Assembly: GCF_001457415.1 (NCBI RefSeq)
Contig: NZ_LN881724.1
Span: 1,860,001-1,924,000 of the forward strand
Reading direction: 5' to 3'
DNA: 64,000 nt
Origin: Gorillibacterium timonense
GTDB taxonomy: Bacteria > Bacillota > Bacilli > Paenibacillales > NBRC-103111
The position numbers were made by a program, and so were the translations under genes. Of this stretch, positions 1 to 64,000 are shown piece after piece (the first letter of the stretch is position 1; each line of letters starts with the position of its first letter). Under the pieces are notes generated by a model. That model was not told the DNA's origin and searched no databases. It saw only the letters and a list, made by a program, of their open reading frames with translations.

Positions 1-1304
1 CGGATCAATACAGCGAATCGCTGTATCCCGGTGGCTTGCTGCTCTTGTCTATCCTTACGGCTGTGCTGATTGCGGTCCTGGCCCATCCGGCGAGCCTTCT
101 CGGTAATCTGCTTGGAGCAAGGCCTCTGAAATGGCTCGGCAAACGGTCTTACGGCATTTATCTTTGGCATTACCCGGTAATTGTCCTCACAACTCCGGCT
201 ATTCATACGGAAGGTCCTTCGATGGTGCGCGTGATCTTACAAGTCGCTGCCACCCTCGTCTTCGCGGCCCTCTCTTACAAATACATCGAAAATCCGATCC
301 GTCACGGAGCGCTGTCACGACTGCGGAAAAGCTTGTCAAATGCAAAAGGAAGAAGACTCATCCTGAGAAGAGCCGGTTATCTCTTTATCGGATTTGCCTT
401 GTTCTTCGGCGGAGCATCTCAGGTGTTCCCGAGCGCCTTGGCAAGCGGCATGGATGCGGGAACGAAGCAGGAAACGAAACCAACACCTGACAACACGCCA
501 AGCCCTTCCGTCACACCGAGCCCTAGTCCGGCGGTTACCCCTTCAGAAGGAGTCGTTTCCGAGAAACCAGCTAAACCGGCAGAAACGGGAACGGAATCTA
601 CGAAGCCGACGGGGTCCCAATCGACTCCAGGCAGCGGAAAGCCTTCTTCAGGCATTGGCAAGGCCCCGACCGCCAGTCCTTCCAAAGCCCCCACCGCAAC
701 ACCTGAGCCGGAAAAACCGAAGGATGATGGAGAGAAGGGCTCGCCGGATGGGACTCATCCCGCGTCCCCAACGCCCGGTTCACCGAGTTCGGCACCGAAC
801 AGCCCTTCGCCCAAACCCGGCGCCACGCATTCGAAAGGGAAGGGGCAAGGAACAACCGCCATCGGCGATTCCGTTATGCTGGATGCGGAACCCTATTTTC
901 AAGAGCTCGCCCCTGGAATATCCGTCGACGGCAAGATCGGCCGCCAAATGTGGGATGCCCAGGAGATCGTCGATGGGCTTAAAGAGTCAGGTTCGCTCGG
1001 GAAACGGGTGATCTTCAATCTGGGAACAAACGGAGCCTTCACCAAGAAGCAATTGGAAGCCCTGCTCGATTCCTTGAAGGAAGTTGACCAGGTGATCTTT
1101 GTTAACGTGCGGGTTCCCCGGCCTTGGGAGTCCAATGTAAATTCCATGCTCTCTCATGTCGTCCCGAATTATGCAAATGCCACCCTCATCAATTGGTATG
1201 AGGCGAGCGCCGGCCATGACGAGTACTTTGCACCCGACGGCGTTCATTTAAACCCTTCCGGAGCAAAGGCATACGCCAAGCTGGTTTACGCTGAATTCCA
1301 ATAA
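1..1304 (+). CDS. OatA-like acyltransferase with C-terminal SGNH domain (5' truncated)
   Basis: Membrane acyltransferase-3 protein fused to an extracellular SGNH esterase-type domain; such enzymes O-acetylate peptidoglycan or exopolysaccharide, the membrane part passing acyl groups to the outer domain. The reading frame is open to the window edge (first full codon at 3), so the N-terminal membrane helices lie outside; the TTG at 36 is only an internal codon. Visible are the last acyltransferase-3 helices with the SYGIYLWHYP motif, a final helix near 370-420, a Pro/Ser/Thr/Lys-rich linker (about 450-840), then SGNH blocks: GDS at about 864, GTNG at about 1022 and DGVHL at about 1238. The exact acceptor cannot be told from sequence. 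It ends just before a strong terminator. Confidence 0.88.
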   Translation, partial: DQYSESLYPGGLLLLSILTAVLIAVLAHPASLLGNLLGARPLKWLGKRSYGIYLWHYPVIVLTTPAIHTEGPSMVRVILQVAATLVFAALSYKYIENPIRHGALSRLRKSLSNAKGRRLILRRAGYLFIGFALFFGGASQVFPSALASGMDAGTKQETKPTPDNTPSPSVTPSPSPAVTPSEGVVSEKPAKPAETGTESTKPTGSQSTPGSGKPSSGIGKAPTASPSKAPTATPEPEKPKDDGEKGSPDGTHPASPTPGSPSSAPNSPSPKPGATHSKGKGQGTTAIGDSVMLDAEPYFQELAPGISVDGKIGRQMWDAQEIVDGLKESGSLGKRVIFNLGTNGAFTKKQLEALLDSLKEVDQVIFVNVRVPRPWESNVNSMLSHVVPNYANATLINWYEASAGHDEYFAPDGVHLNPSGAKAYAKLVYAEFQ

Positions 1305-1313
1305 TCGACCCCC

Positions 1314-1345
1314 AGGCTGTCGCTACGATGCGGCAGCCTGTTTTG
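1314..1345 (+). terminator. Rho-independent terminator after the acyltransferase
   Basis: Inverted repeat AGGCTGTCGC / GCGGCAGCCT (one G-T pair) around a 6-nt loop, followed by GTTTT. It lies 10 bases after the acyltransferase stop. Confidence 0.8.
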
Positions 1346-1443
1346 CTTGGCTTAACGAGAAAAATGTAATGAAAAATACACCGTTTTCCTGTAAGCTGAT
1401 GGAAGAAGTTTGCCTACACGGAATAAGGAGCGGACGAACAGCT

Positions 1444-2313
1444 ATGAAGCCCTTTCAAAAGGTTTATCTCGAAATCACCAGTGTCTGCAACCTGTCCTGT
1501 TCCTTCTGTCCGCCTACGGAACGGCGCGCGGAGTTCATCAAGCCCGATGAGTTCCGCCGCCGCCTTCAAGAAGTGAAGCTGCATACCTCGCTTGTTGCTC
1601 TTCATGTGAAAGGCGAGCCGCTCTTGCATCCAAAGCTGGATCATTTGCTCGACGCCTGCAAGGAAGAGGGGCTGCAAGCGGTGATCACAACGAACGGAAC
1701 CTTGATCGGCAAAATGCGGGACAAGCTTCTCGGCAAGCCGGCTCTCCGTCAGGTGAACCTATCGCTGCACAGCTTTGAGGGAAACGATCCCGAGCGGCTT
1801 GACGCTTATTTGGCCCCTCTCTTTGCATTTGCCAGAGATGCGGCAGATTCCGGAATCCATGTGTCCTTTCGGCTATGGAATGGAGAAGAGAAGGAGGAAG
1901 GCGCTTCGTACTGGTCACATAACCGTCTGCTGTTGGAACGCTTGTCTGCGTACTATCCGACCGCGGGGGAGTTGTCGCGTCCGCTTGCTCCGGGAAGCGG
2001 GATCAAGCTGGCAGAGCGGGTCTATCTCAACCGCGATCTCGTCTTTGAATGGCCAAGCCTGAACGCTCCCGAGGACGATGGAGCGGGATTTTGCTATGGG
2101 CTGAGAACCCAAGCCGCTGTCTTGGCTAACGGCACGGTAGTTCCCTGCTGTCTGGACGGAGAAGGCGTCATCAATCTGGGGAATCTTCAGGAAGCATCCT
2201 TTGCCGACATTATCGAATCGGAACGGGCACTCCGTTTGAAGGAGGGATTTTCCAGACGGACAGCCGTTGAGGAACTGTGCAGGAAGTGCGGGTACCGGAG
2301 AAAATTTGGCTGA
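1444..2313 (+). CDS. Radical SAM / SPASM-type protein
   Basis: Predicted radical SAM enzyme of 289 residues. The CxxxCxxC iron-sulfur motif is at the very start (C15, C19, C22, context SVCNLSCSFC). The C-terminal part has further cysteines (VVPCCLDG and LCRKCGY) as in SPASM/twitch domains that bind extra clusters. I start it at ATG 1444 because the motif normally lies near the N-terminus and an AAGGAG lies upstream (spacing is long, about 13 nt); the frame stays open upstream to 1369. It stands alone between a terminator and the next operon, with no peptide substrate gene beside it, so neither the substrate nor the reaction can be assigned. Confidence 0.85.
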   Translation: MKPFQKVYLEITSVCNLSCSFCPPTERRAEFIKPDEFRRRLQEVKLHTSLVALHVKGEPLLHPKLDHLLDACKEEGLQAVITTNGTLIGKMRDKLLGKPALRQVNLSLHSFEGNDPERLDAYLAPLFAFARDAADSGIHVSFRLWNGEEKEEGASYWSHNRLLLERLSAYYPTAGELSRPLAPGSGIKLAERVYLNRDLVFEWPSLNAPEDDGAGFCYGLRTQAAVLANGTVVPCCLDGEGVINLGNLQEASFADIIESERALRLKEGFSRRTAVEELCRKCGYRRKFG

Positions 2314-2339
2314 ACGCTGTAGGGATAAGGCATGTGTTC

Positions 2340-2407
2340 AAACCGCTTAGAGGAACGAAATGGACAGTAATGGCCGTTTGAATTTGAGCTAAAGCGGTTT
2401 CTTTTTG
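2340..2407 (+). terminator. Probable terminator after the radical SAM gene
   Basis: AAACCGCTT at 2340-2348 pairs with AAGCGGTTT at 2392-2400, followed by CTTTTT. The long interior contains a second imperfect stem (AAATGGAC with GGCCGTTT), so the structure may be branched. The rest of 2314-2556 shows nothing recognisable. Confidence 0.5.
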
Positions 2408-2556
2408 GCATAATCCGAAGAGTCTACTTTCCGGCTACCCGTTTATTAACTCGGCCTGGCAAATTCCGGAACGTTTTTCTTCGTTCCCCGTATCAATCAT
2501 CGGGAATCACGCCGCGTCCAAGAGGACGAACAGGCGAAGGATAGGAGGGCTGAAGA

Positions 2557-2772
2557 TTGGATAACGGAATCGATGTCGTTCTGTATCAAAAGCTGGAGAC
2601 AGGAGAGCTGTTTCTGCTGGAGGAACGGACCTGGAACACGAACATGGTCGCGGCTTTGGAGCACATCAATTATCTGATTGTGGATGGTCAAGAGTACGAA
2701 ACGCTTGAAGGGCGGCTGAATGTGGATACGAATAAGCTTGAGCTGCTCCTGGTGTCGGTAAGGCATGATTGA
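2557..2772 (+). CDS. Small conserved-looking protein, first gene of the amidoligase/K+ channel operon
   Basis: Soluble 71-residue protein of unknown function, acidic, with no signal peptide or membrane helix. Its N-terminal half reads like a short beta-rich domain (DVVLYQKLETGELFLLEE). TTG at 2557 is chosen as start because AGGAGGGC lies 7-8 nt upstream. The stop at 2770-2772 is about 25 nt before the next gene start at 2798, so the two are surely cotranscribed. I do not recognise the family. Being first in an operon of an ATP-grasp ligase, DUF350 protein and potassium channel, it may be an accessory or regulatory subunit; that is inference from position only. Confidence 0.75.
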   Translation: MDNGIDVVLYQKLETGELFLLEERTWNTNMVAALEHINYLIVDGQEYETLEGRLNVDTNKLELLLVSVRHD

Positions 2773-2797
2773 GGCAAGAATAGGGGGAAAGAGCGCA

Positions 2798-3622
2798 ATG
2801 AACGAAGAGAGTCAAAACGAACGCCGCCCTGACCAAGCTGCTCCTGCGACAGCTCAGAAAGCGATGACGGCAGTCGATCTTACACCGATCGGAGCGGTAT
2901 CGCCTGCAGGCGGGTCACCGGAAGGCAAGCCGTTAAAGGTGCTGTCCACGTCCCTTGGGATCGCGTTGTTTGCGAATGCGTTTCTTGGAACGGGAGCGGC
3001 GGTAGCCGAAGCGAACAGCTCGGCCGCATCGGCGGATGAGCCGCAGCTTGTTTCCTGGTCAACGGAAGAGGTGAAGGCGTACTTCGACAAGAATGCCGAC
3101 TGGAGCCTTCCCCTTGAAGAAATTGAGAAAAATCAAGAAACCGAAGGAGCTTCTGGCGGATCGGGAACCGGGACGGGGACTGGATCGAACACAACCGTGA
3201 TCAATCAGTACGGAGGCTACCACTCAGGTTTCGGCTGGGATGACGTGCTTTTGTACCACATGCTGTTCAACAGCGGTGCACGTTATTCGACAACGAACTA
3301 TTACACGGATCACAAAGGCTATTACGCGGGAAGCAATCGCACCTACAAACCCGCAACGTATTCCAGCGATAAATTCCAGAATAAAGCAGTGGCGGGTTCA
3401 GCCGTTAAACCGAAGACATCCTCCACAAGCGGCACCTTCAAAAAGCGGGCGACGTCTTCGAAATCGGGAAGCATCGGAGGAACCTCAAGCAGTCTTAGCT
3501 CATCGAGTTCCAGCAGCAAATCAACCAGCAGCTCCAGCTCATCGAAATCCGTCAGCAAATCCAGCTCCAAATCGAGCTTTTCCAGCTCGAAGTCGACCAG
3601 TCGGGGGAGCTTTGGCGGATGA
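2798..3622 (+). CDS. Ser-rich protein with hydrophobic segment, candidate amidoligase partner or substrate
   Basis: 274-residue protein of unrecognised family. ATG 2798 is preferred over ATG 2765 because AGGGGGAAAG is well placed. Order of parts: Pro/Ala-rich N-terminus (1-45), one hydrophobic segment (48-71) that could be a membrane anchor or signal, a Gly/Thr run, an aromatic middle (Tyr/Trp-rich, containing GFGWDDVLLYHMLFNSG), and a tail of about 60 residues made almost only of Ser with Lys, ending in SRGSFGG. The stop overlaps the ATG of the ATP-grasp gene (ATGA). E. coli YgiB/YjfM proteins, also encoded next to glutathionylspermidine-synthase-like enzymes, similarly have Ser/Gly-rich tails; the parallel is mine and not tested by alignment. 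Confidence 0.8.
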   Translation: MNEESQNERRPDQAAPATAQKAMTAVDLTPIGAVSPAGGSPEGKPLKVLSTSLGIALFANAFLGTGAAVAEANSSAASADEPQLVSWSTEEVKAYFDKNADWSLPLEEIEKNQETEGASGGSGTGTGTGSNTTVINQYGGYHSGFGWDDVLLYHMLFNSGARYSTTNYYTDHKGYYAGSNRTYKPATYSSDKFQNKAVAGSAVKPKTSSTSGTFKKRATSSKSGSIGGTSSSLSSSSSSSKSTSSSSSSKSVSKSSSKSSFSSSKSTSRGSFGG

Positions 3623-4839
3623 CAATCGGAGAAGGAAGCCCAGTTTTTACCGTAACGGGGCAGCCACGGCCTGATCGTGATCGGCTTGTTCAAGAGCTGG
3701 CTGACATTGGCTTTACCTGGGCCGATCTGGAGGAGGAAGCTTATTGGATCGATCAGATCGTGCTCCTGGATCGATCGGTCTATGAGGAGCTTGAAGCTGC
3801 GGCAGCCGTGCTCTGGATCGTTCTCGACAAAGCAGCCCGTTACGTGCATCGAAATCACGTTCTCTATGATCTGATCGGTATTCCTGAGGTCCTCTGGAAA
3901 ATGCTTGATGTTTGCCCGCTGCCTCCTCCCGGCTTGATCAGCCGGTATGCGCGGTTTGACTTCGCAGTCAGCGATGCGGGGGAACTCAAGCTATTGGAGC
4001 TGAACGCGGATACTCCAACCGGCTATGTGGAGGCCTCCATCGCCACTCCCTGGCTCTGCAGGCAGGCCGGAATCGAATGTGTGAATGATGGAATGGCGGA
4101 TGCCGTCCACGATGCATGGGCGGAATATCGTCCCGATACGGTCGCTTGTGTCGATTATGGAAGCCACTTGGAGGATACTGGCACGGTTGAAGCGCTTGCC
4201 CGTCACAGCGGTCTTGAGGTGCAATTTGCCGACTGCCTCGATCTCTCCATCGACAAAGGCATCGTGAAGGACGCAAACGGCCGAGAGATCGACCGAATGT
4301 TCGCCCTGTATCCGAAGGAATGGATGGCCGTCGATGAGGGGGGAGAAGCGCTCGCCTACGGGATCGAAACCGGCCGCATCGCTTTGTTCAACCCGCCGCA
4401 CAGCATTCTGCTGCAATCGAAGGGACTTGTGGCGGCGGCTTGGGGCTTATACGAGCTCGGTCTTCTGTTCACGCCGGAAGAGCGCGCCGCTATCGAACGC
4501 TATCTGCTGCCGACGTACAACAAGGCGGTCTTCTCGGGCAGCTTCGTATCCAAATCGATGTTCGGCCGCGAAGGCGGTTCTGTCCGCATGTATGACCGGC
4601 AGGGAAACCTGGAGATCGAAGACCAAGACGGCTTCGACACCAGCACCTTATTCCCGACAGTGTTCCAGAAAAGGGCGGAGCTTGCCCGCGTCGAAACAGC
4701 GGAAGGAGAGCTTCACCTCTTGACCGGACTGTTCATGCTTAACGGGAAGCCCTGCGGCTTGCTCGGCCGTGCGGGCGGGCCGATCACTGGCAATACGAGT
4801 CATTTTATACCTATAGGGGTGAGATCATCATGCAAGTAG
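3619..4839 (+). CDS. Glutathionylspermidine synthase-like ATP-grasp amidoligase
   Basis: Predicted ATP-dependent amide-bond-forming enzyme of the GspS C-terminal synthetase family, 406 residues. Visible family motifs are RFDF followed by LLELNADTPTG (about 112-135, substrate and Mg binding), FNPPHSILLQSKG (about 257-269) and SKSMFGREGG (about 311-320, nucleotide-binding Lys and Gly-rich turn). The amidase half of true E. coli GspS is absent, so this is a stand-alone ligase. The start ATG overlaps the stop of the Ser-rich protein, and its end overlaps the next gene by 10 bases. Family members in such operons probably do not make glutathionylspermidine (these bacteria lack glutathione); the substrate is unknown. 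The ligase call is firm, its role is inference. Confidence 0.9.
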   Translation: MTIGEGSPVFTVTGQPRPDRDRLVQELADIGFTWADLEEEAYWIDQIVLLDRSVYEELEAAAAVLWIVLDKAARYVHRNHVLYDLIGIPEVLWKMLDVCPLPPPGLISRYARFDFAVSDAGELKLLELNADTPTGYVEASIATPWLCRQAGIECVNDGMADAVHDAWAEYRPDTVACVDYGSHLEDTGTVEALARHSGLEVQFADCLDLSIDKGIVKDANGREIDRMFALYPKEWMAVDEGGEALAYGIETGRIALFNPPHSILLQSKGLVAAAWGLYELGLLFTPEERAAIERYLLPTYNKAVFSGSFVSKSMFGREGGSVRMYDRQGNLEIEDQDGFDTSTLFPTVFQKRAELARVETAEGELHLLTGLFMLNGKPCGLLGRAGGPITGNTSHFIPIGVRSSCK

Positions 4840-5516
4840 AGAGTCGGATATCGGAAGTAGGCGCAGCTACAAGCAAGCGCCGCTCCCGCCTGAGCCGAAC
4901 CACGTTAGGGATGGCGGCAGTGCTGCTCGCTGTCGGGTTGACGGCGTGCACGAATAATCCCGACAGCGTCTTCAGCACCGTCGAGAGCAAGGAAACGACC
5001 GCTTCGGCGGATGTCGAGAGCATCCCTTGGGATTATCGAATCGTTGAGAATACCGTAGGCGATCTGGTAGGCAGTGATATGACCGTTCTACCCGACAATG
5101 AGCTGCTGCCGAACGACGACAACTACGCTACTGGAGACAAGATCTGGACCATGCAGTACATGGATGCGCAGATGAGCGTCAACGAAGAACAGCGGACCGA
5201 CATCAAGCTATCCGCCTGGAACACGATCAAATCTTACAAGGAAAAAGCCAAGGCTGAAGAAGATTTGGCGAATTTGAAGGTAACGGTTAAGACGGATGTC
5301 GGAGTTGTTGGAGTCTACAAGACGAAATACAAGGACAAAACGCGCAACTTTGCCGTGCTGGAGCTGCCATCGGGCAATCAGGTCAAGCAGCCGATTGATG
5401 ATGACCGGTATAAGAAGCTGGAAAAAGCGAAAACGGCCGAAGTCGTTCTCGAGCAGGTTCATGATTTTACGGATTATGACGCGGCATATGCCAAATTCCG
5501 GGGGTGGGCGAATTAA
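4830..5516 (+). CDS. Lipoprotein of the amidoligase operon (DUF4247-like)
   Basis: 228-residue predicted lipoprotein. After a long basic n-region come a hydrophobic stretch and lipobox LTAC with the lipidated Cys at 40. The exported part is charged and beta/alpha mixed (about 41-228) with no catalytic motif I can name. It looks like the small family annotated DUF4247, which I recall occurring beside DUF350 and GspS-like genes, but I cannot confirm this by search. It starts inside the ATP-grasp gene and its stop shares bases with the next start (TAATG), so translation is coupled. It should sit on the outer face of the membrane beside the DUF350 protein and the channel. Confidence 0.8.
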   Translation: MQVESRISEVGAATSKRRSRLSRTTLGMAAVLLAVGLTACTNNPDSVFSTVESKETTASADVESIPWDYRIVENTVGDLVGSDMTVLPDNELLPNDDNYATGDKIWTMQYMDAQMSVNEEQRTDIKLSAWNTIKSYKEKAKAEEDLANLKVTVKTDVGVVGVYKTKYKDKTRNFAVLELPSGNQVKQPIDDDRYKKLEKAKTAEVVLEQVHDFTDYDAAYAKFRGWAN

Positions 5517-5905
5517 TGGTTGTCTTGAATATCGTCGTTAGCGTAGTGGTCATTATTTTGTTGCAATTGCTGGGAATGGTCATCTTTCATTGGATGACGC
5601 CGTTCAATGATATGGAAGAGTTAAAGAAAGGCAATGTTGCGGTGGGGCTCGCGCTCGGCGGGAAGTTCCTTGCTACAGCAATCATTCTGGGAGTTGCCGC
5701 TTTCACCAATACGTCCATCTGGTTCATGATGCTTTGGTTCGCCATCGGCTATGTTTGCTTGATCGCGGCCTATTGGATTTTTGAGCTGGTCACTCTCGGC
5801 TTCAACGTCTCCAAGGAGCTGGAAAAGGGAAATGTCGCCGTCGGGATTATGCTGTGTCTGGTTTTCATCGGAAGCGCTTTTGCGGTGAGCAGCTTGATCA
5901 TTTAA
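5516..5905 (+). CDS. DUF350 family membrane protein
   Basis: 129-residue integral membrane protein with about four helices. It is built of two repeats: each begins with a helix and then a conserved E-L-x-K-G-N-V-A-V-G turn (about residues 35-44 and 102-111), the hallmark of DUF350 proteins such as E. coli YjfL. ATG 5516 (TAATG overlap) is preferred over GTG 5504, the GGGGGTGGG just upstream serving as ribosome binding site. DUF350 genes are known to travel with GspS-like ATP-grasp genes. The internal duplication suggests a pore or channel-like dimeric fold, but no transported species is known. Confidence 0.88.
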   Translation: MVVLNIVVSVVVIILLQLLGMVIFHWMTPFNDMEELKKGNVAVGLALGGKFLATAIILGVAAFTNTSIWFMMLWFAIGYVCLIAAYWIFELVTLGFNVSKELEKGNVAVGIMLCLVFIGSAFAVSSLII

Positions 5906-5923
5906 TAGAAGGCGGGAACGGCC

Positions 5924-6955
5924 TTGCATTTTATTGTGCGTCTCACGAGAAGCATGCTTCGGGTGAGCAAAAAGCATCTCGGCATCCTCATCGTTTCGTT
6001 CGTATTGGTCAGCGCCAGCTTGGCCTATTTGCTGGAGCCGGATACGTTTGGCAACTGGTTCAATGCGTTTTATTGGGTGCTGACGACGATGGCTACGGTG
6101 GGCTACGGCGATTATTTTGCTCACTCCGCGGTTGGTAAGGGCTTTACGATCTTTTTGTACATTTTCGGAATCGGTCTGCTAAGCCTCGTCATCGGCAAGG
6201 TGATCGACGGGTTCGGATCGGTTCACCGTCAGAGGAGAGCAGGAGAATTGACCTTTCGTGGCAAGGATCACATCATCATTATCAATTGGAACCGAAAAGC
6301 GCAAGCAGCCGTGGAGGAAATTGCCGCCTATCAAGCTGATCTGCCCATCGTTCTGATCGACGAATCCGGTCAGCATCCGATGGAACAGCTGCCGGGTGTC
6401 CACTTTGTCAAAGGCGATCCCTCTGACGATGAGGTGCTGATCAAGGCGGGAATTACCAACGCGAAGGCGGCCATCGTTTTTGCAGACCTGCGCATCGACG
6501 AGACGTCGCTCGCCGACGGAAAAACGCTGCTCATCGTCTCCAGCATCGAGCGGATCGCTCCGAAGGTTCACACGACCGTAGAAATTCTTCTGGAGAAGAA
6601 CATCCAGAATTTCCGACATGTTCAGGTGAACGAGTTTATCTTGTCGCATGATGCGATTTCGCGCCTTGCCGTCCGGGCTGCTCTGCAGGAAGGAAACGCC
6701 GAGGTGCTTCAGCAGCTCATCAGCCGCCAGCATGGCGACGATCTCTATGAGGTTCCGGCTGATCCGGCCTGGAGCACCTATGCGGACGCGTTTCACGGTT
6801 TTCTGCAACAGGGAGCGACCTTGCTCTCCGACCGCGGCGATCTCAGCATCAATCGCAAGCTTGGCGAGCGGATTCCAGCGGAAGCGCGGCTCTATGTCGT
6901 TGCGGATGAGGACACCTATCGAAGAATAGTGGGCGGACGCCGAACCGGTTCTTGA
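5924..6955 (+). CDS. Two-helix potassium channel with RCK (TrkA-N) domain
   Basis: 343-residue ion channel. Residues about 18-36 and 68-92 are membrane helices flanking a pore loop with the K+ selectivity filter TVGYGD (58-63). The cytosolic part from about 108 is an RCK/TrkA-N domain beginning HIIIINWNRKA, as in B. subtilis YugO-type channels, where the usual GxGxxG is replaced; acidic D-E pairs follow (LIDESG). The start is TTG 5924 with GGCGGG upstream, 18 bases after the DUF350 stop. It is the last gene of the operon, ahead of a terminator. A channel beside an amidoligase suggests that the ligase product or modified protein influences K+ flux or membrane potential; that is inference. Confidence 0.9.
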   Translation: MHFIVRLTRSMLRVSKKHLGILIVSFVLVSASLAYLLEPDTFGNWFNAFYWVLTTMATVGYGDYFAHSAVGKGFTIFLYIFGIGLLSLVIGKVIDGFGSVHRQRRAGELTFRGKDHIIIINWNRKAQAAVEEIAAYQADLPIVLIDESGQHPMEQLPGVHFVKGDPSDDEVLIKAGITNAKAAIVFADLRIDETSLADGKTLLIVSSIERIAPKVHTTVEILLEKNIQNFRHVQVNEFILSHDAISRLAVRAALQEGNAEVLQQLISRQHGDDLYEVPADPAWSTYADAFHGFLQQGATLLSDRGDLSINRKLGERIPAEARLYVVADEDTYRRIVGGRRTGS

Positions 6956-7004
6956 TGAAGGACAAACCTTGCATGACCCATTTGACCCGCACGACACGAC
7001 TAAT

Positions 7005-7052
7005 GCCCGCACGGCGGGGGGAGAGTATCTTCCCCGCTCATGCGGGTTTTTC
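7005..7052 (+). terminator. Terminator ending the amidoligase/K+ channel operon
   Basis: CCCGCA..GCGGGG pairs with CCCCGC..TGCGGG and is followed by TTTTTCTTT. The remainder of 6956-7244 holds no gene I can support; the promoter of the RND gene should be there but I cannot place it. Confidence 0.75.
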
Positions 7053-7244
7053 TTTATCTTCGCAAGCCTTCGAGGCAGAAGTACATGAACCAAAGGCCAA
7101 CTCCTTCCTAGACTTTGGTCGCGGTTTCGCCCTCAACCCGGGTTAGAAGACAATCGCTTCCGAAAGCTCTATTCTGATCAAGGAAACCTACATAGAAGAC
7201 AGTAGTAAGCCAAATCAAAAAAGAGAGTGGAAGGAGCCATTATC

Positions 7245-10200
7245 ATGAACCGCATTACCCGTTGGTCTTTTCGCAACAAATCGGCGGTCGGCCTATTGAT
7301 TGTCATGGTCCTCGTCGTCGGCATTCTGAGTTATTTCCGTCTGCCTATGGAATTGGTGCCGTCAGCGGACGATACCACGCTAACTATCACCGTCATTGGA
7401 CCGGGCTATGACGCCAAATCGATGGAAAGCGAGGTTACCGCTCCGTTAGAGCAAGCCTTAAACGGGCTAAAGGGCAAGAAGAATGCCTTCTCCACATCCG
7501 GAGATGGGTACACGAAGATCGACCTGTATTTTGAGTCGGATACGAAGATGAAAGAAGCTAAGCAGGAAGCCGAAGAGGCCCTCAGTCAGGTTCAGCTTCC
7601 GGAACGAGTATCGAAGCCCTACGTCATGCAATATAACACCAGCATGATCCCGATCTCTCAGCTCTCCATCGCGTTCGCAGACGGATTGTCTTCCAAGGAA
7701 CAGGAACAGCTGCAGAAGGATGTCGTGAACCAGCTGCAAAAAGTCAAAGGCGTCGCTAACGTCATGCTGGACGGAAAAAGCGCCCCTGTCGTATCGGTTA
7801 AGGCCGATCCCGCAAAAATGGCGCAAGCCGCGGTTCCCTATCAAAACTTGTTCACTCTCCTGCAGGGGCGGAACAGCTCGGTCTCCGCAGGTGAGCTGAC
7901 ATTGGATGGCCAAAGCGGTAACCTGCAGGTCACGTCCTCCTTAAGCAGTCTGGATGCTTTGAAGGATTTGCCGATCCTGCCGGGCGTACCCTTGAAGAAT
8001 GTAGCGGATGTCACCACCAAGGATGTCACGGAAAGCATCAGCCGCTTGAATGGCAATGATGCACTGTTCGCCGCGGTCAATAAAGAAGCGAAGGCCAATG
8101 CCGTTACGGTCAGTAAGGAAATCGCCAAGACGGTTGAACGGTTGAACAAAGAATACAGCGGGAAGCTGCAGATGGACATCTTCTTCGATACCTCGGACTT
8201 TATCGTCGATTCCGTAAACAGCATGATGCGCGAGGTGCTGCTCGGCGCGCTGTTCGCAACGATCGTCATTCTGTTCTTCCTGCGCAGCCTGCGGATTACA
8301 CTCATCACGATCGTTTCCATTCCGCTGTCTCTAGCGCTTACCCTGTATCTGCTGAGTCTATCCGGCGTCACGCTGAACATCATCACCCTCGGCGGGGTTG
8401 CGGTTGCCGTCGGCCGTCTCGTAGACGATAGCATTGTCGTCATCGAGAACATCTACCGGCGTCTGCAAAAGGAGAAATTCTCCGTCGACATGCTCATCGA
8501 TGCGACCAAGGAAGTGGCAACGGCCATCACGGCATCGACCATCACGACCGTCGCTGTCTTTCTGCCGATGGGGCTCCTCAAGGGCAACATGCAAGCCCTG
8601 CTGCTGCCGTTTGCCTTGACGGTCACCTATTCGCTTCTCGGATCCTTATTTGTCGCCTTAACGGTAGTTCCTCTGCTCGGTTCGGTGCTGTTACGCAAGG
8701 CGCCATTGAAGGAGCATAAGCCGCCGCAATCGTTCATCCGCTTCCTGGATTGGAATTTGCAGCACAAAGCTATTCCGCTCATCCTGGTTCTTGTCGTCTT
8801 CGTCGGCTCGATCGCCGCTTATATCAAGCTGCCGAAGGGAGCTGTCAGTACCCAGGATTCCACTTTCATGAGCGTGGAACTGAACTATCCGAGCGATACC
8901 CCCGTAAGCAAGGTTATCGAAGAGGGCAAGCGCCTGGAAAGCTACCTGATCGCACAGCCGGAACGCAAATACGTTCTGATGCAAAGCGGAAACAGCTCGG
9001 AGAATGCCAAATGGGGATCTGTCGTCTCCCCAACCCTTGTCAGTTACTCGATCATTCTCAAGGATGGAAAGGAAGCCAAGGCGTTTGAGGAGCGCATAAA
9101 AGCAACCAAGGATCAATATCCGGGCGGTACGCTAACGGCTGGAGTACTGAATCTAATGGGAGGAAGCTCAACCAGCGTCTATGTGGATATCGTCGGCGAT
9201 GACGCATCCCAACTCGGTGCGGTAGCCAAGGAAGCCGTTGATAAGATCAAACCGGTATCCGGCGTGGATAAGGTGGAAAGCAACGAGCAGAATACGAAGC
9301 CGGTCTTCAAGATCGAAGTCAATCCGTCTGAGGCAAATGGCTCGGAAGTCGCACAGCAGCTGCAAGGCATGCTGAATCCGATCCCGCTTGGAACGATCAC
9401 GCTGGAGAACCGCACATCCACCGTCCAATTGGAGCCGCTTGCCTCTCCGCAGAAGCTGGATGAGCTCAAAAATCTGACCATCACCACGGCTGCAGGACCG
9501 GTCTCTCTCACCCAAGTGGCATCGATTCACTCCGAGAACGAGCCGAGTATGCTATACCACAAGGATGGCAAACCGTATGTCCGCATCTCCGCTCAGGCCG
9601 ATCCCAACAAGCTTTCGGAAGTAGGGAAGGACATTCAGAAAGCGGTGGATCAGCTGACTGTTCCGAAAGGTGTTGACGTTCTTGTCGGGGGTGCGTCTGC
9701 GGATCAGTCCTCCGATATGTCCAGCTTGTTCATGGTGCTTCTCGTCTCGATCGGTTTGGTTTATCTGATCATGGTTCTAACTTTCAAGACGCTGCGCGCG
9801 CCCTTTGCCATCATCATGTCTCTGCCGCTCGCAGCAATCGGAGCCGTCATCGGGCTGATCGTAGCACGCGTAACTCCGGATTATACCGCAATCTTCGGCG
9901 CATTGATGCTCGTGGGCATCGTCGTGACGAACGCCATCGTGCTCATCGATCGGGTGAAGCACAACGAAGAGCACATGTCCATTCGCGAATCGCTCCTGGA
10001 AGCGGCCGGCACCCGGATGCGGCCGATTCTAATGACCGCGCTCGCCACCATTTGCGCTATGCTCCCGCTGCTGTTCGGTGAAACCGAGATGGGCAGCATC
10101 GTATCGAAGAGCCTCGCCATCGTCGTTGTCGGAGGATTGACCGCTGCGACCTTCCTTACACTGGTCATTGTTCCTGCTGTATACGAGCTGCTGCACTTCC

Positions 10201-10280
10201 GTAAATCGGCGCGTCAACGTCGAGAAGGAACGGCTGCCGTTGCCGCCGTTGCCGCTGCTCAAGATACTTCGACCTTCTAA
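7245..10280 (+). CDS. RND-family efflux transporter (SwrC/YerP-like)
   Basis: 1011-residue proton-driven exporter of the AcrB/HAE superfamily; Gram-positive members such as B. subtilis SwrC export surfactin-type lipopeptides and detergents. ATG 7245 follows GGAAGGAG; the GTG at 7227 is an in-frame extension. The architecture is the usual duplicated one: helix 1 (about 13-32), large extracytoplasmic porter loop, helices 2-6 with the conserved GRLVDDSIVVIENIYRRL in helix 4 region (from about 387), second loop, helices 8-12 and a short Ala-rich tail. No membrane fusion protein or outer partner is adjacent, as expected in monoderms. Substrate is unknown; lipopeptide or antibiotic resistance is the likeliest role. 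Confidence 0.92.
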   Translation: MNRITRWSFRNKSAVGLLIVMVLVVGILSYFRLPMELVPSADDTTLTITVIGPGYDAKSMESEVTAPLEQALNGLKGKKNAFSTSGDGYTKIDLYFESDTKMKEAKQEAEEALSQVQLPERVSKPYVMQYNTSMIPISQLSIAFADGLSSKEQEQLQKDVVNQLQKVKGVANVMLDGKSAPVVSVKADPAKMAQAAVPYQNLFTLLQGRNSSVSAGELTLDGQSGNLQVTSSLSSLDALKDLPILPGVPLKNVADVTTKDVTESISRLNGNDALFAAVNKEAKANAVTVSKEIAKTVERLNKEYSGKLQMDIFFDTSDFIVDSVNSMMREVLLGALFATIVILFFLRSLRITLITIVSIPLSLALTLYLLSLSGVTLNIITLGGVAVAVGRLVDDSIVVIENIYRRLQKEKFSVDMLIDATKEVATAITASTITTVAVFLPMGLLKGNMQALLLPFALTVTYSLLGSLFVALTVVPLLGSVLLRKAPLKEHKPPQSFIRFLDWNLQHKAIPLILVLVVFVGSIAAYIKLPKGAVSTQDSTFMSVELNYPSDTPVSKVIEEGKRLESYLIAQPERKYVLMQSGNSSENAKWGSVVSPTLVSYSIILKDGKEAKAFEERIKATKDQYPGGTLTAGVLNLMGGSSTSVYVDIVGDDASQLGAVAKEAVDKIKPVSGVDKVESNEQNTKPVFKIEVNPSEANGSEVAQQLQGMLNPIPLGTITLENRTSTVQLEPLASPQKLDELKNLTITTAAGPVSLTQVASIHSENEPSMLYHKDGKPYVRISAQADPNKLSEVGKDIQKAVDQLTVPKGVDVLVGGASADQSSDMSSLFMVLLVSIGLVYLIMVLTFKTLRAPFAIIMSLPLAAIGAVIGLIVARVTPDYTAIFGALMLVGIVVTNAIVLIDRVKHNEEHMSIRESLLEAAGTRMRPILMTALATICAMLPLLFGETEMGSIVSKSLAIVVVGGLTAATFLTLVIVPAVYELLHFRKSARQRREGTAAVAAVAAAQDTSTF

Positions 10281-10292
10281 CTAGAACTTTCG

Positions 10293-10306
10293 CACATGTG
10301 CGAAGA
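10293..10306. promoter_or_regulatory. Perfect 14-bp palindrome after the RND gene
   Basis: TCGCACATGTGCGA is a perfect palindrome 12 bases after the RND stop. No T-run follows, so it is not an obvious terminator. A TATAAT lies at 10330-10335 downstream. It could be a regulator site for the gene at 10497, or chance. Confidence 0.3.
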
Positions 10307-10362
10307 TACTAAACTCATTATGATGGCAGTATAATGCGAGCGCACTTTTGTTGCTCGGGTAG

Positions 10363-10400
10363 ACGGCAGGGGAACCGGTGATGGTTCCCCTGCCGTTTTG
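10363..10400 (+). terminator. Strong terminator hairpin
   Basis: Perfect 14-bp stem ACGGCAGGGGAACC / GGTTCCCCTGCCGT with a 6-nt loop and TTT after it. It separates the RND gene from the small gene at 10497. Confidence 0.85.
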
Positions 10401-10496
10401 CATGGTTTAAAAGCTTCTTCCCTGGGTAAGGTGAGAGTAACGGGATAGTCCCATGTGGGGTATCCGATATTTGATCCAGAGCGAGGAGGGGCCGCG

Positions 10497-10829
10497 TTGA
10501 TCAAGAACAACAAGAAGAAGGCTTCTCAAGAGGAGCTTCGGGAGAACATTCGCACGAGCGCCGAAGAGACGAAGAGCAAGCTGAGGGAGCTGTCGGAGAA
10601 AATGAATGGGATTATCGGCAAGCTGAACGAGATGCCGGATGGCTTCGGCCTGCCGCTCGCTCGCCGTTCTCGCGATTTGGCGATGGATTCCGCTCACTCC
10701 CTGCATCCTTCTGGAAGAGGTGGTACTCATGGGCTCCATCCATCAGGTTTGGGCGGCACACATGAACTCCATCCCTCGGAACGCTTGCTTGTAGAGGAAT
10801 GGAATCGGTCGAATTCGCGTGAACCTTAA
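10497..10829 (+). CDS. Small protein with 11-residue Leu-His-Pro-Ser repeats
   Basis: 110-residue protein of unknown function. TTG 10497 follows GAGGAGGGG at good spacing; GTG 10455 lacks one. The N-terminal half (about 1-45) is highly charged and probably a helix or coiled coil (Lys/Glu-rich). The C-terminal half has a tandem repeat: LHPSGRGGTHG, LHPSGLGGTHE, then a partial LHPSE (about 75-99). The copies differ at many third codon positions while the protein repeat is kept, which argues for selection on the protein. It has no signal peptide or helix for the membrane and is flanked by terminators, so it is a single-gene unit. Confidence 0.7.
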   Translation: MIKNNKKKASQEELRENIRTSAEETKSKLRELSEKMNGIIGKLNEMPDGFGLPLARRSRDLAMDSAHSLHPSGRGGTHGLHPSGLGGTHELHPSERLLVEEWNRSNSREP

Positions 10830-10891
10830 AGAGCTGGAAGCCCTATCAGGCTGATGCTGTCAGTATAGGGATCGCAGAAACGAACGAAATG

Positions 10892-10928
10892 AAACCGGAA
10901 GCGAGCTTTTCTGCTTCCGGTTTTTTTG
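10892..10928 (+). terminator. Terminator after the repeat protein
   Basis: AAACCGGAAGC pairs with GCTTCCGGTTT and runs into a T tract of seven. Confidence 0.85.
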
Positions 10929-11025
10929 ATTCGCGGAGATTTCAAAGGAAGGATTTCGGTTTGAAAACACGCTCCAGGCATATGTATCAGGTAGGAAAGG
11001 ATTATCGGGAGGAGAGGAAGCCGTT

Positions 11026-11616
11026 ATGACGTTCAAGCTGCCGGGTGATCAAGTGTCTCTGATGACCGTTCGGCCGGAAGATGCCTCGCGAATTGCAGCT
11101 TGGCTCAATGATCTGGAAGTGACCCTGCCGCTTGGAGGAGAGGCATACACGCCAATTTATGCCGAACGGATGCGCAGGGAAATCGAAAGCGACGGACAAA
11201 GCCATTCGTTTCTCATCATCCACAATGAGAGCGGGCTGCCTATTGGCCGATGCTTGCTGTTCTCTCTGGACTTCATCAACAACAGCGGCAAGCTTGGTAT
11301 TTTCATTGGAGACAAGGAGTACTGGAACAAGGGGTACGGGAAAGAAGCCCTGACGCTGCTCCTCGATTATGGCTTCAACCTGCTGAACTTGAACAGCATG
11401 ATGCTCGGAGTGTTTGCTTTCAATGAGAAGGCGATTCGTTGTTATCATAACGTGGGCTTTAAAGAGATCGGAAGGCTAAGGCAAGCCCGGCTTATTGCCG
11501 GCCACTATCACGATGCTATTCTGATGGACATACTGGCGGGGGAATTTACGGCGGGGAGACTCGGTTCGATTATCGAGCAATCCGGTGCACGCTCAGCAGA
11601 GAACACCGCCGAATAA
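11026..11616 (+). CDS. GNAT acetyltransferase, RimJ/RimL-like
   Basis: 196-residue N-acetyltransferase of the RimJ/RimL branch. The acetyl-CoA loop region is seen as EYWNKGYGKEAL (about 103-114), followed by the long helix and the FNEKAIRCYHNVGFKEIGRLR segment typical of the family C-terminus. ATG 11026 follows GGAGAGGAAGCC. Substrates in this branch include ribosomal protein N-termini, polyamines and antibiotics; this one cannot be assigned. It is monocistronic, converging on the S41 protease gene across a shared terminator. Confidence 0.85.
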   Translation: MTFKLPGDQVSLMTVRPEDASRIAAWLNDLEVTLPLGGEAYTPIYAERMRREIESDGQSHSFLIIHNESGLPIGRCLLFSLDFINNSGKLGIFIGDKEYWNKGYGKEALTLLLDYGFNLLNLNSMMLGVFAFNEKAIRCYHNVGFKEIGRLRQARLIAGHYHDAILMDILAGEFTAGRLGSIIEQSGARSAENTAE

Positions 11617-11651
11617 GAAGAGGCTGTTGAACTCGACAGCCTCTTCTTATT
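11615..11651. terminator. Bidirectional terminator between GNAT and S41 genes
   Basis: AAGAAGAGGCTGT pairs perfectly with ACAGCCTCTTCTT (8-nt loop), with A-rich and T-rich flanks, so it can stop transcription from both sides. It overlaps the stop codon of each convergent gene. Confidence 0.8.
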
Positions 11652-13275
11652 CCTGAATGATCCGCTGAATCCAACTGTCGCGAAGGAGGGTATCGATTTC
11701 GTAATCGGAAGGATACTCGGTGGGATACTCCGAAGGCTGGAGTCGGATGTCGGGCTGGGTTCCGTAGATCTCATTGGTTTGACCGTTTTGATTCCAGTTC
11801 CGTTCGGGTTCGAGGCGGAAGAGGATGCCGCTGTTGGGTAGAGAGAAGCGATATGGCTCCAAGTATTCCGAGTCCCCTCCGGCTGTCGGAGTCCCAACCA
11901 GCGTTCCGAGCTTCAGCTTTTGCATGGTCATGGCAAAGCTGTCCGCCGCGGAAAAGCTGTTCCCGTCAATAAGCACATAGACGTTTCCGTTGAACGGGAA
12001 TGAATCCAAAGGCGTTAGATGCTTATTGACCCGGTAGGTTACCCATGTGTCATCCAGATCGGAGGGATTTGCGATCTTCTCGACGCTGCTCACTCCATAA
12101 AGCTTGGCATTGGTAAGCGTCGAAGTGACGAATTTGCGATAGATCGTAAAACGGAACCCGAGTCGTTCTTTGAAACGGCTCTTTATGGCCCCATCGAACT
12201 CTGCGTCTATCGGTTCCTTCAATAGGGGGCGGAGAAGGAGATCCGTCCAATAATCCTGCTCACCTCCGCCGTTGCCCCTTACATCGAGGATGAGCTTGTC
12301 CAAGTCTTGCCCATATTTGCGCATGAACTCCTGAATGATACTCCGATCCGCTTCCTTGGACGAGCGGCCGAATGAAAATATCTTGATATATCCCGTTTTC
12401 GTTCCGTCCAATTGGCGAGTAATCACGTTTGTATTCTGGGAGTATGTCTGATCCGTTGCCATGCGGTCGGCATATCCGGTAAGCTTTGGAACCTCAAGAA
12501 CGACATGTTCGCCATTTGGCTTAAGAAAGTCGACCTCCCAATCCAAGACGTTCTCACCCGGATCGACGGCGAACAAATCCTGCACAAACAGCTTGTCCAG
12601 CAGCGGATCTAGCGTGAGCCTGATCCGGGACATCAGACTGCGCACATAATCATCAGTGAGCAACCCGTCGATTTTGAGAATCTGAGTTCCAGGTGGCAAG
12701 GTCACCCCATCCAGTTGCGCTTCCTCAACAAGCTCGTAGGTACCGTTCCGATACCGGACGTTCAAGCTGGAATGGGAATAGAAGGGAAGCGAAGAGGCCA
12801 ATCGGCTCCAATAATGTTGGGTCCGATAAGCGTTCTTGGGAATTCGGTAGCAATAGCTTAAGACCGGATTATAGGATTCGGAGTAGAGGATTTCTGCGTG
12901 ACCGGCTTGTTGAAGGGTGATCATATACTCGTATAGGAGGGAAAGGAAGGCCTTGTTATCGGATGTCTTTTCGGCTTTTGCCACGTATTCGTCGGCCCGC
13001 TCGTTGATGTCGATAAGACCCTTCTCCTGTTTAACGGCATCGGCAAAAGGGTAGACGTCTGCGACCAATTGGGTTAGATAGCGGAAGTCCTCGGCCTTTT
13101 GCTGTGGGGTGAGTTCTTTGACTTCAATCTGCGGGCCTGGGATCGTGATATATCGATACAAGCTTAACCCTCCGATTCCAATCAACACGAATAAAACTGT
13201 GAACAGCAACCGTTTCTTCTTACGCCGCCGCTTCTGCACCAATTCCGCAGGAAGTACCATTTGCGTTTCAGGCAT
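11647..13275 (-). CDS. Membrane-anchored S41 (C-terminal processing-like) peptidase
   Basis: 542-residue predicted serine protease of the tail-specific S41 family. A basic N-terminus is followed by one membrane helix (about 23-42), so the catalytic part should be outside. The S41 core shows GYIKIFSFGRS, LDKLILDVRGNGGG, and YVLIDGNSFSAADSFA with the presumed catalytic Ser near residue 440; the usual Lys follows in the MQKLKLG region. No PDZ domain is evident. ATG at 13275 overlaps the ArsR stop (ATGCCTGA), implying translational coupling to the metal repressor; ATG 13260 is possible, and the open frame reaching 13428 lies over ArsR and is not supported. Its link to metal control is unusual. 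Confidence 0.83.
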   Translation of the reverse strand: MPETQMVLPAELVQKRRRKKKRLLFTVLFVLIGIGGLSLYRYITIPGPQIEVKELTPQQKAEDFRYLTQLVADVYPFADAVKQEKGLIDINERADEYVAKAEKTSDNKAFLSLLYEYMITLQQAGHAEILYSESYNPVLSYCYRIPKNAYRTQHYWSRLASSLPFYSHSSLNVRYRNGTYELVEEAQLDGVTLPPGTQILKIDGLLTDDYVRSLMSRIRLTLDPLLDKLFVQDLFAVDPGENVLDWEVDFLKPNGEHVVLEVPKLTGYADRMATDQTYSQNTNVITRQLDGTKTGYIKIFSFGRSSKEADRSIIQEFMRKYGQDLDKLILDVRGNGGGEQDYWTDLLLRPLLKEPIDAEFDGAIKSRFKERLGFRFTIYRKFVTSTLTNAKLYGVSSVEKIANPSDLDDTWVTYRVNKHLTPLDSFPFNGNVYVLIDGNSFSAADSFAMTMQKLKLGTLVGTPTAGGDSEYLEPYRFSLPNSGILFRLEPERNWNQNGQTNEIYGTQPDIRLQPSEYPTEYPSDYEIDTLLRDSWIQRIIQE

Positions 13276-13639
13276 GGCCGATGTGCTGCAAGGTCTGCAT
13301 AAAAATCTGTTCGATGTGCGCGTCATCGAGGGAATAATAAGCCGTCTTGCCTTGCTTGCGGCGTTTAACAATCCGCCGATTTCGCAGCTCGCGCAGCTGA
13401 TGGGAGACAGCGGATTGTCCCATTTCAAGCAGCACGGTCAGGTCATGGACACAAAGCTCTTTTTGCAGGAGGGCGGAGATGATGCGGATGTGGGTCGGGT
13501 CACTGAAGGCTTTAAACCAGTCGGCCATCTCCGTAGCAGCTTCCCTGTCGGTCATCCCGATTTTCACGCTTTTCAAGTCGGAAACGGTACCTGGACATGA
13601 GGCATCGCATTCCTCTTGCGTATCGAATTCTTGTGGCAT
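13268..13639 (-). CDS. ArsR-family metal repressor, CzrA/CadC type
   Basis: 123-residue winged-helix repressor. It carries a complete alpha-5 metal site DxHx10HxxH (D106, H108, H119, H122), which binds Zn in CzrA/SmtB. It also has an N-terminal Cys pair (C11, C15) and C63 in ELCVHDL, resembling the alpha-3N Cd/Pb site of CadC except that the second Cys of ELCVC is His. It should dissociate from DNA on binding Zn, Cd or Pb. ATG 13639 follows GGAGGT. It is divergent from the Zn/Cd ATPase gene whose promoter carries a matching operator, and translationally coupled to the S41 peptidase downstream. A TATAAT for this gene is seen on the minus strand at 13675-13680. Confidence 0.93.
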   Translation of the reverse strand: MPQEFDTQEECDASCPGTVSDLKSVKIGMTDREAATEMADWFKAFSDPTHIRIISALLQKELCVHDLTVLLEMGQSAVSHQLRELRNRRIVKRRKQGKTAYYSLDDAHIEQIFMQTLQHIGHA

Positions 13640-13758
13640 AATAACCTCCACGGTTGGAGTTCTTACCTGTTCCTATTATATCCAAAGCCAAAGAAGAGCG
13701 AAATGAACATTTATTAAGGTTCCACCAGAATTGATGGGAAGATTGATTGAAAGATGGA

Positions 13759-13788
13759 TTGACAATTCGGCAAGGTGGTGAATATACT
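13759..13788 (+). promoter_or_regulatory. SigA-type promoter of the Zn/Cd ATPase gene
   Basis: TTGACA at 13759-13764 and TATACT at 13783-13788 are 18 bases apart, giving a start near 13795, inside the ArsR operator. Confidence 0.8.
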
Positions 13789-13791
13789 ATA

Positions 13792-13809
13792 TATGAACAA
13801 TTGCTCATA
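13792..13809. promoter_or_regulatory. ArsR/CzrA-type operator
   Basis: TATGAACAATTGCTCATA is an imperfect palindrome (TATGA..TCATA with a central CAATTG) of the SmtB/CzrA type, placed over the expected transcription start. A half-site-like ATGAACAT is also present at 13703-13710, nearer the repressor promoter. Confidence 0.75.
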
Positions 13810-13832
13810 CGTTATTGAGTGGAGGAATGAAT

Positions 13833-16028
13833 ATGGCAACCTCAAGGGAATTGATCCGGCGTGAGCTGTCTTTGGAAGGGCTAGACTGCGCCCATTGCGC
13901 GGCAAAAATCGAACGGGGCGTACAGGAGATCGATGGCGTGACCCGTTGCTCCGTAAATTTTGCAAATCAGACCATGGTTCTGGAAATCCCGCATGAGAAG
14001 GAAGAGGACCTGTTGACGAAGGCCACAGATGTCGTTCTCCGATTGGAGCCGCATGTGAAGGTGAAAGTCAACCGGACAGGCCGTCAGCGAGAAAGTGGGG
14101 CTCACGATCATGACCACGAACACGAACATGGACATGATCATGCACACGGGCACGATCATGAGCATTCCGCTTCCGGAAACCGACTGCTCATCGGTCGTCT
14201 GATTGCCGGTGCCGCGATTACGGCAGTCGCTTGGACACTGCCTGAATCGACCTTTAGTATTCTTCTGTTCGTCGCAGCGTATTTGCTGGTCGGTGCGGAT
14301 ATTGTGTTCCAGGCTCTGAAAAACATCAGCCGCGGTCAAGTGTTCGATGAATTTTTCCTTATGTCGCTGGCAACCATCGGTGCGTTTGCCGTCGGGCAAT
14401 ATCCGGAAGGCGTAGCGGTCATGCTGTTTTATCAGGTCGGAGAGCTGTTCCAGAGCATGGCTGTCAACCGGTCACGCCGTTCGATCAAATCGCTCCTGGC
14501 CATTCGTCCGGATTATGCCAACGTATTGACGGATCATGGAGAGGCTCGTCTTTCTCCTGAGGAGGTACAAGTCGGTGACCGCATTCTGGTGAAGCCCGGT
14601 GAACGCGTGCCGTTGGATGGTATCGTCCTTGAGGGAAGCTCGTTCCTCGATACTTCCGCTCTGACCGGCGAATCGGTTCCCCGGGAAGCCTCGGCGGGGA
14701 GCGTGGTGCTCAGCGGGTCCATCAACGGAAGCGGTCTGTTGAAGGTAGAGGTCACAAAGGAATTTGCGGAATCCACCGCATCGAAAATTCTTGAGCTGGT
14801 ACAGAACGCCAGCGCCAACAAGGCGAAGACGGAAAACTTTATCACCAAATTTGCCCGCTATTATACTCCGGTCGTCGTCATTACGGCACTTCTTCTGGCT
14901 TTGATTCCGCCTCTCGTGGTGAACGGAGCCGAGTTCCAGGATTGGATTTACCGCGCATTGATCTTCCTCGTCATCTCCTGCCCTTGTGCGCTTGTGGTCT
15001 CGATTCCGCTCGGGTTCTTCGGCGGCATCGGCGCGGCATCCAAGGAAGGGATTTTGGTCAAAGGAAGCAACTATTTGGAAGCACTGTACGACGCGAAGTA
15101 CGTCGTGTTTGACAAGACCGGCACCCTGACCAAAGGCGTATTCCAGGTGGATCAAATCTCGCCGGAAGCTCCTTACACAGCCGATGAACTCTTGGAATAT
15201 GCGGCTTATGCAGAAGCCTATTCCAGCCATCCGATCGCCGTGTCCATTCGGAGCAAATACGGAAGAACTATTCGCCAGGAAGAGCTGTCGGATTATAACG
15301 AAATTTCCGGTCACGGTGTTCAAGTTCGCTTTAGCGGGAAAACGCTTCTGGCCGGCAATGCGAAGCTGATGGAGCGGGAAGGCGTCGTTTGGACCGCAGC
15401 GGAATCCGCGGGCACCGTCGTTCATTTGGCCATCGATGGTAAATACGCCGGGTTCCTCTCGATCGCCGATCAGGTGAAGGAGGACTCCGCTGAAGCCATC
15501 CGCGAGCTGAAACGACTCGGCATTCGCAAAACCGTCATGCTGACGGGCGATTCCCGCGCCGTCGGTGAAGCGGTTGGACGGAAGCTGGGGCTCGATGAGG
15601 TGCACAGCGAGCTGTTACCTGCCGACAAGGTGAAGGAAATCGAACAGCTAGAACGGATGAAGAGTGCTAAGGATAAGATTCTCTTCGTTGGAGACGGCAT
15701 CAACGACACTCCGGTGTTGGCGAGAGCCGATGTGGGCATTGCGATGGGGGGGCTCGGATCGGATGCGGCCATTGAAGCGGCCGATGTCGTGATTATGACG
15801 GACCAACCGTCTAAGATCGCGACCGCCATTCAGATCGCGCGCCGTACGAGACGGATTGTTTGGCAGAACATTATCTTTGCACTCGGCGTGAAGGGCATCT
15901 TTCTCATCCTTGGAGCCTTCGGGTTCGCGACGATGTGGGAGGCGGTTTTCTCCGATGTCGGAGTGACAGTATTGGCGGTTCTCAACAGCATGAGAGTGCT
16001 TCGAGCCCAGTCCCGGCCTTCCGTGTAA
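13833..16028 (+). CDS. cadA: Zn/Cd/Pb-exporting P1B-ATPase
   Basis: 731-residue heavy-metal ATPase that pumps Zn2+, Cd2+ or Pb2+ out of the cytosol. In order: N-terminal metal-binding domain GLDCAHCAAK (C19, C22), a His/Asp-rich segment (about 91-112), membrane helices with the CPC ion site (384-386, context SCPCALVVS), phosphorylation motif DKTGTLT (D427), and the hinge GDGINDTPVLARADVGIAMG near 620-640. CPC followed by ALVVS is typical of the Zn/Cd subgroup. ATG 13833 is favoured by GTGGAGG at a spacing of 7-8; TTG 13815 is an extension. It is divergent from, and surely repressed by, the ArsR protein. Confidence 0.94.
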   Translation: MATSRELIRRELSLEGLDCAHCAAKIERGVQEIDGVTRCSVNFANQTMVLEIPHEKEEDLLTKATDVVLRLEPHVKVKVNRTGRQRESGAHDHDHEHEHGHDHAHGHDHEHSASGNRLLIGRLIAGAAITAVAWTLPESTFSILLFVAAYLLVGADIVFQALKNISRGQVFDEFFLMSLATIGAFAVGQYPEGVAVMLFYQVGELFQSMAVNRSRRSIKSLLAIRPDYANVLTDHGEARLSPEEVQVGDRILVKPGERVPLDGIVLEGSSFLDTSALTGESVPREASAGSVVLSGSINGSGLLKVEVTKEFAESTASKILELVQNASANKAKTENFITKFARYYTPVVVITALLLALIPPLVVNGAEFQDWIYRALIFLVISCPCALVVSIPLGFFGGIGAASKEGILVKGSNYLEALYDAKYVVFDKTGTLTKGVFQVDQISPEAPYTADELLEYAAYAEAYSSHPIAVSIRSKYGRTIRQEELSDYNEISGHGVQVRFSGKTLLAGNAKLMEREGVVWTAAESAGTVVHLAIDGKYAGFLSIADQVKEDSAEAIRELKRLGIRKTVMLTGDSRAVGEAVGRKLGLDEVHSELLPADKVKEIEQLERMKSAKDKILFVGDGINDTPVLARADVGIAMGGLGSDAAIEAADVVIMTDQPSKIATAIQIARRTRRIVWQNIIFALGVKGIFLILGAFGFATMWEAVFSDVGVTVLAVLNSMRVLRAQSRPSV

Positions 16029-16185
16029 GGTTTCGACTCCATCGACAGCTTATGTCAGAAAATGCTCCCTATTCAAGTGCCAGTTGATAGAAGAATCTGG
16101 TATAATGGGGAAAGCGAAGGACGAAATCAGCTTGGACAAACGCATAATTCTCGTCCATCCTAACAACCATGGAAGGGGATGTGAC

Positions 16186-16395
16186 ATGAAGCTGAGCGCC
16201 AGAAACCAATTGAGCGGCAAAGTGCTGGAAGTCCAAAAAGGTCAAGTGAATGCGAAGGTCATACTCGAAATTGCCGGAGGAGAACGCCTTACCTCCATCA
16301 TCTCCTTAGACGCGGCGGAAGAGCTGGAGCTTACGGAAGGCAAAGAGGTCACGGCAGTCATCAAATCATCTTCCATTTTACTGATGACCGAGTAG
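16186..16395 (+). CDS. Molybdate/tungstate-binding Mop domain protein
   Basis: 69-residue single Mop (TOBE-type) domain: it starts MKLSARNQLSGKVLEV and ends with the AVIKSSSILLMTE strand typical of molbindins that store or buffer molybdate. ATG 16186 follows GGAAGGGG. A possible extended -10 (TGGTATAAT) ends at 16106, and the leader between carries an imperfect stem (GGACGAAAT with ATTCTCGTCC). No molybdenum transporter or cofactor gene is next to it. Confidence 0.88.
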   Translation: MKLSARNQLSGKVLEVQKGQVNAKVILEIAGGERLTSIISLDAAEELELTEGKEVTAVIKSSSILLMTE

Positions 16396-16429
16396 CCCTG
16401 ATTAATCGAATGATGCAAGCAAGCAGCAA

Positions 16430-16470
16430 AATAAGAAGACGATCCCATAAGGGACCGCCTTCTTATTTTA
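16430..16470. terminator. Terminator between the Mop gene and the YjcZ-like gene
   Basis: AATAAGAAG and CTTCTTATT enclose a second pairing CGATCCC/GGGACCG; T or A tracts flank both ends, so it can serve both convergent genes. Confidence 0.8.
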
Positions 16471-16485
16471 ATTGGATTGCCGGGA

Positions 16486-16578
16486 TTAATAGAAGGATTT
16501 GAGAATGATGACCAGCAGAACGAAGAGCACCAGTACAAAAGCGAAGGAAGAACCGTATCCCCCTGCAACAACTCCCAT
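16486..16578 (-). CDS. YjcZ-family mini-protein
   Basis: 30-residue peptide, MGVVAGGYGSSFAFVLVLF followed by a short helix ending in KSFY. This matches the small YjcZ/sporulation-type proteins of Bacilli: a Gly/Tyr-rich head and one membrane helix. AAGGGGTGAG lies 5-9 nt upstream of the ATG on the minus strand. Members are often sporulation-expressed or spore-associated; the function is unknown. It is a single gene with its own terminator. Confidence 0.85.
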   Translation of the reverse strand: MGVVAGGYGSSFAFVLVLFVLLVIILKSFY

Positions 16579-16723
16579 CGTTACTCACCCCTTCCAATGA
16601 AACTTCAGCATTATATGGCGGAGAGGATGGAACGGTATGGTCATTCCCCCATTCAAACCGCGCCGACTGAACTTTTTGTTGGAGAGAGGTGAAGGACTAC
16701 CTCCGCATCAGCAAGGGATGGAA

Positions 16724-16762
16724 AAGAGCCTATCTTCCTTCTCAAGAAGGACAGGCTCTTGC
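16724..16762. terminator. Terminator downstream of the alpha/beta hydrolase
   Basis: AAGAGCCT..TTCCTTCT pairs with AAGAAGGA..AGGCTCTT, a long near-perfect stem. It lies after the stop of the hydrolase on the minus strand. Confidence 0.65.
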
Positions 16763-16792
16763 GAATGAAGGATGCGATACCATACGCTGAAA

Positions 16793-17656
16793 TCAACTAT
16801 GCCGCTGCAGCCTTCCGTTCAGCCACTTTAGCACCGCTTCAGAGACGATAGATCGATCCGTCTCATTGTGCAGCTCATGCTTCATTCCCGGCCATTCCAT
16901 GAATTCGCATAACTCGCCGGCACGTTCCGCAAATCGACGGCTGGCCGCAATCGAGGTGACCTGATCGGCCCCTCCATGCATGAGAAGGAGCGGAACTTGA
17001 AGGCGCGTTGCGTTGGCGAGTGCCCATAATCCAGCTTTCTGCACACCGCAGAAGAATCCGGCCGTAATCTGTCCATGACCGAGCGGATCTTCCAAATACC
17101 TCTTCTGCATGTCCAGATCAGCAGTCAAATCCTCCGCCTTCATCGGTCTCTGGCTGGTATACGTCGGATAAAGCACAGATGCAACCCGGGCGGCCGCCAA
17201 TTGATGCAGCGGTGGCTTGAAGGCGAGCTCCAGCCAAGGACCGCTGACGACAGCGCCGGCAATCTGTGGACGTCGACGCAGCAAATAATTCAGCGTCGTG
17301 TTGCCGCCCATACTGTGGCCGTAGAGAAAGAAGGGGAGTCCGGGATAGTAGTGGTCCGCTTCCTGAACGAGACGGTCGATGCCTTCAAGAAGCGCATCAT
17401 ACGAAGGGGTATGGCCTCGGTCGCCGACGGTTCGGCCATGGCCGCGTTGATCAAAGGTGATTACGGCATAGCCGGCATGATTCAAATAGGCGGCAACATG
17501 CTCATAACGGCCGGAATGTTCGCCCATCCCATGCACGATACCGACAACGCCTTGGACTTGTTGAGCATCCTCGGGATCGGACCGCCAAGCATACATGCGA
17601 GTTCCATCCGCGAGGCTCCATCTTAAATCGATTCGAGTGGACAAGTAATCTTTCAT
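16793..17656 (-). CDS. Alpha/beta hydrolase, monoacylglycerol lipase-like
   Basis: 287-residue serine hydrolase of the lysophospholipase/monoacylglycerol lipase group. The oxyanion motif is HGMGEHSGRY (about 46-55), the nucleophile elbow GHSMGG (about 115-120), a likely acid in MHGGADQVTS and the His in WPGMKHELHNE near the C-terminus, so the triad is complete. ATG 17656 follows AAAGGAAGG; TTG 17674 is an extension. No signal peptide, so cytosolic. It likely cleaves acylglycerols or similar esters. Confidence 0.88.
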   Translation of the reverse strand: MKDYLSTRIDLRWSLADGTRMYAWRSDPEDAQQVQGVVGIVHGMGEHSGRYEHVAAYLNHAGYAVITFDQRGHGRTVGDRGHTPSYDALLEGIDRLVQEADHYYPGLPFFLYGHSMGGNTTLNYLLRRRPQIAGAVVSGPWLELAFKPPLHQLAAARVASVLYPTYTSQRPMKAEDLTADLDMQKRYLEDPLGHGQITAGFFCGVQKAGLWALANATRLQVPLLLMHGGADQVTSIAASRRFAERAGELCEFMEWPGMKHELHNETDRSIVSEAVLKWLNGRLQRHS

Positions 17657-17760
17657 AAGGCGCCTTCCTTTCAAAATTGAAATTGAAAGCGTTCACGAAT
17701 CTCTCTTCATCCTGTATGATTAGTTTATCAAACTTACATTGGAAACGGGAGACCAACAAT

Positions 17761-18723
17761 ATGAACAGTACCATGAAGAGCAAGCTTACAATCGAGCAAA
17801 TCCAGAGGATCACAGCGGAGACCATGAAGGAAAAAGTCGTATCTTTGAAGGAGTTGTCGGACGGATGGGCCAATACGGCCTATGCGATCCAACTGGAGGA
17901 CGACCGCAAGGTCATCCTGAAGGCCGCACCTGTAAAAGGCTTCAAGACGATGCGCTGCGAGCGGGATAATATGCGGGCGGAGGTGGAGGCGCTCCGACTC
18001 GTTCAGGCCCAATCAAACGGAGTTCCTATTCCGCAAGTGTATACCTACGATCCATCGGGCAGCCTGGTGCCATGCGAGTATTTCCTGATGGAATATCTGG
18101 AGGGCGAGCCCTACAACAAAGTCAAGGAAGCTCTTTCACCCGAGGCGAGAGATGGAATCGAATTTGCTCTCGGCGATTATAACCGGCGGATCAACGCCAT
18201 ACAAGGAAAGCGGTTTGGTTATTTTTGCTTGGAAAATGGCTCGGCTTCGACGTGGAAGGACGCTTTCCAAATCCTGATGGAGGATCTTCTGCTTGACGGT
18301 AAGGAGGCTGGAATCGAGCTGCCTCTGTCTTATGAAGCCTTGGAGCGCGAGGTGGAGAGCCGGCTCGATGCCTGCTCCGAAGTGAACGTCCCGCAGCTTG
18401 TTCATTGGGATCTATGGGACGGTAATGTGTTTGTGAAGGACGAACGGATCGTCGGGATCATCGATTTTGAGCGCTCACTTTGGGCGGATCCGCTTATGGA
18501 AGTTTATTTCGGGAAGTTCAATTCTTCCTCGACTGCATATCGACGCGGATACGGAAAGGAACATTTCACCGAAGCGGAACGAGTTCGCCGGGACCTATAC
18601 GTTCTCTATCTGGATCTGGTGATGGTCATTGAATGTTATTATCGGCAGTATGAGAACAAAGATCATATCGCTTGGGCTCATTCCAACCTGAAGGAAGGGT
18701 TGGAGGCCCTGAAAATGAAGTGA
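17761..18723 (+). CDS. Phosphotransferase of the aminoglycoside/choline kinase (APH) family
   Basis: 320-residue kinase-like enzyme. The catalytic loop is HWDLWDGNVFV (about 217-227) and the metal-binding motif IDFERS follows at about 236; an N-terminal Lys in KVILKAAP binds ATP. ATG 17761 follows CGGGAGACC. The family phosphorylates aminoglycosides, homoserine, choline or sugars; no feature points to a certain substrate, and nothing shows it is a resistance gene. Divergent from the hydrolase gene. Confidence 0.85.
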   Translation: MNSTMKSKLTIEQIQRITAETMKEKVVSLKELSDGWANTAYAIQLEDDRKVILKAAPVKGFKTMRCERDNMRAEVEALRLVQAQSNGVPIPQVYTYDPSGSLVPCEYFLMEYLEGEPYNKVKEALSPEARDGIEFALGDYNRRINAIQGKRFGYFCLENGSASTWKDAFQILMEDLLLDGKEAGIELPLSYEALEREVESRLDACSEVNVPQLVHWDLWDGNVFVKDERIVGIIDFERSLWADPLMEVYFGKFNSSSTAYRRGYGKEHFTEAERVRRDLYVLYLDLVMVIECYYRQYENKDHIAWAHSNLKEGLEALKMK

Positions 18724-18797
18724 AACCTTGCCTGCCCATTCCCGTATGGTAGCCTATGACTACGGGGATGAACACGAGGAGGAGAAGAGAGAGAGAA

Positions 18798-19964
18798 ATG
18801 CGCATCGGAAACGGATTGAAATCCATCCTGCAGGCGAATCTGCTGGTCAGAACCTTGCTGGTTCTGCTGTTGATCGGGGTGACCATTCTGGTCTACTCCA
18901 AAATCGGATTTGTGTTTAAACCATTGACCGTTCTGTTCAAGACGGTTGCCCTGCCCTTAATTTTGACCGGTATTGCCTATTACCTGCTGAATCCTATCGT
19001 GGATTTTCTGGAGTCGAAGAAGATCAAGCGGGGGTACAGCATACTCGGCTTGTACCTGGTGATTGCCGGGCTGCTTGTCGTCCTGTTCCTGAACGTCATT
19101 CCTTTTTTGGCAGGGCAAGTGAATGGGCTGATTGGGAACTTCCCTCGCTACAGCGAACAAGCCCAAGAGCAGGTCAGCAAATTCATGAGCAGCAGCTATT
19201 TGAGTCAATTCAATCAATGGACGGGGACCGATCCATCCTCTTGGACGCAAGACCTGTCCGGTAAAGTAAGCGGCTTTTTGCAGGATGCAGTGACGGGGGT
19301 CGGGTCGTTCATTAACGTCCTTAAGGATATCGTTCTCGCCTTGGTTACCCTACCGTTCATTCTGTTCTATCTGCTAAAGGATGGGCGGAAGCTGCCCAAG
19401 TTCATTCTTGGTATAGCACCTACCCGGATGCGCGGTTATTCCTTCCGAATCATGTCCGAGATGAACCGTCAGATCAGCTCCTACATTCGTGGACAGATTA
19501 CGGTCAGCTTCTGCATCGGTGCGCTTCTGTATATCGGCTACCTGATCATCGGCTTGAAATACTCGCTTACGCTTGCCCTGATCGCCGCTTGTACGAGCGT
19601 CATTCCTTATCTCGGGCCGGCCATCGCTATCACACCTGCGCTCATCGTCGCGATCGTCACCTCCCCGGCGATGCTGCTGAAGATGATCGTGATCTGGACG
19701 CTCGTTCAATTGATCGAGGGGAAATTCATTTCGCCGCAGATCATGGGCAAGAGTCTGCACATCCATCCGGTGACCATCATCTTCGTGATCTTGACGGCAG
19801 GCAATCTATTCGGATTTGTCGGAATTGTCCTAGCCGTACCCGGATATGCTATCCTGAAGGTAATCGTCACGAACGCCTTCGCCTGGTTCCGGGAGCGGTC
19901 CGGCTGGTATGCCCCGATTCCGGCAGCGGTTGACGGTCCTGCTTCTCCGCCACCACAGCCATAA
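18798..19964 (+). CDS. AI-2E family (UPF0118) membrane transporter
   Basis: 388-residue membrane protein of the AI-2 exporter superfamily. Helices near 17-36, 40-58 and 66-95, an extracytoplasmic stretch (about 105-165), then the conserved C-terminal helices with GQITVSFCIGALLYIGYLIIG, LIEGKFISPQIMGKSLHIHP and GNLFGFVGIVLAVPGYA. Members transport AI-2, sodium/protons or unknown solutes. ATG 18798 is preferred for its upstream GGAGGAGAAG; ATG 18756 and 18768 are in frame. It is convergent with a paralogue at 20064. Confidence 0.88.
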   Translation: MRIGNGLKSILQANLLVRTLLVLLLIGVTILVYSKIGFVFKPLTVLFKTVALPLILTGIAYYLLNPIVDFLESKKIKRGYSILGLYLVIAGLLVVLFLNVIPFLAGQVNGLIGNFPRYSEQAQEQVSKFMSSSYLSQFNQWTGTDPSSWTQDLSGKVSGFLQDAVTGVGSFINVLKDIVLALVTLPFILFYLLKDGRKLPKFILGIAPTRMRGYSFRIMSEMNRQISSYIRGQITVSFCIGALLYIGYLIIGLKYSLTLALIAACTSVIPYLGPAIAITPALIVAIVTSPAMLLKMIVIWTLVQLIEGKFISPQIMGKSLHIHPVTIIFVILTAGNLFGFVGIVLAVPGYAILKVIVTNAFAWFRERSGWYAPIPAAVDGPASPPPQP

Positions 19965-19986
19965 GCTGAATAAGGAAACGCAGCCC

Positions 19987-20024
19987 AAAAAGGAGACCCA
20001 TTTCATTCGAAAGGGCCTCCTTTT
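19987..20024. terminator. Terminator between the convergent AI-2E genes
   Basis: AAAAGGAG-CCC pairs with GGG-CTCCTTTT around a loop containing TTTCATTCGAAA; T tract on the plus side and the mirror A tract for the minus side. Confidence 0.75.
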
Positions 20025-20063
20025 CATTTCCCTGGAGATGAGTCATTGTACGATCGGGCTGGT

Positions 20064-21146
20064 CTATTCCACGAATTCCTCCACCTTTTCCGCGAGAAAC
20101 AGCCGATAGAGCAGCACGACGATAATCTTCGCAACGAGGTAGATGGGAAGAGCGGCCAGGATGCCGACGATGCCGAGAAGATCGCCGCCGACGAGAACGA
20201 GCACGACAGTCGTCAACGGATGGACATCCAGCCGCTTGCCGTAGATATGCGGTGCCAGCAAGTTCCCTTCAATCTGTTGCGCGACCAGGATGATGACGAG
20301 AACCCAGATCGCCGTCGTGGGAGAATCAATGAATCCGACGATCAGACAAGGGATCGCACCGAGAAATTGTCCGATGTACGGAATCAGATTGAAGAAGAGC
20401 GAAACCACCGCAAGCAGCAGAGAGTAGGGCAATCCAATAAAGAGGAACCCGATGTACATCATCAAGGCAAGCAGCGAAGTGATGATCACCCGGCCTACGA
20501 TGTACCCGCTCAGCGCTCCATCCATATCAGATAAGGCTTCCTTGACATCCTTGCGATAAGCTCGTGGGGTAACCTTAAGCACCGCTTTGGAGAGCTTGCC
20601 GCCCTCCTTCAGCATATAGTAGAGAATGAACGGCACCGTCGAGATCACAAATAAGAAATTCGTAAACGCCGATACGGAATTGGACAAGTAGTTGGTGACG
20701 TAAGTAATACTCGAGTCGAGGTATTTGGTCAGGTTTTGCGTCCAATCCGTTTCGTTTGGTCCCAGCATGGAGAAGAACCGGCTGTCCTGGAGCTGATTCA
20801 GTTGGATTTGAAAGCCGCTGACGAGTTGAGGAATGTTGTTCATCAGATTCTGTACCTGGGTTCTGAGCAGCGGCCACACGAGAATCGCCAGTAAGGTAAT
20901 GAACCCGGCGAGGACGAAATAGAGCAGCAGAATCGCAGCGGACCGGTTTACCTTTCTTCGGGTCAAATAATTAACCAAGGGCCGAAACATGTAATAAAAA
21001 AAGCCCGCCAGCATGAAGGGGAGCGCCAAAATCTTGATCATGGAAATGATCGGATTGAGCAGAAAGCTCACCTTGGTCGTCAAAAAAATGATTAACAGGA
21101 CGGCAATTATCTTGAGAGAGTTGCGGAAAAAGCGGCTCTGCAGCAT
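20064..21146 (-). CDS. AI-2E family (UPF0118) membrane transporter, paralogue
   Basis: About 360-residue relative of the protein at 18798: same helix order, with GRVIITSLLALMMYIGFLFIGL, IEGNLLAPHIYGKRLDVHP and GGDLLGIVGILAALPIYL as the conserved parts. ATG 21146 has GGGGTG at 7 nt; ATG 21170 (8 residues longer) lacks a visible binding site. Function as for its neighbour, substrate unknown. Tail-to-tail placement of two paralogues suggests an inverted duplication, now divergent. Confidence 0.85.
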   Translation of the reverse strand: MLQSRFFRNSLKIIAVLLIIFLTTKVSFLLNPIISMIKILALPFMLAGFFYYMFRPLVNYLTRRKVNRSAAILLLYFVLAGFITLLAILVWPLLRTQVQNLMNNIPQLVSGFQIQLNQLQDSRFFSMLGPNETDWTQNLTKYLDSSITYVTNYLSNSVSAFTNFLFVISTVPFILYYMLKEGGKLSKAVLKVTPRAYRKDVKEALSDMDGALSGYIVGRVIITSLLALMMYIGFLFIGLPYSLLLAVVSLFFNLIPYIGQFLGAIPCLIVGFIDSPTTAIWVLVIILVAQQIEGNLLAPHIYGKRLDVHPLTTVVLVLVGGDLLGIVGILAALPIYLVAKIIVVLLYRLFLAEKVEEFVE

Positions 21147-21264
21147 TAGGGCACCCCAATCGTTATCCATCGGTCTAGTAATGAATCATTACCCCAAAAG
21201 CTCGGGCGTATAACCTATTCCCCAAGATGATAACGAATTCCTGCTAATACGCGGTCAACCTAAT

Positions 21265-21297
21265 CGTGTGGATACGAAGCGGCGTCAATCGGTATGT
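21265..21297. repeat. Dispersed 33-bp repeat, copy A
   Basis: Starts CGTGTGGATACGAAGCGGCG and ends CGGTATGT. It differs at one base from a copy at 58721-58753; weaker similarity extends about 20 bases upstream (from 21245). It lies between two genes and is followed by a stem GCCTCGAAC/GTTCGAGGC (21307-21336) without a T tract. Function unknown. Confidence 0.8.
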
Positions 21298-21359
21298 CAT
21301 GGGCCGGCCTCGAACGGAGAGCCTCCAGTTCGAGGCGGGCATAACCGACCGTTTCTCTG

Positions 21360-22508
21360 CTAGCGCTTGAATTTGATCAGGTCCGTATTCTCGACAAATG
21401 TGGAGGTGTTGAACAGCAGCAGGACGTCCGTGATTCCATTTTGCTGTACATACGAAGCCAGGCTGCCGTTGTAATAGCGAATATCGATCACATCGATCTC
21501 TGCCACATGCTGCGTCAAGAAAGGAATGGAGCTGTGTGCGTAAGAGTCTTTGATGACGAGAAGCTTTTCATTCGTTGCCTTGCCGGAAGGCAAATCCGTG
21601 CGAATCTGAACAAGAGCATGAACGCCGCCTAGGAAATAGGAGTATTTGTCTTTCTTTTGCAGGAAATCTGGGAAATACAAGCTGTCGAATGTTTCTCCCG
21701 TATCGACAACCGTCATGGTGCTGGCCACAGGCTGCTTAGGCTGATACACTTGGATGGAATCCGGGGTCAACCCGGCGAATTGGCTGCGGGTATGGAAGCT
21801 TCCGAGGAAACGATCCGTTACCGTTTCAATCGAGAAGTCCTCTGGAGCAAGCGGTACCCAACCCATTTGAGCGGCATAAGCCCGGTAAGCCTGATAGGCT
21901 CCGGAAGTCGTCCAATGATGATCCGTTCGATAATAGAGCGGCTGCTCGGAATTTGCTTGGGCGGTCAAGAAATCGAATCCGTTCAAGTAATCGAGCTGCC
22001 CATTTACTTGATTGCCGATATACTCGTTGACTTTCTCCTCTGGATAGACCTCGGCAAACGGAGGGAGCTTGTCCGCATTCAGTCCAATCGAATTGGGTGC
22101 GAGCAGGAAACGAATGTTCACTCCTGGGAGCTTGTGGACGAAGGTCTTGATGGCATCCGTGTATTTGGCGATGGTCGCATAATCCGGCTCTAGGAACGTC
22201 TCCAGCAGATAGCCATCCTTGCCTTTGAAGATGCCGTTGTTTTCTTGTTGAAGACGCAGCTGCTCGATCCGCGACTTTAGCGCAACCCATTGATCCCGGA
22301 AGGGGAAATGATCCGAAATGTAGCGTTCGATCCCGTCCGTAAAACTTTTGTCCTGTAAGCTTGTCCAGGACCATTGTGGAAATGCCTGCAAACGGCGGTT
22401 CTCCGTCTCTGAGAAGCCCTGCACCGGGAGTGCGAGAAACAGGAGGGCGGCGGCAAAGAGAATCGCAACAAAACCGGCTGATAGAAGCTTGCTTTGCTTT
22501 GGGGTCAT
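21360..22508 (-). CDS. DHHW family (AlgJ/AlgX-like) acetylation protein
   Basis: 382-residue protein with one N-terminal signal-anchor (about 9-30), hence extracytoplasmic. The conserved DHHW of the family occurs in YRTDHHWTTSGAYQAY (near 196), and IKDSYAHSSIPFL supplies the SGNH-like Ser. Such proteins act with an MBOAT acyltransferase to O-acetylate a cell-surface polymer. ATG 22508 has GGAGGGACC upstream and lies 12 bases after the MBOAT stop, so the three genes DUF4358, MBOAT and DHHW form one operon. Confidence 0.88.
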   Translation of the reverse strand: MTPKQSKLLSAGFVAILFAAALLFLALPVQGFSETENRRLQAFPQWSWTSLQDKSFTDGIERYISDHFPFRDQWVALKSRIEQLRLQQENNGIFKGKDGYLLETFLEPDYATIAKYTDAIKTFVHKLPGVNIRFLLAPNSIGLNADKLPPFAEVYPEEKVNEYIGNQVNGQLDYLNGFDFLTAQANSEQPLYYRTDHHWTTSGAYQAYRAYAAQMGWVPLAPEDFSIETVTDRFLGSFHTRSQFAGLTPDSIQVYQPKQPVASTMTVVDTGETFDSLYFPDFLQKKDKYSYFLGGVHALVQIRTDLPSGKATNEKLLVIKDSYAHSSIPFLTQHVAEIDVIDIRYYNGSLASYVQQNGITDVLLLFNTSTFVENTDLIKFKR

Positions 22509-22520
22509 GAAGGTCCCTCC

Positions 22521-23915
22521 TCAGAAACGGAAATAGAGAAACGGATTGTAGCTGGCATCCACGAGATAAGCGACCGACAGGAAAAAGAGCAGACCGAGAC
22601 TTAGTGCGGACAAACCAAACGGAAGCTTGCGGCAAATGACCCGGATTACCTGGGGAGCCGGGAGAGAGGCGCCGATCAGCATGATGAGAAGGAGGCCGTT
22701 GGTATAGAGCAGGTACAGGGTTCTCTCGTTCCACAAAGCCTGGTGGTTCAAACCGGTCAATGCACGGAAAAAGTCTCCCATCGCGCCAAGATCCGTAAAG
22801 GCGAAGAAGACCCAGCCGATCAGGATCATCACGATGGCATAGGAATGCTGCACGAACCGCGGCGAACGCTCCAGCCAGCGAAGCCAGATGAGCTTCTCGA
22901 AGCTCAGTACGAATCCGAAGTACAGCCCCCAAAGGACAAAATTCCAGCTCGCGCCGTGCCAGAAGCCGGTGAGCAGCCAGACGATCAGAATATTCCTCAG
23001 CTGCGCAGCCAGCCCGTGGCGGTTGCCTCCGAGCGGGATATAGACGTAATCGCGAAACCAGGTGCCGAGTGATATATGCCATCTGCGCCAAAAATCCGTG
23101 ATGCTGCGGGAGGCGTAGGGCTTGTTGAAATTTTCACGGAACCGGAAGCCGAACATCAACCCAAGGCCGATGGCCATATCCGAGTAGCCGCTGAAATCGA
23201 AGTAGATTTGAAAAGCGAAGGCGACGAGTCCGAGCCACGCCGTGAAGACGGGAAGGCTATCAGGTGAAAGGGAAGCGATGCCGTCCCAGACGAGACCAAT
23301 ATTGTTGGCGAGCAGCACTTTCTTGGCGAGCCCGATGACGAAGCGGCGAGCTCCTTCTGCAAATTGCTCGAAGGTCTCCCTGCGCGATCTCAACTGCTCC
23401 GCAATCGTGTTGTAGGTGACGATCGGTCCGGCAACCAGCTGCGGAAAAAGCGCCACGAACGCGCCGAAATCGATCCAGTTTCGCTGAGCCTTCGTCTTGC
23501 CACGATAGACGTCGATGATATAGGACATCGATTGAAAGGTGTAGAAGGAAATCCCGATTGGCAGCGGAAGGTCAGTGGCTGGAATCGCTGTGCCGACCAG
23601 CGAATTGACTGTACCGATCAGGAAGTCCGCATATTTAAAAAAGCCAAGCAGACCTAGATTCACGATAACGGACGAGGCAACGATCCGCTTCCGCGCGCGA
23701 GGAGACCGATTTGGCTGATCGAGCAGCAAGCCGAAGCTGTAATCGGTGATCGTGGATAGAAGCATGATGCCGATATAGATCGGCTCTCCCCAGGCATAAA
23801 AAAGCAGGCTCGTCAGAAACAGGACCAGGTTGCGAATACGTCGGGGCGAAGCGTAATAGAGAAGCAGAACGGTCGGCAGAAACAGGAAGAGAAAGATCAG
23901 GCTGCTGAATACCAT
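22521..23915 (-). CDS. MBOAT O-acyltransferase (AlgI/DltB-like)
   Basis: 464-residue multi-helix membrane acyltransferase that hands acyl groups across the membrane for O-acetylation of a surface polysaccharide. Family landmarks are the N-terminal FLFLFLPTVLLLYY helix, DFWRRWHISLGTWFRDYVYIPLGG (about 275-300) and the catalytic His in LLTGFWHGASWNFVLWG (about 317-333). It is flanked by its lipoprotein partner (6 bases upstream) and DHHW partner. Which polymer is modified is not visible; no glycosyltransferases are nearby. Confidence 0.92.
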   Translation of the reverse strand: MVFSSLIFLFLFLPTVLLLYYASPRRIRNLVLFLTSLLFYAWGEPIYIGIMLLSTITDYSFGLLLDQPNRSPRARKRIVASSVIVNLGLLGFFKYADFLIGTVNSLVGTAIPATDLPLPIGISFYTFQSMSYIIDVYRGKTKAQRNWIDFGAFVALFPQLVAGPIVTYNTIAEQLRSRRETFEQFAEGARRFVIGLAKKVLLANNIGLVWDGIASLSPDSLPVFTAWLGLVAFAFQIYFDFSGYSDMAIGLGLMFGFRFRENFNKPYASRSITDFWRRWHISLGTWFRDYVYIPLGGNRHGLAAQLRNILIVWLLTGFWHGASWNFVLWGLYFGFVLSFEKLIWLRWLERSPRFVQHSYAIVMILIGWVFFAFTDLGAMGDFFRALTGLNHQALWNERTLYLLYTNGLLLIMLIGASLPAPQVIRVICRKLPFGLSALSLGLLFFLSVAYLVDASYNPFLYFRF

Positions 23916-23921
23916 GATGGG

Positions 23922-24422
23922 TTACTTTCCAGCCGGGAAGTAGCCTTCAAACAAGCTAACGATTTTATCCGCATCCTCGGAGATGACGAACAGCACATAA
24001 TTTCCTTTGGTGACTAGCTTGTAGTTCTTGGCGTTTTCGTATTGATCGGGTAAATAGGTCTCAAACTGCTTTTGCACGGCTTCCGCTCTTTTCTTCACAC
24101 CAGCTTCCACCGTCGGAAGGTCCTTCTCCTCTTTCACCTGAAGGATTGCGAGCTCATTGGTTTTGATGTTCATCATCGGCATTTTGATGACATACGTTTC
24201 AAGCAGAGCCGGGTCGATGTCATACATGTCCTTAACGGCATCGGCTTGAATGTCGATGAGGGAGGGCTGCTCGACCTGCTTGAGGATATCATCGACCATC
24301 TCCTGGGGGGGCAGCGTAGGCTCAGCTGCAGCAGTCTTTTTCATATTGGTACAGCCTGCGGCGGCAAGACTAAGAAGAACTACGAGAATCAACAGCATGC
24401 TCTTGCGGGAAGTGAGGTTCAT
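23922..24422 (-). CDS. DUF4358 lipoprotein
   Basis: 166-residue lipoprotein, lipobox LAAAGC with Cys at 24. The exported domain has the DUF4358 pattern: short segment with a DxDPALLETYVIKMPMMNIKTNELAIL core, then a long amphipathic helix and YVLFVISEDADKIV. DUF4358 genes commonly stand beside MBOAT and DHHW genes as here, and it is first in the operon. ATG 24422 has AAGGAG upstream. It probably assists the acetylation machinery outside the membrane; its exact task is unknown. Confidence 0.85.
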   Translation of the reverse strand: MNLTSRKSMLLILVVLLSLAAAGCTNMKKTAAAEPTLPPQEMVDDILKQVEQPSLIDIQADAVKDMYDIDPALLETYVIKMPMMNIKTNELAILQVKEEKDLPTVEAGVKKRAEAVQKQFETYLPDQYENAKNYKLVTKGNYVLFVISEDADKIVSLFEGYFPAGK

Positions 24423-24650
24423 TTTGGGGTCGACTCCTTAATGGTTTTGGTTGATTGGTTGTCGCTCTCTCAAACGGCAATCGCTTCTCGATTGTTGCAG
24501 CATCATGGCTGTTATCTTTTTCCACTGTTCGGTAAAGCCTAGAATACGGAGAGGAAACTCGCCGTACATCCTGGTAAAAGAGGAGAAGCGCGCCTGCCTG
24601 TCGAAGGTAGTGGTGGAGAGAATTTATTCCATATTGGAGGGTAAGAAACG

Positions 24651-25883
24651 ATGGATTTCGAAAAATGTCTTGAAAATTACGCGGAGCTTACGGTGAAGGT
24701 TGGCTTGAATGTGCAGCCCGGCGAAACCGTATGGATCAATACCTCGCTGCACCAGCCGGAATTCGTGCGCCTGGTCGTGCGTAAAGCCTATGAAGCAGGA
24801 GCGAAGCTTGTCCAAGTTGAGTGGGTGGATGACGAAGTGACCCGTCTTCGTTATAAGCTCGCACCGGAGGATTCCTTCGCGGAATACCCGCAATGGAGAG
24901 CAGATGCGATTACCAAGGTCGCGGCGGAGGGTGGAGCCTACCTGCTGATCGAATCTCGCGATCCCGATCTGTTGAGCGGTACGGCGCCATCGCGTACCAC
25001 CGCATTCCAGAAAGCGGCCGGTGCAGCTCTCGCCAAATGGCGCGAATATACGTTCACCGACCGGGCAACCTGGTCGATTATCGCCGCTCCGTCCGTTGCC
25101 TGGGCTGAGAAGGTATTTCCGGAGCTTAAGGGAGAAGCAGCGGTCCGCGCTCTCTGGGAAGCTATCTTCCGCGCAACCCGTGCCGACCAAGAGGATCCGG
25201 TCGCCGCTTGGAAAGCTCATAATGGAGCTCTGAATGAGCGAATCGAGCAGCTGAACGCCAAGCAATTTAAGAAGCTCCATTACCGCGCGCCGGGGACGAA
25301 GCTTACGGTAGCGCTGCCTGATCGCCATATTTGGAGCGGTGGCAAGTCGGCCAATGCCAAGGGCAACGATTTCAATGCGAACGTTCCGACGGAAGAAGTA
25401 TTTATTTCCCCGCATCGGGAAGGAACCGAAGGCTATGTAACCAGCACGAAGCCGCTCAGCTACAACGGCAACTTGATCGAGAATTTCACGCTCACCTTTG
25501 AGAAGGGCCGGGTGGTCGATTTCAAAGCGGAGAAGGGCTATGAAAGCTTGAAGGCGCTGATCGAGCTGGATGAAGGCTCTCATTACCTCGGGGAAGCGGC
25601 GCTCGTACAGCACAATTCGCCGATCTCGAACTCCAACCTGATCTTCTTCAATACCTTGTTCGACGAAAATGCCTCCAATCATCTGGCGATCGGCCGGGCA
25701 TTTTCCAGCTCCGTTGAAGGAGGCGCTGATCTCTCGCCGCAGGAGCTTGCTGCGCTTGGGTTGAATGAAAGCCTGACGCATGTCGACTTCATGATCGGCT
25801 CAGCCGAAATGGATATCGACGGAGAATTAGCGGATGGAACGCTGGAACCGGTATTTCGGTCCGGCAACTGGGCGCTGATTTAA
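24651..25883 (+). CDS. M29 family aminopeptidase (AmpS-like)
   Basis: 410-residue leucyl-type metallo-aminopeptidase. Metal ligands of M29 can be followed: Glu in NVPTEEVFISP (about 244-254), Glu in LGEAALV, His in ENASNHLAIGRAF (about 343-355) and the H-x-D pair in THVDFMIGS (about 378-386). ATG 24651 follows GGAGGG. It is a cytosolic peptide-degrading enzyme, single gene with its own terminator. The 24423-24650 gap upstream shows no other gene. Confidence 0.92.
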   Translation: MDFEKCLENYAELTVKVGLNVQPGETVWINTSLHQPEFVRLVVRKAYEAGAKLVQVEWVDDEVTRLRYKLAPEDSFAEYPQWRADAITKVAAEGGAYLLIESRDPDLLSGTAPSRTTAFQKAAGAALAKWREYTFTDRATWSIIAAPSVAWAEKVFPELKGEAAVRALWEAIFRATRADQEDPVAAWKAHNGALNERIEQLNAKQFKKLHYRAPGTKLTVALPDRHIWSGGKSANAKGNDFNANVPTEEVFISPHREGTEGYVTSTKPLSYNGNLIENFTLTFEKGRVVDFKAEKGYESLKALIELDEGSHYLGEAALVQHNSPISNSNLIFFNTLFDENASNHLAIGRAFSSSVEGGADLSPQELAALGLNESLTHVDFMIGSAEMDIDGELADGTLEPVFRSGNWALI

Positions 25884-25892
25884 TTGAACGAA

Positions 25893-25932
25893 AGGACCTC
25901 TCATCCACGGTGGAGAAGAGGTCCTATTTTGC
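25893..25932 (+). terminator. Terminator after the M29 aminopeptidase
   Basis: AGGACCTCT pairs with AGAGGTCCT, with an inner stem around CCACGGTGG and ATTTT after. Confidence 0.8.
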
Positions 25933-25992
25933 AGGAATATTCGGAATTACAGTGATTTTTCTTGGCTGTATATTTGAGCAGGAGGAAAAGTA

Positions 25993-26307
25993 ATGGTAAG
26001 AACCATGATGCAAATGTATCTCAAGAATAGTGTTGAAGCAGTAAAAATGTATCAAAAGGCTTTTGATGCTAAGTTATTACATGAAAGTAAGAACGAAGAT
26101 GGAAGCTATCTTCATGCTGAATTAGAGGCCTACGGGCAAGTGTTAGCTATATCAGAGGCACTTGATGAGAGGGAAAATGGTAATACTATGCAATTTTGCT
26201 TCCACTTTGGTGAAGGTAATGAAGAAAATGTAAAGAGAGCCTATGAAGTTTTAAAAGATGGTGCAAAAATCGATTATCCATTGGGACCTTATATTGAACA
26301 ATTGTGA
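25993..26307 (+). CDS. VOC/PhnB-like glyoxalase-fold protein, short and low-GC
   Basis: 104-residue protein of the PhnB-like VOC group: it begins MVRTMMQMYLKNSVEAVKMY and shows two beta-alpha-beta halves (DGSYLHAELEAYGQVLAIS; GNTMQFCFHFGEGNEENVKRAYEVL). Relatives usually run about 30 residues further, ending with a metal-ligand strand (SP-x-x-DLIDKFGV-x-W); this one stops at LGPYIEQL, so it appears C-terminally shortened. Codon use is AT-rich (near 36% GC by eye) and unlike all neighbours, suggesting recent transfer. GGAGGAAAAGTA precedes ATG 25993. Activity uncertain. Confidence 0.75.
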   Translation: MVRTMMQMYLKNSVEAVKMYQKAFDAKLLHESKNEDGSYLHAELEAYGQVLAISEALDERENGNTMQFCFHFGEGNEENVKRAYEVLKDGAKIDYPLGPYIEQL

Positions 26308-26372
26308 AGCAAGAGAGGGAAATGAACGAATGCGGTTGGTTGTCCTTCGGGCTTCTATTCTTCTAGTCTAGC

Positions 26373-26942
26373 TTACTCTGCTGGCTTTATTGTCAGTGAG
26401 CTTTCCCCTTTACTTTTACGAACGAGCAGCCTTTTCACCACGAGCGGAAGGTGCATAGCCAAACATGCATCAATGGTTAGATTCGAGATAGGCCCTGCGA
26501 TGTCGAACCATTTATTAAACGTCGACAACCCATAACCAACTCCGGCAAAAAAATGAAGGATCATCAAGACAATCACGATCCCCGTATGATACTCCCAAAG
26601 AAAACCGGTCTGACTCCTTGATATGATCAAAATGAGTACGAATAGTAGGATCGCCGTACACGTCGCGATTATCGAAATAACGGCAAAAGAATCATACTTG
26701 TCTTTCGCCCATTCTACGAATGTGGAGTCAAAATCCCGACGGCTCGCGCTGTACTTTAACCTCTCCATAAATTGAGGGCGTGCTACCATCATCTCCACAA
26801 TACCCACGAGGGAGAAGATAGAAGACAGGAGAATAAAGCTCGTATTCATCAGCTTGCTTTTTCCGAAGCTAAAAATTACGTTGCCTATAACCAACGCAAT
26901 CCCTACGAAGGCAATCGGCGGAATCGAAATCGATACTCCCAT
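26373..26942 (-). CDS. Hypothetical polytopic membrane protein
   Basis: 189-residue protein with about five membrane helices: near 8-24, 32-52, 86-109, 121-141 and 150-166. A charged loop with FDSTFVEWAKDKYDSF separates helices 2 and 3. ATG 26942 follows TGAGGT; GTG 26954 is an extension. I do not recognise the family. It is slightly AT-richer than the surroundings, as is the neighbouring VOC gene, so both may have come in together. Confidence 0.7.
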   Translation of the reverse strand: MGVSISIPPIAFVGIALVIGNVIFSFGKSKLMNTSFILLSSIFSLVGIVEMMVARPQFMERLKYSASRRDFDSTFVEWAKDKYDSFAVISIIATCTAILLFVLILIISRSQTGFLWEYHTGIVIVLMILHFFAGVGYGLSTFNKWFDIAGPISNLTIDACLAMHLPLVVKRLLVRKSKGESSLTIKPAE

Positions 26943-27096
26943 TCGGTACCTCACTGTTTTTAGCTTATTTTACCACAATGGACGGTAAAAAGAGGTGTTG
27001 GCATTCCGAAACGGAAAGATGTAGCGAATTTCTTCATGCATGTATAGCGAAAGCAGACGAATAGGTGGTACAGATGCCTTTCATCTCTTTGTATAT

Positions 27097-27111
27097 ACGT
27101 AAATATTACGA
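27097..27111 (+). promoter_or_regulatory. Zur box upstream of permease copy 1
   Basis: ACGTAAATATTACGA matches 13 of 14 defined positions when compared with the Bacillus Zur consensus TCGTAATnATTACGA, allowing one or two changes. TATAAT follows at 27118-27123, so a bound repressor would cover the promoter. It is 71 bases before the permease start. Confidence 0.75.
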
Positions 27112-27181
27112 TTATGCTATAATGACTCCATTCGCAGCCTGCAACGAACGATCCTTGTGATTTTGAAAGGAGCTTCACCTC

Positions 27182-28222
27182 TTGCGCCGCTCTGCAGCTA
27201 ATTTCGGTATTCATTTGTTGTTTGGACTTGCCATGTTCCTCATCATTTGGATCGCGATGAATCCAGGGGGAATCTTGAAGGTTCCTTCCTTTGGAACCGA
27301 AGGCGTACAGACCTTCAAGACCATGTTCATCAGCATCTTTCTCGAAGCGCTTCCTTATCTCATCATCGGAGTATTGGTATCCGCCATCCTGCAAGTGGTG
27401 GTTCCGGAAGCTTGGATCCGCCGCTTCGTTCCGAAGAATCCGATTCTCGGCATTGCTTTCGGCTGTCTGCTCGGTATCCTTTTCCCCTTATGCGAATGCG
27501 GGATGATTCCGGTAGTCCGGCGGCTGATACGAAAAGGCATGCCGCTCTATGTAGGAGTCGTATTCATTCTGGTCGGACCGATCGTGAATCCCATCGTTTT
27601 CGCCGCGACCTATACGGCGTTCCGAATTCGCCCGGAGATGGTGTATGCGCGGATGGGACTCGCTCTCTTGGTTGGGCTGGTCATTGGACTCATCCTTTAT
27701 GCCTTCGTTAAAAGCGATCCACTCAAAACGACCAAGGAGGATTTGTACCGAAGCGAGGCGGCAGAATCTGGGGAAGGTCCCGAAGAGGAATCTGGCACTC
27801 AGGCAAAAGGCATGGGCAAGCTGTTCGCCGTGATGGAGCAAGCCGGCGGTGAAATCTTCGACATGGGCAAGTACCTCATCTTCGGCTCGGTGATGACCTC
27901 GCTGATCCAGGCCTTTGTTCCGAGGGCGGGGATGGCGGAGATCGGACAGCAGCCGATTGTGTCGCATCTATTCATGATCGGGTTCGCTTACGTGCTGTCC
28001 CTTTGCTCCACCTCGGATGCGTTCGTCGCGTCTTCGTTTGCCCGGACGTTCTCGTCCGGTTCGCTGCTCACCTTTCTCGTCTTCGGACCGATGCTTGATT
28101 TCAAGAGCACCTTGATGCTGCTGTCGGTCTTCAAGCCTCGGTTTGTCCTACTGCTCGCGGGGTTGATTACGGTGACCGTGCTGATTGGCTCCCTCATCCT
28201 GTCCCATTATGCATTGTGGTAG
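27182..28222 (+). CDS. Permease with CECG motif (YcgR/ArsP-like), copy 1
   Basis: 346-residue membrane protein of the UPF0718/DUF318 permease family (B. subtilis YcgR). Conserved elements: FPLCECGMIPVVRRL (about 101-115), GPIVNPIVFAAT (about 133-144) and SLCSTSDAFVASSF (about 274-287). A hydrophilic central loop (about 180-215) splits two four-helix halves. TTG 27182 follows AAAGGAGC. It pairs with the TIGR03943 gene 32 bases downstream. The upstream Zur box says it is made under zinc shortage, so a role in zinc or metal-complex movement is likely; direction and substrate are unknown. Confidence 0.88.
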   Translation: MRRSAANFGIHLLFGLAMFLIIWIAMNPGGILKVPSFGTEGVQTFKTMFISIFLEALPYLIIGVLVSAILQVVVPEAWIRRFVPKNPILGIAFGCLLGILFPLCECGMIPVVRRLIRKGMPLYVGVVFILVGPIVNPIVFAATYTAFRIRPEMVYARMGLALLVGLVIGLILYAFVKSDPLKTTKEDLYRSEAAESGEGPEEESGTQAKGMGKLFAVMEQAGGEIFDMGKYLIFGSVMTSLIQAFVPRAGMAEIGQQPIVSHLFMIGFAYVLSLCSTSDAFVASSFARTFSSGSLLTFLVFGPMLDFKSTLMLLSVFKPRFVLLLAGLITVTVLIGSLILSHYALW

Positions 28223-28254
28223 CAAGCTTACGACTATGAAAGAGGAGCGCGTTT

Positions 28255-29349
28255 ATGAATGATACCCGAAGAGAGTCCCTTCATTATCTGGCTCGAGCCG
28301 CTATCTTGATGGGGCTGTCCGCGTATATCGCTTATCTGGTCCAGATCGGAAAGCTGTCGTATTACATCATTCCCCGGCTGGAGCAGCAGGTGAAATATGC
28401 GGGAGTCGCGCTGTTCATCATCGGCGCCTTTCAAGCGTATTTCGGCCTGTTCGGCAAGCCGAAGGAAGGAGCGTGCGGCTGCTGCACGCACGCTCCTTCA
28501 AGGTCACTCCTGCGCAATGTGGTAACGTATGGTTTATTTGTGCTGCCGCTCAGCCTCGGCCTTCTGCTGCCGGATTCAGTGATGGGCGCAAGCGTTGCCG
28601 CTGTCAAGGGGATGAACCTGAACGCGAATGTGTTAGCGGTCAAGAAGGCCAAGCTCCTCGCCGAATCGGCTCCGTCGAAGGAGCCGGTGAGTCGGGCGAG
28701 TGCGGCAGTTCCATCTGCCGAGAGCTGGAGCTCTACAGACGAAGAGGGGAGAGCGGCTTTCGAAAGCCCAGATGCCGATGGAGAGAATGCCGCTTCTACT
28801 GGCTCCCTTCCTACGGCATCACCGGGCGAGGGAGATATTACCCCGCCGAACGGTTCGTTGCCTGAGGCTCAGAGTACGGGCGATGATCCTTTTGCTACCA
28901 CGGATCCCTACATGGAGGACTATGCCAGGCTCGGCAGAAAATTGGCCGCACACTCCCTCGTCGATGTGAAGGAAACCGGCTTTATGGAGATACTCGGAGC
29001 GCTGGATCTGTTCAAGGAACCGTTTCTTGGCAAGAAGATCCGTCTCAGCGGGTTCGTATATCGAGAGAAGGATATGGGAGAGGGGAGCTTTGTCGTATCA
29101 CGCCTAGCCATGCAATGCTGCTCTGCCGACGCGGCGCCATATGGACTTCTCGTCCGGTCGTCGATGTCCACTACGTATCAGAAGGACGATTGGGTCACCG
29201 TGACGGGGACCATCGAGAGCTCCACTTATCAAGGTCAGGAGATCATCACCGTGAAGGCTGAATCCATCAGCCGGATCCAAGCGCCGGACTCTCCCTATGT
29301 CTATCCGTATATGGGCGATTTTGCTGAGCTGTCTGGATCGGGTAATTAG
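28255..29349 (+). CDS. TIGR03943/DUF1980 putative permease subunit (YcgQ-like), copy 1
   Basis: 364-residue membrane-anchored protein. Two helices near 16-33 and 45-62, a Cys-rich cluster EGACGCCTH (about 74-82), another helix, an unusually long Pro/Ser/Glu linker (about 130-215), then the C-terminal OB-like domain with RLSGFVYREKDMGEGSFVVSRLAMQCC and SADAAPYGLLV. The CC-x-AD motif is the family signature. Members always accompany a CECG permease and are thought to form a two-component transporter. Its stop overlaps the stop of the convergent GTPase gene. Confidence 0.88.
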   Translation: MNDTRRESLHYLARAAILMGLSAYIAYLVQIGKLSYYIIPRLEQQVKYAGVALFIIGAFQAYFGLFGKPKEGACGCCTHAPSRSLLRNVVTYGLFVLPLSLGLLLPDSVMGASVAAVKGMNLNANVLAVKKAKLLAESAPSKEPVSRASAAVPSAESWSSTDEEGRAAFESPDADGENAASTGSLPTASPGEGDITPPNGSLPEAQSTGDDPFATTDPYMEDYARLGRKLAAHSLVDVKETGFMEILGALDLFKEPFLGKKIRLSGFVYREKDMGEGSFVVSRLAMQCCSADAAPYGLLVRSSMSTTYQKDDWVTVTGTIESSTYQGQEIITVKAESISRIQAPDSPYVYPYMGDFAELSGSGN

Positions 29350-30377
29350 CTTCTGGCTGTTTCCTTCGATACCCCTGTCGGAAAGAGAGCCTCCCATTCT
29401 GTTCGCAACCGCTTCTCATCCAGATCGAGTCCGATGAGCACCAGGTAGGGGGCTTCTTCATATCGAGCGGGAGTCCATTCGGCCCGCTTACCGGCATATT
29501 GCAGCAACTGGGTACCCTTGCTGGAATGAGGGACATAGCCCTTTGCTCGCAGGAGACCCTGACCCCAAAGGGACAAATAACGTTCGATCTTGGGAAGCGG
29601 CAGTCCGGCTCCGTTCGGAAATTCGAGCAGGAAGGTCCGGATGCGGGAGAAGGAAGCAGGCTGCTCCTTCTGTACAGGAGGGTTTTCCCGGTTCATTACC
29701 ATCGGAACTGCTCCGGTTGATACGCGAAGAGGGCGGCGGACGGGGATAGCGCCGCTTTCACCCGGTCGAATTCCTTCGAAGAGAGGGGGCAGCTCCATTT
29801 GACTCATGCGAGTCGGAATCAGCGGAGCCCGATCATTCAGCTTGCGGATCGCCTTCTCAAGCTTGGGCAGCAGAGCAGGCTTTACCCGGTCGATCTTGTT
29901 GAGAAGGATCTGGTCTGCGACTTCAATTTGCCTGCGCAGCGTTCTCACCAGCTCCTTGTCCGAGGCAAAGATGCTGTTGTACTCAAGGGTGTGCTCCGCA
30001 TCCAGTACAGTGACGATTTGCTTGATTTTCACTTTTCCGAGCAGTTCGGGTTCGGTCAAGGCATCGGCCACTTCCTCCGGATTGGCAACGCCGGTGAGTT
30101 CAATGATCAGAAGATCGGGCTTGGTCCGCAATAGGGAAGCGAGACTTCCGGCCAGCTCGCTTTTTTTCGTGCAGCAGACGCAGCCGTCCAGGAGTCGCGA
30201 TAGGGCGATATCGGACGTTTCGCTTACAATTTGTCCGTCGACATCCCGTTTTCCGAGTTCATTCATCAAGACGCCGGCACGAAGACCGCGGGCATCCGCT
30301 TCCTCCAGAAGGTGGAGGAGAAGAGTCGTTTTGCCGCTTCCGAGAAAGCCGCTCAGGATCAGGACAGGGATGCTCAT
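29346..30377 (-). CDS. COG0523/CobW-family GTPase (YciC/ZagA-like zinc metallochaperone)
   Basis: 343-residue G3E GTPase. P-loop GFLGSGKTT (9-17), the family metal motif GCVCC (about 65-69, CxCC), IELTGVANPEEV and the guanine motif NKID (about 160), then the CobW C-terminal domain from about 250. In B. subtilis the Zur-controlled YciC/ZagA delivers zinc to FolE under starvation. ATG 30377 follows AAAGGAACC on the minus strand. A Zur-box-like palindrome lies 26-40 bases upstream, and the divergent neighbour is a zinc-free S14. The zinc-chaperone role is strongly supported by context. Confidence 0.92.
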   Translation of the reverse strand: MSIPVLILSGFLGSGKTTLLLHLLEEADARGLRAGVLMNELGKRDVDGQIVSETSDIALSRLLDGCVCCTKKSELAGSLASLLRTKPDLLIIELTGVANPEEVADALTEPELLGKVKIKQIVTVLDAEHTLEYNSIFASDKELVRTLRRQIEVADQILLNKIDRVKPALLPKLEKAIRKLNDRAPLIPTRMSQMELPPLFEGIRPGESGAIPVRRPLRVSTGAVPMVMNRENPPVQKEQPASFSRIRTFLLEFPNGAGLPLPKIERYLSLWGQGLLRAKGYVPHSSKGTQLLQYAGKRAEWTPARYEEAPYLVLIGLDLDEKRLRTEWEALFPTGVSKETARS

Positions 30378-30402
30378 CGCAAGGTTCCTTTCTCAAGTGA
30401 AT

Positions 30403-30417
30403 TAGTAATATTTACGA
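30403..30417 (-). promoter_or_regulatory. Zur box upstream of the COG0523 GTPase
   Basis: TAGTAATATTTACGA matches 12 of 14 defined positions of TCGTAATnATTACGA and lies 26-40 bases before the GTPase start. Confidence 0.7.
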
Positions 30418-30469
30418 TTAAATCTTACTCTCGAATCATGGATTTGGCAAAGGGTTTGGTAAAAGATAT

Positions 30470-30498
30470 TTGTCAAGAGCGGTGTTTTATGCTTTAAT
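30470..30498 (+). promoter_or_regulatory. Promoter of rpsN2
   Basis: TTGTCA (30470-30475) and TTTAAT (30493-30498) with a 17-base spacer; the predicted start near 30505 abuts the Zur box. Confidence 0.6.
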
Positions 30499-30507
30499 CG
30501 TATTATA

Positions 30508-30522
30508 TAGTAATAATTACGA
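30508..30522 (+). promoter_or_regulatory. Zur box upstream of rpsN2
   Basis: TAGTAATAATTACGA matches 13 of 14 defined positions of TCGTAATnATTACGA. It is 20 bases before the S14 start codon. Confidence 0.8.
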
Positions 30523-30541
30523 ATAAGAGGAGGCGCCAGAT

Positions 30542-30811
30542 ATGGCCAAAACATCGAAGATCATGAAAGAACGCAAACGGCAGGAGCTGGTAGCCCGCTA
30601 TGCGGACAAACGGAGAGAGCTTATGCTCCAGGGGAACCTGGAAGCCCTCCGCAAGCTGCCGCGGGATTCCTCTCCGACTCGATTGAAGAGCCGCTGTGAA
30701 GTGTCAGGACGACCGCGAGGCTATCTGCGGAAGTTCCATGTATCCCGAATCGTATTCCGGGAGTTGGCCCACAAGGGGCAAATCCCTGGCGTGACCAAGT
30801 CCAGCTGGTGA
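30542..30811 (+). CDS. rpsN: Zinc-independent 30S ribosomal protein S14
   Basis: 89-residue ribosomal protein S14, starting [20 protein letters not shown] and ending in the conserved [22 protein letters not shown]. It is the longer form without zinc: the CxxC-x(n)-CxxC ribbon of the 61-residue form is missing and only one Cys (CEVSGRPRG) is present. In B. subtilis the equivalent (RpsNB/YhzA) replaces zinc-bound S14 during starvation, freeing zinc. The Zur box and divergent zinc metallochaperone agree with this. GAGGAGG precedes the ATG. Confidence 0.96.
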
Positions 30812-30996
30812 GAAGCATCGTTTGGCTGGTTGAGGCTTTGAAGTCAGGGTGAACGCTCACAAGACCATGGATAACGCGCATTGCAGGCGGATTGTACGGA
30901 TTATAGGGAGACTCCGGACATAACCTGTCCTCACTCCGAATAGGGTATAGGTAAGACAAACGGTCCGGCAAGGGGGCTGGACGGAGAGGATTGCCT

Positions 30997-32040
30997 ATGC
31001 GCACTGGGAGCTTCAGAACGAGTATACCCTGGCTATTCCTATTGGTCATCTGTACAGCCGGGACGGTGATCCGGTTAAGCCCGAACCACCGCGCCTTGAC
31101 GATGACACTTCCGGCTGCGGATATCATCATGTCCTTTAAGACGATGCTGATCGGCATCGTTCTGGAGGCGCTGCCCTTCATGCTGCTCGGAGTTGCGGTA
31201 TCTGCGTTCATGCAGGTCTTCGTTAGCGAACAGACCCTTCGGAAGCTCATTCCGAACCATCCGCTCGGAGGGATCGCGGTTGCCTGTCTTCTCTGCGTCT
31301 TGTTTCCGCTCTGCGAATGCGGCATTGTTCCCATCGTGCGCCGCTTGATGGCGAAGGGAATGCCGGTTTATATCGGCGTTGTCTTCCTGCTGGTCGGCCC
31401 AATTGTCAATCCGGTTGTCTATGCGGCAACCTTAACGGCTTTCCGCTCCAATCCGGAGATGAGCTACGCCCGGATGGGCTTTGGCCTGCTCGTCGGATGC
31501 GGAATCGCACTCGTCGTGTATGCGATCAAAATCCGGCAGCCGCTTAAGCTTGATAAGGAGCAGCTCTACGCACAAGCTCAGCAAGCTCGGCAGGAAGGGA
31601 GTACACCGACAGCGATCGGACATCGCCTCTCGCAGGCGTTCTCACACATGGGCCATGAGTTTTTTGAGATGGGCAAGTATTTGCTCCTGGGCTCCGTGCT
31701 AACGGCAGCCATTCAGACGGGGGTACCTCGCTCGGCGATCACCGGGATCGGAAGCCATCCGCTCACCGGAAGCCTAGTAATGATGGGGTTCGCCTTTGTC
31801 CTCTCGCTGTGCTCCACCTCAGACGCTTTTGTGGCCGCCTCCTTCACCGGAGCCTTTCCACCGAGCGCGCTTCTCGCGTTTCTTGTGCTGGGACCGATGC
31901 TCGATTTGAAAGGAACTTTGATGCTGCTCTCGGTTTTTCGGGGAAAATTCGTGCTGCTGCTTTCGATTCTAGTCGTTCTGTTCGTCCTCGGCGGAGTCCT
32001 GCTGATTCATCAATTTGGGTCCGCTCTGGGCTTGACTTGA
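30997..32040 (+). CDS. Permease with CECG motif (YcgR/ArsP-like), copy 2
   Basis: 347-residue paralogue of the protein at 27182, with near-identical landmarks: FPLCECGIVPIVRRL, GPIVNPVVYAATLTAF, KYLLLGSVLTAAIQT and SLCSTSDAFVAASF. ATG 30997 follows GGAGAGG; TTG 30991 is an extension. I see no Zur box or strong promoter in 30812-30990, so it may be read through from rpsN2. It is followed 15 bases later by its TIGR03943 partner. Zinc-related metal transport is inferred from context. Confidence 0.88.
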   Translation: MRTGSFRTSIPWLFLLVICTAGTVIRLSPNHRALTMTLPAADIIMSFKTMLIGIVLEALPFMLLGVAVSAFMQVFVSEQTLRKLIPNHPLGGIAVACLLCVLFPLCECGIVPIVRRLMAKGMPVYIGVVFLLVGPIVNPVVYAATLTAFRSNPEMSYARMGFGLLVGCGIALVVYAIKIRQPLKLDKEQLYAQAQQARQEGSTPTAIGHRLSQAFSHMGHEFFEMGKYLLLGSVLTAAIQTGVPRSAITGIGSHPLTGSLVMMGFAFVLSLCSTSDAFVAASFTGAFPPSALLAFLVLGPMLDLKGTLMLLSVFRGKFVLLLSILVVLFVLGGVLLIHQFGSALGLT

Positions 32041-32055
32041 GAAGGAGGACTCTAG

Positions 32056-33021
32056 ATGCGAGAGGAAACACGAATGAACCATGAGGCTGGACATCCAGCA
32101 GATAGCCGCATGGTCCGCCACTATCTGTTTCGAGCCTTGCTGCTGCTTGCTTATTCTCTCTACATTCTCTATCTCGTTCAGAGCGGCAATCTCTTTCATT
32201 ACATCGCTCCTCGGATGGAGACGCTCGTCAAGCTTGCTGCACTGGGATTGATTGTTGTGGCGGGAGCTCAAATCTGGTTGGCGCTCGGAACACGCCGGGA
32301 GGAGCGGATGGATTGCGACTGCTGTGCGCCGGACCCGGCTTCAAGAGGTCGGTCCAGCGGGCTGCTCTATCTCTTGTTTCTGCTGCCGCTCCTAACAGGA
32401 TTTCTGCTTCCAGACGGGGTTTCAGGAAGCGAATTGACCGCCGTCAAAGGAATATCCCTGAGCGGCCCGGATGGGACAGTCGGGTTTCTGTCTGCGTCAT
32501 CTTCTACGGCAAAAGGTGTTTCGGCTGCCGGGCCTTTCGATTCGGGAGGGTTTTCGACCGGAGCTTCAGAGGATGTTCAAACTGACGGCTACAATGAGGA
32601 TTTCATTTGGCTCGCCAAGCGGCTCTATAACCAAGATCGAATCTCGGTACCGGATGAGGGGTACTTGGAGGTTCTCCGCGCGGTCGATTTGGATCTCGAT
32701 CGCTTTGTCGGGAAGACCATGACGATCAGTGGATTTGTCTACCGGGATAAAACAATGAAGGGCGACGAATTCGCCGTCGCTCGACTGGTCATGTCCTGCT
32801 GCGCGGCGGATTCCTCCTCCTATGGCGTGCTTGTTCGGGATGTGAATAGCCGCGATTGGAAGCAGGACGAATGGGTTTCCGTGACTGGAACCATCAGCAA
32901 AGTGAAGGTTGATGGAAAACCGGTTTTGGCTCTGGCTGATGGTAGCGTTGTTCCGTCTACGGCTCCCGCGAATCCTTACGTCTATCTCTATACCGGGGAT
33001 TATCAAGATCTAATTCGGTAA
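32056..33021 (+). CDS. TIGR03943/DUF1980 putative permease subunit, copy 2
   Basis: 321-residue paralogue of the protein at 28255. Two N-terminal helices, Cys cluster MDCDCCAPD (about 91-99), another helix, a shorter Ser/Gly linker, and the C-terminal domain with ISGFVYRDKTMKGDEFAVARLVMSCC then AADSSSYGVLV (the CC-x-AD signature). AAGGAGG is placed 7 bases before ATG 32056. Together with the permease it repeats the copy 1 gene pair, consistent with a tandem duplication separated by the GTPase and S14 genes. Confidence 0.88.
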   Translation: MREETRMNHEAGHPADSRMVRHYLFRALLLLAYSLYILYLVQSGNLFHYIAPRMETLVKLAALGLIVVAGAQIWLALGTRREERMDCDCCAPDPASRGRSSGLLYLLFLLPLLTGFLLPDGVSGSELTAVKGISLSGPDGTVGFLSASSSTAKGVSAAGPFDSGGFSTGASEDVQTDGYNEDFIWLAKRLYNQDRISVPDEGYLEVLRAVDLDLDRFVGKTMTISGFVYRDKTMKGDEFAVARLVMSCCAADSSSYGVLVRDVNSRDWKQDEWVSVTGTISKVKVDGKPVLALADGSVVPSTAPANPYVYLYTGDYQDLIR

Positions 33022-33108
33022 TACAGTCGATCCACGCCGATTCCTATCCACACGATTAGGGCTGACAGCGCACTCGTTGAATCGGCTAAGCGAATGCATC
33101 GTGCAATA

Positions 33109-33123
33109 TCGTAATTATTACGT
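33109..33123 (+). promoter_or_regulatory. Zur box upstream of znuCBA
   Basis: TCGTAATTATTACGT matches 13 of 14 defined positions of TCGTAATnATTACGA, the best left half of the four boxes. It is 64 bases before the znuC start. Confidence 0.82.
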
Positions 33124-33186
33124 ATAAGAAAAGACTGCTTTTGACATACGCCGATGCTGGCGGCAAAGCAGGGAAAGGTGATGAAC

Positions 33187-33894
33187 ATGGAGATCGTCAA
33201 GATGGAGGAAGTGGTCTTCGGGTATGGAGACGTTCCTTCGCTGGTCAATGCCAGCCTGTCGATCCGGCAGGGCGAGTTCGTTGCGTTAACCGGCCCGAAC
33301 GGCGCATCCAAATCTACAGCGTTGCGGCTTATGCTCGGTTTGCTGAAGCCTTGGAGTGGATTGATTCAATTGGCAGATCGATGCGCCGATAGCAGACCCC
33401 TCACAGTTGGGTACGTACCCCAGCAGCTCTCCGCATTTAACAGTGGGTTTCCCAGCACGGTGAAGGAGTTTGTCCTCTCCGGACGATACCGGAAAGGCGC
33501 TTGGCTGAAGCGGCTGCTGCCGGAGGATCACCGCAAGGTGGAGGAAGGCTTGCGACAGGTCGGCATGTGGGAGCATCGCGGGAATCGGATCGGCGAGCTG
33601 TCGGGAGGTCAGAAACAGCGGATCTGCATCGCCCGGACGCTCGTACAGGAGCCGGATTTCTTCGTCCTGGATGAGCCAGTCACCGGCATGGATAAGAACA
33701 GTCGCATGGATTTTTACCAACTGATGGAGGAGCAAGTTCGCGGCAGAGGAAGCACCGTTCTGATGGTGACCCATAACCTGGAGGAGGTCAAGGATCGGCT
33801 CGATCGGATCATCGAACTGGAGCGAACGGAGGAGGGGGGATGGCGATGCTGCACTACGACTTCATGCAGAGGGCATTTTATGCCGGCGGGATGA
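33187..33894 (+). CDS. znuC: Zinc ABC transporter ATP-binding protein
   Basis: 235-residue ATPase of the ZnuABC/AdcABC zinc importer. Walker A is GPNGASKST (Ser in place of the usual Gly before Lys, a change common in this subfamily as Ala), signature LSGGQKQR (about 138) and Walker B FFVLDEP (about 158). ATG 33187 is chosen from the AAAGG six bases upstream; ATG 33181 and 33154 are in frame. The end overlaps znuB by 55 bases, so coupling is tight. Zur box upstream. Confidence 0.92.
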   Translation: MEIVKMEEVVFGYGDVPSLVNASLSIRQGEFVALTGPNGASKSTALRLMLGLLKPWSGLIQLADRCADSRPLTVGYVPQQLSAFNSGFPSTVKEFVLSGRYRKGAWLKRLLPEDHRKVEEGLRQVGMWEHRGNRIGELSGGQKQRICIARTLVQEPDFFVLDEPVTGMDKNSRMDFYQLMEEQVRGRGSTVLMVTHNLEEVKDRLDRIIELERTEEGGWRCCTTTSCRGHFMPAG

Positions 33895-34730
33895 TTGCGG
33901 TCCTGGCCTCGACGCTCGGGGTCTATCTGATGCTGCGCCGTCAAGCGCTGATGGCGGACATGCTGTCTCATGTTTCCCTCGCTGGAGTTGCAGCTGGCGC
34001 CTATTTCGGGTTTAACCCCACGCTTGCCGGATTTCTGACCGCCGTACTCGGCGCAGTGGCCGTTGAATATGTGCGGCGGAGCTATAAATCCTACAGCGAA
34101 ATTTCCATCGCCATCATCATGATCGGCGGACTCTCTCTTGCGGTTGTGCTGATGAGCCTGAACAAAAGCTTGACCCGGAGCTTTTCCTCCTACTTGTTCG
34201 GAACAGTTGTAGCGGTAAATACCACAGAGCTATTGCTTCTCGCGATTGTGACCGTAATCGGTGGTTTATTCTTCGCCTTGTTTCGCCGGCCGCTCTATCT
34301 GTTGACCTTCGATGAGGAAACAGCGCGTTCCATCGGAGTACCTGTTAATCGCTTGACCTTTGCCTTCAGCGTATTGACCGGCATGATCGTCGCGTCGGCG
34401 ATGCCGATTGTCGGAGTCCTGCTCGTTTCTTCCCTCATCGTTTTGCCTGCCGCTCTGGCGATTCGCTTATCCCGGTCTTTTGCATGGTCGATTGTCATCT
34501 CCATCGGCATCGGGATGACTGGCGTTTTCTCGGGGCTTACGGCTTCTTATGAATGGAGCACGCCCCCTGGTGGAACGATTGCCCTCGTGCTGCTCTGCAT
34601 CTGGCTGGTCGGTACGGGGATTCATCAAGGCTGGAAACGGTTTGGTTCCAAGAACAGCAAGAAAGCAAAGTCGTCGCCTTCTCGAAAAGGGCAGAATCTA
34701 CACGGCTCGGAAAAGGGACTGGACTACTAA
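33840..34730 (+). CDS. znuB: Zinc ABC transporter permease
   Basis: 296-residue membrane permease of the zinc/manganese ABC-3 family, about eight helices, with the typical RRQALMADMLSHVSLAGVA near 40-60 and SIGVPVNRLTFAF in the cytosolic coupling region. ATG 33840 or 33846 both follow GGAGGAGGGGG. The C-terminal tail (from about 260) is basic and unstructured. Works with znuC and the binding protein at 34774. Confidence 0.92.
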   Translation: MAMLHYDFMQRAFYAGGMIAVLASTLGVYLMLRRQALMADMLSHVSLAGVAAGAYFGFNPTLAGFLTAVLGAVAVEYVRRSYKSYSEISIAIIMIGGLSLAVVLMSLNKSLTRSFSSYLFGTVVAVNTTELLLLAIVTVIGGLFFALFRRPLYLLTFDEETARSIGVPVNRLTFAFSVLTGMIVASAMPIVGVLLVSSLIVLPAALAIRLSRSFAWSIVISIGIGMTGVFSGLTASYEWSTPPGGTIALVLLCIWLVGTGIHQGWKRFGSKNSKKAKSSPSRKGQNLHGSEKGLDY

Positions 34731-34773
34731 TCTTCCCCATTCAATATCATTCATCTCATTAGGAGGAACACCT

Positions 34774-35844
34774 GTGAAACCATCGATCTCATCCCCTGTT
34801 AAATTTTCCTTTTCTGTCATCCTCGCCAGCGCTGTACTATTGACCGGCTGCGGTAAAGCCACCCCATCGGCGGCGACCGATTCTTCAACTGTCTCCGCAT
34901 CTCCAAGTTCAGCAGTAACGGCATCCGCCTCACCCGCACCGGCTGAAGGCAAGAAATTGAAGGTTGTGGCTAGCTTTTATCCGATGTACGAATTCGCTCG
35001 CCAGGTTGGCGGAGATTACGCGGAGGTCACCGCACTCATTGGAGGCGGAGTTGAGCCGCATGATTGGGAACCGACGCCGAAGGATGTCGCGGCTATTCAA
35101 GAAGCGGATCTCTTTGTCTACAACGGCATCGTAGAAGGCTGGGCGGACAAGGTGATCACAAGTGCTGCGAGCGACAAGCGAGTCGATGTGAAAGCTAGCG
35201 AAGGCATTACGCTTGCGGAAGGGGAAGACGAGCATGACCACGACCATGAAGGGGAAGCGGGTCACGAGGAAGATAACCATGATTCTACAGGTGAAGGTAG
35301 CCATGAGGAAGAGGAGCATGGCTTGGATCCCCATGTCTGGCTGAGCCCCGTGCTCGCCCAGAAAGAGGTTCAAACCATCGCTGAGGCATACAAGAAAGCC
35401 GACCCTGCGCACAAGGACGAATACCAGAAGAACGCCGACGCTTATATCGCGAAGCTGAAAGAGCTGGATGAAGCCTTTAAAACGGATCTTCAAAACGTAC
35501 TGCGCAAGGACTTCATTACCCAACACGCCGCTTTCGCTTATCTGGCAAAGGAATACGGACTCACGCAGGTTCCCATTGCGGGTCTATCCCCTGAGCAGGA
35601 GCCTTCTCCGGAGCAAATGGCAGAGGTCATTACGTTTGCTCAAGACCATCAGGTGAAGACCATCTTCTTCGAAACGTTGGTGGAGCCTAAGATCGCCGAA
35701 ACCATCGCCAAGGAGATCGGTGCGAAGACCGATGTGCTCAATCCGCTCGAAGGGCTTACGGATGAGGAGCGGCAGAAGGGACTCGACTACATCGGCATCA
35801 TGAAGAACAACCTGGAAGCCCTCAAGAAGGCGTTATCCGAATAG
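34774..35844 (+). CDS. znuA: Zinc-binding lipoprotein of the ABC importer
   Basis: 356-residue solute-binding lipoprotein of the ZnuA/AdcA cluster A-I family. Lipobox LLTGC with Cys at 26, Ser/Ala linker, then VVASFYPMYEFARQVGG. The first metal His is in VEPHDWEPTPKD; a His/Asp/Glu-rich loop (about 153-187) leads to LDPHVWLSP, and later ligands are in TQHAAFAYLAKEYG and FFETLVEPK. The His-rich loop is the mark of zinc rather than manganese binding. GTG 34774 follows AGGAGGA. Third gene of the znu operon. Confidence 0.94.
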   Translation: MKPSISSPVKFSFSVILASAVLLTGCGKATPSAATDSSTVSASPSSAVTASASPAPAEGKKLKVVASFYPMYEFARQVGGDYAEVTALIGGGVEPHDWEPTPKDVAAIQEADLFVYNGIVEGWADKVITSAASDKRVDVKASEGITLAEGEDEHDHDHEGEAGHEEDNHDSTGEGSHEEEEHGLDPHVWLSPVLAQKEVQTIAEAYKKADPAHKDEYQKNADAYIAKLKELDEAFKTDLQNVLRKDFITQHAAFAYLAKEYGLTQVPIAGLSPEQEPSPEQMAEVITFAQDHQVKTIFFETLVEPKIAETIAKEIGAKTDVLNPLEGLTDEERQKGLDYIGIMKNNLEALKKALSE

Positions 35845-35880
35845 GCACCAGCTAAGAATGAAAAAGGAGGGAATCAGGAG

Positions 35881-36030
35881 ATGCGAGTGATCGTAACATT
35901 AGCTTGTACGGAATGCGGAGACCGAAACTATATCACTACGAAGAACAAGAAGAATACGCCTGGTCGGCTAGAGTTGGTGAAGTATTGCCCGAGGTTGGCG
36001 AGACAAACCCTGCATAGGGAAACTCGTTAA
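35881..36030 (+). CDS. rpmG: 50S ribosomal protein L33, extra copy
   Basis: 49-residue L33: [20 protein letters not shown] at the start and LHRETR at the end. Three cysteines remain (CTEC and YCPR) of the four needed for a zinc ribbon; the last is replaced, so zinc binding is doubtful. AAAGGAGGG is upstream. It follows znuA by 36 bases and is probably cotranscribed from the Zur-controlled promoter, as expected for a zinc-sparing ribosomal paralogue. Confidence 0.9.
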
Positions 36031-36057
36031 TGCAACAAAATATAAATATAATTAATG

Positions 36058-36098
36058 AAACCCTCTTCGGAATCCCATCGATCCGGAGAGGGTTTTTC
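36058..36098 (+). terminator. Terminator of the znu-rpmG operon
   Basis: AAACCCTCTTCGG pairs with CCGGAGAGGGTTT (one T-G pair), followed by TT. Confidence 0.82.
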
Positions 36099-36278
36099 AA
36101 TTCGGAATTTTGTCCCTTTGTTTAGGCAAATTAATCGTCATCGCAATCAACAGAATGGAACTTTCTTGAAACCCAAATCGTCTATTCCTATGATTCGGTT
36201 CCCTGATCCTGGAGTGAAGAAGAAGTGTACCGATTGGATGCATGAGCTTCCCTCCTTTCGGAGATACCGAATGACGAG

Positions 36279-36296
36279 GGGCAGGATTACCTGCCC
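36279..36296 (+). promoter_or_regulatory. Leader hairpin before the stalk protein gene
   Basis: GGGCAGG-ATTA-CCTGCCC, a perfect 7-bp stem with a 4-base loop, 28 bases before the start codon and without a T tract. A second possible stem (CTCCTTTCGGAG, about 36252-36263) precedes it. I could not match the 36100-36324 leader to a known riboswitch. Confidence 0.35.
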
Positions 36297-36324
36297 AACC
36301 CAAACGCGCAAAGGAGATATCCGT

Positions 36325-37452
36325 ATGAAAGTCATCCAACCTCAACCCAACCGCCAATCTGTCAAACGCTTTGCCCCAACCAAATGGATATCGGTTCCTT
36401 TAGCCGTATCGCTGCTTGCCGGAGGAAGCCTTTCTATCATCCCGACTTCCGCCCTGACGGCCCATGCGGCTTCCACTTATTCGGGAGAAGAGACGCAAGC
36501 TGCGGCGAATGCCATCCTTCCGAAAACTCTCACGATGAAAATTAACGGCCAAGTGCAATCCGTTCCCGGGGCCGTCTCGAAGAATGGCGATACCACGTAC
36601 GTCGCTCTCCGTTTTCTCAGTGACAAGCTGGGGCTGAAAGTCAGCTGGGACCCTGCGACCAAATCCTCCACCGTCAGCGGCCGTAATGTCACCATCGTGA
36701 CGAAGGAAAGCGATCCGCGCCCCTATACGATTAACGGTCAAAAGATATATGGCACATCGCCAGTGATCCGGAATGGAACGACCTACATTCCGCTGCGGTT
36801 TTTCCTGGAGACCTTGGGCTATAACGTCGATTATAACGCCAACAAGCAGATTACGATTACGGCGCTGCCGATCAATGCTTTGACGATCACGACGAAGACC
36901 ATCAACGAAACGACCAGCAAGCAGGAATTCGAGATTCAATACCCGCAGCTCACTGGATTGGCTGATAAAGCCGTTCAGGACAAGATCAATAGCTTTCTGA
37001 AAACGGAAGTCGAAAAAATGGCCGCAGAAGCCCGTAAGGATCTGAAGGAATCTGAACCGGGGGCCGCTCCGAACAGCTTCACCGTGAATTACTTCATCAA
37101 ATCGAACGTCCATGACAAGCTGAGCCTCTATTTAGAGTCTTACCTGTATCTAGGCGGGGCGCATGGGTCACCTGCACGGATTCCCTTCACCTTTGATCTC
37201 AAAACCGGCAAAGTCTTGACGCTTCAAGAGGCAGCGCTCGGCAACCCGAACTACAAAACCATCATCAACAAAGAGATCAAGAAGAGATTCGCCAATCAGG
37301 ATTATTTGCTGACGCCGTTCGAATCCATTAAGGATAACCAGTCGTTCTACCTGCAAAACGATGCGATCGTCGTCTTCTTCGATCCGTACGAATACACGCC
37401 TTACGCAGCGGGCTTCCCGGAGTTCACGCTTCCGCTCCGTCTGTTCCGGTAA
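36325..37452 (+). CDS. Secreted copper-amine-oxidase-N stalk protein with DUF4163/DUF3298 domains
   Basis: 375-residue exported protein. Signal peptide: basic start, hydrophobic core about 23-48, cleavage likely after AHA. Residues about 60-175 form the copper amine oxidase N-terminal stalk domain (VPGAVSKNGDTTYVALRFL; RNGTTYIPLRFFLETLGY), a wall-associated fold common in Paenibacillus, without enzyme activity. Residues about 180-375 match the PdaC-like DUF4163 and RsiV-like DUF3298 pair (LYLGGAHGSPARIPFTFDL; FFDPYEYTPYAAGFPEFTLPL). AAAGGAG precedes the ATG. Probably a surface or wall protein; precise role unknown. Confidence 0.88.
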   Translation: MKVIQPQPNRQSVKRFAPTKWISVPLAVSLLAGGSLSIIPTSALTAHAASTYSGEETQAAANAILPKTLTMKINGQVQSVPGAVSKNGDTTYVALRFLSDKLGLKVSWDPATKSSTVSGRNVTIVTKESDPRPYTINGQKIYGTSPVIRNGTTYIPLRFFLETLGYNVDYNANKQITITALPINALTITTKTINETTSKQEFEIQYPQLTGLADKAVQDKINSFLKTEVEKMAAEARKDLKESEPGAAPNSFTVNYFIKSNVHDKLSLYLESYLYLGGAHGSPARIPFTFDLKTGKVLTLQEAALGNPNYKTIINKEIKKRFANQDYLLTPFESIKDNQSFYLQNDAIVVFFDPYEYTPYAAGFPEFTLPLRLFR

Positions 37453-37515
37453 ATGCGGTGATATTCTTACGCTGAATAGGGAGCAGCGCGCTCCGATCTA
37501 GTGATACAGGACCTA

Positions 37516-37568
37516 TGCAAAGAAGCTTCCATTGCCGCAATAGCTGCGGTTTTGGAAGCTTCTTTCGC
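37516..37568. terminator. Two-part hairpin terminator
   Basis: AAAGAAGCTTCCA pairs with TGGAAGCTTCTTT, with an inner CCGCAATAGCTGCGG stem. It lies between convergent genes. Confidence 0.65.
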
Positions 37569-37603
37569 ATGTTCGCTCTTCTTCTTGCTAAGTCTCCGTT
37601 ATC

Positions 37604-38752
37604 CTAGAAATTGCGATAGACGTAAGGATTCTTGGGTGCTTCAATCCGATCCCAAGAGGTGACTTCCAGCACAGGCAGCGTTTGCTTGAAGGGCTGGTAC
37701 AGCTCCGACGAGAGAGTACCGGTGACATGGACCCAATCATCATCCTTCAGCTCGGTACCTTTGGGAAAATCGACCAGCATCCCGAACACACCAGAATCGG
37801 CGGCGCAATGGATGAAGCCGAAGCGGAAGACGAAGTAATGATTGCCTTCGACCTGTTCTCCTTTGTAAGCGAAGCCGTCGAAGGAGACGGTCTTGCTCAT
37901 AAACTCTCCAGGGAAATTATATAGAACTTCCATCCCCTTCAAATAATCCGTTTCGTTCAGCGGAATCTCGTCCTTGCCCGCAAATTCGGCCAATTCCTTT
38001 TTCTTCAGCTTCTCGTACCCGTCCTTGCCGTAGAAGATGCTCGTATCCGGCCGCAGGAATTGATGATTGCCGGGATTGTCGGCGGACACATCGAGGCTGG
38101 GAAAGGAAAATCCCTTTGCCTTCACAAAGCTTGAGTCGAGGGTCTGAATAGGCAAAAAGATGCCGGTGTAAATGGGAACGCAGAGGATGAGATACGTAAT
38201 CGCACGCTGAAGACGGGTCGTATTACCATGCGAATGGCCATCGTGGTCATGGGCGTGGGAATGCCCCATTTGATCGTGATCGTGAGCATGTCCGTGGTTA
38301 TGCGCATGGTGATCGTGATCATGAATGTGATCATGATTGTGCGCATGATGGTCGTGATCATGCGCACGTTCGTGATCGTGAGCATGATGGTCGTGATCAT
38401 GAATCTGGTTGCTAACAAGTGAATGGTTATCGTGTATCTCTGAGCCCGTATCCCGGTAGGTACTTTCCTGTAGATAAGGTTGACTGGGGTCATCCTGTTC
38501 TTCGTTATCGTGATGCTTCTCAGCCTTCTGTCGGCTCTCTTCTTCTGTGGCTTCCAGCGCTTTCCGCCGCTCTTCGGCGCGCTCTTCCCGGAAGACCCGG
38601 ATGAATTCGACGACGCAGAGCAAGGAGAGGATGGCGATGGTCATATCGGACAAGTAGGCGTATTTGGTGTTGATGTACATGTTCAGATTGCCTTCCACAC
38701 GAATGAACACGAACATCAGAACAAAACCAAGCATGATGACAAATCGTTTCAT
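37604..38752 (-). CDS. TIGR03943-type permease subunit with His-rich linker, copy 3
   Basis: 382-residue relative of the proteins at 28255 and 32056. It begins MKRFVIMLGFVLMFVFIRVE (helix), second helix about 31-48, then an acidic stretch and a segment of about 60 residues (115-178) made mainly of His, Asp and Ala, clearly metal-chelating. A further helix follows (about 185-202), then the C-terminal domain with SFDGFAYKGEQVEG. The CC-x-AD signature is reduced to HCAADSGVFGMLV with one Cys. ATG 38752 overlaps the permease stop (ATGA); the open frame extending to 38965 lies inside that permease gene and is not coding. Confidence 0.85.
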   Translation of the reverse strand: MKRFVIMLGFVLMFVFIRVEGNLNMYINTKYAYLSDMTIAILSLLCVVEFIRVFREERAEERRKALEATEEESRQKAEKHHDNEEQDDPSQPYLQESTYRDTGSEIHDNHSLVSNQIHDHDHHAHDHERAHDHDHHAHNHDHIHDHDHHAHNHGHAHDHDQMGHSHAHDHDGHSHGNTTRLQRAITYLILCVPIYTGIFLPIQTLDSSFVKAKGFSFPSLDVSADNPGNHQFLRPDTSIFYGKDGYEKLKKKELAEFAGKDEIPLNETDYLKGMEVLYNFPGEFMSKTVSFDGFAYKGEQVEGNHYFVFRFGFIHCAADSGVFGMLVDFPKGTELKDDDWVHVTGTLSSELYQPFKQTLPVLEVTSWDRIEAPKNPYVYRNF

Positions 38753-39762
38753 CCGAATAACCTCCCAACGATGAGAGAACCGATCAGCGTGAAGCATGTG
38801 ACGAGGGCGATCAAGGCGATGACGAAGCGTTTGCGGAATGCGCCCAAGAGCATCAAGGTATTCTTGATGTCGATCATCGGTCCGTAGACGAGAAAGGCAG
38901 AGAGCGGACCGACAGAGAAGGTGCTGCGGAAGGAGGAGGCGATAAACGCATCCGCTTCGGAGCACAGCGACATCGTGAAGGCGAGTCCGATCATCACAAG
39001 CGATGCCATTAATGGGCTATTGCCCAGCTTCATCAACGACGAGGTGGGGATGAAGGTTTGCATGGAAGCGGCGATAAAGGCGCCGATGATCACATATTTG
39101 CCTACGGAAAAGAACTCGTCGATCGCATGAAGGCAAACGTGGTACAGCCTGCTCATCACCTCTCGGCTGCGGTTACGGTTGCGAGAAGCTCGATCACGAA
39201 CGTCCGAGCGGGAGTTCAAGGTCGACTCTGAAGCGCAGGCCGTTTCCTCCGTATCGAGATGAACACGCGATCCACTCCCATCGGCGAGAGGCTTAGCGCC
39301 ATTCGGATGAGAGGAAGGCTGTTTATAATCGCGAAGCGGCATAACCGGAAAGAGCAAGCCCAGAACGAGGGATACGCAGACAGCGACGACAAACGCCATT
39401 CCGGATCGAATCAGCACCATCTTCCAGCTGTTGCCGAAGGCGATATACGTAGCGAACAGGACGACCGGGTTGATGATCGGACCGGTCAGCATGAATCCGA
39501 TTCCCGCTTGCAAAGGAACGCCTTTGTTCAGCAATCTTTTCGTGATCGGAACGATCCCGCATTCGCAGGAGGGGAAGAACACTCCGATACTCGCTCCGAA
39601 CAACGTGGAGAGGAACCGATTCCTCGGCATGATTCGCGCAATCCAACGTTCAGAGAGAAAGGATTGAATGACGCCGGAGATCAGAACGCCAACTAGCACG
39701 AAGGGGATCGCTTCCATAATCATGCTGAGAAAGATTGTATTGAGTTGATAGAAGGTTTTCAC
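38749..39762 (-). CDS. Permease with CECG motif (ArsP/YraQ-like), copy 3
   Basis: 337-residue membrane permease, more distant from copies 1 and 2: FPSCECGIVPITKRL, GPIINPVVLFATYIAFG and SLCSEADAFIASSF instead of CSTSDAF. GTG 39762 (VKTFYQLNTIFLS) follows GGCGGTGGG; an ATG at 39831 is in frame but has no clear binding site and adds an unlikely hydrophilic lead. The central loop is rich in Arg/Asn/Ser. Translationally coupled to its TIGR03943 partner. No Zur box is evident upstream. Confidence 0.85.
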   Translation of the reverse strand: MKTFYQLNTIFLSMIMEAIPFVLVGVLISGVIQSFLSERWIARIMPRNRFLSTLFGASIGVFFPSCECGIVPITKRLLNKGVPLQAGIGFMLTGPIINPVVLFATYIAFGNSWKMVLIRSGMAFVVAVCVSLVLGLLFPVMPLRDYKQPSSHPNGAKPLADGSGSRVHLDTEETACASESTLNSRSDVRDRASRNRNRSREVMSRLYHVCLHAIDEFFSVGKYVIIGAFIAASMQTFIPTSSLMKLGNSPLMASLVMIGLAFTMSLCSEADAFIASSFRSTFSVGPLSAFLVYGPMIDIKNTLMLLGAFRKRFVIALIALVTCFTLIGSLIVGRLFG

Positions 39763-39836
39763 TAGCCCACCGCCAATTCGGAAGTTTACGCATTCTCTAC
39801 TATACTCCGATTTTGCGTGTGGGCAACTCATTTACG

Positions 39837-40772
39837 TTACTCTAGCCGTTCGAGTCGTTCCCGAATAAAAGAGCCGATGTGCTCGATGGCAGCCGTTGCC
39901 TCCGGCAGCAGGAACGCCATCGTTTGGAAGGCACACCACATGCTCTCCCAAATCTCCAACCGGACGGAGACGTCTACCGACTCCGCTGCGGTAGCAAATC
40001 GGACGGCGTCGCTCAACAAGACCTCGTCGCTGCCTACCTGGATGAGCAGAGGCGGAAGACCGGACAGATCGCAGCGAAGCGGGGAGAGGAGCAGAGGGAT
40101 ATCGGTTCCTCTGTCCTGCCAATAAGCCGATAAGAGCCGCTCATTCGCCTCCCGGCTTCCGGTGGGATCGTTCTTGGCATTCGATTCATACGATTCTCCG
40201 TCCAAATGTACGAGGTCGGTGTGCGGCGACAGCAAGAAAGCGCCGGAGGGAAGAGGGGCTGCTTCATCGCGCAGCTGGAGCAACGTCATCAGGACGAGAC
40301 TGGCGCCGATGGAATCTCCCCCGAGAAGGATTCGTTCCGGCGCAAACCCAAGGCGGATGAGCGCTCGATAAGCGTTGAGGCAGTCCTCGTGGGCAGCCGG
40401 ATAAGGGTGTTCGGGAGCCAGCCGATAATTGACGGTCAGCACGGGGGTTCTGCTTGTCCGTGAAATCCTGGCCGCCAGATCACGGTACACGGTCGCGCTG
40501 CCCGCCACGAAGCCGCCTCCATGCAGGTAGAGGATGACACTGTCGGACGCCAGCTGGGTCCCATCCTCCACATGGACCCATTCGCCAGCGATTCCTTCGG
40601 CGCCCGCTTCTCGGTATACCACTCCCGGAAGAGGGGGCAGCTGCTCGGCTTGTTTCACCAAGCCTTCGCGGATTTCGCTCACTGTTTGCTGGGAAAAGCC
40701 GGTTGTTTGCCTTAGCTGTTCTTTTACTTTCTCTGCTAACGGTTTGTTGGTCGCTTCAATCACTGTTTTCAT
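39837..40772 (-). CDS. HSL-family alpha/beta hydrolase, catalytic His apparently replaced by Cys
   Basis: 311-residue hydrolase of the hormone-sensitive lipase group. The oxyanion HGGGF (about 92-96), YRLAPEHPYPA, nucleophile GGDSIGAS (about 163-170) and acid VGSDEVLLSD (about 250-259) are intact. The usual MWHVFQ with the catalytic His reads MWCAFQ here (codon TGT), so the triad looks incomplete. Activity is therefore uncertain; it may bind a ligand or use another His. The MerR gene lies upstream on the same strand and a MerR-type promoter sits between, so expression should respond to that regulator. The ATG at 40772 has only a modest upstream site. Confidence 0.82.
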   Translation of the reverse strand: MKTVIEATNKPLAEKVKEQLRQTTGFSQQTVSEIREGLVKQAEQLPPLPGVVYREAGAEGIAGEWVHVEDGTQLASDSVILYLHGGGFVAGSATVYRDLAARISRTSRTPVLTVNYRLAPEHPYPAAHEDCLNAYRALIRLGFAPERILLGGDSIGASLVLMTLLQLRDEAAPLPSGAFLLSPHTDLVHLDGESYESNAKNDPTGSREANERLLSAYWQDRGTDIPLLLSPLRCDLSGLPPLLIQVGSDEVLLSDAVRFATAAESVDVSVRLEIWESMWCAFQTMAFLLPEATAAIEHIGSFIRERLERLE

Positions 40773-40819
40773 CTCTTGCAGCCTCCTTCATTCGCTCATT
40801 AACCAGAGCGTATGCGCCC

Positions 40820-40851
40820 AGTTTAAAGCCTGTAGGTAGCTACAAGGTCAA
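40820..40851 (-). promoter_or_regulatory. MerR-type promoter for the HSL-like hydrolase
   Basis: On the minus strand, TTGACC (40846-40851) and TAAACT (40820-40825) are 20 bases apart, the long spacer typical of MerR-activated promoters. The spacer contains CTTGTA-n6-TACAGG, an imperfect dyad. Its position, 48 bases upstream of the hydrolase start and beside a merR gene, fits. Confidence 0.6.
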
Positions 40852-40879
40852 GGTCAAAATCAAGGTAAAGGTCAAGGTC
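40844..40879. repeat. Hexamer tandem repeat between merR and hydrolase genes
   Basis: Six tandem units of AAGGTC or one-to-two-base variants (AAGGTC, AAGGTC, AAAATC, AAGGTA, AAGGTC, AAGGTC). On the minus strand each unit reads GACCTT, so several TTGACC-like -35 hexamers stand in phase next to the MerR-type promoter. Confidence 0.75.
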
Positions 40880-40894
40880 AAGTCGAGATCGAGT

Positions 40895-41326
40895 TTATCC
40901 CTCATCGGGTTCAACAGGTGCTTCATCCATCCGAAGCTCCCGCAAAGTCGCTCGAATATCCGGTTGTGGGTCCGTGCTGAGGATTTCCTGTTTCAAGTGG
41001 CGAAGGATCGTTTTCCGGACCTCCAATGCAGCGATTTCCTTCTCGGTAGAGGCCAGCTTGCGGTCAATGACTTGGGCAAATTCCTCAAGCGGGATGCCGA
41101 CGCTGCCCGACTTCACCAGCGCCTTCCGGATTTCCTTCAACGTAAATCCGCAGCTTTTGGCATTCTTGACGAAGGTTAAGCGAAGCAGGGCTTCCTCTGT
41201 ATACAAGCGATAACCGGTGTCGCTTCGGCGGGGAGGCGGCAGCAGGCCTTTCTCTTCGTAATAGCGCAAGGTTTCAAGATTGACTCCGGCGAGCTCGGCC
41301 AACTGGCCTCGCAAGTATTCGGTCAT
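40895..41326 (-). CDS. MerR-family transcriptional regulator
   Basis: 143-residue regulator. N-terminal winged helix LAELAGVNLETLRYYEEKGLL (about 9-29) with the RRSDTGYRLY wing, KSCGFTLKEIRKAL, then a long dimerisation helix (about 75-115). No C-terminal Cys pair for metal is present, so the signal is probably organic or unknown. ATG 41326 follows GGGAGGAG; the frame runs open to 41389. It is followed by the HSL-like hydrolase, whose promoter shows a 20-base MerR-type spacer. Confidence 0.9.
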   Translation of the reverse strand: MTEYLRGQLAELAGVNLETLRYYEEKGLLPPPRRSDTGYRLYTEEALLRLTFVKNAKSCGFTLKEIRKALVKSGSVGIPLEEFAQVIDRKLASTEKEIAALEVRKTILRHLKQEILSTDPQPDIRATLRELRMDEAPVEPDEG

Positions 41327-41522
41327 GAGGACTCCTCCCGGATAATGGGTTCTTTTTTCAGAATAGTCCTCCCTGCGGAAAGTATCCACTGCTCTTTTTT
41401 AAGTGGCATTGTCGTTGCAGCACTTTGGCTTATGCATTGGCAAAGCCTCGTTGAGGACGAGTAGGAACCGTTGCTTTCGGGTACCACTATGAGGAAGGAA
41501 AGGCAATAGGTGGGGTGAGTGA

Positions 41523-43040
41523 ATGAGCGTCTACAAGCCGATGCTCTCGAAATCGCTAAGGGACAATCTGAACGAGCTGCGCAAACTTCTTCATAATCCG
41601 GATGATCTCCAAGTGAAATTCATCAAAGCCGGTGGAACGGATGATCCGTGCTTGGTTCTCTATATGGATGGCTTGGCAGATGATCGGCTCATCCAAGAGG
41701 ACATCATTCATCTTCTGCAGACGATGAAGGAGGAGCGGGGGAAAGGAGACAGGGAAGCGGCTATCGGTAAGCTTCTGGATGATATGGAAGCGAGAGTGCT
41801 ACCCGTTGGGATCGCGCGCCGTACGACATTATGGCAGGATTTGATTCCGGCGGTTTTGTCCGGCGATACGGTGCTTCTGATCGAGGGATGCGAGCAGGGG
41901 GTAGTCGTCAAGAGCCGGAAGTGGCCGGAACGAGCGATTGAGGAGCCGCAAACGGAGGCGTTGGTGCGGGGTCCGAGAATCGGCTTCACGGAAAGCATCT
42001 TCCGGAATTTGGCGCTCTTGCGCAGGCAAATTCGGGATAAGGAGCTTGTGTTTGAAACCCAAAGCATTGGCCGAAGATCGAATCAGGTATTAGCCATCTG
42101 TTACATTCAAGACATCGTGAACCTCAACATCGTCGAAGAAGTGAAGCGACGGCTGGCTTCGGTCGATATCGAATCGGCTCCTGAGTCCGGAACGGTGGAG
42201 CAGTGGATTGAAGACAGCTTTCTGTCTCCGTTCCCACAGCTCCTTCATACAGAGCGGCCGGATAAGGTCGTCTCCTCCATGCTTCAAGGAAAAGTGGCGA
42301 TCCTGGTGGACGGGTCTCCATTCGCGCTTATTTTACCAACCACCTTCGTGTCGCTCATCCAATCCCCAGAGGATTACAACGAGCGCTGGCTGATCGGATC
42401 GCTCATTCGGCTGCTTCGCGTCATTGCCATTTTCATCACGCTGTTTTTGCCGGCTGTCTACATCGCTCTCGTGTCGTTTCATCAGGGGCTGATCCCGTTT
42501 ACCTTGGTCTTCTCGGTGGCGGCAGCCCGCGAAGGCGTGCCTTTTCCCGCATTCGTGGAAGCCGTCCTGATGGAAGGGACGCTGGAGCTCTTGCGGGAAG
42601 CCGGGCTTCGGATGCCGAAACCGATGGGTCAAACCATTAGCATTGTGGGTGGTCTCGTCATTGGAGAGACGGCCATTCAAGCAGGCTTGGTCAGTCCGGT
42701 GATGCTCATCGTCGTAGCGGTAACGGCGGTTGCTTCTTTTGCCATCCCCTCCTACAGTGCCGGAATTACCTTCCGAATTCTTCGGTTTTGCACGATGATC
42801 GCCTCGGCGATATTCGGCTTTTTCGGAATCATTCTCGTCGCGATCATGATCGTGATCCATCTTCTGCGCCTGGAAAGCTTCGGAGTGCCCTATACAGCGC
42901 CCATCGCTCCTCAGCTCGGCTCGGACTGGCGCGATTTATTCATACGCGCTCCCCTTACCATGCTGAAGAATCGCCCCCATTTCATGCAGCCCCGCAATGC
43001 TCAACGAGCAAGCGAGGCGGGAAAGAGGAAATCGCCATGA
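41523..43040 (+). CDS. Spore germination protein, GerA subunit
   Basis: 505-residue A subunit of a Ger-type nutrient germinant receptor in the spore inner membrane. The N-terminal cytosolic half carries the GerA pattern (LVGIARRTTLWQ region, GDTVLLIEGCEQGVV, GPRIGFTESIFRNLALLRRQI at about 149-170). The C-terminal half has five to six helices with SFHQGLIPFTL, REGVPFPAFVEAVLMEGTLELLREAGLRMP and SYSAGITFRILRF. ATG 41523 follows GGTGGGGTGAG. Its stop overlaps the B subunit start (ATGA). Expression in the forespore is expected, though I cannot pick out a sigma-G promoter. Confidence 0.95.
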   Translation: MSVYKPMLSKSLRDNLNELRKLLHNPDDLQVKFIKAGGTDDPCLVLYMDGLADDRLIQEDIIHLLQTMKEERGKGDREAAIGKLLDDMEARVLPVGIARRTTLWQDLIPAVLSGDTVLLIEGCEQGVVVKSRKWPERAIEEPQTEALVRGPRIGFTESIFRNLALLRRQIRDKELVFETQSIGRRSNQVLAICYIQDIVNLNIVEEVKRRLASVDIESAPESGTVEQWIEDSFLSPFPQLLHTERPDKVVSSMLQGKVAILVDGSPFALILPTTFVSLIQSPEDYNERWLIGSLIRLLRVIAIFITLFLPAVYIALVSFHQGLIPFTLVFSVAAAREGVPFPAFVEAVLMEGTLELLREAGLRMPKPMGQTISIVGGLVIGETAIQAGLVSPVMLIVVAVTAVASFAIPSYSAGITFRILRFCTMIASAIFGFFGIILVAIMIVIHLLRLESFGVPYTAPIAPQLGSDWRDLFIRAPLTMLKNRPHFMQPRNAQRASEAGKRKSP

Positions 43041-44152
43041 GCTCTGTCGGCTATGCAGACCCGCTCGTCAGCCCGCGAGTTGTCACTTTTACCGTGAGTA
43101 AAATGATCATCGGAATCGGAATACTCACCTTGCCAGATGCGTTGACGAGCAGTACACATACAACGGACGGCTGGATCTCCATCCTGCTGGGCGGCTTGGT
43201 TGCCATCCTCTTCTCCGTACTTCTTGCGCAGCTTACGACAAGGTTTCCGCAAGCGAACTATCACGACATGATCAGCCGGATCACTCATCCCTTCGTGGCG
43301 CATGTTGCAGTGGGACTGTTCGCTCTCTACATGTTTCTATTCACAACCTATGAGATCCGGGGGTTGTCCAGCATCTCCAAGCTTTACCTGTTTGATGAAA
43401 CGCCGGTTGAAGCCATCTGCCTCGTCTTCCTGCTTGTTCTTGTGTATGGGGCCTCTGGTTCCAGCTTGACTCTGCTCAGGCTGAATACGCTTTTCCTGCC
43501 TGTCGTTCTGATTGTTCTGTTCATCCTGCTGATGTTCGGTATGAAGGCTTTCCACATCCAAGAGCTTAAGCCGATGTTCATCACCCCTGCATGGAGTATT
43601 GCGGCAGCCTCCAAGACAACGGTTTTTTCCTATCTCGGGGCGGAGATTCTTCTCTTCTACAATGTCCACATCGGTAAACCGGAACATACGAAGAGGGCGG
43701 TTGTCATTGGGATGATCATCCCGATTGCAGTTTACCTGTCGCTCTTTCTTGTGGCGATCGGGGTGTTCAGCGAAGTCGTCGTAGAGAACACCCTATATCC
43801 GATAGCCGAGCTGGCGAAGCAGGTGGAGGTTCCCGGCGGTTTGATCGAGCGGTTCGAATCGTTTTTTTTCCTCAGTTGGGTGCTCAGCTTGTTTTGTACG
43901 GCTGTGATGGCGCTCGATGTGACGATTCTCGCGATCCAATCGCTGCGGCCGCGAACCGAGCGAATACGGCTTCTGCTCATTCTGGCTCCATTGTTGTTTC
44001 TCGTGTCCTTACAGCCGCGTAATCTACTCGAATCTCGAACTTATGGCGAATGGATCAGCTACATGGGGATTGTGGTTGGGTGGATTCTGCCTGCGTTTTT
44101 CCTGCTACTCGCTGTTCTCCGGGGGATTAAAGGAGACGCGAAGTCGCAATGA
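43037..44152 (+). CDS. Spore germination protein, GerB subunit
   Basis: 371-residue B subunit, an APC-superfamily permease of about ten helices that senses the germinant. It starts MSSVGYADPLVSPRVVTFTV with the family lead helix (MIIGIGILTLPDAL), and has TYEIRGLSSISKLYLFDETP. ATG 43037 overlaps gerA; the longer frame to 42788 lies over gerA in another phase. The last helix ends near the stop, 21 bases before the gerC start. Confidence 0.94.
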   Translation: MSSVGYADPLVSPRVVTFTVSKMIIGIGILTLPDALTSSTHTTDGWISILLGGLVAILFSVLLAQLTTRFPQANYHDMISRITHPFVAHVAVGLFALYMFLFTTYEIRGLSSISKLYLFDETPVEAICLVFLLVLVYGASGSSLTLLRLNTLFLPVVLIVLFILLMFGMKAFHIQELKPMFITPAWSIAAASKTTVFSYLGAEILLFYNVHIGKPEHTKRAVVIGMIIPIAVYLSLFLVAIGVFSEVVVENTLYPIAELAKQVEVPGGLIERFESFFFLSWVLSLFCTAVMALDVTILAIQSLRPRTERIRLLLILAPLLFLVSLQPRNLLESRTYGEWISYMGIVVGWILPAFFLLLAVLRGIKGDAKSQ

Positions 44153-44173
44153 GCGATAGAAGGAGGGGACAGG

Positions 44174-45328
44174 ATGATAACGCGCATCTACAGATTACCG
44201 CTCGGCCTCAGCGTTATCCTTCTTCTGACCGGCTGCTGGGACAAGATCGAAATCGAGGACCGCGGCTTCATCGTGGCGACGGCCATCGATCAAGCTCCAG
44301 AGCGGAAGCTGAAGGTGACCTATCAAATGGTAGTTCCCAAAGCCATGCAAAATAAATCTTCAGAGGGCGGGCCTGAGGAGCCTTTCTTTAATCTCTCAGC
44401 AGTCGCGAATACTCTCTTCCTCGCAACCCGGGATATGTCCAACACGTCCAGCAGGCCGCCTTATCTGGAGCATAATCGCGTGATTTTATTATCCGAAAAA
44501 CTATCCCGGGAAGGGGATATCGGCAATGTCCTGGACTTGCTCGTTCGCGACTCGGAGACGAGGAGGGCGGCCAAGGTTATGGTAACGAAAGGAGAAGCGG
44601 CCCAAATTCTCTCCATCAGGCCCCGGCTCGAATCTCTGCCTGCCCAGTACATCGACTCCACCGCCGAAAATCCGCGGAAGACGGGTTCGATCACACCACC
44701 GACCAATATTGGAGATGTTCACCGGTTTCTGCTGCGCAAGGCTAGCTTCGCTATGCCGGTTATCGCCGGGTTTCCGGATGACCATAAGATCATGTTGAGC
44801 GGAGCGGCCGTTTTTCACGGCAAAGACAACCGATTGAGGGGGTTTTTGAATGCGGAAGAGACCACAAGCCGGAATCTGATCACCGGGTCGATCAAATCCA
44901 CCGCGATTGAAACAAAGCTGGAGGACGATTACATCGTGTATGAGGTAAAGAAGCTGAAACGACGTATACGGGCAAATACCGCGAGTCCGAGGCACCCCGT
45001 ATTTGATATCGACATCGAGACCCAAGGCAACTTGGGTGAGTCACACTTGGAGCTGTCCGTGTTGGATCATTCACTTATTCAGAAATCGGAGCAAGCGTTC
45101 GAGCGTAAGATCGTGCAAATGACCGAAGAAGTGATCCGCAAGCTTCAATCGGAATACAAGAGCGACATCTTAGGGCTGGGTGAATTCCTTGACAAGAATC
45201 ACCACCGAATCTGGGAGCAGATTGAACCGGATTGGGAGGACGGAGAGCAGCTGTTCTCCAACTGCGAGGTTCGCGTTCATGTCCGTGTCGAGGCTGCCTT
45301 CGTCGGTTCCATTCTCAAAACGGAGTAG
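44174..45328 (+). CDS. Spore germination lipoprotein, GerC subunit
   Basis: 384-residue C subunit, lipoprotein of the Ger(x)C family. Lipobox LLTGC with the lipidated Cys at about 17, followed by the canonical WDKIEIEDRGFIVATAID. The three-domain body includes LEHNRVILLSEKLSREG, and ends with a helix and WEQIEPDWEDGEQLFSNCEVRVHVRV, typical of the family C-terminus. GAAGGAGGGG precedes ATG 44174. Completes a gerA-gerB-gerC receptor operon. Confidence 0.94.
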   Translation: MITRIYRLPLGLSVILLLTGCWDKIEIEDRGFIVATAIDQAPERKLKVTYQMVVPKAMQNKSSEGGPEEPFFNLSAVANTLFLATRDMSNTSSRPPYLEHNRVILLSEKLSREGDIGNVLDLLVRDSETRRAAKVMVTKGEAAQILSIRPRLESLPAQYIDSTAENPRKTGSITPPTNIGDVHRFLLRKASFAMPVIAGFPDDHKIMLSGAAVFHGKDNRLRGFLNAEETTSRNLITGSIKSTAIETKLEDDYIVYEVKKLKRRIRANTASPRHPVFDIDIETQGNLGESHLELSVLDHSLIQKSEQAFERKIVQMTEEVIRKLQSEYKSDILGLGEFLDKNHHRIWEQIEPDWEDGEQLFSNCEVRVHVRVEAAFVGSILKTE

Positions 45329-45340
45329 AGGAGGGGAAGC

Positions 45341-45520
45341 ATGCAAGCCTTCATGCGCATTCCATCAATCGAGGTAATGGGGTATACGGTGCTAGCCTTT
45401 CTTATTCCTTATGCGGTCTATCGAGTGAATCAGCTCCTCCATCAGTATGGAGATCCTCCGTGGAAGAAGGAAACTCCGGATACCCAAAAAGAAAAATCGA
45501 ACGACTCCGATACTTTGTGA
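45341..45520 (+). CDS. Small membrane protein ending the ger operon
   Basis: 59-residue protein beginning MQAFMRIPSIEVMGYTVL. One membrane helix (about 12-28) is followed by a short amphipathic part and a charged, Lys/Asp-rich tail. GAGGAGGGG lies 4-8 bases before ATG 45341 and the gene is only 12 bases after gerC, so it belongs to the same transcript. Some ger operons carry a small fourth (D-type) membrane subunit that modulates receptor function; it may be of that kind, though D subunits usually have two helices. Confidence 0.75.
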   Translation: MQAFMRIPSIEVMGYTVLAFLIPYAVYRVNQLLHQYGDPPWKKETPDTQKEKSNDSDTL

Positions 45521-45546
45521 AATTTGGAACGTCATAAGAATGTCAC

Positions 45547-45575
45547 TTGATTTTCGTAAGTGACTGGGTTATGCT
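45547..45575 (+). promoter_or_regulatory. Promoter ahead of the FMN riboswitch
   Basis: TTGATT (45547-45552) and TATGCT (45570-45575), 17-base spacer. An inverted repeat GTCACTT/AAGTGAC (45542-45564) overlaps the -35; it may be an operator or the remnant hairpin after the ger operon. Confidence 0.55.
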
Positions 45576-45602
45576 CGGAATAAGAAAATCAAATGAAAAC
45601 AA

Positions 45603-45733
45603 AGATCTTCGGGGCAGGGTGCAAGTCCCTACCGGCGGTAACGTCTTCGGACGAAGCCCGCGACTCCCGCACATGCAGGGACTGATCTGGTGCAATTCCA
45701 GGGCCGACGGTGAAAGTCCGGATGGTAGAAGAT
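45603..45733 (+). promoter_or_regulatory. FMN riboswitch (RFN element)
   Basis: Almost textbook RFN element. The closing stem is ATCTTC (45604-45609) with GAAGAT (45728-45733). Conserved blocks in between are GGGGCAGGGTG, ACCGGCGGTA, AGCCCGCGA, CTGGTG..ATTCCAG and GCCGACGGTGAAAGTCCGGA. It binds flavin mononucleotide and, with the terminator at 45780, would shut off the downstream transporter when FMN is plentiful. Confidence 0.96.
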
Positions 45734-45779
45734 CGACAAGCCGCTTAGCGGAGCTCTGCTTCCGTACGCTTGTTTGACC

Positions 45780-45820
45780 AGGCCCCTTATCTGCGAACAC
45801 GCAGGGAGGGGCCTTTTTTA
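45780..45820 (+). terminator. Terminator of the FMN riboswitch expression platform
   Basis: AGGCCCC..CTGCG pairs with CGCAG..GGGGCCT, then TTTTT. It sits between the aptamer and the transporter start, so it acts as the regulated terminator. Confidence 0.85.
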
Positions 45821-45853
45821 CCGCAATGTCTCGAAAGTCAGAAGGAGCCGCTC

Positions 45854-46843
45854 ATGAGTCAGATGAACAATGTCCAAGTACCCGTTTCACCCGCTATGCG
45901 CATGCCGCGCGTGCGCAAGGAATTCTGGTTTGTTGTAATCGGCGCGGCCCTGTGGGGCGTCGATCCGCTGTTCCGCAACCTGCTGCTGCAGCACATGACT
46001 TCGACGCAGCTCGTCTTCCTGGAGCATATCCTGCTCGTGCTCGTCGCCGCACCGGTGCTCTGGAAAAATCGCGCTGATCTGAAGGGGATCGGCATCCGCC
46101 AGCTTGGCGCGCTACTCTTCGTCTCATGGGGAGGGTCGGCCATCGCGACCGTCCTGTTCACTCGAGGCGTCGCCTACGGAGATTTGAATGCGGTCCTGCT
46201 GCTGCAAAAGCTTCAGCCGATCATGGCCATCCTGCTCGCAAGACTCGTTCTCAAAGAAGCCCTGCCGAAATCGTTCGGGGTGTTTGTTGCCATCGCTCTC
46301 GCCGGCACGTATCTGCTGACGTTCGGTTGGACGCTGCCTTTCGGGGACCACATGGAATTCATCAAAGCCGGAAATTTGTATTCGATCGGAGCCGCTGTCC
46401 TCTGGGGCGGATCCACGGTTATGGGAAGCTACCTGCTTCGTTCCATGAAATATGAAACGGTAACGTCGCTCCGATTCACGATGGCTCTTCCGCTCTTGTT
46501 CGTCATGGTGCTGGTCACCCGCGATGCCTGGCATTTGCCGACTGAGCTCGGACCTATCGCCGGAGTTACCGTCAATCTGCTGCTGCAAGCGCTCCTGCCG
46601 GGCCTCCTCAGCATGCTGCTGTATTACAAAGGGCTCAGCGCCATCAAAGCCTCTTACGCCACCTTGGCCGAGCTCAGTTTCCCGATGGCGGGGATCTTGA
46701 TCAATTGGCTCGCGTATCATCTCGGCTGGCTTGCCGACAAGCAGGTCGTTACCACGGCTCAAATCACGGGCTTCCTGTTGATCTGGGGGGTCTTGTACTT
46801 GATTTCGAGGCAAAAGCAAAGCGCGAACGAACTGCCCAATTGA
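45854..46843 (+). CDS. EamA-family transporter under FMN riboswitch control, probable flavin importer
   Basis: 329-residue membrane protein with ten helices in two EamA repeats (first about 22-150, second about 170-315). Landmarks: AALWGVDPLFRNLLLQHMTS at the start, AYGDLNAVLLLQKLQPIMAILLARLVLKE, and SAIKASYATLAELSFPMAGILINW in repeat two. AAGGAG is 6 bases before ATG 45854. EamA proteins carry many metabolites, but some (RibN in proteobacteria) carry riboflavin. The RFN element directly upstream makes riboflavin or a precursor the best guess; it is not of the RibU type usual in Bacillota. Confidence 0.85.
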   Translation: MSQMNNVQVPVSPAMRMPRVRKEFWFVVIGAALWGVDPLFRNLLLQHMTSTQLVFLEHILLVLVAAPVLWKNRADLKGIGIRQLGALLFVSWGGSAIATVLFTRGVAYGDLNAVLLLQKLQPIMAILLARLVLKEALPKSFGVFVAIALAGTYLLTFGWTLPFGDHMEFIKAGNLYSIGAAVLWGGSTVMGSYLLRSMKYETVTSLRFTMALPLLFVMVLVTRDAWHLPTELGPIAGVTVNLLLQALLPGLLSMLLYYKGLSAIKASYATLAELSFPMAGILINWLAYHLGWLADKQVVTTAQITGFLLIWGVLYLISRQKQSANELPN

Positions 46844-46900
46844 GCGAAGGTTCAGACTCGTTAATGTCGTTCCATCATCATATAATTAGGCAAAAAAAGG

Positions 46901-46930
46901 AACGGTCTCCGCTAAGGAGGCCGTTTTTCA
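46901..46930 (+). terminator. Terminator after the EamA transporter
   Basis: AACGGTCTCC pairs with GGAGGCCGTT (one G-T pair), then TTT. Confidence 0.82.
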
Positions 46931-47039
46931 TTTGTTGTTGCTTCTATAGGTTCGGTAACTTCATCATTTCCACACATTTGATGGGTAAAGTAGGTTATAA
47001 AGTGACAAACATCACATCGAGTAGTGTGGAGGGATTCAG

Positions 47040-48281
47040 ATGAACAAAGCCATCAAAGCAGCGGGGACTCTTCTGCTGATCGGTTCCATCCTGGCGGGAT
47101 GCACGATTGACAAGCGTGACAAGGAAGCGACCGAGCAGGCTTCGCAAACGGAAACTGGAGCGGCTGCACCGTCAGCAACGGCAGCACAACCTGCAACGGG
47201 CACACTAACAGCTGTCCCTTGGCTGGCAACCAAGAACACAACCCGCATTCAAACCTCCGATCCGGTAGAAGCCGCGATCTTGGTTTCTCGGACCTTGTGG
47301 CCCGCCTTGTCGGAAGCGAGCCGTACCGCAAGCGTCGTGCTGACCGATCCGGCGAATTGGCAGATTGCGGCTGTCAGCGCCGACTTGATTCACCATCCGA
47401 GCAATGGTCCTGTGCTCTTTCTCACGAAGGATGAAGTGCCGTCCGCAACGCTTGCCGAGCTGAAGCGGTTGAATCCGTTGGGTGCGGAAGGGAATAGGGG
47501 CATTCAGGTTGTCATCGTAGGCGATGTAGGAGAAAATGTAATCCATCAGCTAACGGAGGCAGGCTGGAAGACCGACGCGATACCCGGCAGCGATCCGGCG
47601 CAGGTGGCGCAGGCGGTTGACGCCTATTACGCCAAGGTTGCAGGCGAAATGCCGGAAGGCGTAATCATCGGCTCTTCGGAAGAGGCGGACTACACGCTAC
47701 CGGCGGTCAACTGGATCGCCCATATGCCGGAACCGCTGCTCTATGTCGCGAAGGACGAAATTCCCGCGGCGACAGCGGAAGCCTTGAAGAACCGCAACGG
47801 CAAGGCGCAACTTTACGTTCTCGGTCAGTCTACCGTCATCTCTGACAAAGTTGTCAACGAGCTGAAAAACTATGGCACGGTGACGCGTATTGCCGGTAAG
47901 AATCCTTATGAGAATGCGGTAGCCTTTGCAGCCTTCAAGGATCAAGCGACGGACTTCGGCTGGGGAATCACGACGCCTGGGCACAATTTCTCGTTTGTCG
48001 CCAAGGGACAAGCGGCGCTCGCCATAGCGGCGGCCTCCTTTTCCCATCTGGGCAAGCATGCGCCTCTCCTGCTGACAGACAAAACCGGAATGCCAGCTCC
48101 GGTTATGGAGTACGTCATGAGTCTACAGCCGAAATTTAAGGACTCCCCAGCGGAGGGACCGTACAATCACGCTTGGCTGACGGGGGATGCAGCTGCCATC
48201 AGCGTTAAAGCGCAGGATGAAATCGATCAAATGCTAGAAATTGCTTCGGACAACGGAGCCAACCCGCACTCCGGGCATTAA
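47040..48281 (+). CDS. Lipoprotein with cell-wall-binding repeat 2-like domains
   Basis: 413-residue lipoprotein: lipobox LAGC with Cys at 21, Ala/Thr linker to about 58, then repeats resembling the cell-wall-binding repeat 2 (CWB2) fold of clostridia. Tandem modules include RTASVVLTDPANWQIAAVSADLI, GPVLFLTKDEVP, GIQVVIVGDVGENVIHQL and later PLLYVAKDEIP with AQLYVLGQSTVISDKVVNEL. Such domains tether proteins to secondary wall polymers. GGAGGG precedes ATG 47040. It is 21 bases upstream of a two-component system, so it may be the sensed or controlled wall protein. Confidence 0.82.
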   Translation: MNKAIKAAGTLLLIGSILAGCTIDKRDKEATEQASQTETGAAAPSATAAQPATGTLTAVPWLATKNTTRIQTSDPVEAAILVSRTLWPALSEASRTASVVLTDPANWQIAAVSADLIHHPSNGPVLFLTKDEVPSATLAELKRLNPLGAEGNRGIQVVIVGDVGENVIHQLTEAGWKTDAIPGSDPAQVAQAVDAYYAKVAGEMPEGVIIGSSEEADYTLPAVNWIAHMPEPLLYVAKDEIPAATAEALKNRNGKAQLYVLGQSTVISDKVVNELKNYGTVTRIAGKNPYENAVAFAAFKDQATDFGWGITTPGHNFSFVAKGQAALAIAAASFSHLGKHAPLLLTDKTGMPAPVMEYVMSLQPKFKDSPAEGPYNHAWLTGDAAAISVKAQDEIDQMLEIASDNGANPHSGH

Positions 48282-48302
48282 TTTGGAAAGAAGAGGGATC
48301 GC

Positions 48303-49007
48303 ATGAGCGGGCTATCGGTTCTTATCGTGGATGACGAATGGAACATGCGCAATCTGCTCAAAATCTTTTTGCGCAAGGAAGGCTTTACCGTATACGAGGC
48401 AGCAAACGGGCGAGAAGCGCTCGCTCTCATCGGTAAGCAGTCGTTCGCGATCGTTCTGCTGGATGTCATGCTGCCGGACATGGACGGGTGGCAGGTTTGC
48501 CGCAAGATCCGGGAGGAGAACAACGTCCCGCTTCTCATGCTGACGGCCCGTACAGATACGAAGGACAAGGTGCAGGGCCTTCGCATCGGAGCGGATGATT
48601 ACGTGACCAAGCCGTTCGAGCCGGAGGAGCTGATCGCCCGAATCCATTCGCTGCTTCGCCGCACGGGAGTCCAGCGCAGTCAGCCAGCGAACCGTGTTCT
48701 CCACTATTCGGAGATGGAGATTGACCCGGAAGGAAGGCGGGTGATGATCGCGGGCAAGGAAGCGGATTTCACTCCGAAGGAGTTTGAGCTCTTCTGTCTC
48801 CTGGGGGAGAATCCGCGGCGTACTTTCACCCGCGAGGAGATTGTCGAGCGATTGTGGGGACTTGAGTTTGAAGGGGAATCGCGTGTCGTGGATACCCATG
48901 TGAAGAATCTTCGGGAGAAAGCGCAGCGAGCCGGACTTTCTTACCAACCGATCCGAACGGTTTGGGGAGTCGGTTACAAATTTCATGCGGATGGTGCGGG
49001 GGAATGA
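48303..49007 (+). CDS. OmpR-family response regulator
   Basis: 234-residue regulator: receiver domain with acidic pocket D10/D11, phospho-acceptor D54 (LLDVMLPDMDGW) and K in TKPFEPEEL, followed by an OmpR winged helix ending TVWGVGYKF. ATG 48303 follows AAGAAGAGGG. Stop overlaps the kinase start. Targets unknown; the lipoprotein upstream is the first candidate. Confidence 0.93.
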   Translation: MSGLSVLIVDDEWNMRNLLKIFLRKEGFTVYEAANGREALALIGKQSFAIVLLDVMLPDMDGWQVCRKIREENNVPLLMLTARTDTKDKVQGLRIGADDYVTKPFEPEELIARIHSLLRRTGVQRSQPANRVLHYSEMEIDPEGRRVMIAGKEADFTPKEFELFCLLGENPRRTFTREEIVERLWGLEFEGESRVVDTHVKNLREKAQRAGLSYQPIRTVWGVGYKFHADGAGE

Positions 49008-50416
49008 GGCTTACTAAGCTTGGATTACGGCTTGGCTTGGCGATGCTCTCTCTGTTAATGGTGATCATTCTCCTGCTCGGTCTGACCATCGACCGCATGT
49101 TTGCGACCTTCTACGAAGCGGAGATGAAGACGGAGCTGGACGAACTGGCAAGCCATTTTATCTCGATGGCTTCGTCAGGAGAGGTGGACTTGGCTCATTC
49201 GCTGGATACCTTCGCGGAGTTCTCCGATGTGACCCTGATTGAGGTTGACAATAGCGGGCGCTCCGTTCTTCATTCCGGCAGTCATGATCCCGGCGATCTG
49301 ACGTTTATCCGTTCCGAGGATCTTACCTCCATCCAGGCAGGCGAATCCATCCGCTTTTTCCACCGAACAGCTGGAGGCGAGAGGTTCCTCGTTGCAGGCC
49401 AGCCCTTTGATGCGCCAGGCAAGGAGCGGACTGCGCTCTATGTCTTGTCCTCCACTCGGCATATGGATGAATCGCTGCACGCGATTCGCAACCTCCTCGG
49501 CTTTTCGGCTGCTGGAGCTATCCTGCTCGCCCTCGGCCTAATCTGGATTCTTGCGGGTGCTCTGACAAGGCCGCTCGTGACCATGCAGCAGGCTACTCGA
49601 AGGATCGCAGTAGGCCGGCTTGAGACGCGGATTGAAGCGGAACGTCGAGACGAAATGGGAGATTTGGCGCGCGCAATTAACGAAATGGCCTCCGAGCTGG
49701 AGAGAAACCGAGATACGAAGCAGGAGTTTTTCGCCACCATCTCCCATGAGCTGCGGACCCCGATCACGTATCTGGAGGGCTACAGCCGTGTCCTGCAGGA
49801 GGGGTTGTACGATAATGAAGAGGAGCGAGATCATTACCTGACTATTGTCCGTCAGGAGGCAAACCGGCTGCACCGCTTAGTGGACGATCTGTTCGAGCTT
49901 TCGCGGATGGAGGAAGGGAATCTCGATATCACCCTGGAAAGGGTAGATTTGAATGGGCTTGCGGTCAAAACGGCGGAAAGAATCGGCAATCGAGCGCGGG
50001 ACAAAGGACTTTCGGTCAAACTGCTCCTGTCCGGAGAACCCATTCTGATTCAAGGTGACCCGCAGCGGATGGAACAGGTGCTGCTCAATTTGGCCGAGAA
50101 CGCCATTCGTTACACCGAACGTGGAGAGATCCGCTTCCGCGTCGCTGTGGAATTGAATGCGACCGCTCTTCTCGCGGTTGAAGACACCGGAATCGGGATT
50201 GCGCCGGAAGAACTGCCGTATTTGTTTGAGCGGTTTTACCGAGTGGAAAAATCTCGCTCGCGAGAATACGGAGGCAGCGGCATCGGACTGGCCCTCGTTA
50301 AGCAAATGACGGAGCTTCAGGGAGGAACCGTTCATGTGGACAGCGTTCCCGGGGAAGGCAGTCGGTTTGAGCTGCGCTTTCCGCGCTTGAGGGAGCAGGA
50401 GGGAGACCCGCAATGA
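49004..50416 (+). CDS. Sensor histidine kinase with HAMP domain
   Basis: 470-residue membrane kinase, partner of the regulator at 48303. Two helices (about 10-30 and 165-187) enclose an extracellular sensor domain of about 130 residues; HAMP about 188-240; phospho-His H248 in ISHELRTPITYLEGY; ATPase boxes with NLAENAIRYT, EDTGIGIAPEELPYLFERFYRVEKSRSREYGGSGIGLAL. ATG 49004 overlaps the regulator stop (ATGA). The sensor signal is unknown but probably at the cell wall. Confidence 0.93.
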   Translation: MRLTKLGLRLGLAMLSLLMVIILLLGLTIDRMFATFYEAEMKTELDELASHFISMASSGEVDLAHSLDTFAEFSDVTLIEVDNSGRSVLHSGSHDPGDLTFIRSEDLTSIQAGESIRFFHRTAGGERFLVAGQPFDAPGKERTALYVLSSTRHMDESLHAIRNLLGFSAAGAILLALGLIWILAGALTRPLVTMQQATRRIAVGRLETRIEAERRDEMGDLARAINEMASELERNRDTKQEFFATISHELRTPITYLEGYSRVLQEGLYDNEEERDHYLTIVRQEANRLHRLVDDLFELSRMEEGNLDITLERVDLNGLAVKTAERIGNRARDKGLSVKLLLSGEPILIQGDPQRMEQVLLNLAENAIRYTERGEIRFRVAVELNATALLAVEDTGIGIAPEELPYLFERFYRVEKSRSREYGGSGIGLALVKQMTELQGGTVHVDSVPGEGSRFELRFPRLREQEGDPQ

Positions 50417-50625
50417 GAAAGAAGGACGTCTTCATGGCTCTGCTGCTGATCGCGATGGGGCTTGCCTGCCTCAGCTTGTCTGCATATTCTTTTCGCTATG
50501 AAGGTCTGTTCACTCCACGAGGTTATATGCGTTCCTTTTGTGGTTGGACGTTCGGTCTGCTTGTGCTCGGCTGGCTGGTCTACACCGGTGTAAAAGGGTG
50601 GAGAGCGCGGAGGTCCCGGCGCTGA
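50413..50625 (+). CDS. Small two-helix membrane protein after the kinase
   Basis: 70-residue protein: helices about 6-26 and 39-58 joined by a loop with YEGLFTPRGYMRSF, and a basic end (WRARRSRR). Its start overlaps the kinase stop (ATGA), so it is produced with the two-component system. I do not recognise it; it may be a kinase accessory protein, which is inference. Confidence 0.78.
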   Translation: MRKKDVFMALLLIAMGLACLSLSAYSFRYEGLFTPRGYMRSFCGWTFGLLVLGWLVYTGVKGWRARRSRR

Positions 50626-50729
50626 TGGGAGCTAAGCGGATCGATCCGGCGAATCGCATTTCCGGGATAGCCAAAAGGGTCCTCTTGTATTAAGCTGGGT
50701 AGAAACAAGTTTTAGGAGGACAGCTAGAA

Positions 50730-51692
50730 ATGAACGCCATTGCGAGAAGGATCAAAGATCTTGAAGGATATAGGCCTGAACGGACGGCTCAGCCGGATCT
50801 GGAGGCTTTTTGGGAGAATACGCTTCAGGAAGAGCGAGCAGCCGAGCTTAAGGGAGAAAGAACGAAAGTGGACTCTCCGCTCTGCGGAACGACCGTTTAT
50901 GATACGGTGTACGCCGGTTTTGCCGGAACACCCATTCACGGCTGGCTGCTCCTCCCGGAAAATGCTCCTCGCCGTCCGCTTCCCTGCATCGTGCTGTATC
51001 ACGGATATACCGGTTCGCGCGAGCTGCCTGAGCATCATGCCGCATGGCTGTTGATGGGATATGCAGTCTTTGCGATGGATGTTCGCGGACAAGGCGGAAT
51101 CACCGGCAATACGCTGGATCAGACCAACGGGATGTCCAAGGGGTGGGTAACGCAAAATATCCATGACAAGGATTCCTATTACTACAAAGCCATCACGGTC
51201 GATGCGATGCGGGCGGTGAGGTTTGTTCGCGAGCAGCCAGAGATTGATTCCGAAAGGATCATCGTCATGGGAACGAGCCAGGGGGGCGGACTTACTCTCA
51301 TGGTCAGCGCCCTCATGCCCGAGGAGATCTGCGTTTCGGTTGCTTCCTTGCCGAATATGTGCCATCTCGATCACGGGATTCTGAATTCGGCAGGCTCGAT
51401 CTCAGAAGCGGCGGATTATGTGGGAAGACATCCGGAGCAGCTCGATCTTGTCCTGGAGACGCTCAGCTATTTCGATGCCATGAACCTGGCGCATCGAATC
51501 GAGAAGCCGCTGCTCTGTTCGGTCAGCCTGAAGGACCCGGTCTGTTCGCCGGATACCATCTATGCTGCTTACAACCGGATTCCGACTCAGCAAAAAGAGA
51601 TGGTCGTGTACCCGTTCAACGGGCATTGGACAGGACCGGATCACATGCGGAGAGCTCATGAATTCATCCGCAAGCATTTGGAGCAAGTATGA
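50730..51692 (+). CDS. Acetylxylan esterase / cephalosporin C deacetylase family (AXE1)
   Basis: 320-residue CE7-type esterase that removes acetyl groups from acetylated sugars or xylo-oligosaccharides. The family pattern is seen: YDTVYAGFAGTPIHGWLLLP, HGYTGSRE, DVRGQGG, IVMGTSQGGGLTLMVSAL with the nucleophile Ser (about 184), and SLKDPVCSPDTIYAAYN plus FNGHWTGPDH carrying Asp and His. AGGAGGACAG precedes the ATG. No signal peptide, so it works on imported sugars. Start of a four-gene run with the following transporter and GNAT. Confidence 0.9.
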   Translation: MNAIARRIKDLEGYRPERTAQPDLEAFWENTLQEERAAELKGERTKVDSPLCGTTVYDTVYAGFAGTPIHGWLLLPENAPRRPLPCIVLYHGYTGSRELPEHHAAWLLMGYAVFAMDVRGQGGITGNTLDQTNGMSKGWVTQNIHDKDSYYYKAITVDAMRAVRFVREQPEIDSERIIVMGTSQGGGLTLMVSALMPEEICVSVASLPNMCHLDHGILNSAGSISEAADYVGRHPEQLDLVLETLSYFDAMNLAHRIEKPLLCSVSLKDPVCSPDTIYAAYNRIPTQQKEMVVYPFNGHWTGPDHMRRAHEFIRKHLEQV

Positions 51693-52660
51693 GCCAAGGG
51701 CGGAAAGCCAAAGGAATCCTTCTCGTATTGACCGCCGCCTCCTTGTGGGGGATATCGGGCTCTGTCGCTCAATATCTGTTTGAGCAGCACCATCTCCGAC
51801 CGGAATGGCTGGTCGATGTCCGACTGCTTGTCGCCGGCCTCGCCATGCTGTTGATCGTTTCGGTCCGCAGCCCGGGCCGAATCTGGCGGATATGGGCATC
51901 GCCGAAGGACGTGCTGGAGCTGCTCCTGTTCAGCCTGCTCGGCATGCTGGCGGTTCAATACACGTATTTCGCCGCGATCCGCCATGCCAACGCGGCGACC
52001 GCGACGGTCTTGCAGTATTTGGCTCCCGCCCTCATCTGCTGTTACCTTGCTTTGCGGCGGCGGACAATGCCGACCGCGCGCGAGCTGACCGCCGTTGCCC
52101 TCTCCTTCGCAGGCACGCTGCTGCTTGCGACCCACGGCCGGATCGGTTCGCTTTCGATGACACCCGCTGCGCTAATCTGGGGCATCGTTTCAGCGATTGC
52201 CCTTGCCTTTTACACGCTACAGCCAATTCGGCTTCTGCGGGAATGGGGTTCCGGAACGGTAGTCGGGTGGGGGATGCTTCTCGGAGGGATCGCGCTAAGC
52301 TTTGTACAACCTCCCTGGCGATTTTCCGGGGATTGGAACCTGTCAAGCGGTCTCGGTGTAGGCTTTATCATCCTCTTTGGGACGCTGATCGCTTTCTTCT
52401 GCTATATGGAGAGCTTAAACATTCTGGATGCTTCCGAGACCAGCGTCCTCGCTTGCCTGGAGCCTTTGACCGCTGCCTTGCTCGGTGTGTTGTGGCTGGG
52501 CAGTGCCTTCGGTCCGATCGACTGGCTGGGAGCCCTGTGCATCATCGGCACAGTGGTGCTTCTATCCCTTTCTCAGAGCCAAGCCCGGAACAAAGTCATG
52601 AAGAGAACCCGGCAGGAGGCGGCCGTTCTTGCCGATCCGCCGCTGCAAGCAAGAGAATGA
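51689..52660 (+). CDS. EamA (drug/metabolite) family transporter
   Basis: 323-residue, ten-helix DMT transporter with two EamA repeats: GILLVLTAASLWGISGSVAQYL at the N-terminus, YFAAIRHANAATATVLQYLAPALI in repeat one and NILDASETSVLACLEPLTAALLGVLWLG in repeat two. Its ATG overlaps the esterase stop (ATGA), so both are translated together. Substrate unknown; amino acids or other small metabolites are usual for this group. Confidence 0.88.
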   Translation: MSQGRKAKGILLVLTAASLWGISGSVAQYLFEQHHLRPEWLVDVRLLVAGLAMLLIVSVRSPGRIWRIWASPKDVLELLLFSLLGMLAVQYTYFAAIRHANAATATVLQYLAPALICCYLALRRRTMPTARELTAVALSFAGTLLLATHGRIGSLSMTPAALIWGIVSAIALAFYTLQPIRLLREWGSGTVVGWGMLLGGIALSFVQPPWRFSGDWNLSSGLGVGFIILFGTLIAFFCYMESLNILDASETSVLACLEPLTAALLGVLWLGSAFGPIDWLGALCIIGTVVLLSLSQSQARNKVMKRTRQEAAVLADPPLQARE

Positions 52661-52676
52661 AAGGAGGAAATCAATT

Positions 52677-53228
52677 ATGAATGCGGTACATATTGTCAAT
52701 TCGGAAGTGATGGACGGGATTCAAGCTTACCGTGCCAAAGCGGAAGATGCGGATGCCCTGTCGGAACTCATGCTATCTACAGCGCGCTGGCTGAAAAGCA
52801 CCGGCTCGACCCAATGGAACAAGCTGCTGAGCGGGGAAGACGATCACCGCATGCCCGATGCGATCGCGAGGGGAGATGTGTTCGGATTTCGCGACCCCGA
52901 CAAGGCTGAGTGGGCCGGAATGATGATCCTCCAATGGAACCCGAGCGATTGGGATCACCGGCTGTGGGGGAATGAAGACGGCCGGATCGAGCAGGCGGTT
53001 TACATCCATCGGCTGATGGTGAACCGCGACTATTCGGGCAAGGGTCTGGGAAGCGCCTTTTTGAAATGGGCCGAAACCGGGGCAAGCTATCCCGGTAAGG
53101 AGTTCCTCCGGTTGGATTGCATCGGGCATAACCAAGCCCTCAACCGTTTTTATCCATCCTGCGGCTTCCGCTATTGCGGAGAGAAGGATGGCTTCCATCT
53201 GTATGACAAACCGATTCCGAATAAGTGA
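52677..53228 (+). CDS. GNAT acetyltransferase
   Basis: 183-residue N-acetyltransferase. The acetyl-CoA loop is VNRDYSGKGLGSAFLKW (about 119-135) and the fold end LDCIGHNQALNRFYPSCGFRYCGEK is typical. AAAGGAGGAAA lies before ATG 52677. Sixteen bases after the EamA gene, so in the same operon. Substrate unknown. Confidence 0.87.
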   Translation: MNAVHIVNSEVMDGIQAYRAKAEDADALSELMLSTARWLKSTGSTQWNKLLSGEDDHRMPDAIARGDVFGFRDPDKAEWAGMMILQWNPSDWDHRLWGNEDGRIEQAVYIHRLMVNRDYSGKGLGSAFLKWAETGASYPGKEFLRLDCIGHNQALNRFYPSCGFRYCGEKDGFHLYDKPIPNK

Positions 53229-53254
53229 GACAAATGAAAATGTACAGAGTACAG

Positions 53255-53282
53255 CGGCTCTCCTAATGGGGGAGCCGTTTTC
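53255..53282 (+). terminator. Terminator after the GNAT gene
   Basis: CGGCTCTCC pairs with GGGGAGCCG (with a wobble), then TTTT. Confidence 0.72.
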
Positions 53283-53370
53283 ATCTATCAAAACCGCGTA
53301 ACGGCGTCATACGGCTTGATCCGACGATTTTGTGAATATCCCCACATTCCCATCGGGATTTGCTACACTT

Positions 53371-53397
53371 AGCAAAAAGCAAAAAGCAAAAAGCAAA
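53371..53397 (+). repeat. Heptamer tandem repeat before the nitroreductase
   Basis: Four tandem AGCAAAA units (last one imperfect) lie between a TGCTACACT extended -10 (53361-53369) and the AAGGAGG of the nitroreductase gene, in the untranslated leader. Confidence 0.75.
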
Positions 53398-53413
53398 GAG
53401 AAGGAGGCAACCT

Positions 53414-53950
53414 ATGGAGTGGCAGGAGATCGTAGAGAGCCGTTACAGCGTGCGATCCTATGACAACTCGAAGCCGGTCGAATCGGAGAAGCTGGAGCGG
53501 GTGCTGCAAGCGGCGCTGCTCGCGCCAACCGCGGCGAATCGGCAGCCCTTTCGAGTGTTCGTGATTCCGACTGCTGACTATAAGGACGCCTTACAGGCGG
53601 TCTATCCTCGCGATTGGTTTATTGAAGCGCCTTATGTTCTGGCGGTTTGCTCCGTTCCGGGGGAAGCCTGGGTCCATCGGGATGGCAAAAGCTACAGCGA
53701 CGTCGATGCGGCAATCGTGATGGATCATCTCGTTCTGGCGGCAACTGCTGAAGGGCTCGGCACTTGCTGGGTGGCAGCCTTTACCATTGAAGCCGCCCGC
53801 AGCTTGCTCGGTATAGACAGAGGAATGGAGCCGATCGCTTTCACTCCGCTCGGTTATGCCGCAGGGAAGCGAACGGCTGAACGGACACGCAAATCGATGG
53901 AGGAACGAATCATTCGTTTGGGTAACCAGACAAAGGAGGCGGCAAAATGA
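53414..53950 (+). CDS. Nitroreductase-family flavoprotein
   Basis: 178-residue FMN-dependent oxidoreductase. The N-terminal FMN phosphate loop is SRYSVRSYDNSKP (about 9-21), followed by APTAANRQPFRVF, and the core has DAAIVMDHLVLAATAEGLGTCWVAAF. ATG 53414 follows AAGGAGG. It is translationally coupled to a flavin reductase-like gene (ATGA overlap), suggesting they share flavin or electron supply. Physiological substrate unknown. Confidence 0.9.
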   Translation: MEWQEIVESRYSVRSYDNSKPVESEKLERVLQAALLAPTAANRQPFRVFVIPTADYKDALQAVYPRDWFIEAPYVLAVCSVPGEAWVHRDGKSYSDVDAAIVMDHLVLAATAEGLGTCWVAAFTIEAARSLLGIDRGMEPIAFTPLGYAAGKRTAERTRKSMEERIIRLGNQTKEAAK

Positions 53951-54465
53951 CGGAGGAATTTGATGAAATTAGCCCCAACGAGCTAACGGATAACATCTTT
54001 CGCCTGATTGGTGATGAGTGGATGCTCATCACGGCGGGGACACTCGGCAACTGCAACACGATGACCGCAAGCTGGGGAGGAACCGGCATCCTCTGGCATA
54101 AGCCGGTCGCTACCTGTGTCGTCCGGCCGACCCGATACACCTATGAGTTCCTTGAAGCTAGTGAAACCTTCACGCTATCTTTCTTTTCGGAGGAATATCG
54201 GAAGGCGCTGGAGATTTGCGGCAAGAAATCCGGTCGCGATGGAGATAAATTCGAAGCGGCTGGAATCACACCGGTGGAAGAGAAGCCGGGGCTGGTTTCG
54301 TTCCAGGAAGCTCGGCTCGTCTTGGAATGCCGCAAATTATATGTCCATGATCTTCAACCGGATCATTTCGTCGATCCGTCTCTTGACAAGTTTTACCCGA
54401 ACAAGGATTACCATCGGATGTACATAGGGGAAATCACCCGCTGCTTGGTGAAGAGGCGCTCATAA
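53947..54465 (+). CDS. Flavin reductase-like FMN-binding split-barrel protein
   Basis: 172-residue flavin reductase-domain protein: LIGDEWMLITAGTLGNCNTMTASWGGTGILW then VVRPTRYTYEFLEASETFTLSFF show the split-barrel FMN site. Conserved KSGRDGDKFEAAGITPVE follows. Overlaps the nitroreductase stop, so cotranscribed. It probably reduces or uses FMN; the partner is likely the nitroreductase, by context. Confidence 0.88.
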   Translation: MTEEFDEISPNELTDNIFRLIGDEWMLITAGTLGNCNTMTASWGGTGILWHKPVATCVVRPTRYTYEFLEASETFTLSFFSEEYRKALEICGKKSGRDGDKFEAAGITPVEEKPGLVSFQEARLVLECRKLYVHDLQPDHFVDPSLDKFYPNKDYHRMYIGEITRCLVKRRS

Positions 54466-54486
54466 TCGAATAGTCGCATCCATCCG

Positions 54487-54512
54487 GCCGCTCGAAACGA
54501 GCGGCTTTTTCT
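54487..54512 (+). terminator. Terminator after the flavin reductase gene
   Basis: GCCGCTCG-AAA-CGAGCGGC, perfect 8-bp stem, then TTTTT. Confidence 0.88.
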
Positions 54513-54540
54513 ATCTATCCGTAACCGACCGATTCCCCTA

Positions 54541-54569
54541 TTGACATTCAAGGATTACAAATGTAATAT
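54541..54569 (+). promoter_or_regulatory. Promoter of the blaI-M56 operon
   Basis: TTGACA (54541-54546), 17-base spacer, TAATAT (54564-54569). The BlaI-type box overlaps the -10. Confidence 0.85.
54554..54567. promoter_or_regulatory. BlaI/MecI-type operator 1
   Basis: ATTACAAATGTAAT, arms ATTACA and TGTAAT, matches the TACA-n2-TGTA core of BlaI/MecI boxes and covers the spacer and -10. Confidence 0.82.
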
Positions 54570-54577
54570 CAATTTGC

Positions 54578-54595
54578 GGATTACTGATGTAGTCC
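54578..54595. promoter_or_regulatory. BlaI/MecI-type operator 2
   Basis: GGATTACTGATGTAGTCC, an imperfect palindrome (GGA-TAC and GTA-TCC arms), 24 bases (centre to centre about 26) after the first box, in the transcribed leader. Confidence 0.65.
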
Positions 54596-54615
54596 AAGTG
54601 AGGGAGGCTTTTACG

Positions 54616-54993
54616 ATGTCATTGCCCAGAATATCCGAAGCGGAGTGGGAAGTGATGAAGATCATCTGGTCCGCGCCGCCGCGAACAGCTAACGAGGTGA
54701 TCGAAGAGCTGGAGGGGAGCAAGGACTGGAGTCCCAAAACCGTGCGAACGCTGATCAAGCGCTTAGTGGAAAAACAAGCGCTCGGGTATGTCCAGGACGG
54801 AAGAATCTATTCGTATTATCCACTTGTTAAGGAAGAAGAGTGCGTGAGGGCGGAGACCCAATCCTTTCTCAAACGCCTGTACGGTGGGACACCGAAGGCC
54901 ATGTTGGTTCATTTCTTGAAAGAGGAGAAGCTGTCTCGGGAGGACATCGCCGACCTGAAACGCATTCTGGACGACAGGGAGGAGAAGAAATGA
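54616..54993 (+). CDS. BlaI/MecI-family repressor
   Basis: 125-residue winged-helix repressor: ISEAEWEVMKIIWSAPPRTANEVIEELE, WSPKTVRTLIKRLVEKQALGYVQDGRIYSYYPLV, and a C-terminal dimerisation helix pair. Related proteins are inactivated by cleavage when the M56 sensor is triggered. ATG 54616 follows AGGGAGG. Its own promoter carries two BlaI-like boxes, so it is autoregulated, and the stop overlaps the M56 start. Confidence 0.93.
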   Translation: MSLPRISEAEWEVMKIIWSAPPRTANEVIEELEGSKDWSPKTVRTLIKRLVEKQALGYVQDGRIYSYYPLVKEEECVRAETQSFLKRLYGGTPKAMLVHFLKEEKLSREDIADLKRILDDREEKK

Positions 54994-57212
54994 ATCCGGC
55001 ACTCGGTGAAGGGTTCTCTTGGATCGCGAGCGTTTCCCTGAAAGCGACCCTGTTGATTCTGCTGATCCTGCTAGCTCGCGTGCTGCTTCGGCGCTGGCTT
55101 AATCCCCGTGCCATTTCTTGGCTGTGGCTGCTCGTGATCGTGAGGCTTCTAGTGCCTTGGACTCCCGAGAGCCCACTGAGTCTCTATAATCTTTACGCCA
55201 TGGATCAATCGGGAGGAAACTCCACTTCGACGGATCAGGTTCCTCAGAAGGGAAGCTTCGTCACTCAGCCTGGTACCGAAGAGGTGAAGGGGCTTCCTGA
55301 AGCCAAAACATCAACCTTATCTGCACAGGAGAGCCGCGATTTCGCAGCAAAGGCCACAGAACCGGATAAAGCCGCTAAGAATGGGATCGAAAAGCTCCCC
55401 GAAGCGATTCCTCGGTTATGGCTTGCGGGTGTCGGTTTCATGTTGAGCCTATTTGCCATTCCGAGCCTCCGCTTCGCTTCACGTGTCCGCATAACGTCTG
55501 CTGCCCCCTCCGAAAGAGTGTTGGAGATCAGCCGGGCCTGTGCGCAGGAGATGAGAATCCGAAGGTCCTTCGCTGTAATGGAAACGGATGCGGTGACAGG
55601 TCCCGCTCTCTTTGGAATCGTGAAGCCGAAGATTCTATTGCCAAGGGTAGCCGGCAGCCTTCGAGATGAAGAGCTTCGTCACCTCTTTCTGCATGAGCTC
55701 GCGCATCTAAAGCGAAAAGATCTGATGATTAACGGAATCTTTTCCTTCCTCGTTGCCGTACATTGGTTTAATCCGCTGCTCTGGTACGCTTATCGGAAAA
55801 TGCGGGAGGACCAGGAGCTCGCATGCGATTCCTTGGTTCTCTCAACGATCGGTTCAGAACAGTCTCAGAGCTATGGAAATACAATCATACGCCTTTTGGA
55901 GACAATGAACACTCCTGTCCGGTACGCCGGTTCAGCTGGAGGAATATCGGGCGGCAAGAAGGAGCTTAGGCGAAGGCTTAAGCGGATCGCATCGGCTGAG
56001 ACAAAGGCTTACAAGCTATCCGTTCTCGGGATGGTTGTTGTCCTTGTCCTCGGTGGCTGTGCCATGACGAAGGCGGTAACAGGGAGCGCTTCTTCCGGGG
56101 CGAACCCGGCACCTTCCGCGTTAATCCCTACAGCAGATGCCGGACAGTCGGCTGCTCCGGCGGCAACCGCCCAAGCGGATAAACCGTCCGGTCCGCTCGC
56201 GATAGTCAAGGAAATCTCCTTGTTCGCTCCTTCCGGAGCAAAAGGAGACGTTTATAAGGGGCTCACGGTAAGCTATGGAAACACAACGAAGAGCTTTCCC
56301 TGGATCACGGTGACCAATCCGACCTATGCCCCTGAGATTCATGCCTTCACATTAACCGGGAATGGGGAGGAGCAAGCGGCTATTATCTTGACAGAAGGCT
56401 ATGGAACGGGCATTATTCAGCAGACCCTTCACGTTCTTCAGTTTCCGGATTTCCGCGAGCTGACTATCGAAAATTCACTCGATGCGATTCGCCGGGAAGT
56501 CTCAATCGCCATCATGAAACGAAGCGAAAAGGTGTACTTGAGCGCCTCGTCATCCGGGAAGCAGTGGGGGCGTGTGTATCCCGAAGCGGTTGCGGGTCAC
56601 TGGAGCGAGGGCATTTCGTTCGGTTCGCGTGTGAAGTATACGGTTGAAGGGAACCGGATTCAAGCGTTGGCGGAGGGAGCCGCTTCTCCCGGAGATTTTC
56701 CGGTTCAAGCCATCGCCGAATATGGAAGTGATCTGTTGGTTAAACAGGTGCTAGTCGTTCCTTTCGCTATCGAATCCAGCTTGGATGAAGCGACGACCAA
56801 GCGTTTGATGGCAGAGAGGATGGGAACGGAGGGCTGGACATTCGCGATGAAGGACGATCAGTATTCGTTTACCTCTCATCCGCAGGAGACAGATGTGCAA
56901 GGGATGACCTATCGGGTCAATCCGATAACCGGAACCGTGTATGACGAAACCTCAGGCGGACCCCAAACGAATCTACTGATTGAGAATGCTCCGAATCTGA
57001 AGGATATCACGAGCGGAACTGCTTATCTGGAGAAGCTCAAGAGCCTTTCGCTCCCTTTCCTCAGCGATTTCGGGCTGACTCCGGTGGGAGAGGACTGGCT
57101 GGGCGGGGGCTACGGGGACGGATACCTCTATGGGACCGTCAAAAAGGACGGCGAGACGATAGAAATCAAATTCGATGTATTTACCCAGGAATGGGAGGCC
57201 CTTCCGCGATAA
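54990..57212 (+). CDS. M56 (BlaR1-like) sensor metalloprotease with unusual C-terminal domain
   Basis: 740-residue membrane protein. Helices near 12-30 and 36-52, a Ser/Thr/Lys linker, a helix near 145-163, then the M56 zinc site HELAH (H235, E236, H239; FLHELAHLKRKD) with the later EDQELACDSLVL supplying Glu, and a last helix at about 341-357. The following 380 residues should be extracellular. BlaR1 carries a penicillin-binding sensor there with SxxK; I see none, instead two segments of unknown type (about 400-540 and 590-740). So the signal is probably not a beta-lactam. Translationally coupled to the BlaI-type repressor. Confidence 0.88.
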   Translation: MNPALGEGFSWIASVSLKATLLILLILLARVLLRRWLNPRAISWLWLLVIVRLLVPWTPESPLSLYNLYAMDQSGGNSTSTDQVPQKGSFVTQPGTEEVKGLPEAKTSTLSAQESRDFAAKATEPDKAAKNGIEKLPEAIPRLWLAGVGFMLSLFAIPSLRFASRVRITSAAPSERVLEISRACAQEMRIRRSFAVMETDAVTGPALFGIVKPKILLPRVAGSLRDEELRHLFLHELAHLKRKDLMINGIFSFLVAVHWFNPLLWYAYRKMREDQELACDSLVLSTIGSEQSQSYGNTIIRLLETMNTPVRYAGSAGGISGGKKELRRRLKRIASAETKAYKLSVLGMVVVLVLGGCAMTKAVTGSASSGANPAPSALIPTADAGQSAAPAATAQADKPSGPLAIVKEISLFAPSGAKGDVYKGLTVSYGNTTKSFPWITVTNPTYAPEIHAFTLTGNGEEQAAIILTEGYGTGIIQQTLHVLQFPDFRELTIENSLDAIRREVSIAIMKRSEKVYLSASSSGKQWGRVYPEAVAGHWSEGISFGSRVKYTVEGNRIQALAEGAASPGDFPVQAIAEYGSDLLVKQVLVVPFAIESSLDEATTKRLMAERMGTEGWTFAMKDDQYSFTSHPQETDVQGMTYRVNPITGTVYDETSGGPQTNLLIENAPNLKDITSGTAYLEKLKSLSLPFLSDFGLTPVGEDWLGGGYGDGYLYGTVKKDGETIEIKFDVFTQEWEALPR

Positions 57213-57229
57213 GCGGAAGGTTTTTTTTC
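57201..57229 (+). terminator. Terminator after the M56 gene
   Basis: CCTTCCGC pairs with GCGGAAGG, followed by eight T. The stem includes the stop codon. Confidence 0.88.
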
Positions 57230-57325
57230 TGACCCCATAGTGGGTTTGCTGTATACTGAAGAAGGTTGTTTCTGGTAGACGACGGCCCAGTATGCAATAA
57301 ACCTTGGGAGTAAAGAAGGGACATC

Positions 57326-58702
57326 ATGAGCTTGCTTGTTAAAGAACCTGCCTTTTACAAACGATTTTTTGGACTTACCGTCCTGATTGGCTTGCAAAAC
57401 CTCATCTCGCTCAGTGTGGGGCTTTCGGATAATGTGCTGCTTGGAGCTTACAGCGAACCCGCGCTGTCTGGAGTAGCTTTGGCCAACCAGATTCAGTTTT
57501 TGCTGCAAATGCTTGTCATGGGCGCCGCCGAAGGCGTAGTTATCCTTTCGTCACGGTTTTGGGGCGCTCGAGATCTCGCTTCGGTTCGGCAAGCGACGAG
57601 TATCGGAATGAGAATCGCTCTGTTTGTCGCACTCGTGCTCGGAATCACTGTTTTTCTATTCCCTCATGCTTCTCTCGCTCTCTTTACGAATGGAGAGGCG
57701 GCGATCACGGAGGGAGTCAAATACCTGAGGATCATCTGCTTCTCCTACCTGTTCTTCTCGGCGACCAACATTCTGCTGGCTTCCCTTCGCAGCGTGGAAA
57801 TCGTCCGCATCGGGTTCGTCGTATCTGCATCTACTCTGATCATCAATGTATGCCTGAATTATTTGCTCATTTATGGTCACTTTGGTTTTCCAAGGCTCGG
57901 AGTTCAAGGATCGGCCATTGCGACTTTGACCGCGAGGATCATCGAGTTCGTCATCGTTTGCTTCTTCCTGAAGCGGTATGATTCTCGCATTCAGCTGCGT
58001 TTGAAAGATTTCTTGTCCATCGATCTCGCCTTGGTGAAATCTTACATTCGAATCGGCTCCCCGATTCTCGGCTCGAACGCCTTGTGGGGAGTCGCAATGG
58101 CTGCTCAAACCTCTATACTCGGCCACATGGGGGAGGCTGCCATCGCTGCAAACAGCATTGCCACCACGATCTTTCAAATGGTAACGGTCGTGACCTATGC
58201 CTCAGCCAGCGCTACGGCGGTGATCATCGGCAAGAGCATCGGGGAAGGAAAGGTCGATAAGGTGAAGGGCTACGCGATTTCCTTACAGGTTCTCTATGTA
58301 GGGATAGGGTTATTAACGGGGTTAATACTTTATGTCATAAAAGGACAAGTTCTCGGCTTCTATTCCGTCACCCCCGAAGCCAAATCGCTTGCCCTGCAGT
58401 TCATGACGGTCTTGTCGATAACGGCTGTAGGCACAGCCTATCAGATGCCGGTGCTCACCGGAATCGTTCGCAGCGGCGGCGATACCCGGTTTGTGCTGTA
58501 CAACGATTTTATCTTCATGTGGCTCATTGTGCTCCCGATTTCGGCCCTTTGCGCCTTCGTCTGGAACTTATCTCCCATGTTCGTTTTCGTCTGTTTGAAA
58601 TCCGATCAAATTCTCAAATGCTTCGTCGCTATCGTGAAAGTAAACCGGTTCCGTTGGATACACGCCTTTGATGCGAGGAAGCAGGAGCCGGATATCGCCT
58701 AG
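57326..58702 (+). CDS. MATE-family efflux transporter
   Basis: 458-residue multidrug or metabolite exporter with twelve helices in two six-helix halves. MATE features: GLSDNVLLGAYSEPALSGVALANQI near 32-56, AAEGVVILSSRFWGARD in helix 2-3 region, NYLLIYGHFGFPRLGVQGSAIAT, and MAAQTSILGHMGEAAIAANSIA in the second half. AAGAAGGG precedes ATG 57326. Monocistronic; substrate unknown. Confidence 0.9.
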   Translation: MSLLVKEPAFYKRFFGLTVLIGLQNLISLSVGLSDNVLLGAYSEPALSGVALANQIQFLLQMLVMGAAEGVVILSSRFWGARDLASVRQATSIGMRIALFVALVLGITVFLFPHASLALFTNGEAAITEGVKYLRIICFSYLFFSATNILLASLRSVEIVRIGFVVSASTLIINVCLNYLLIYGHFGFPRLGVQGSAIATLTARIIEFVIVCFFLKRYDSRIQLRLKDFLSIDLALVKSYIRIGSPILGSNALWGVAMAAQTSILGHMGEAAIAANSIATTIFQMVTVVTYASASATAVIIGKSIGEGKVDKVKGYAISLQVLYVGIGLLTGLILYVIKGQVLGFYSVTPEAKSLALQFMTVLSITAVGTAYQMPVLTGIVRSGGDTRFVLYNDFIFMWLIVLPISALCAFVWNLSPMFVFVCLKSDQILKCFVAIVKVNRFRWIHAFDARKQEPDIA

Positions 58703-58720
58703 TACGCTCTCAACTTCAAC

Positions 58721-58753
58721 CGTGTGGATACGAAGCGGCGTCTATCGGTATGT
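58721..58753. repeat. Dispersed 33-bp repeat, copy B
   Basis: Starts CGTGTGGATACGAAGCGGCG and ends CGGTATGT, one base different from copy A at 21265-21297; weaker similarity upstream from 58700. It lies just after the MATE gene. Confidence 0.8.
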
Positions 58754-58836
58754 GAAGGGGGGCGAAAAATATGGTTTTTGAGTTAGCAGCGTATTAGATC
58801 GGTTTGCATACACACTATTATAAAAGGAGTGCACTT

Positions 58837-59310
58837 ATGCCTCATATCACATTCGGAGGAAAGTATGTTTACGGCTGGTTGACCGTTAACGATGACGGTT
58901 CTATTCTGCTTCCACAGGAAGCCCTTATGGATTATCAATTAATCGGCAACAAGAAGGTTCTTCTGATGTCGGGCAGCCGGACCTCGAAGGGCTTTAGCGT
59001 CATGTCCTTGGAGTTGATGAAGACATATGAATCCCATATGTTGACCGTTGTTGCGCCGGCGCTTGAAGGCGATGATCTTAGGCAAGACGAGGTCTTCTTT
59101 CGGCAAAAGGGGAGGACTTTTGCTTCTGCTGGCTTGGATAACGAGGGGCGGCTTTCTTTGCCTGACCAAGCGAAGGAAGCGTTCGGCATTCATCCTGACA
59201 GCCGTCTGCTCAGCATACGTTCTAGCAACGTGGCTTTTGTGAATATCTTCGAAGGCCCCATCGTAGAAAGAGCCCGGCAGCATTCAGAGCTTCCGGTATT
59301 TGAAGCGTAA
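58837..59310 (+). CDS. Protein with two AbrB-like beta-hairpin repeats
   Basis: 157-residue protein of no family I can name. It contains two similar segments: LTVNDDGSILLPQEALMDYQ (about 16-35) and GLDNEGRLSLPDQAKEAFGI (about 98-117), each followed by a strand (KVLLMSG; RLLSIRSS). The pattern D-x-x-G-x-(I/L)-x-(L/I)-P resembles the swapped-hairpin AbrB/SpoVT fold, here as a tandem pair, so a DNA-binding or structural role is possible. AAAGGAG precedes ATG 58837. Monocistronic, convergent with a peptidase pseudogene. Confidence 0.75.
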   Translation: MPHITFGGKYVYGWLTVNDDGSILLPQEALMDYQLIGNKKVLLMSGSRTSKGFSVMSLELMKTYESHMLTVVAPALEGDDLRQDEVFFRQKGRTFASAGLDNEGRLSLPDQAKEAFGIHPDSRLLSIRSSNVAFVNIFEGPIVERARQHSELPVFEA

Positions 59311-59330
59311 TGCGCGTCAACTGAAAATCC

Positions 59331-59812
59331 ATGGTTTCCCTCTGCCGATTGAAAGTCTTCGGTATTGGGCTGGATATCCTCCTCGTCATCATAGGCCGCA
59401 ATGACGGTGCCCGATACAGGCGAGAGTACCTCCTGGTTCCGGATCCCGTAGCTTTCTAACCGTGAGTCTCCGGTGTTGTATGGTTCCATGACCAAATCAT
59501 AAGCCCAGCGTTCCGATGCCCATATGACATGGGGTAAATTAACGGCGGTCGTATCTCCGCCCCAACCCACGACTGTCTTTTCTTTGAGCGGCCATTTCAC
59601 CGTAACGGCGGGCGAGAGCTTCGCAACATCTGCAGGATAAGCCCAAGGGATCACATTCATGGTCAAAAGAAGGGGAAGGGCCAGTATTATGCTAAGCAGC
59701 AACGAAAAAGTTTGGCGGCGGATGCTGTTCCTTCTCCGGAGCTTTACCACTAAGACTACCAGTTGAATAACAAAAACAGGATGCCGACGAACGGCAGGAA
59801 CAGCTTGAGCAA
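59331..59812 (-). pseudogene. Truncated membrane-bound M23 peptidase
   Basis: Reading from TTG 59812 on the minus strand: two N-terminal helices (LFLPFVGILFFVIQLVVLVV and a second around LLLSIILALPLLLTM), then VGWGGDTTAVNLPHVIWASERWAYDLV and SPVSGTVIAAYDDEEDIQPN, the M23 (LytM-like) start with its first His region. Similarity to M23 proteins stops at EGNH (about 59331); the rest, with the second zinc motif (HxH), is missing and the frame continues as junk into the neighbouring gene. About the last third of the protein is lost, so it should be inactive. It lies downstream of the kinase gene, perhaps once part of that operon. Confidence 0.72.
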
Positions 59813-59906
59813 TCCTTCTTCATCCGAATCTCCATTCTGCTTTCATATAAGCTTGAATTCCATCTTCTTCTAGTAACTAGAATACCAGAGCAAACTTTCC
59901 TCATTC

Positions 59907-60821
59907 TTAAACTGAATCTCGTCCAGCAAGCTTCCAGCGGCAGGTCATGACGAGGTTCTCGCCGTTTCGCTGAGCGGTCAGCGTACCGCCCATCTTGCTC
60001 ATCAGGCTTTTGGCAATCGAAAGACCGAGTCCCGATCCTCCAGCGGATCGAGTTCGGTCGGCGGTGTAGAACCGGTCAAATAGCAGGGAGACATCTTGAT
60101 CGGAGAGGTTCTTCGCTTCGTTCATGATCGTCAGAACGACTGTCTCCTGCTCGCTTTCGAGGCGGATGACCACATGACCAGTGGCATGGTTGATCGTGTT
60201 GATAAGCAAATTTTCGACGACTCTGCGAACAGCGGATTCGTCAGCGTATACCGGAAGGATCTCGTCCGGCAGCCAGACGGAGGATGTGAGTTCGCGCTCG
60301 ATAAACGAATCATAGAAGCTGACTAGAATCTCTGAGAGAAGGGCAGTCATCCCTAGTCGTTTGGATTTGAGCGGATAATCCAACGACTCGATCATAGATA
60401 GCTCGAAGAAATCGCTGATCAGGGCTTGCAGCCTTTTGGCTCGGTTTTTGACGATAGCGAGGTATTCAATCCTCTCCTCCGGAGTTAACGTCTCCGTCTC
60501 CATCAATTGGATGTAGCCGGATATGGAAGTGAGCGGAGTGCGAATATCGTGTGAGATGTTCGCAATTGCTTGTCGAAGCTCATTCTCGCTTCTCCGCTCG
60601 CGGGCTTCCGCTTCCACGATCCGCTCGCTTTGCCGATTGATTTGCTCCGCAAGCGCTTCGAGCTTTCGATCAAATAGGGTGACCGTCATTTTCTTGCCGG
60701 TTTCCCGCTCATTGCAACGTCGCAGCTGCTCAGTCATCTGTTCCAGCTCGCGCCGTGTCAAGAACAGGCGAAGGAGCAGAAGAGCCGCCGCCAGAACGGA
60801 TAGGATCATGAGGAAGAGCAT
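59907..60821 (-). CDS. Sensor histidine kinase of the BcrAB-like operon
   Basis: 304-residue kinase with a single N-terminal helix (about 2-20) and no extracellular sensor domain, then a coiled-coil linker (about 25-80), phospho-His H91 in ISHDIRTPLTSISGYIQLM, and ATPase boxes NLLINTINHATG, LFDRFYTADRTRSAGGSGLGLSIAK. Such short kinases usually sense through an associated ABC transporter. ATG 60821 is 21 bases after the permease stop, so it is last in the operon RR-ATPase-permease-kinase. Confidence 0.92.
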   Translation of the reverse strand: MLFLMILSVLAAALLLLRLFLTRRELEQMTEQLRRCNERETGKKMTVTLFDRKLEALAEQINRQSERIVEAEARERRSENELRQAIANISHDIRTPLTSISGYIQLMETETLTPEERIEYLAIVKNRAKRLQALISDFFELSMIESLDYPLKSKRLGMTALLSEILVSFYDSFIERELTSSVWLPDEILPVYADESAVRRVVENLLINTINHATGHVVIRLESEQETVVLTIMNEAKNLSDQDVSLLFDRFYTADRTRSAGGSGLGLSIAKSLMSKMGGTLTAQRNGENLVMTCRWKLAGRDSV

Positions 60822-60842
60822 CTCTTTCTGCTCCTTACCAGG

Positions 60843-61604
60843 TTATTTGATTTCTTTTCGCCGGAAGACGAGAATGCCGAGCAGCCCGCATCCGACAAAG
60901 GTCAGAAGGGGGACCAGCAGGATGGCGGACCAATCTCCGCTGTCGATGCTGGGCTTGCCGATATCTGCCACCAGCTTGAAGATGGAATAGTCGTAGACGG
61001 TGTCCACGAATGCGACTTTGGAACCGATTGCGGCCAGCGCCATATCGATCATGATGAAGAAGATGACCAGGAAGCTGATCGTCTTTCCGCTATCCGTCAG
61101 AATCACAGTGAACAGAGCTCCAATGGCCGCATAACCCGCCGTGTAGAGCAAGGTGAGCCCAAGGGTTCGTGGAAGGAAGAAGAGAGACACTCCTTCTGGT
61201 ACATTCCCAAAGCCGGATAGCATGGTCACTTCGATCGTGCTGACGACCGGGAAGACGAGGGAGAGCGCCATCGCTCCGACGGCGAATACGAGCAGCTTGG
61301 CTGTGAACAGCTGCCCCCGGGTGTGACCCGATGAAGCGATGGTTTTCATGACACCCGTCGAGTACTCGTTCGAGATGAAGAATCCTGCGAGAACCGCTAC
61401 TCCGAATTTAAGAACATAGGCGTTGCTGGACAAGAAGGTCAACAAAAACTCGATGCCGGTGTACTGAAGGGTTCCGCTGTTTTGCCGATCGAAGTAATAC
61501 AGCAGGGGATAGAGCAGCGAGATCGCGGCAATGGTGAACACCAATACCCAATATGACCGGTTTTTGCGCAGTTTGAACAACTCGACTCGGATCAGATTAA
61601 TCAT
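60843..61604 (-). CDS. ABC-2 type permease (BcrB-like)
   Basis: 253-residue membrane subunit with about six helices: IRVELFKLRKNRSYWVLVFTIAAISLLYPLL at the start, then SNEYSTGVMKTIASSGHTRGQLFTAKLLV, typical of ABC-2 exporters for peptide antibiotics. ATG 61604 overlaps the ATPase stop by 8 bases (ATGATTAA). Together with the ATPase it should form a bacitracin- or lantibiotic-type resistance pump. Confidence 0.9.
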   Translation of the reverse strand: MINLIRVELFKLRKNRSYWVLVFTIAAISLLYPLLYYFDRQNSGTLQYTGIEFLLTFLSSNAYVLKFGVAVLAGFFISNEYSTGVMKTIASSGHTRGQLFTAKLLVFAVGAMALSLVFPVVSTIEVTMLSGFGNVPEGVSLFFLPRTLGLTLLYTAGYAAIGALFTVILTDSGKTISFLVIFFIMIDMALAAIGSKVAFVDTVYDYSIFKLVADIGKPSIDSGDWSAILLVPLLTFVGCGLLGILVFRRKEIK

Positions 61605-62520
61605 GGGAAGGACCTCCGATCCGCTTCGTGAAATAGCTCTCCAAGTCCTCGCCCATGGGCATAAATTGCTCAATGGTCAGACCGGCCGTGAACAACAGCG
61701 AGGATATGACGCCGGGCTGTTCGATGCGTTTAAACAGCTTAATTGCACCATCTGGCATCACTTCAAAATCAGATGTCCCCAGCTCGCTTCGAATGACCGT
61801 GGCCGCCTTATCGGGTTGGTCTACTTTTATGAGCAGATAGTGCTGACATTTCTCATCCAGCTCTTTGGCAGTCAGTTGCTCCAGCAGCCGGCCATGATGA
61901 ATGATGCCGTAATGGGTCGCCATCAAGTGCAGCTCGCTCAGGATATGGCTTGAGATGAGAATGGTAATCCCGAGCTCTCGGTTTAGCTTCTTGAGCAATT
62001 CCCGCATTTCCACGACGCCCATCGGATCAAGTCCGTTGGTCGGCTCGTCCAGAATCAGAAATTCGGGATTACCGAGCAGGGCAATGGCCAGACCGAGGCG
62101 TTGCTTCATTCCGAGCGAGAAGTTTTTCGCCTTCTTCTTGCCTGCTCCTTGAAGCCCGACCTGCTCCAGCATCCTCGAAACGCATTCTTTGCCGGGGATG
62201 CCGCGTAGAATACGGTTGGCTTCCAAATTCTCGCTGGCGGACATGTGCGGGAACAAAGCCGGGCTCTCGATGATGCAGCCCATTCGCTTCCGGGCTTCGA
62301 TGAGCGCTCGCTCGTCGCTTGCTCCAAACAGCTCGATTGTCCCTTTCGTTGGGAAGGAAAGTCCGGTTATCATACGTATAAGCGTGGATTTGCCTGCTCC
62401 ATTCTGGCCAATAAAGCCATAAATCGAGCCTTTGTGAATGGACAGGCTGACTTTGTCCAACGCCGTGTGGTTCTTGAAGGTTTTGGTGATTTGGTTCGTT
62501 CGTAACACATACTCGTGCAT
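61597..62520 (-). CDS. ABC transporter ATP-binding protein (BcrA-like)
   Basis: 307-residue ATPase, the length usual for BcrA. Walker A GQNGAGKST (about 38-46), signature FSLGMKQR (about 133-140), Walker B FLILDEPTNGLDP, and the H-loop SSHILSELH. The extra C-terminal domain (about 215-307) is typical of drug and lantibiotic ABC subunits. ATG 62520 follows GAAGGAGG; the frame is open to 62571. First structural gene after the response regulator, with a three-repeat candidate operator between. Confidence 0.92.
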   Translation of the reverse strand: MHEYVLRTNQITKTFKNHTALDKVSLSIHKGSIYGFIGQNGAGKSTLIRMITGLSFPTKGTIELFGASDERALIEARKRMGCIIESPALFPHMSASENLEANRILRGIPGKECVSRMLEQVGLQGAGKKKAKNFSLGMKQRLGLAIALLGNPEFLILDEPTNGLDPMGVVEMRELLKKLNRELGITILISSHILSELHLMATHYGIIHHGRLLEQLTAKELDEKCQHYLLIKVDQPDKAATVIRSELGTSDFEVMPDGAIKLFKRIEQPGVISSLLFTAGLTIEQFMPMGEDLESYFTKRIGGPSHD

Positions 62521-62579
62521 CTTCGTCTTGGCCTCCTTCATGTGATAGACCAAGTGTAGAAACCGGACCATAAGAAGAG

Positions 62580-62608
62580 CTTAAGCCGAATCTTAAGAAT
62601 CTCTTAAG
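62580..62608 (-). promoter_or_regulatory. Three CTTAAG direct repeats, candidate response-regulator site
   Basis: CTTAAG occurs at 62580-62585, 62592-62597 and 62603-62608, spaced 12 and 11 bases, about one helix turn, as OmpR-family regulators bind. It lies between the regulator stop (62618) and the ABC gene start (62520). The palindromic unit reads the same on both strands. Confidence 0.6.
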
Positions 62609-62617
62609 ACAATAGGG

Positions 62618-63310
62618 TTACGGCTTGAGACGATAACCCATCCCCCAAACGGTCTCAATCCACTCTTGTCCCGGAGCAGCTTTGGCTAGCTTCCCGCGGA
62701 GATTGCTCACATGAACATTCATCGTGTTATCGTCCCCGTGAAAGGGCTCGTTCCACACGCTCTCGTACAAATTCGCTTTTGTAAAGACCTTTTTTGGCGA
62801 AGACATGAGGAGTGCAAGAATCTCAAACTCCCGTGCGGTGAGCATGAGCACCGTTCCCTCGGCTATGACGGACTTGGCGCTAAGATCAACGACAAGCCCC
62901 TTATGCTGCAGTACGGCAGGCAAGGCCGGTTGCGCTAATCGAGCATATAAACGCAGATGAGTATCGATCCGAGCGGATACTTCTTCGATATCGAATGGCT
63001 TCGTTATGTAATCGATTGCCCCTCCGCGCAAGGCAAGCACCTTGCTCTCTTGCTCCACTTTGGCGGATAGAATCATGACCGGTATATCGCCATACTCACC
63101 GATCCGTTCGAGGAGCTCTTCTCCAGACATCCCCGGAAGCATGAGATCAAGCAGCACCATACTCCAGTGCCTTTGCTCCAGATAGAGGAGGGCCTCCGTT
63201 CCGGAAAAGGCGGGCTGCGGGATATAACCGCTCTTTTTCATCATACTGCACAGCAGCTTGCTAATGTCGCTGTCATCTTCCGCGACGAGGATGTGTATCG
63301 GTTGGTTCAT
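62618..63310 (-). CDS. OmpR-family response regulator
   Basis: 230-residue regulator: acidic pocket E11-D13, phospho-acceptor D55 (LLDLMLPGMSGEEL), switch Lys in TKPFDIEEV, and an OmpR winged helix ending IETVWGMGYRLKP. ATG 63310 follows AAAGGAGC. It is first in the operon with the BcrAB-like pump and the kinase, and probably activates the pump through the CTTAAG repeats. Confidence 0.93.
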   Translation of the reverse strand: MNQPIHILVAEDDSDISKLLCSMMKKSGYIPQPAFSGTEALLYLEQRHWSMVLLDLMLPGMSGEELLERIGEYGDIPVMILSAKVEQESKVLALRGGAIDYITKPFDIEEVSARIDTHLRLYARLAQPALPAVLQHKGLVVDLSAKSVIAEGTVLMLTAREFEILALLMSSPKKVFTKANLYESVWNEPFHGDDNTMNVHVSNLRGKLAKAAPGQEWIETVWGMGYRLKP

Positions 63311-63569
63311 AGAAGCTCCTTTCGCTTCTAGTGGATTCGAAAAACAGCGACTCATTTCCACATGAGATGGTTTTCCAGCAGAATCAGCATAACATAAGTC
63401 AGCGACTCGCTGCGAATGAGAGATCATCGGGACCGCTCTACTGCAAAAAGGGGTTGAAGGCAAGATTTCATGCAGTGGCAAGTAGGCGGACTTCCACATA
63501 CACTAACCAAGACATTTGCGTTGGATATCTCGATTCAAATCATCCCGATCCGGGAAAGGAGCGTGTGTC

Positions 63570-63803
63570 ATGCCGTCTCTCGTCATCGGAGGAATCAAAA
63601 TCAACAGTGTGGCTTCCGGCTCCAATGTGCAGATCGGCGACACGGGCTTCATCAACTTGTCGAGCAACTGCAAAATTTTTGCAGGTGCAGACTCCTTTTC
63701 ACCGGGCGATAGTTTCTTTAGCACCACAGCAATTGGCAATGGCAGTACGAATACGATCGATCCTGATATCGTGGATACGCCTAATGCAAATCAACAGATC
63801 TAA
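63570..63803 (+). CDS. Spore germination protein of the GerPA/GerPF family
   Basis: 77-residue small coat-associated protein: MPSLVIGGIKINSVASGSNV, then GDTGFINLSSNCKIFAGADSF and SPGDSF, the pattern of GerPA/GerPF, which let germinants pass through the spore coat. GAAAGGAGC lies 8-13 bases before ATG 63570. The other gerP genes are not next to it, so it is a solitary homologue. Expression in the mother cell is expected. Confidence 0.88.
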   Translation: MPSLVIGGIKINSVASGSNVQIGDTGFINLSSNCKIFAGADSFSPGDSFFSTTAIGNGSTNTIDPDIVDTPNANQQI

Positions 63804-63891
63804 ATAGGCATGGAAAAGGAAGGAAAACGCTGGTCTTCCGCGAAGTAGTAGGAGGGAGCAAGCGGACAAGCATAGAAATCAAAATAAAGTA

Positions 63892-63911
63892 AACATAATT
63901 AATGTTATGTT
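63892..63911. promoter_or_regulatory. Palindrome upstream of the last gene
   Basis: AACATAA-n6-TTATGTT, 7-bp arms, in AT-rich DNA 44 bases before ATG 63955 and after the GerP gene. Possible operator; regulator unknown. Confidence 0.4.
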
Positions 63912-63954
63912 AACTTTGATTTTGAATCCCTATCCGATTGAGAGGAGCCCTTGA

Positions 63955-64000
63955 ATGGCGACAAGATTCCAAATTGATTCCTTGCCCTTAACCCAAAAGC
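63955..64000 (+). CDS. Start of an unidentified gene (cut by the window end)
   Basis: GAGAGGAGCC lies before ATG 63955, and the frame begins MATRFQIDSLPLTQK up to the window end. Too short for any function; reported as a partial gene because of the good ribosome binding site. Confidence 0.55.
   Translation, partial: MATRFQIDSLPLTQK

Follow-up and report, generated by a model that had tools for sequence, protein, structure and literature searches.

A PF03738 ligase, DUF350 and PspA-type membrane operon of Paenibacillaceae: a testable candidate substrate end and three unnamed protein families

Paenibacillaceae carry a membrane operon of the PF03738 ligase, DUF350 and PspA type that includes three unnamed protein families and offers a testable candidate substrate end. 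That end is the new element reported here: a Ser-rich secreted protein, encoded directly before the ligase, terminates invariantly in Phe-Gly-Gly (FGG), a feature for which no description was found in the literature searched. With a probability of roughly 0.55, we regard the unit as a Bacillota version of the YjfC/YgiC peptide-polyamine ligase module; its ligase would attach a polyamine to the Ser-rich protein's C-terminal glycine, and this capping would belong to a membrane-stress module linked to PspA. This reading builds on the gene unit itself, an intact ligase, the invariant tail, an nspC gene and the proximity of PspA in some relatives.

Six tightly packed open reading frames lie on the + strand of the window (the whole 64,000-nucleotide stretch of DNA that was analysed) at 2557-2772, 2765-3622, 3619-4839, 4830-5516, 5504-5905 and 5924-6955. 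The channel gene, which is the last of them, is followed on the + strand at about 7005-7050 by an intrinsic terminator, a strong hairpin with a T tail (-28.8 kcal/mol, z -4.35). The first-pass annotation had proposed a six-gene operon closed by a terminator, with overlaps or very short gaps between its genes; the operon and its boundary are borne out and the packing is indeed tight, although an overlap between genes 1 and 2 is improbable because the likelier start of the Ser-rich gene is at 2798. Pfam names three of the six products, namely a GSP_synth ligase, a DUF350 protein and a two-transmembrane K+ channel with a TrkA_N/RCK domain, all as expected from that annotation, and returns no match for the small, Ser-rich and lipoprotein genes, which leaves its fourth suggested family, DUF4247, unmatched. 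PADLOC gave no match to anti-phage defence systems. Elsewhere in the window, three paralogous pairs, each by eye a permease with a TIGR03943-type protein (27182-29349, 30991-33021 and 37604-39831), are arranged around genes for a CobW-like GTPase (29346-30377) and for ABC-type metal uptake (33154-35844); together they are a possible zinc-limitation cluster.

A scan of species-level genomes with the ligase alignment yielded 80 loci from Paenibacillus, Cohnella, Fontibacillus and Saccharibacillus, which makes 81 with the window. Ligase, lipoprotein and DUF350 genes are each present in 81/81 loci, the small-protein gene in 77, the Ser-rich gene in 76 when read automatically (contig ends truncate two loci, and a further three had to be inspected by eye) and an adjacent channel gene in 58, and gene order is identical in all 81. 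The next most common neighbouring gene cluster reaches 19/81 loci at most, so the unit is not a product of chance; it is real and its edges are sharp. Gene order also extends beyond close relatives; its restriction to them would have counted against the first-pass proposal. Different genera share it, and so do different families of the order once the adjacent channel is left aside: 6/20 relatives from other genera or families have the five-gene core of small protein, Ser-rich protein, ligase, lipoprotein and DUF350. More distant Bacillota have shorter versions that consist of a short lipoprotein or secreted Gly/Ser-rich tail protein, the ligase and DUF350. The same channel occurs upstream of the shorter version in two of them (L026, L027), and a different, six-transmembrane channel (PF00520, E 6e-34) lies downstream of the tail, ligase and DUF350 genes in L119. 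This last locus (5553-8595), from another Bacillota family, encodes a lipoprotein ending GGGFGG, the ligase, DUF350 and the six-transmembrane Ion_trans channel. Upstream of the tail gene, class B ligase loci carry one more conserved gene, for a protein of ~150 aa with an EYRL..GFP start (L114 4954-5418, L116 7516-7971, L118 8161-8619, L022 6983-7432 and L028 9879-10334); the copies in L022 and L114 have no Pfam match.

Gene 3 (3619-4839, + strand) encodes a GspS-like ATP-grasp amidoligase related to YjfC and YgiC (PF03738, E 1.2e-54, 186 bits against a curated cut-off of 29.3). Among solved E. coli structures, it matches PDB 7uk6 (YjfC) at E 1.5e-22 and 7uk8 (YgiC) at E 1.8e-12, with 26-27% identity. 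Residues R316, D318, E330, N332 and K498 of E. coli Gss correspond to R112, D114, E127, N129 and K268 of the window ligase, and K533, R538, Q568 and R598 to K312, R317, Q350 and R384. These positions include ATP, Mg and carboxylate-binding residues and every compared catalytic position is retained, which dispels the earlier concern that the ligase might be degenerate. Twenty-one positions are invariant among nine divergent ligases. The window ligase thus shares the ATP-grasp domain of Gss and its catalytic positions; it differs in being distant in sequence, in having no amidase domain and in its putative substrate, a protein instead of glutathione. A true glutathionylspermidine synthetase is ruled out, with 30.5 bits against a cut-off of 882 for the NCBIfam equivalog. 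Glutathione is not known as a usual thiol of Bacillota. The product of the E. coli homologues had been described as unknown in the first-pass annotation, a statement now superseded: YgiC and YjfC are named peptide-spermidine ligases in RefSeq, following Pederick et al. (2023) as cited in PMC12270671 and PMC12568646. The original paper may already name the neighbouring E. coli tail proteins as substrates.

The Ser-rich gene (gene 2, + strand) belongs to no Pfam family and probably spans 2798-3622; its open reading frame opens at 2765, the ATG at 2798 stands behind AGGGGGAAA, and the gap between genes 1 and 2 has a median of 24 nt in relatives. Its product has basic residues at the N-terminus and a signal-like hydrophobic stretch; a conserved FGWDD..LYH core, an (I/V)GGxSS motif and a variable Ser/Gly/Lys linker of 15 to 41 residues follow, and the linker leads to the terminal FGG. 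The codons for this end, TTT GGC GGA, lie at 3611-3619 (+ strand), and the TGA stop at 3620-3622 overlaps the ligase ATG. All 79 readable loci (76 read automatically, with L046, L103 and L110 added by frame reading) end in Phe-Gly-Gly-COOH, as do 41/41 clusters below 80% identity, compared with a chance expectation from linker composition of about 0.0006 per sequence. Synonymous variation in the Phe codon and both Gly codons indicates that selection acts on the protein.

Pairing of this tail with the ligase is strict. The Ser-rich profile (A2) matches solely at the ligase, in 7/20 genomes, with the exception of one marginal 33-position match at E 4e-4, and most related loci read encode an exported Gly/Ser-rich tail protein just before the ligase. 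In E. coli, YjfM ends HWGG and YgiB ends SMGG, and both are encoded directly before their ligases. The earlier suggestion of the Ser-rich protein as the ligase's target has gained specific support from the invariant FGG, the Gly-Gly ends in E. coli and the strict gene pairing. Gly-Gly is not required throughout the family: tails of other classes beside such ligases, class B among them, often end in Ser (L019, L025, L114), and L023 and L024, more distant relatives that keep the same gene set, have tails ending SGS. Frames are disrupted in L020 and L021, where tails end SFGS or SSGG; in L020 (7324-9941) the disruption extends to the lipoprotein gene as well as the Ser-rich gene, probably through assembly errors. 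The Ser-rich protein follows a DUF1190-like plan in its pre-ligase position, export signal, Gly/Ser-rich tail and Gly-Gly end. Assignment to DUF1190 by sequence is unsupported (Pfam matches in 0/20 members; hhalign probability with YjfM of 1.5%), and the likeness is one of plan and position, as distinct from a test of homology.

Two E. coli gene sets are among the nearest comparisons. yjfIJKLMC encodes DUF2170, PspA, DUF2491, DUF350, DUF1190 and the peptide-spermidine ligase YjfC; the window unit resembles it in its ligase, DUF350 and an exported pre-ligase tail protein ending Gly-Gly, and PspA is found in the cluster of five window relatives. Unlike yjfIJKLMC, the window unit has no detected DUF2170, DUF2491 or DUF1190, and its K+ channel, two-part lipoprotein and 71-aa protein are absent from the E. 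coli cluster. ygiB-ygiC is similar in that a tail protein (YgiB) is followed directly by a GspS-like ligase, but it comprises two genes only, with no DUF350 or channel.

Two further products of the unit are also unnamed. Gene 1 (2557-2772, + strand; family alignment A4) encodes a 71-aa protein modelled as beta-beta-alpha-beta-beta-beta with an AlphaFold mean pLDDT of 92; it matches no known family and has no structural match below E 0.001. Gene 4 (4830-5516, + strand) encodes a lipoprotein with a lipobox-like VGLTAC, which is modelled as two beta-rich halves (AlphaFold pLDDT 84); it likewise belongs to no known family, and a fold search with its model gave nothing below E 0.001. Fold searches with these two models gave weak hints of a DUF2500-like domain (E 0.1) and a HisI fold (E 0.01). 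The proposal that the lipoprotein is a DUF4247 protein is ruled out, with PF14042 matching 0/38 members.

Gene 5 (5504-5905, + strand) encodes a YjfL-type DUF350 membrane protein (PF03994, E 1.3e-29, 103 bits against a cut-off of 26), and gene 6 (5924-6955, + strand) an MthK-like K+ channel (PF07885, E 7e-16; TrkA_N PF02254, E 1e-10). The TVGYGD filter of the channel is invariant in 22 sequences and its best PDB matches are to MthK (E 1e-24). It shares two transmembrane helices, the TVGYGD filter and an RCK domain with the Ca2+-gated MthK channel, and differs from it in belonging to a bacterial family that has a C-terminal region of its own. Of all the unit's members, the channel is the most variable, with no copy beside the cluster in 23/81 loci. 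Its family occurs in 9/14 ligase-bearing and 0/6 ligase-free relatives (one-sided Fisher p 0.012, uncorrected for relatedness), but this association is undercut by several non-adjacent copies in unrelated or transport-gene contexts, which may be a separate subgroup; the case for an obligatory linkage between channel and ligase is therefore weak. Non-adjacent copies in L140 (3459-5985) and L141 (4771-7292) sit, by eye, beside a cation/proton antiporter-like gene. That the ligase acts directly on the channel is no more than a possibility.

PspA occurs close to the unit in some relatives. PspA and DUF4178 genes lie antisense between DUF350 and the channel in 5/81 loci (L046 8286-9551, L047 8314-9594, L072 8281-9534, L095 8310-9499 and L109 8335-9531), with PspA matching PF04012 at E values down to 9e-50; neither gene is in the window's cluster. 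DUF4178 occurs without detected PspA in L106 and L107. It directly follows DUF350 in two families of the order (L016, L018), and the window genome carries a DUF4178-DUF4247 pair away from the cluster (L030 6044-7357; C7 about 1174000-1175400), with DUF4247 at L030 6044-6781. These arrangements probably tie the unit to the PspA-polyamine group. The DUF4247 lipoprotein in L030 has a long Ser/Thr/Lys-rich tail and ends FSTKRRR. Ravi et al. (2024; PMC11237479) reported GspS-like ligase, DUF350, lipoprotein, ligand-sensing K+ channel and PspA genes together and suggested polyamine-linked membrane control. Their group comprises a GspS-like ATP-grasp protein, K+ channel, DUF350, DUF1190 lipoprotein and DUF2491, with a DUF4247/DUF2617 variant. 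The window unit shares its ligase, DUF350, lipoprotein and ligand-sensing K+ channel with that group; it differs in its Ser-rich FGG protein, its 71-aa protein, the uncharacterised family of its lipoprotein, PspA that is usually not adjacent and DUF4247 located elsewhere in the genome. An amidoligase wired to a potassium channel, which the first-pass annotation had presented as novel, is thus already published as a gene association (PMC11237479), and YgiC and YjfC already bear their peptide-spermidine ligase names.

Polyamine supply can be assessed from the window genome, which is 99.97% complete and has no AdoMet decarboxylase and no spermidine synthase. It does carry nspC (carboxynorspermidine/carboxyspermidine decarboxylase) at 523 bits, far above the cut-off. 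Among 20 relatives, AdoMet decarboxylase is missing from the window genome and the ligase-bearing G007 only, and both have nspC. The missing decarboxylase, considered as an argument against spermidine, is overturned by nspC, which makes a spermidine-type amine plausible. All 20 relatives have a polyamine route, with or without the ligase, so the route does not discriminate between them; it removes an objection and is not positive proof. A PotA search matched many ABC ATPases and was hence uninformative.

Glutathionylspermidine synthetase activates the C-terminal glycine of glutathione. In the proposed mechanism, the cytosolic ATP-grasp ligase would form an acyl phosphate at the C-terminal Gly carboxylate of the Ser-rich protein (...FGG-COOH), and the activated glycine would be joined to an amine of spermidine or a related polyamine. 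This step would precede export because the ligase needs ATP and the tail is predicted to be exported. Predicted export would then place the flexible Ser-rich tail at the outer membrane face with a polycation end instead of a carboxylate. Capped tail, lipoprotein and DUF350, together with PspA and often the MthK-like K+ channel, could stabilise the membrane or signal about it, and under envelope stress the module may keep the membrane sealed and polarised. We infer the tail as substrate, its chemistry, the amine, the order of modification and export, the topology, any membrane or channel effect and the function of the module from the gene content and conservation described above. The further idea that a polyamine-capped diglycine end on an exported tail tunes the K+ channel or the PspA-guarded membrane, and so provides membrane potential control in Gram-positive bacteria, is speculative and, on present indications, rather unlikely.

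The ligase might instead make a small peptide-amide resembling glutathionylspermidine, which the Ser-rich protein, lipoprotein, DUF350 and channel would bind, export or sense. In favour of this, the substrate of GspS is a small peptide, small molecules are frequent products of ATP-grasp amidoligases (PMC12568646), a ligand could be sensed through the channel's RCK domain and some tails have no Gly-Gly end. The unit has no peptide-making partner gene, however. FGG is also much better conserved than the remainder of the tail and, in the loci read, occurs together with the ligase. We regard a small metabolite as a doubtful, if serious, explanation. Another possibility is that the Gly-Gly end is a by-product of a ligase start and ribosome-binding site that overlap the last codons, with a tail that is not a substrate. 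The Ser-rich and ligase genes overlap by 4 nt in 73/76 loci, and the last codon is GGA in 71/76, its A starting the ligase ATG. Such an overlap leaves the invariant Phe unexplained, and the Gly and Phe codons vary synonymously. FGG also persists in L064, L100 and L109 without the 4-nt overlap and in L119 with a 26-nt gap after the tail gene, which excludes that overlap as its cause; short gaps separate the genes of the E. coli pairs ygiB/ygiC and yjfM/yjfC, whose tail proteins still end in Gly-Gly. We consider this origin most improbable.

Ubiquitin-like tags are attached through a diglycine end. Resemblance to such tags would favour a peptide-tagging system in which the FGG tail becomes linked not to a free polyamine but to another macromolecule, through an amine on a lipid, the wall or a protein. 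SUMO LGG ends can accept either protein or spermidine (PMC12270671). Against tagging, spermidine is the amine used by the closest characterised enzymes, active sites of the GspS type accommodate small amines and the unit has no de-tagging protease-like gene; tagging of a macromolecule is accordingly judged very unlikely. Polyamine capping of the Ser-rich tail remains our preferred reading. An invariant FGG on a dedicated partner points to one candidate substrate of YgiC/YjfC-type ligases, with a single defined bond that can be sought in culturable paenibacilli, and the unit provides a Gram-positive counterpart to the E. coli ligase genes. If this reading is true, capping an exported protein with a polyamine would count as a novel type of surface modification connected with membrane stress.
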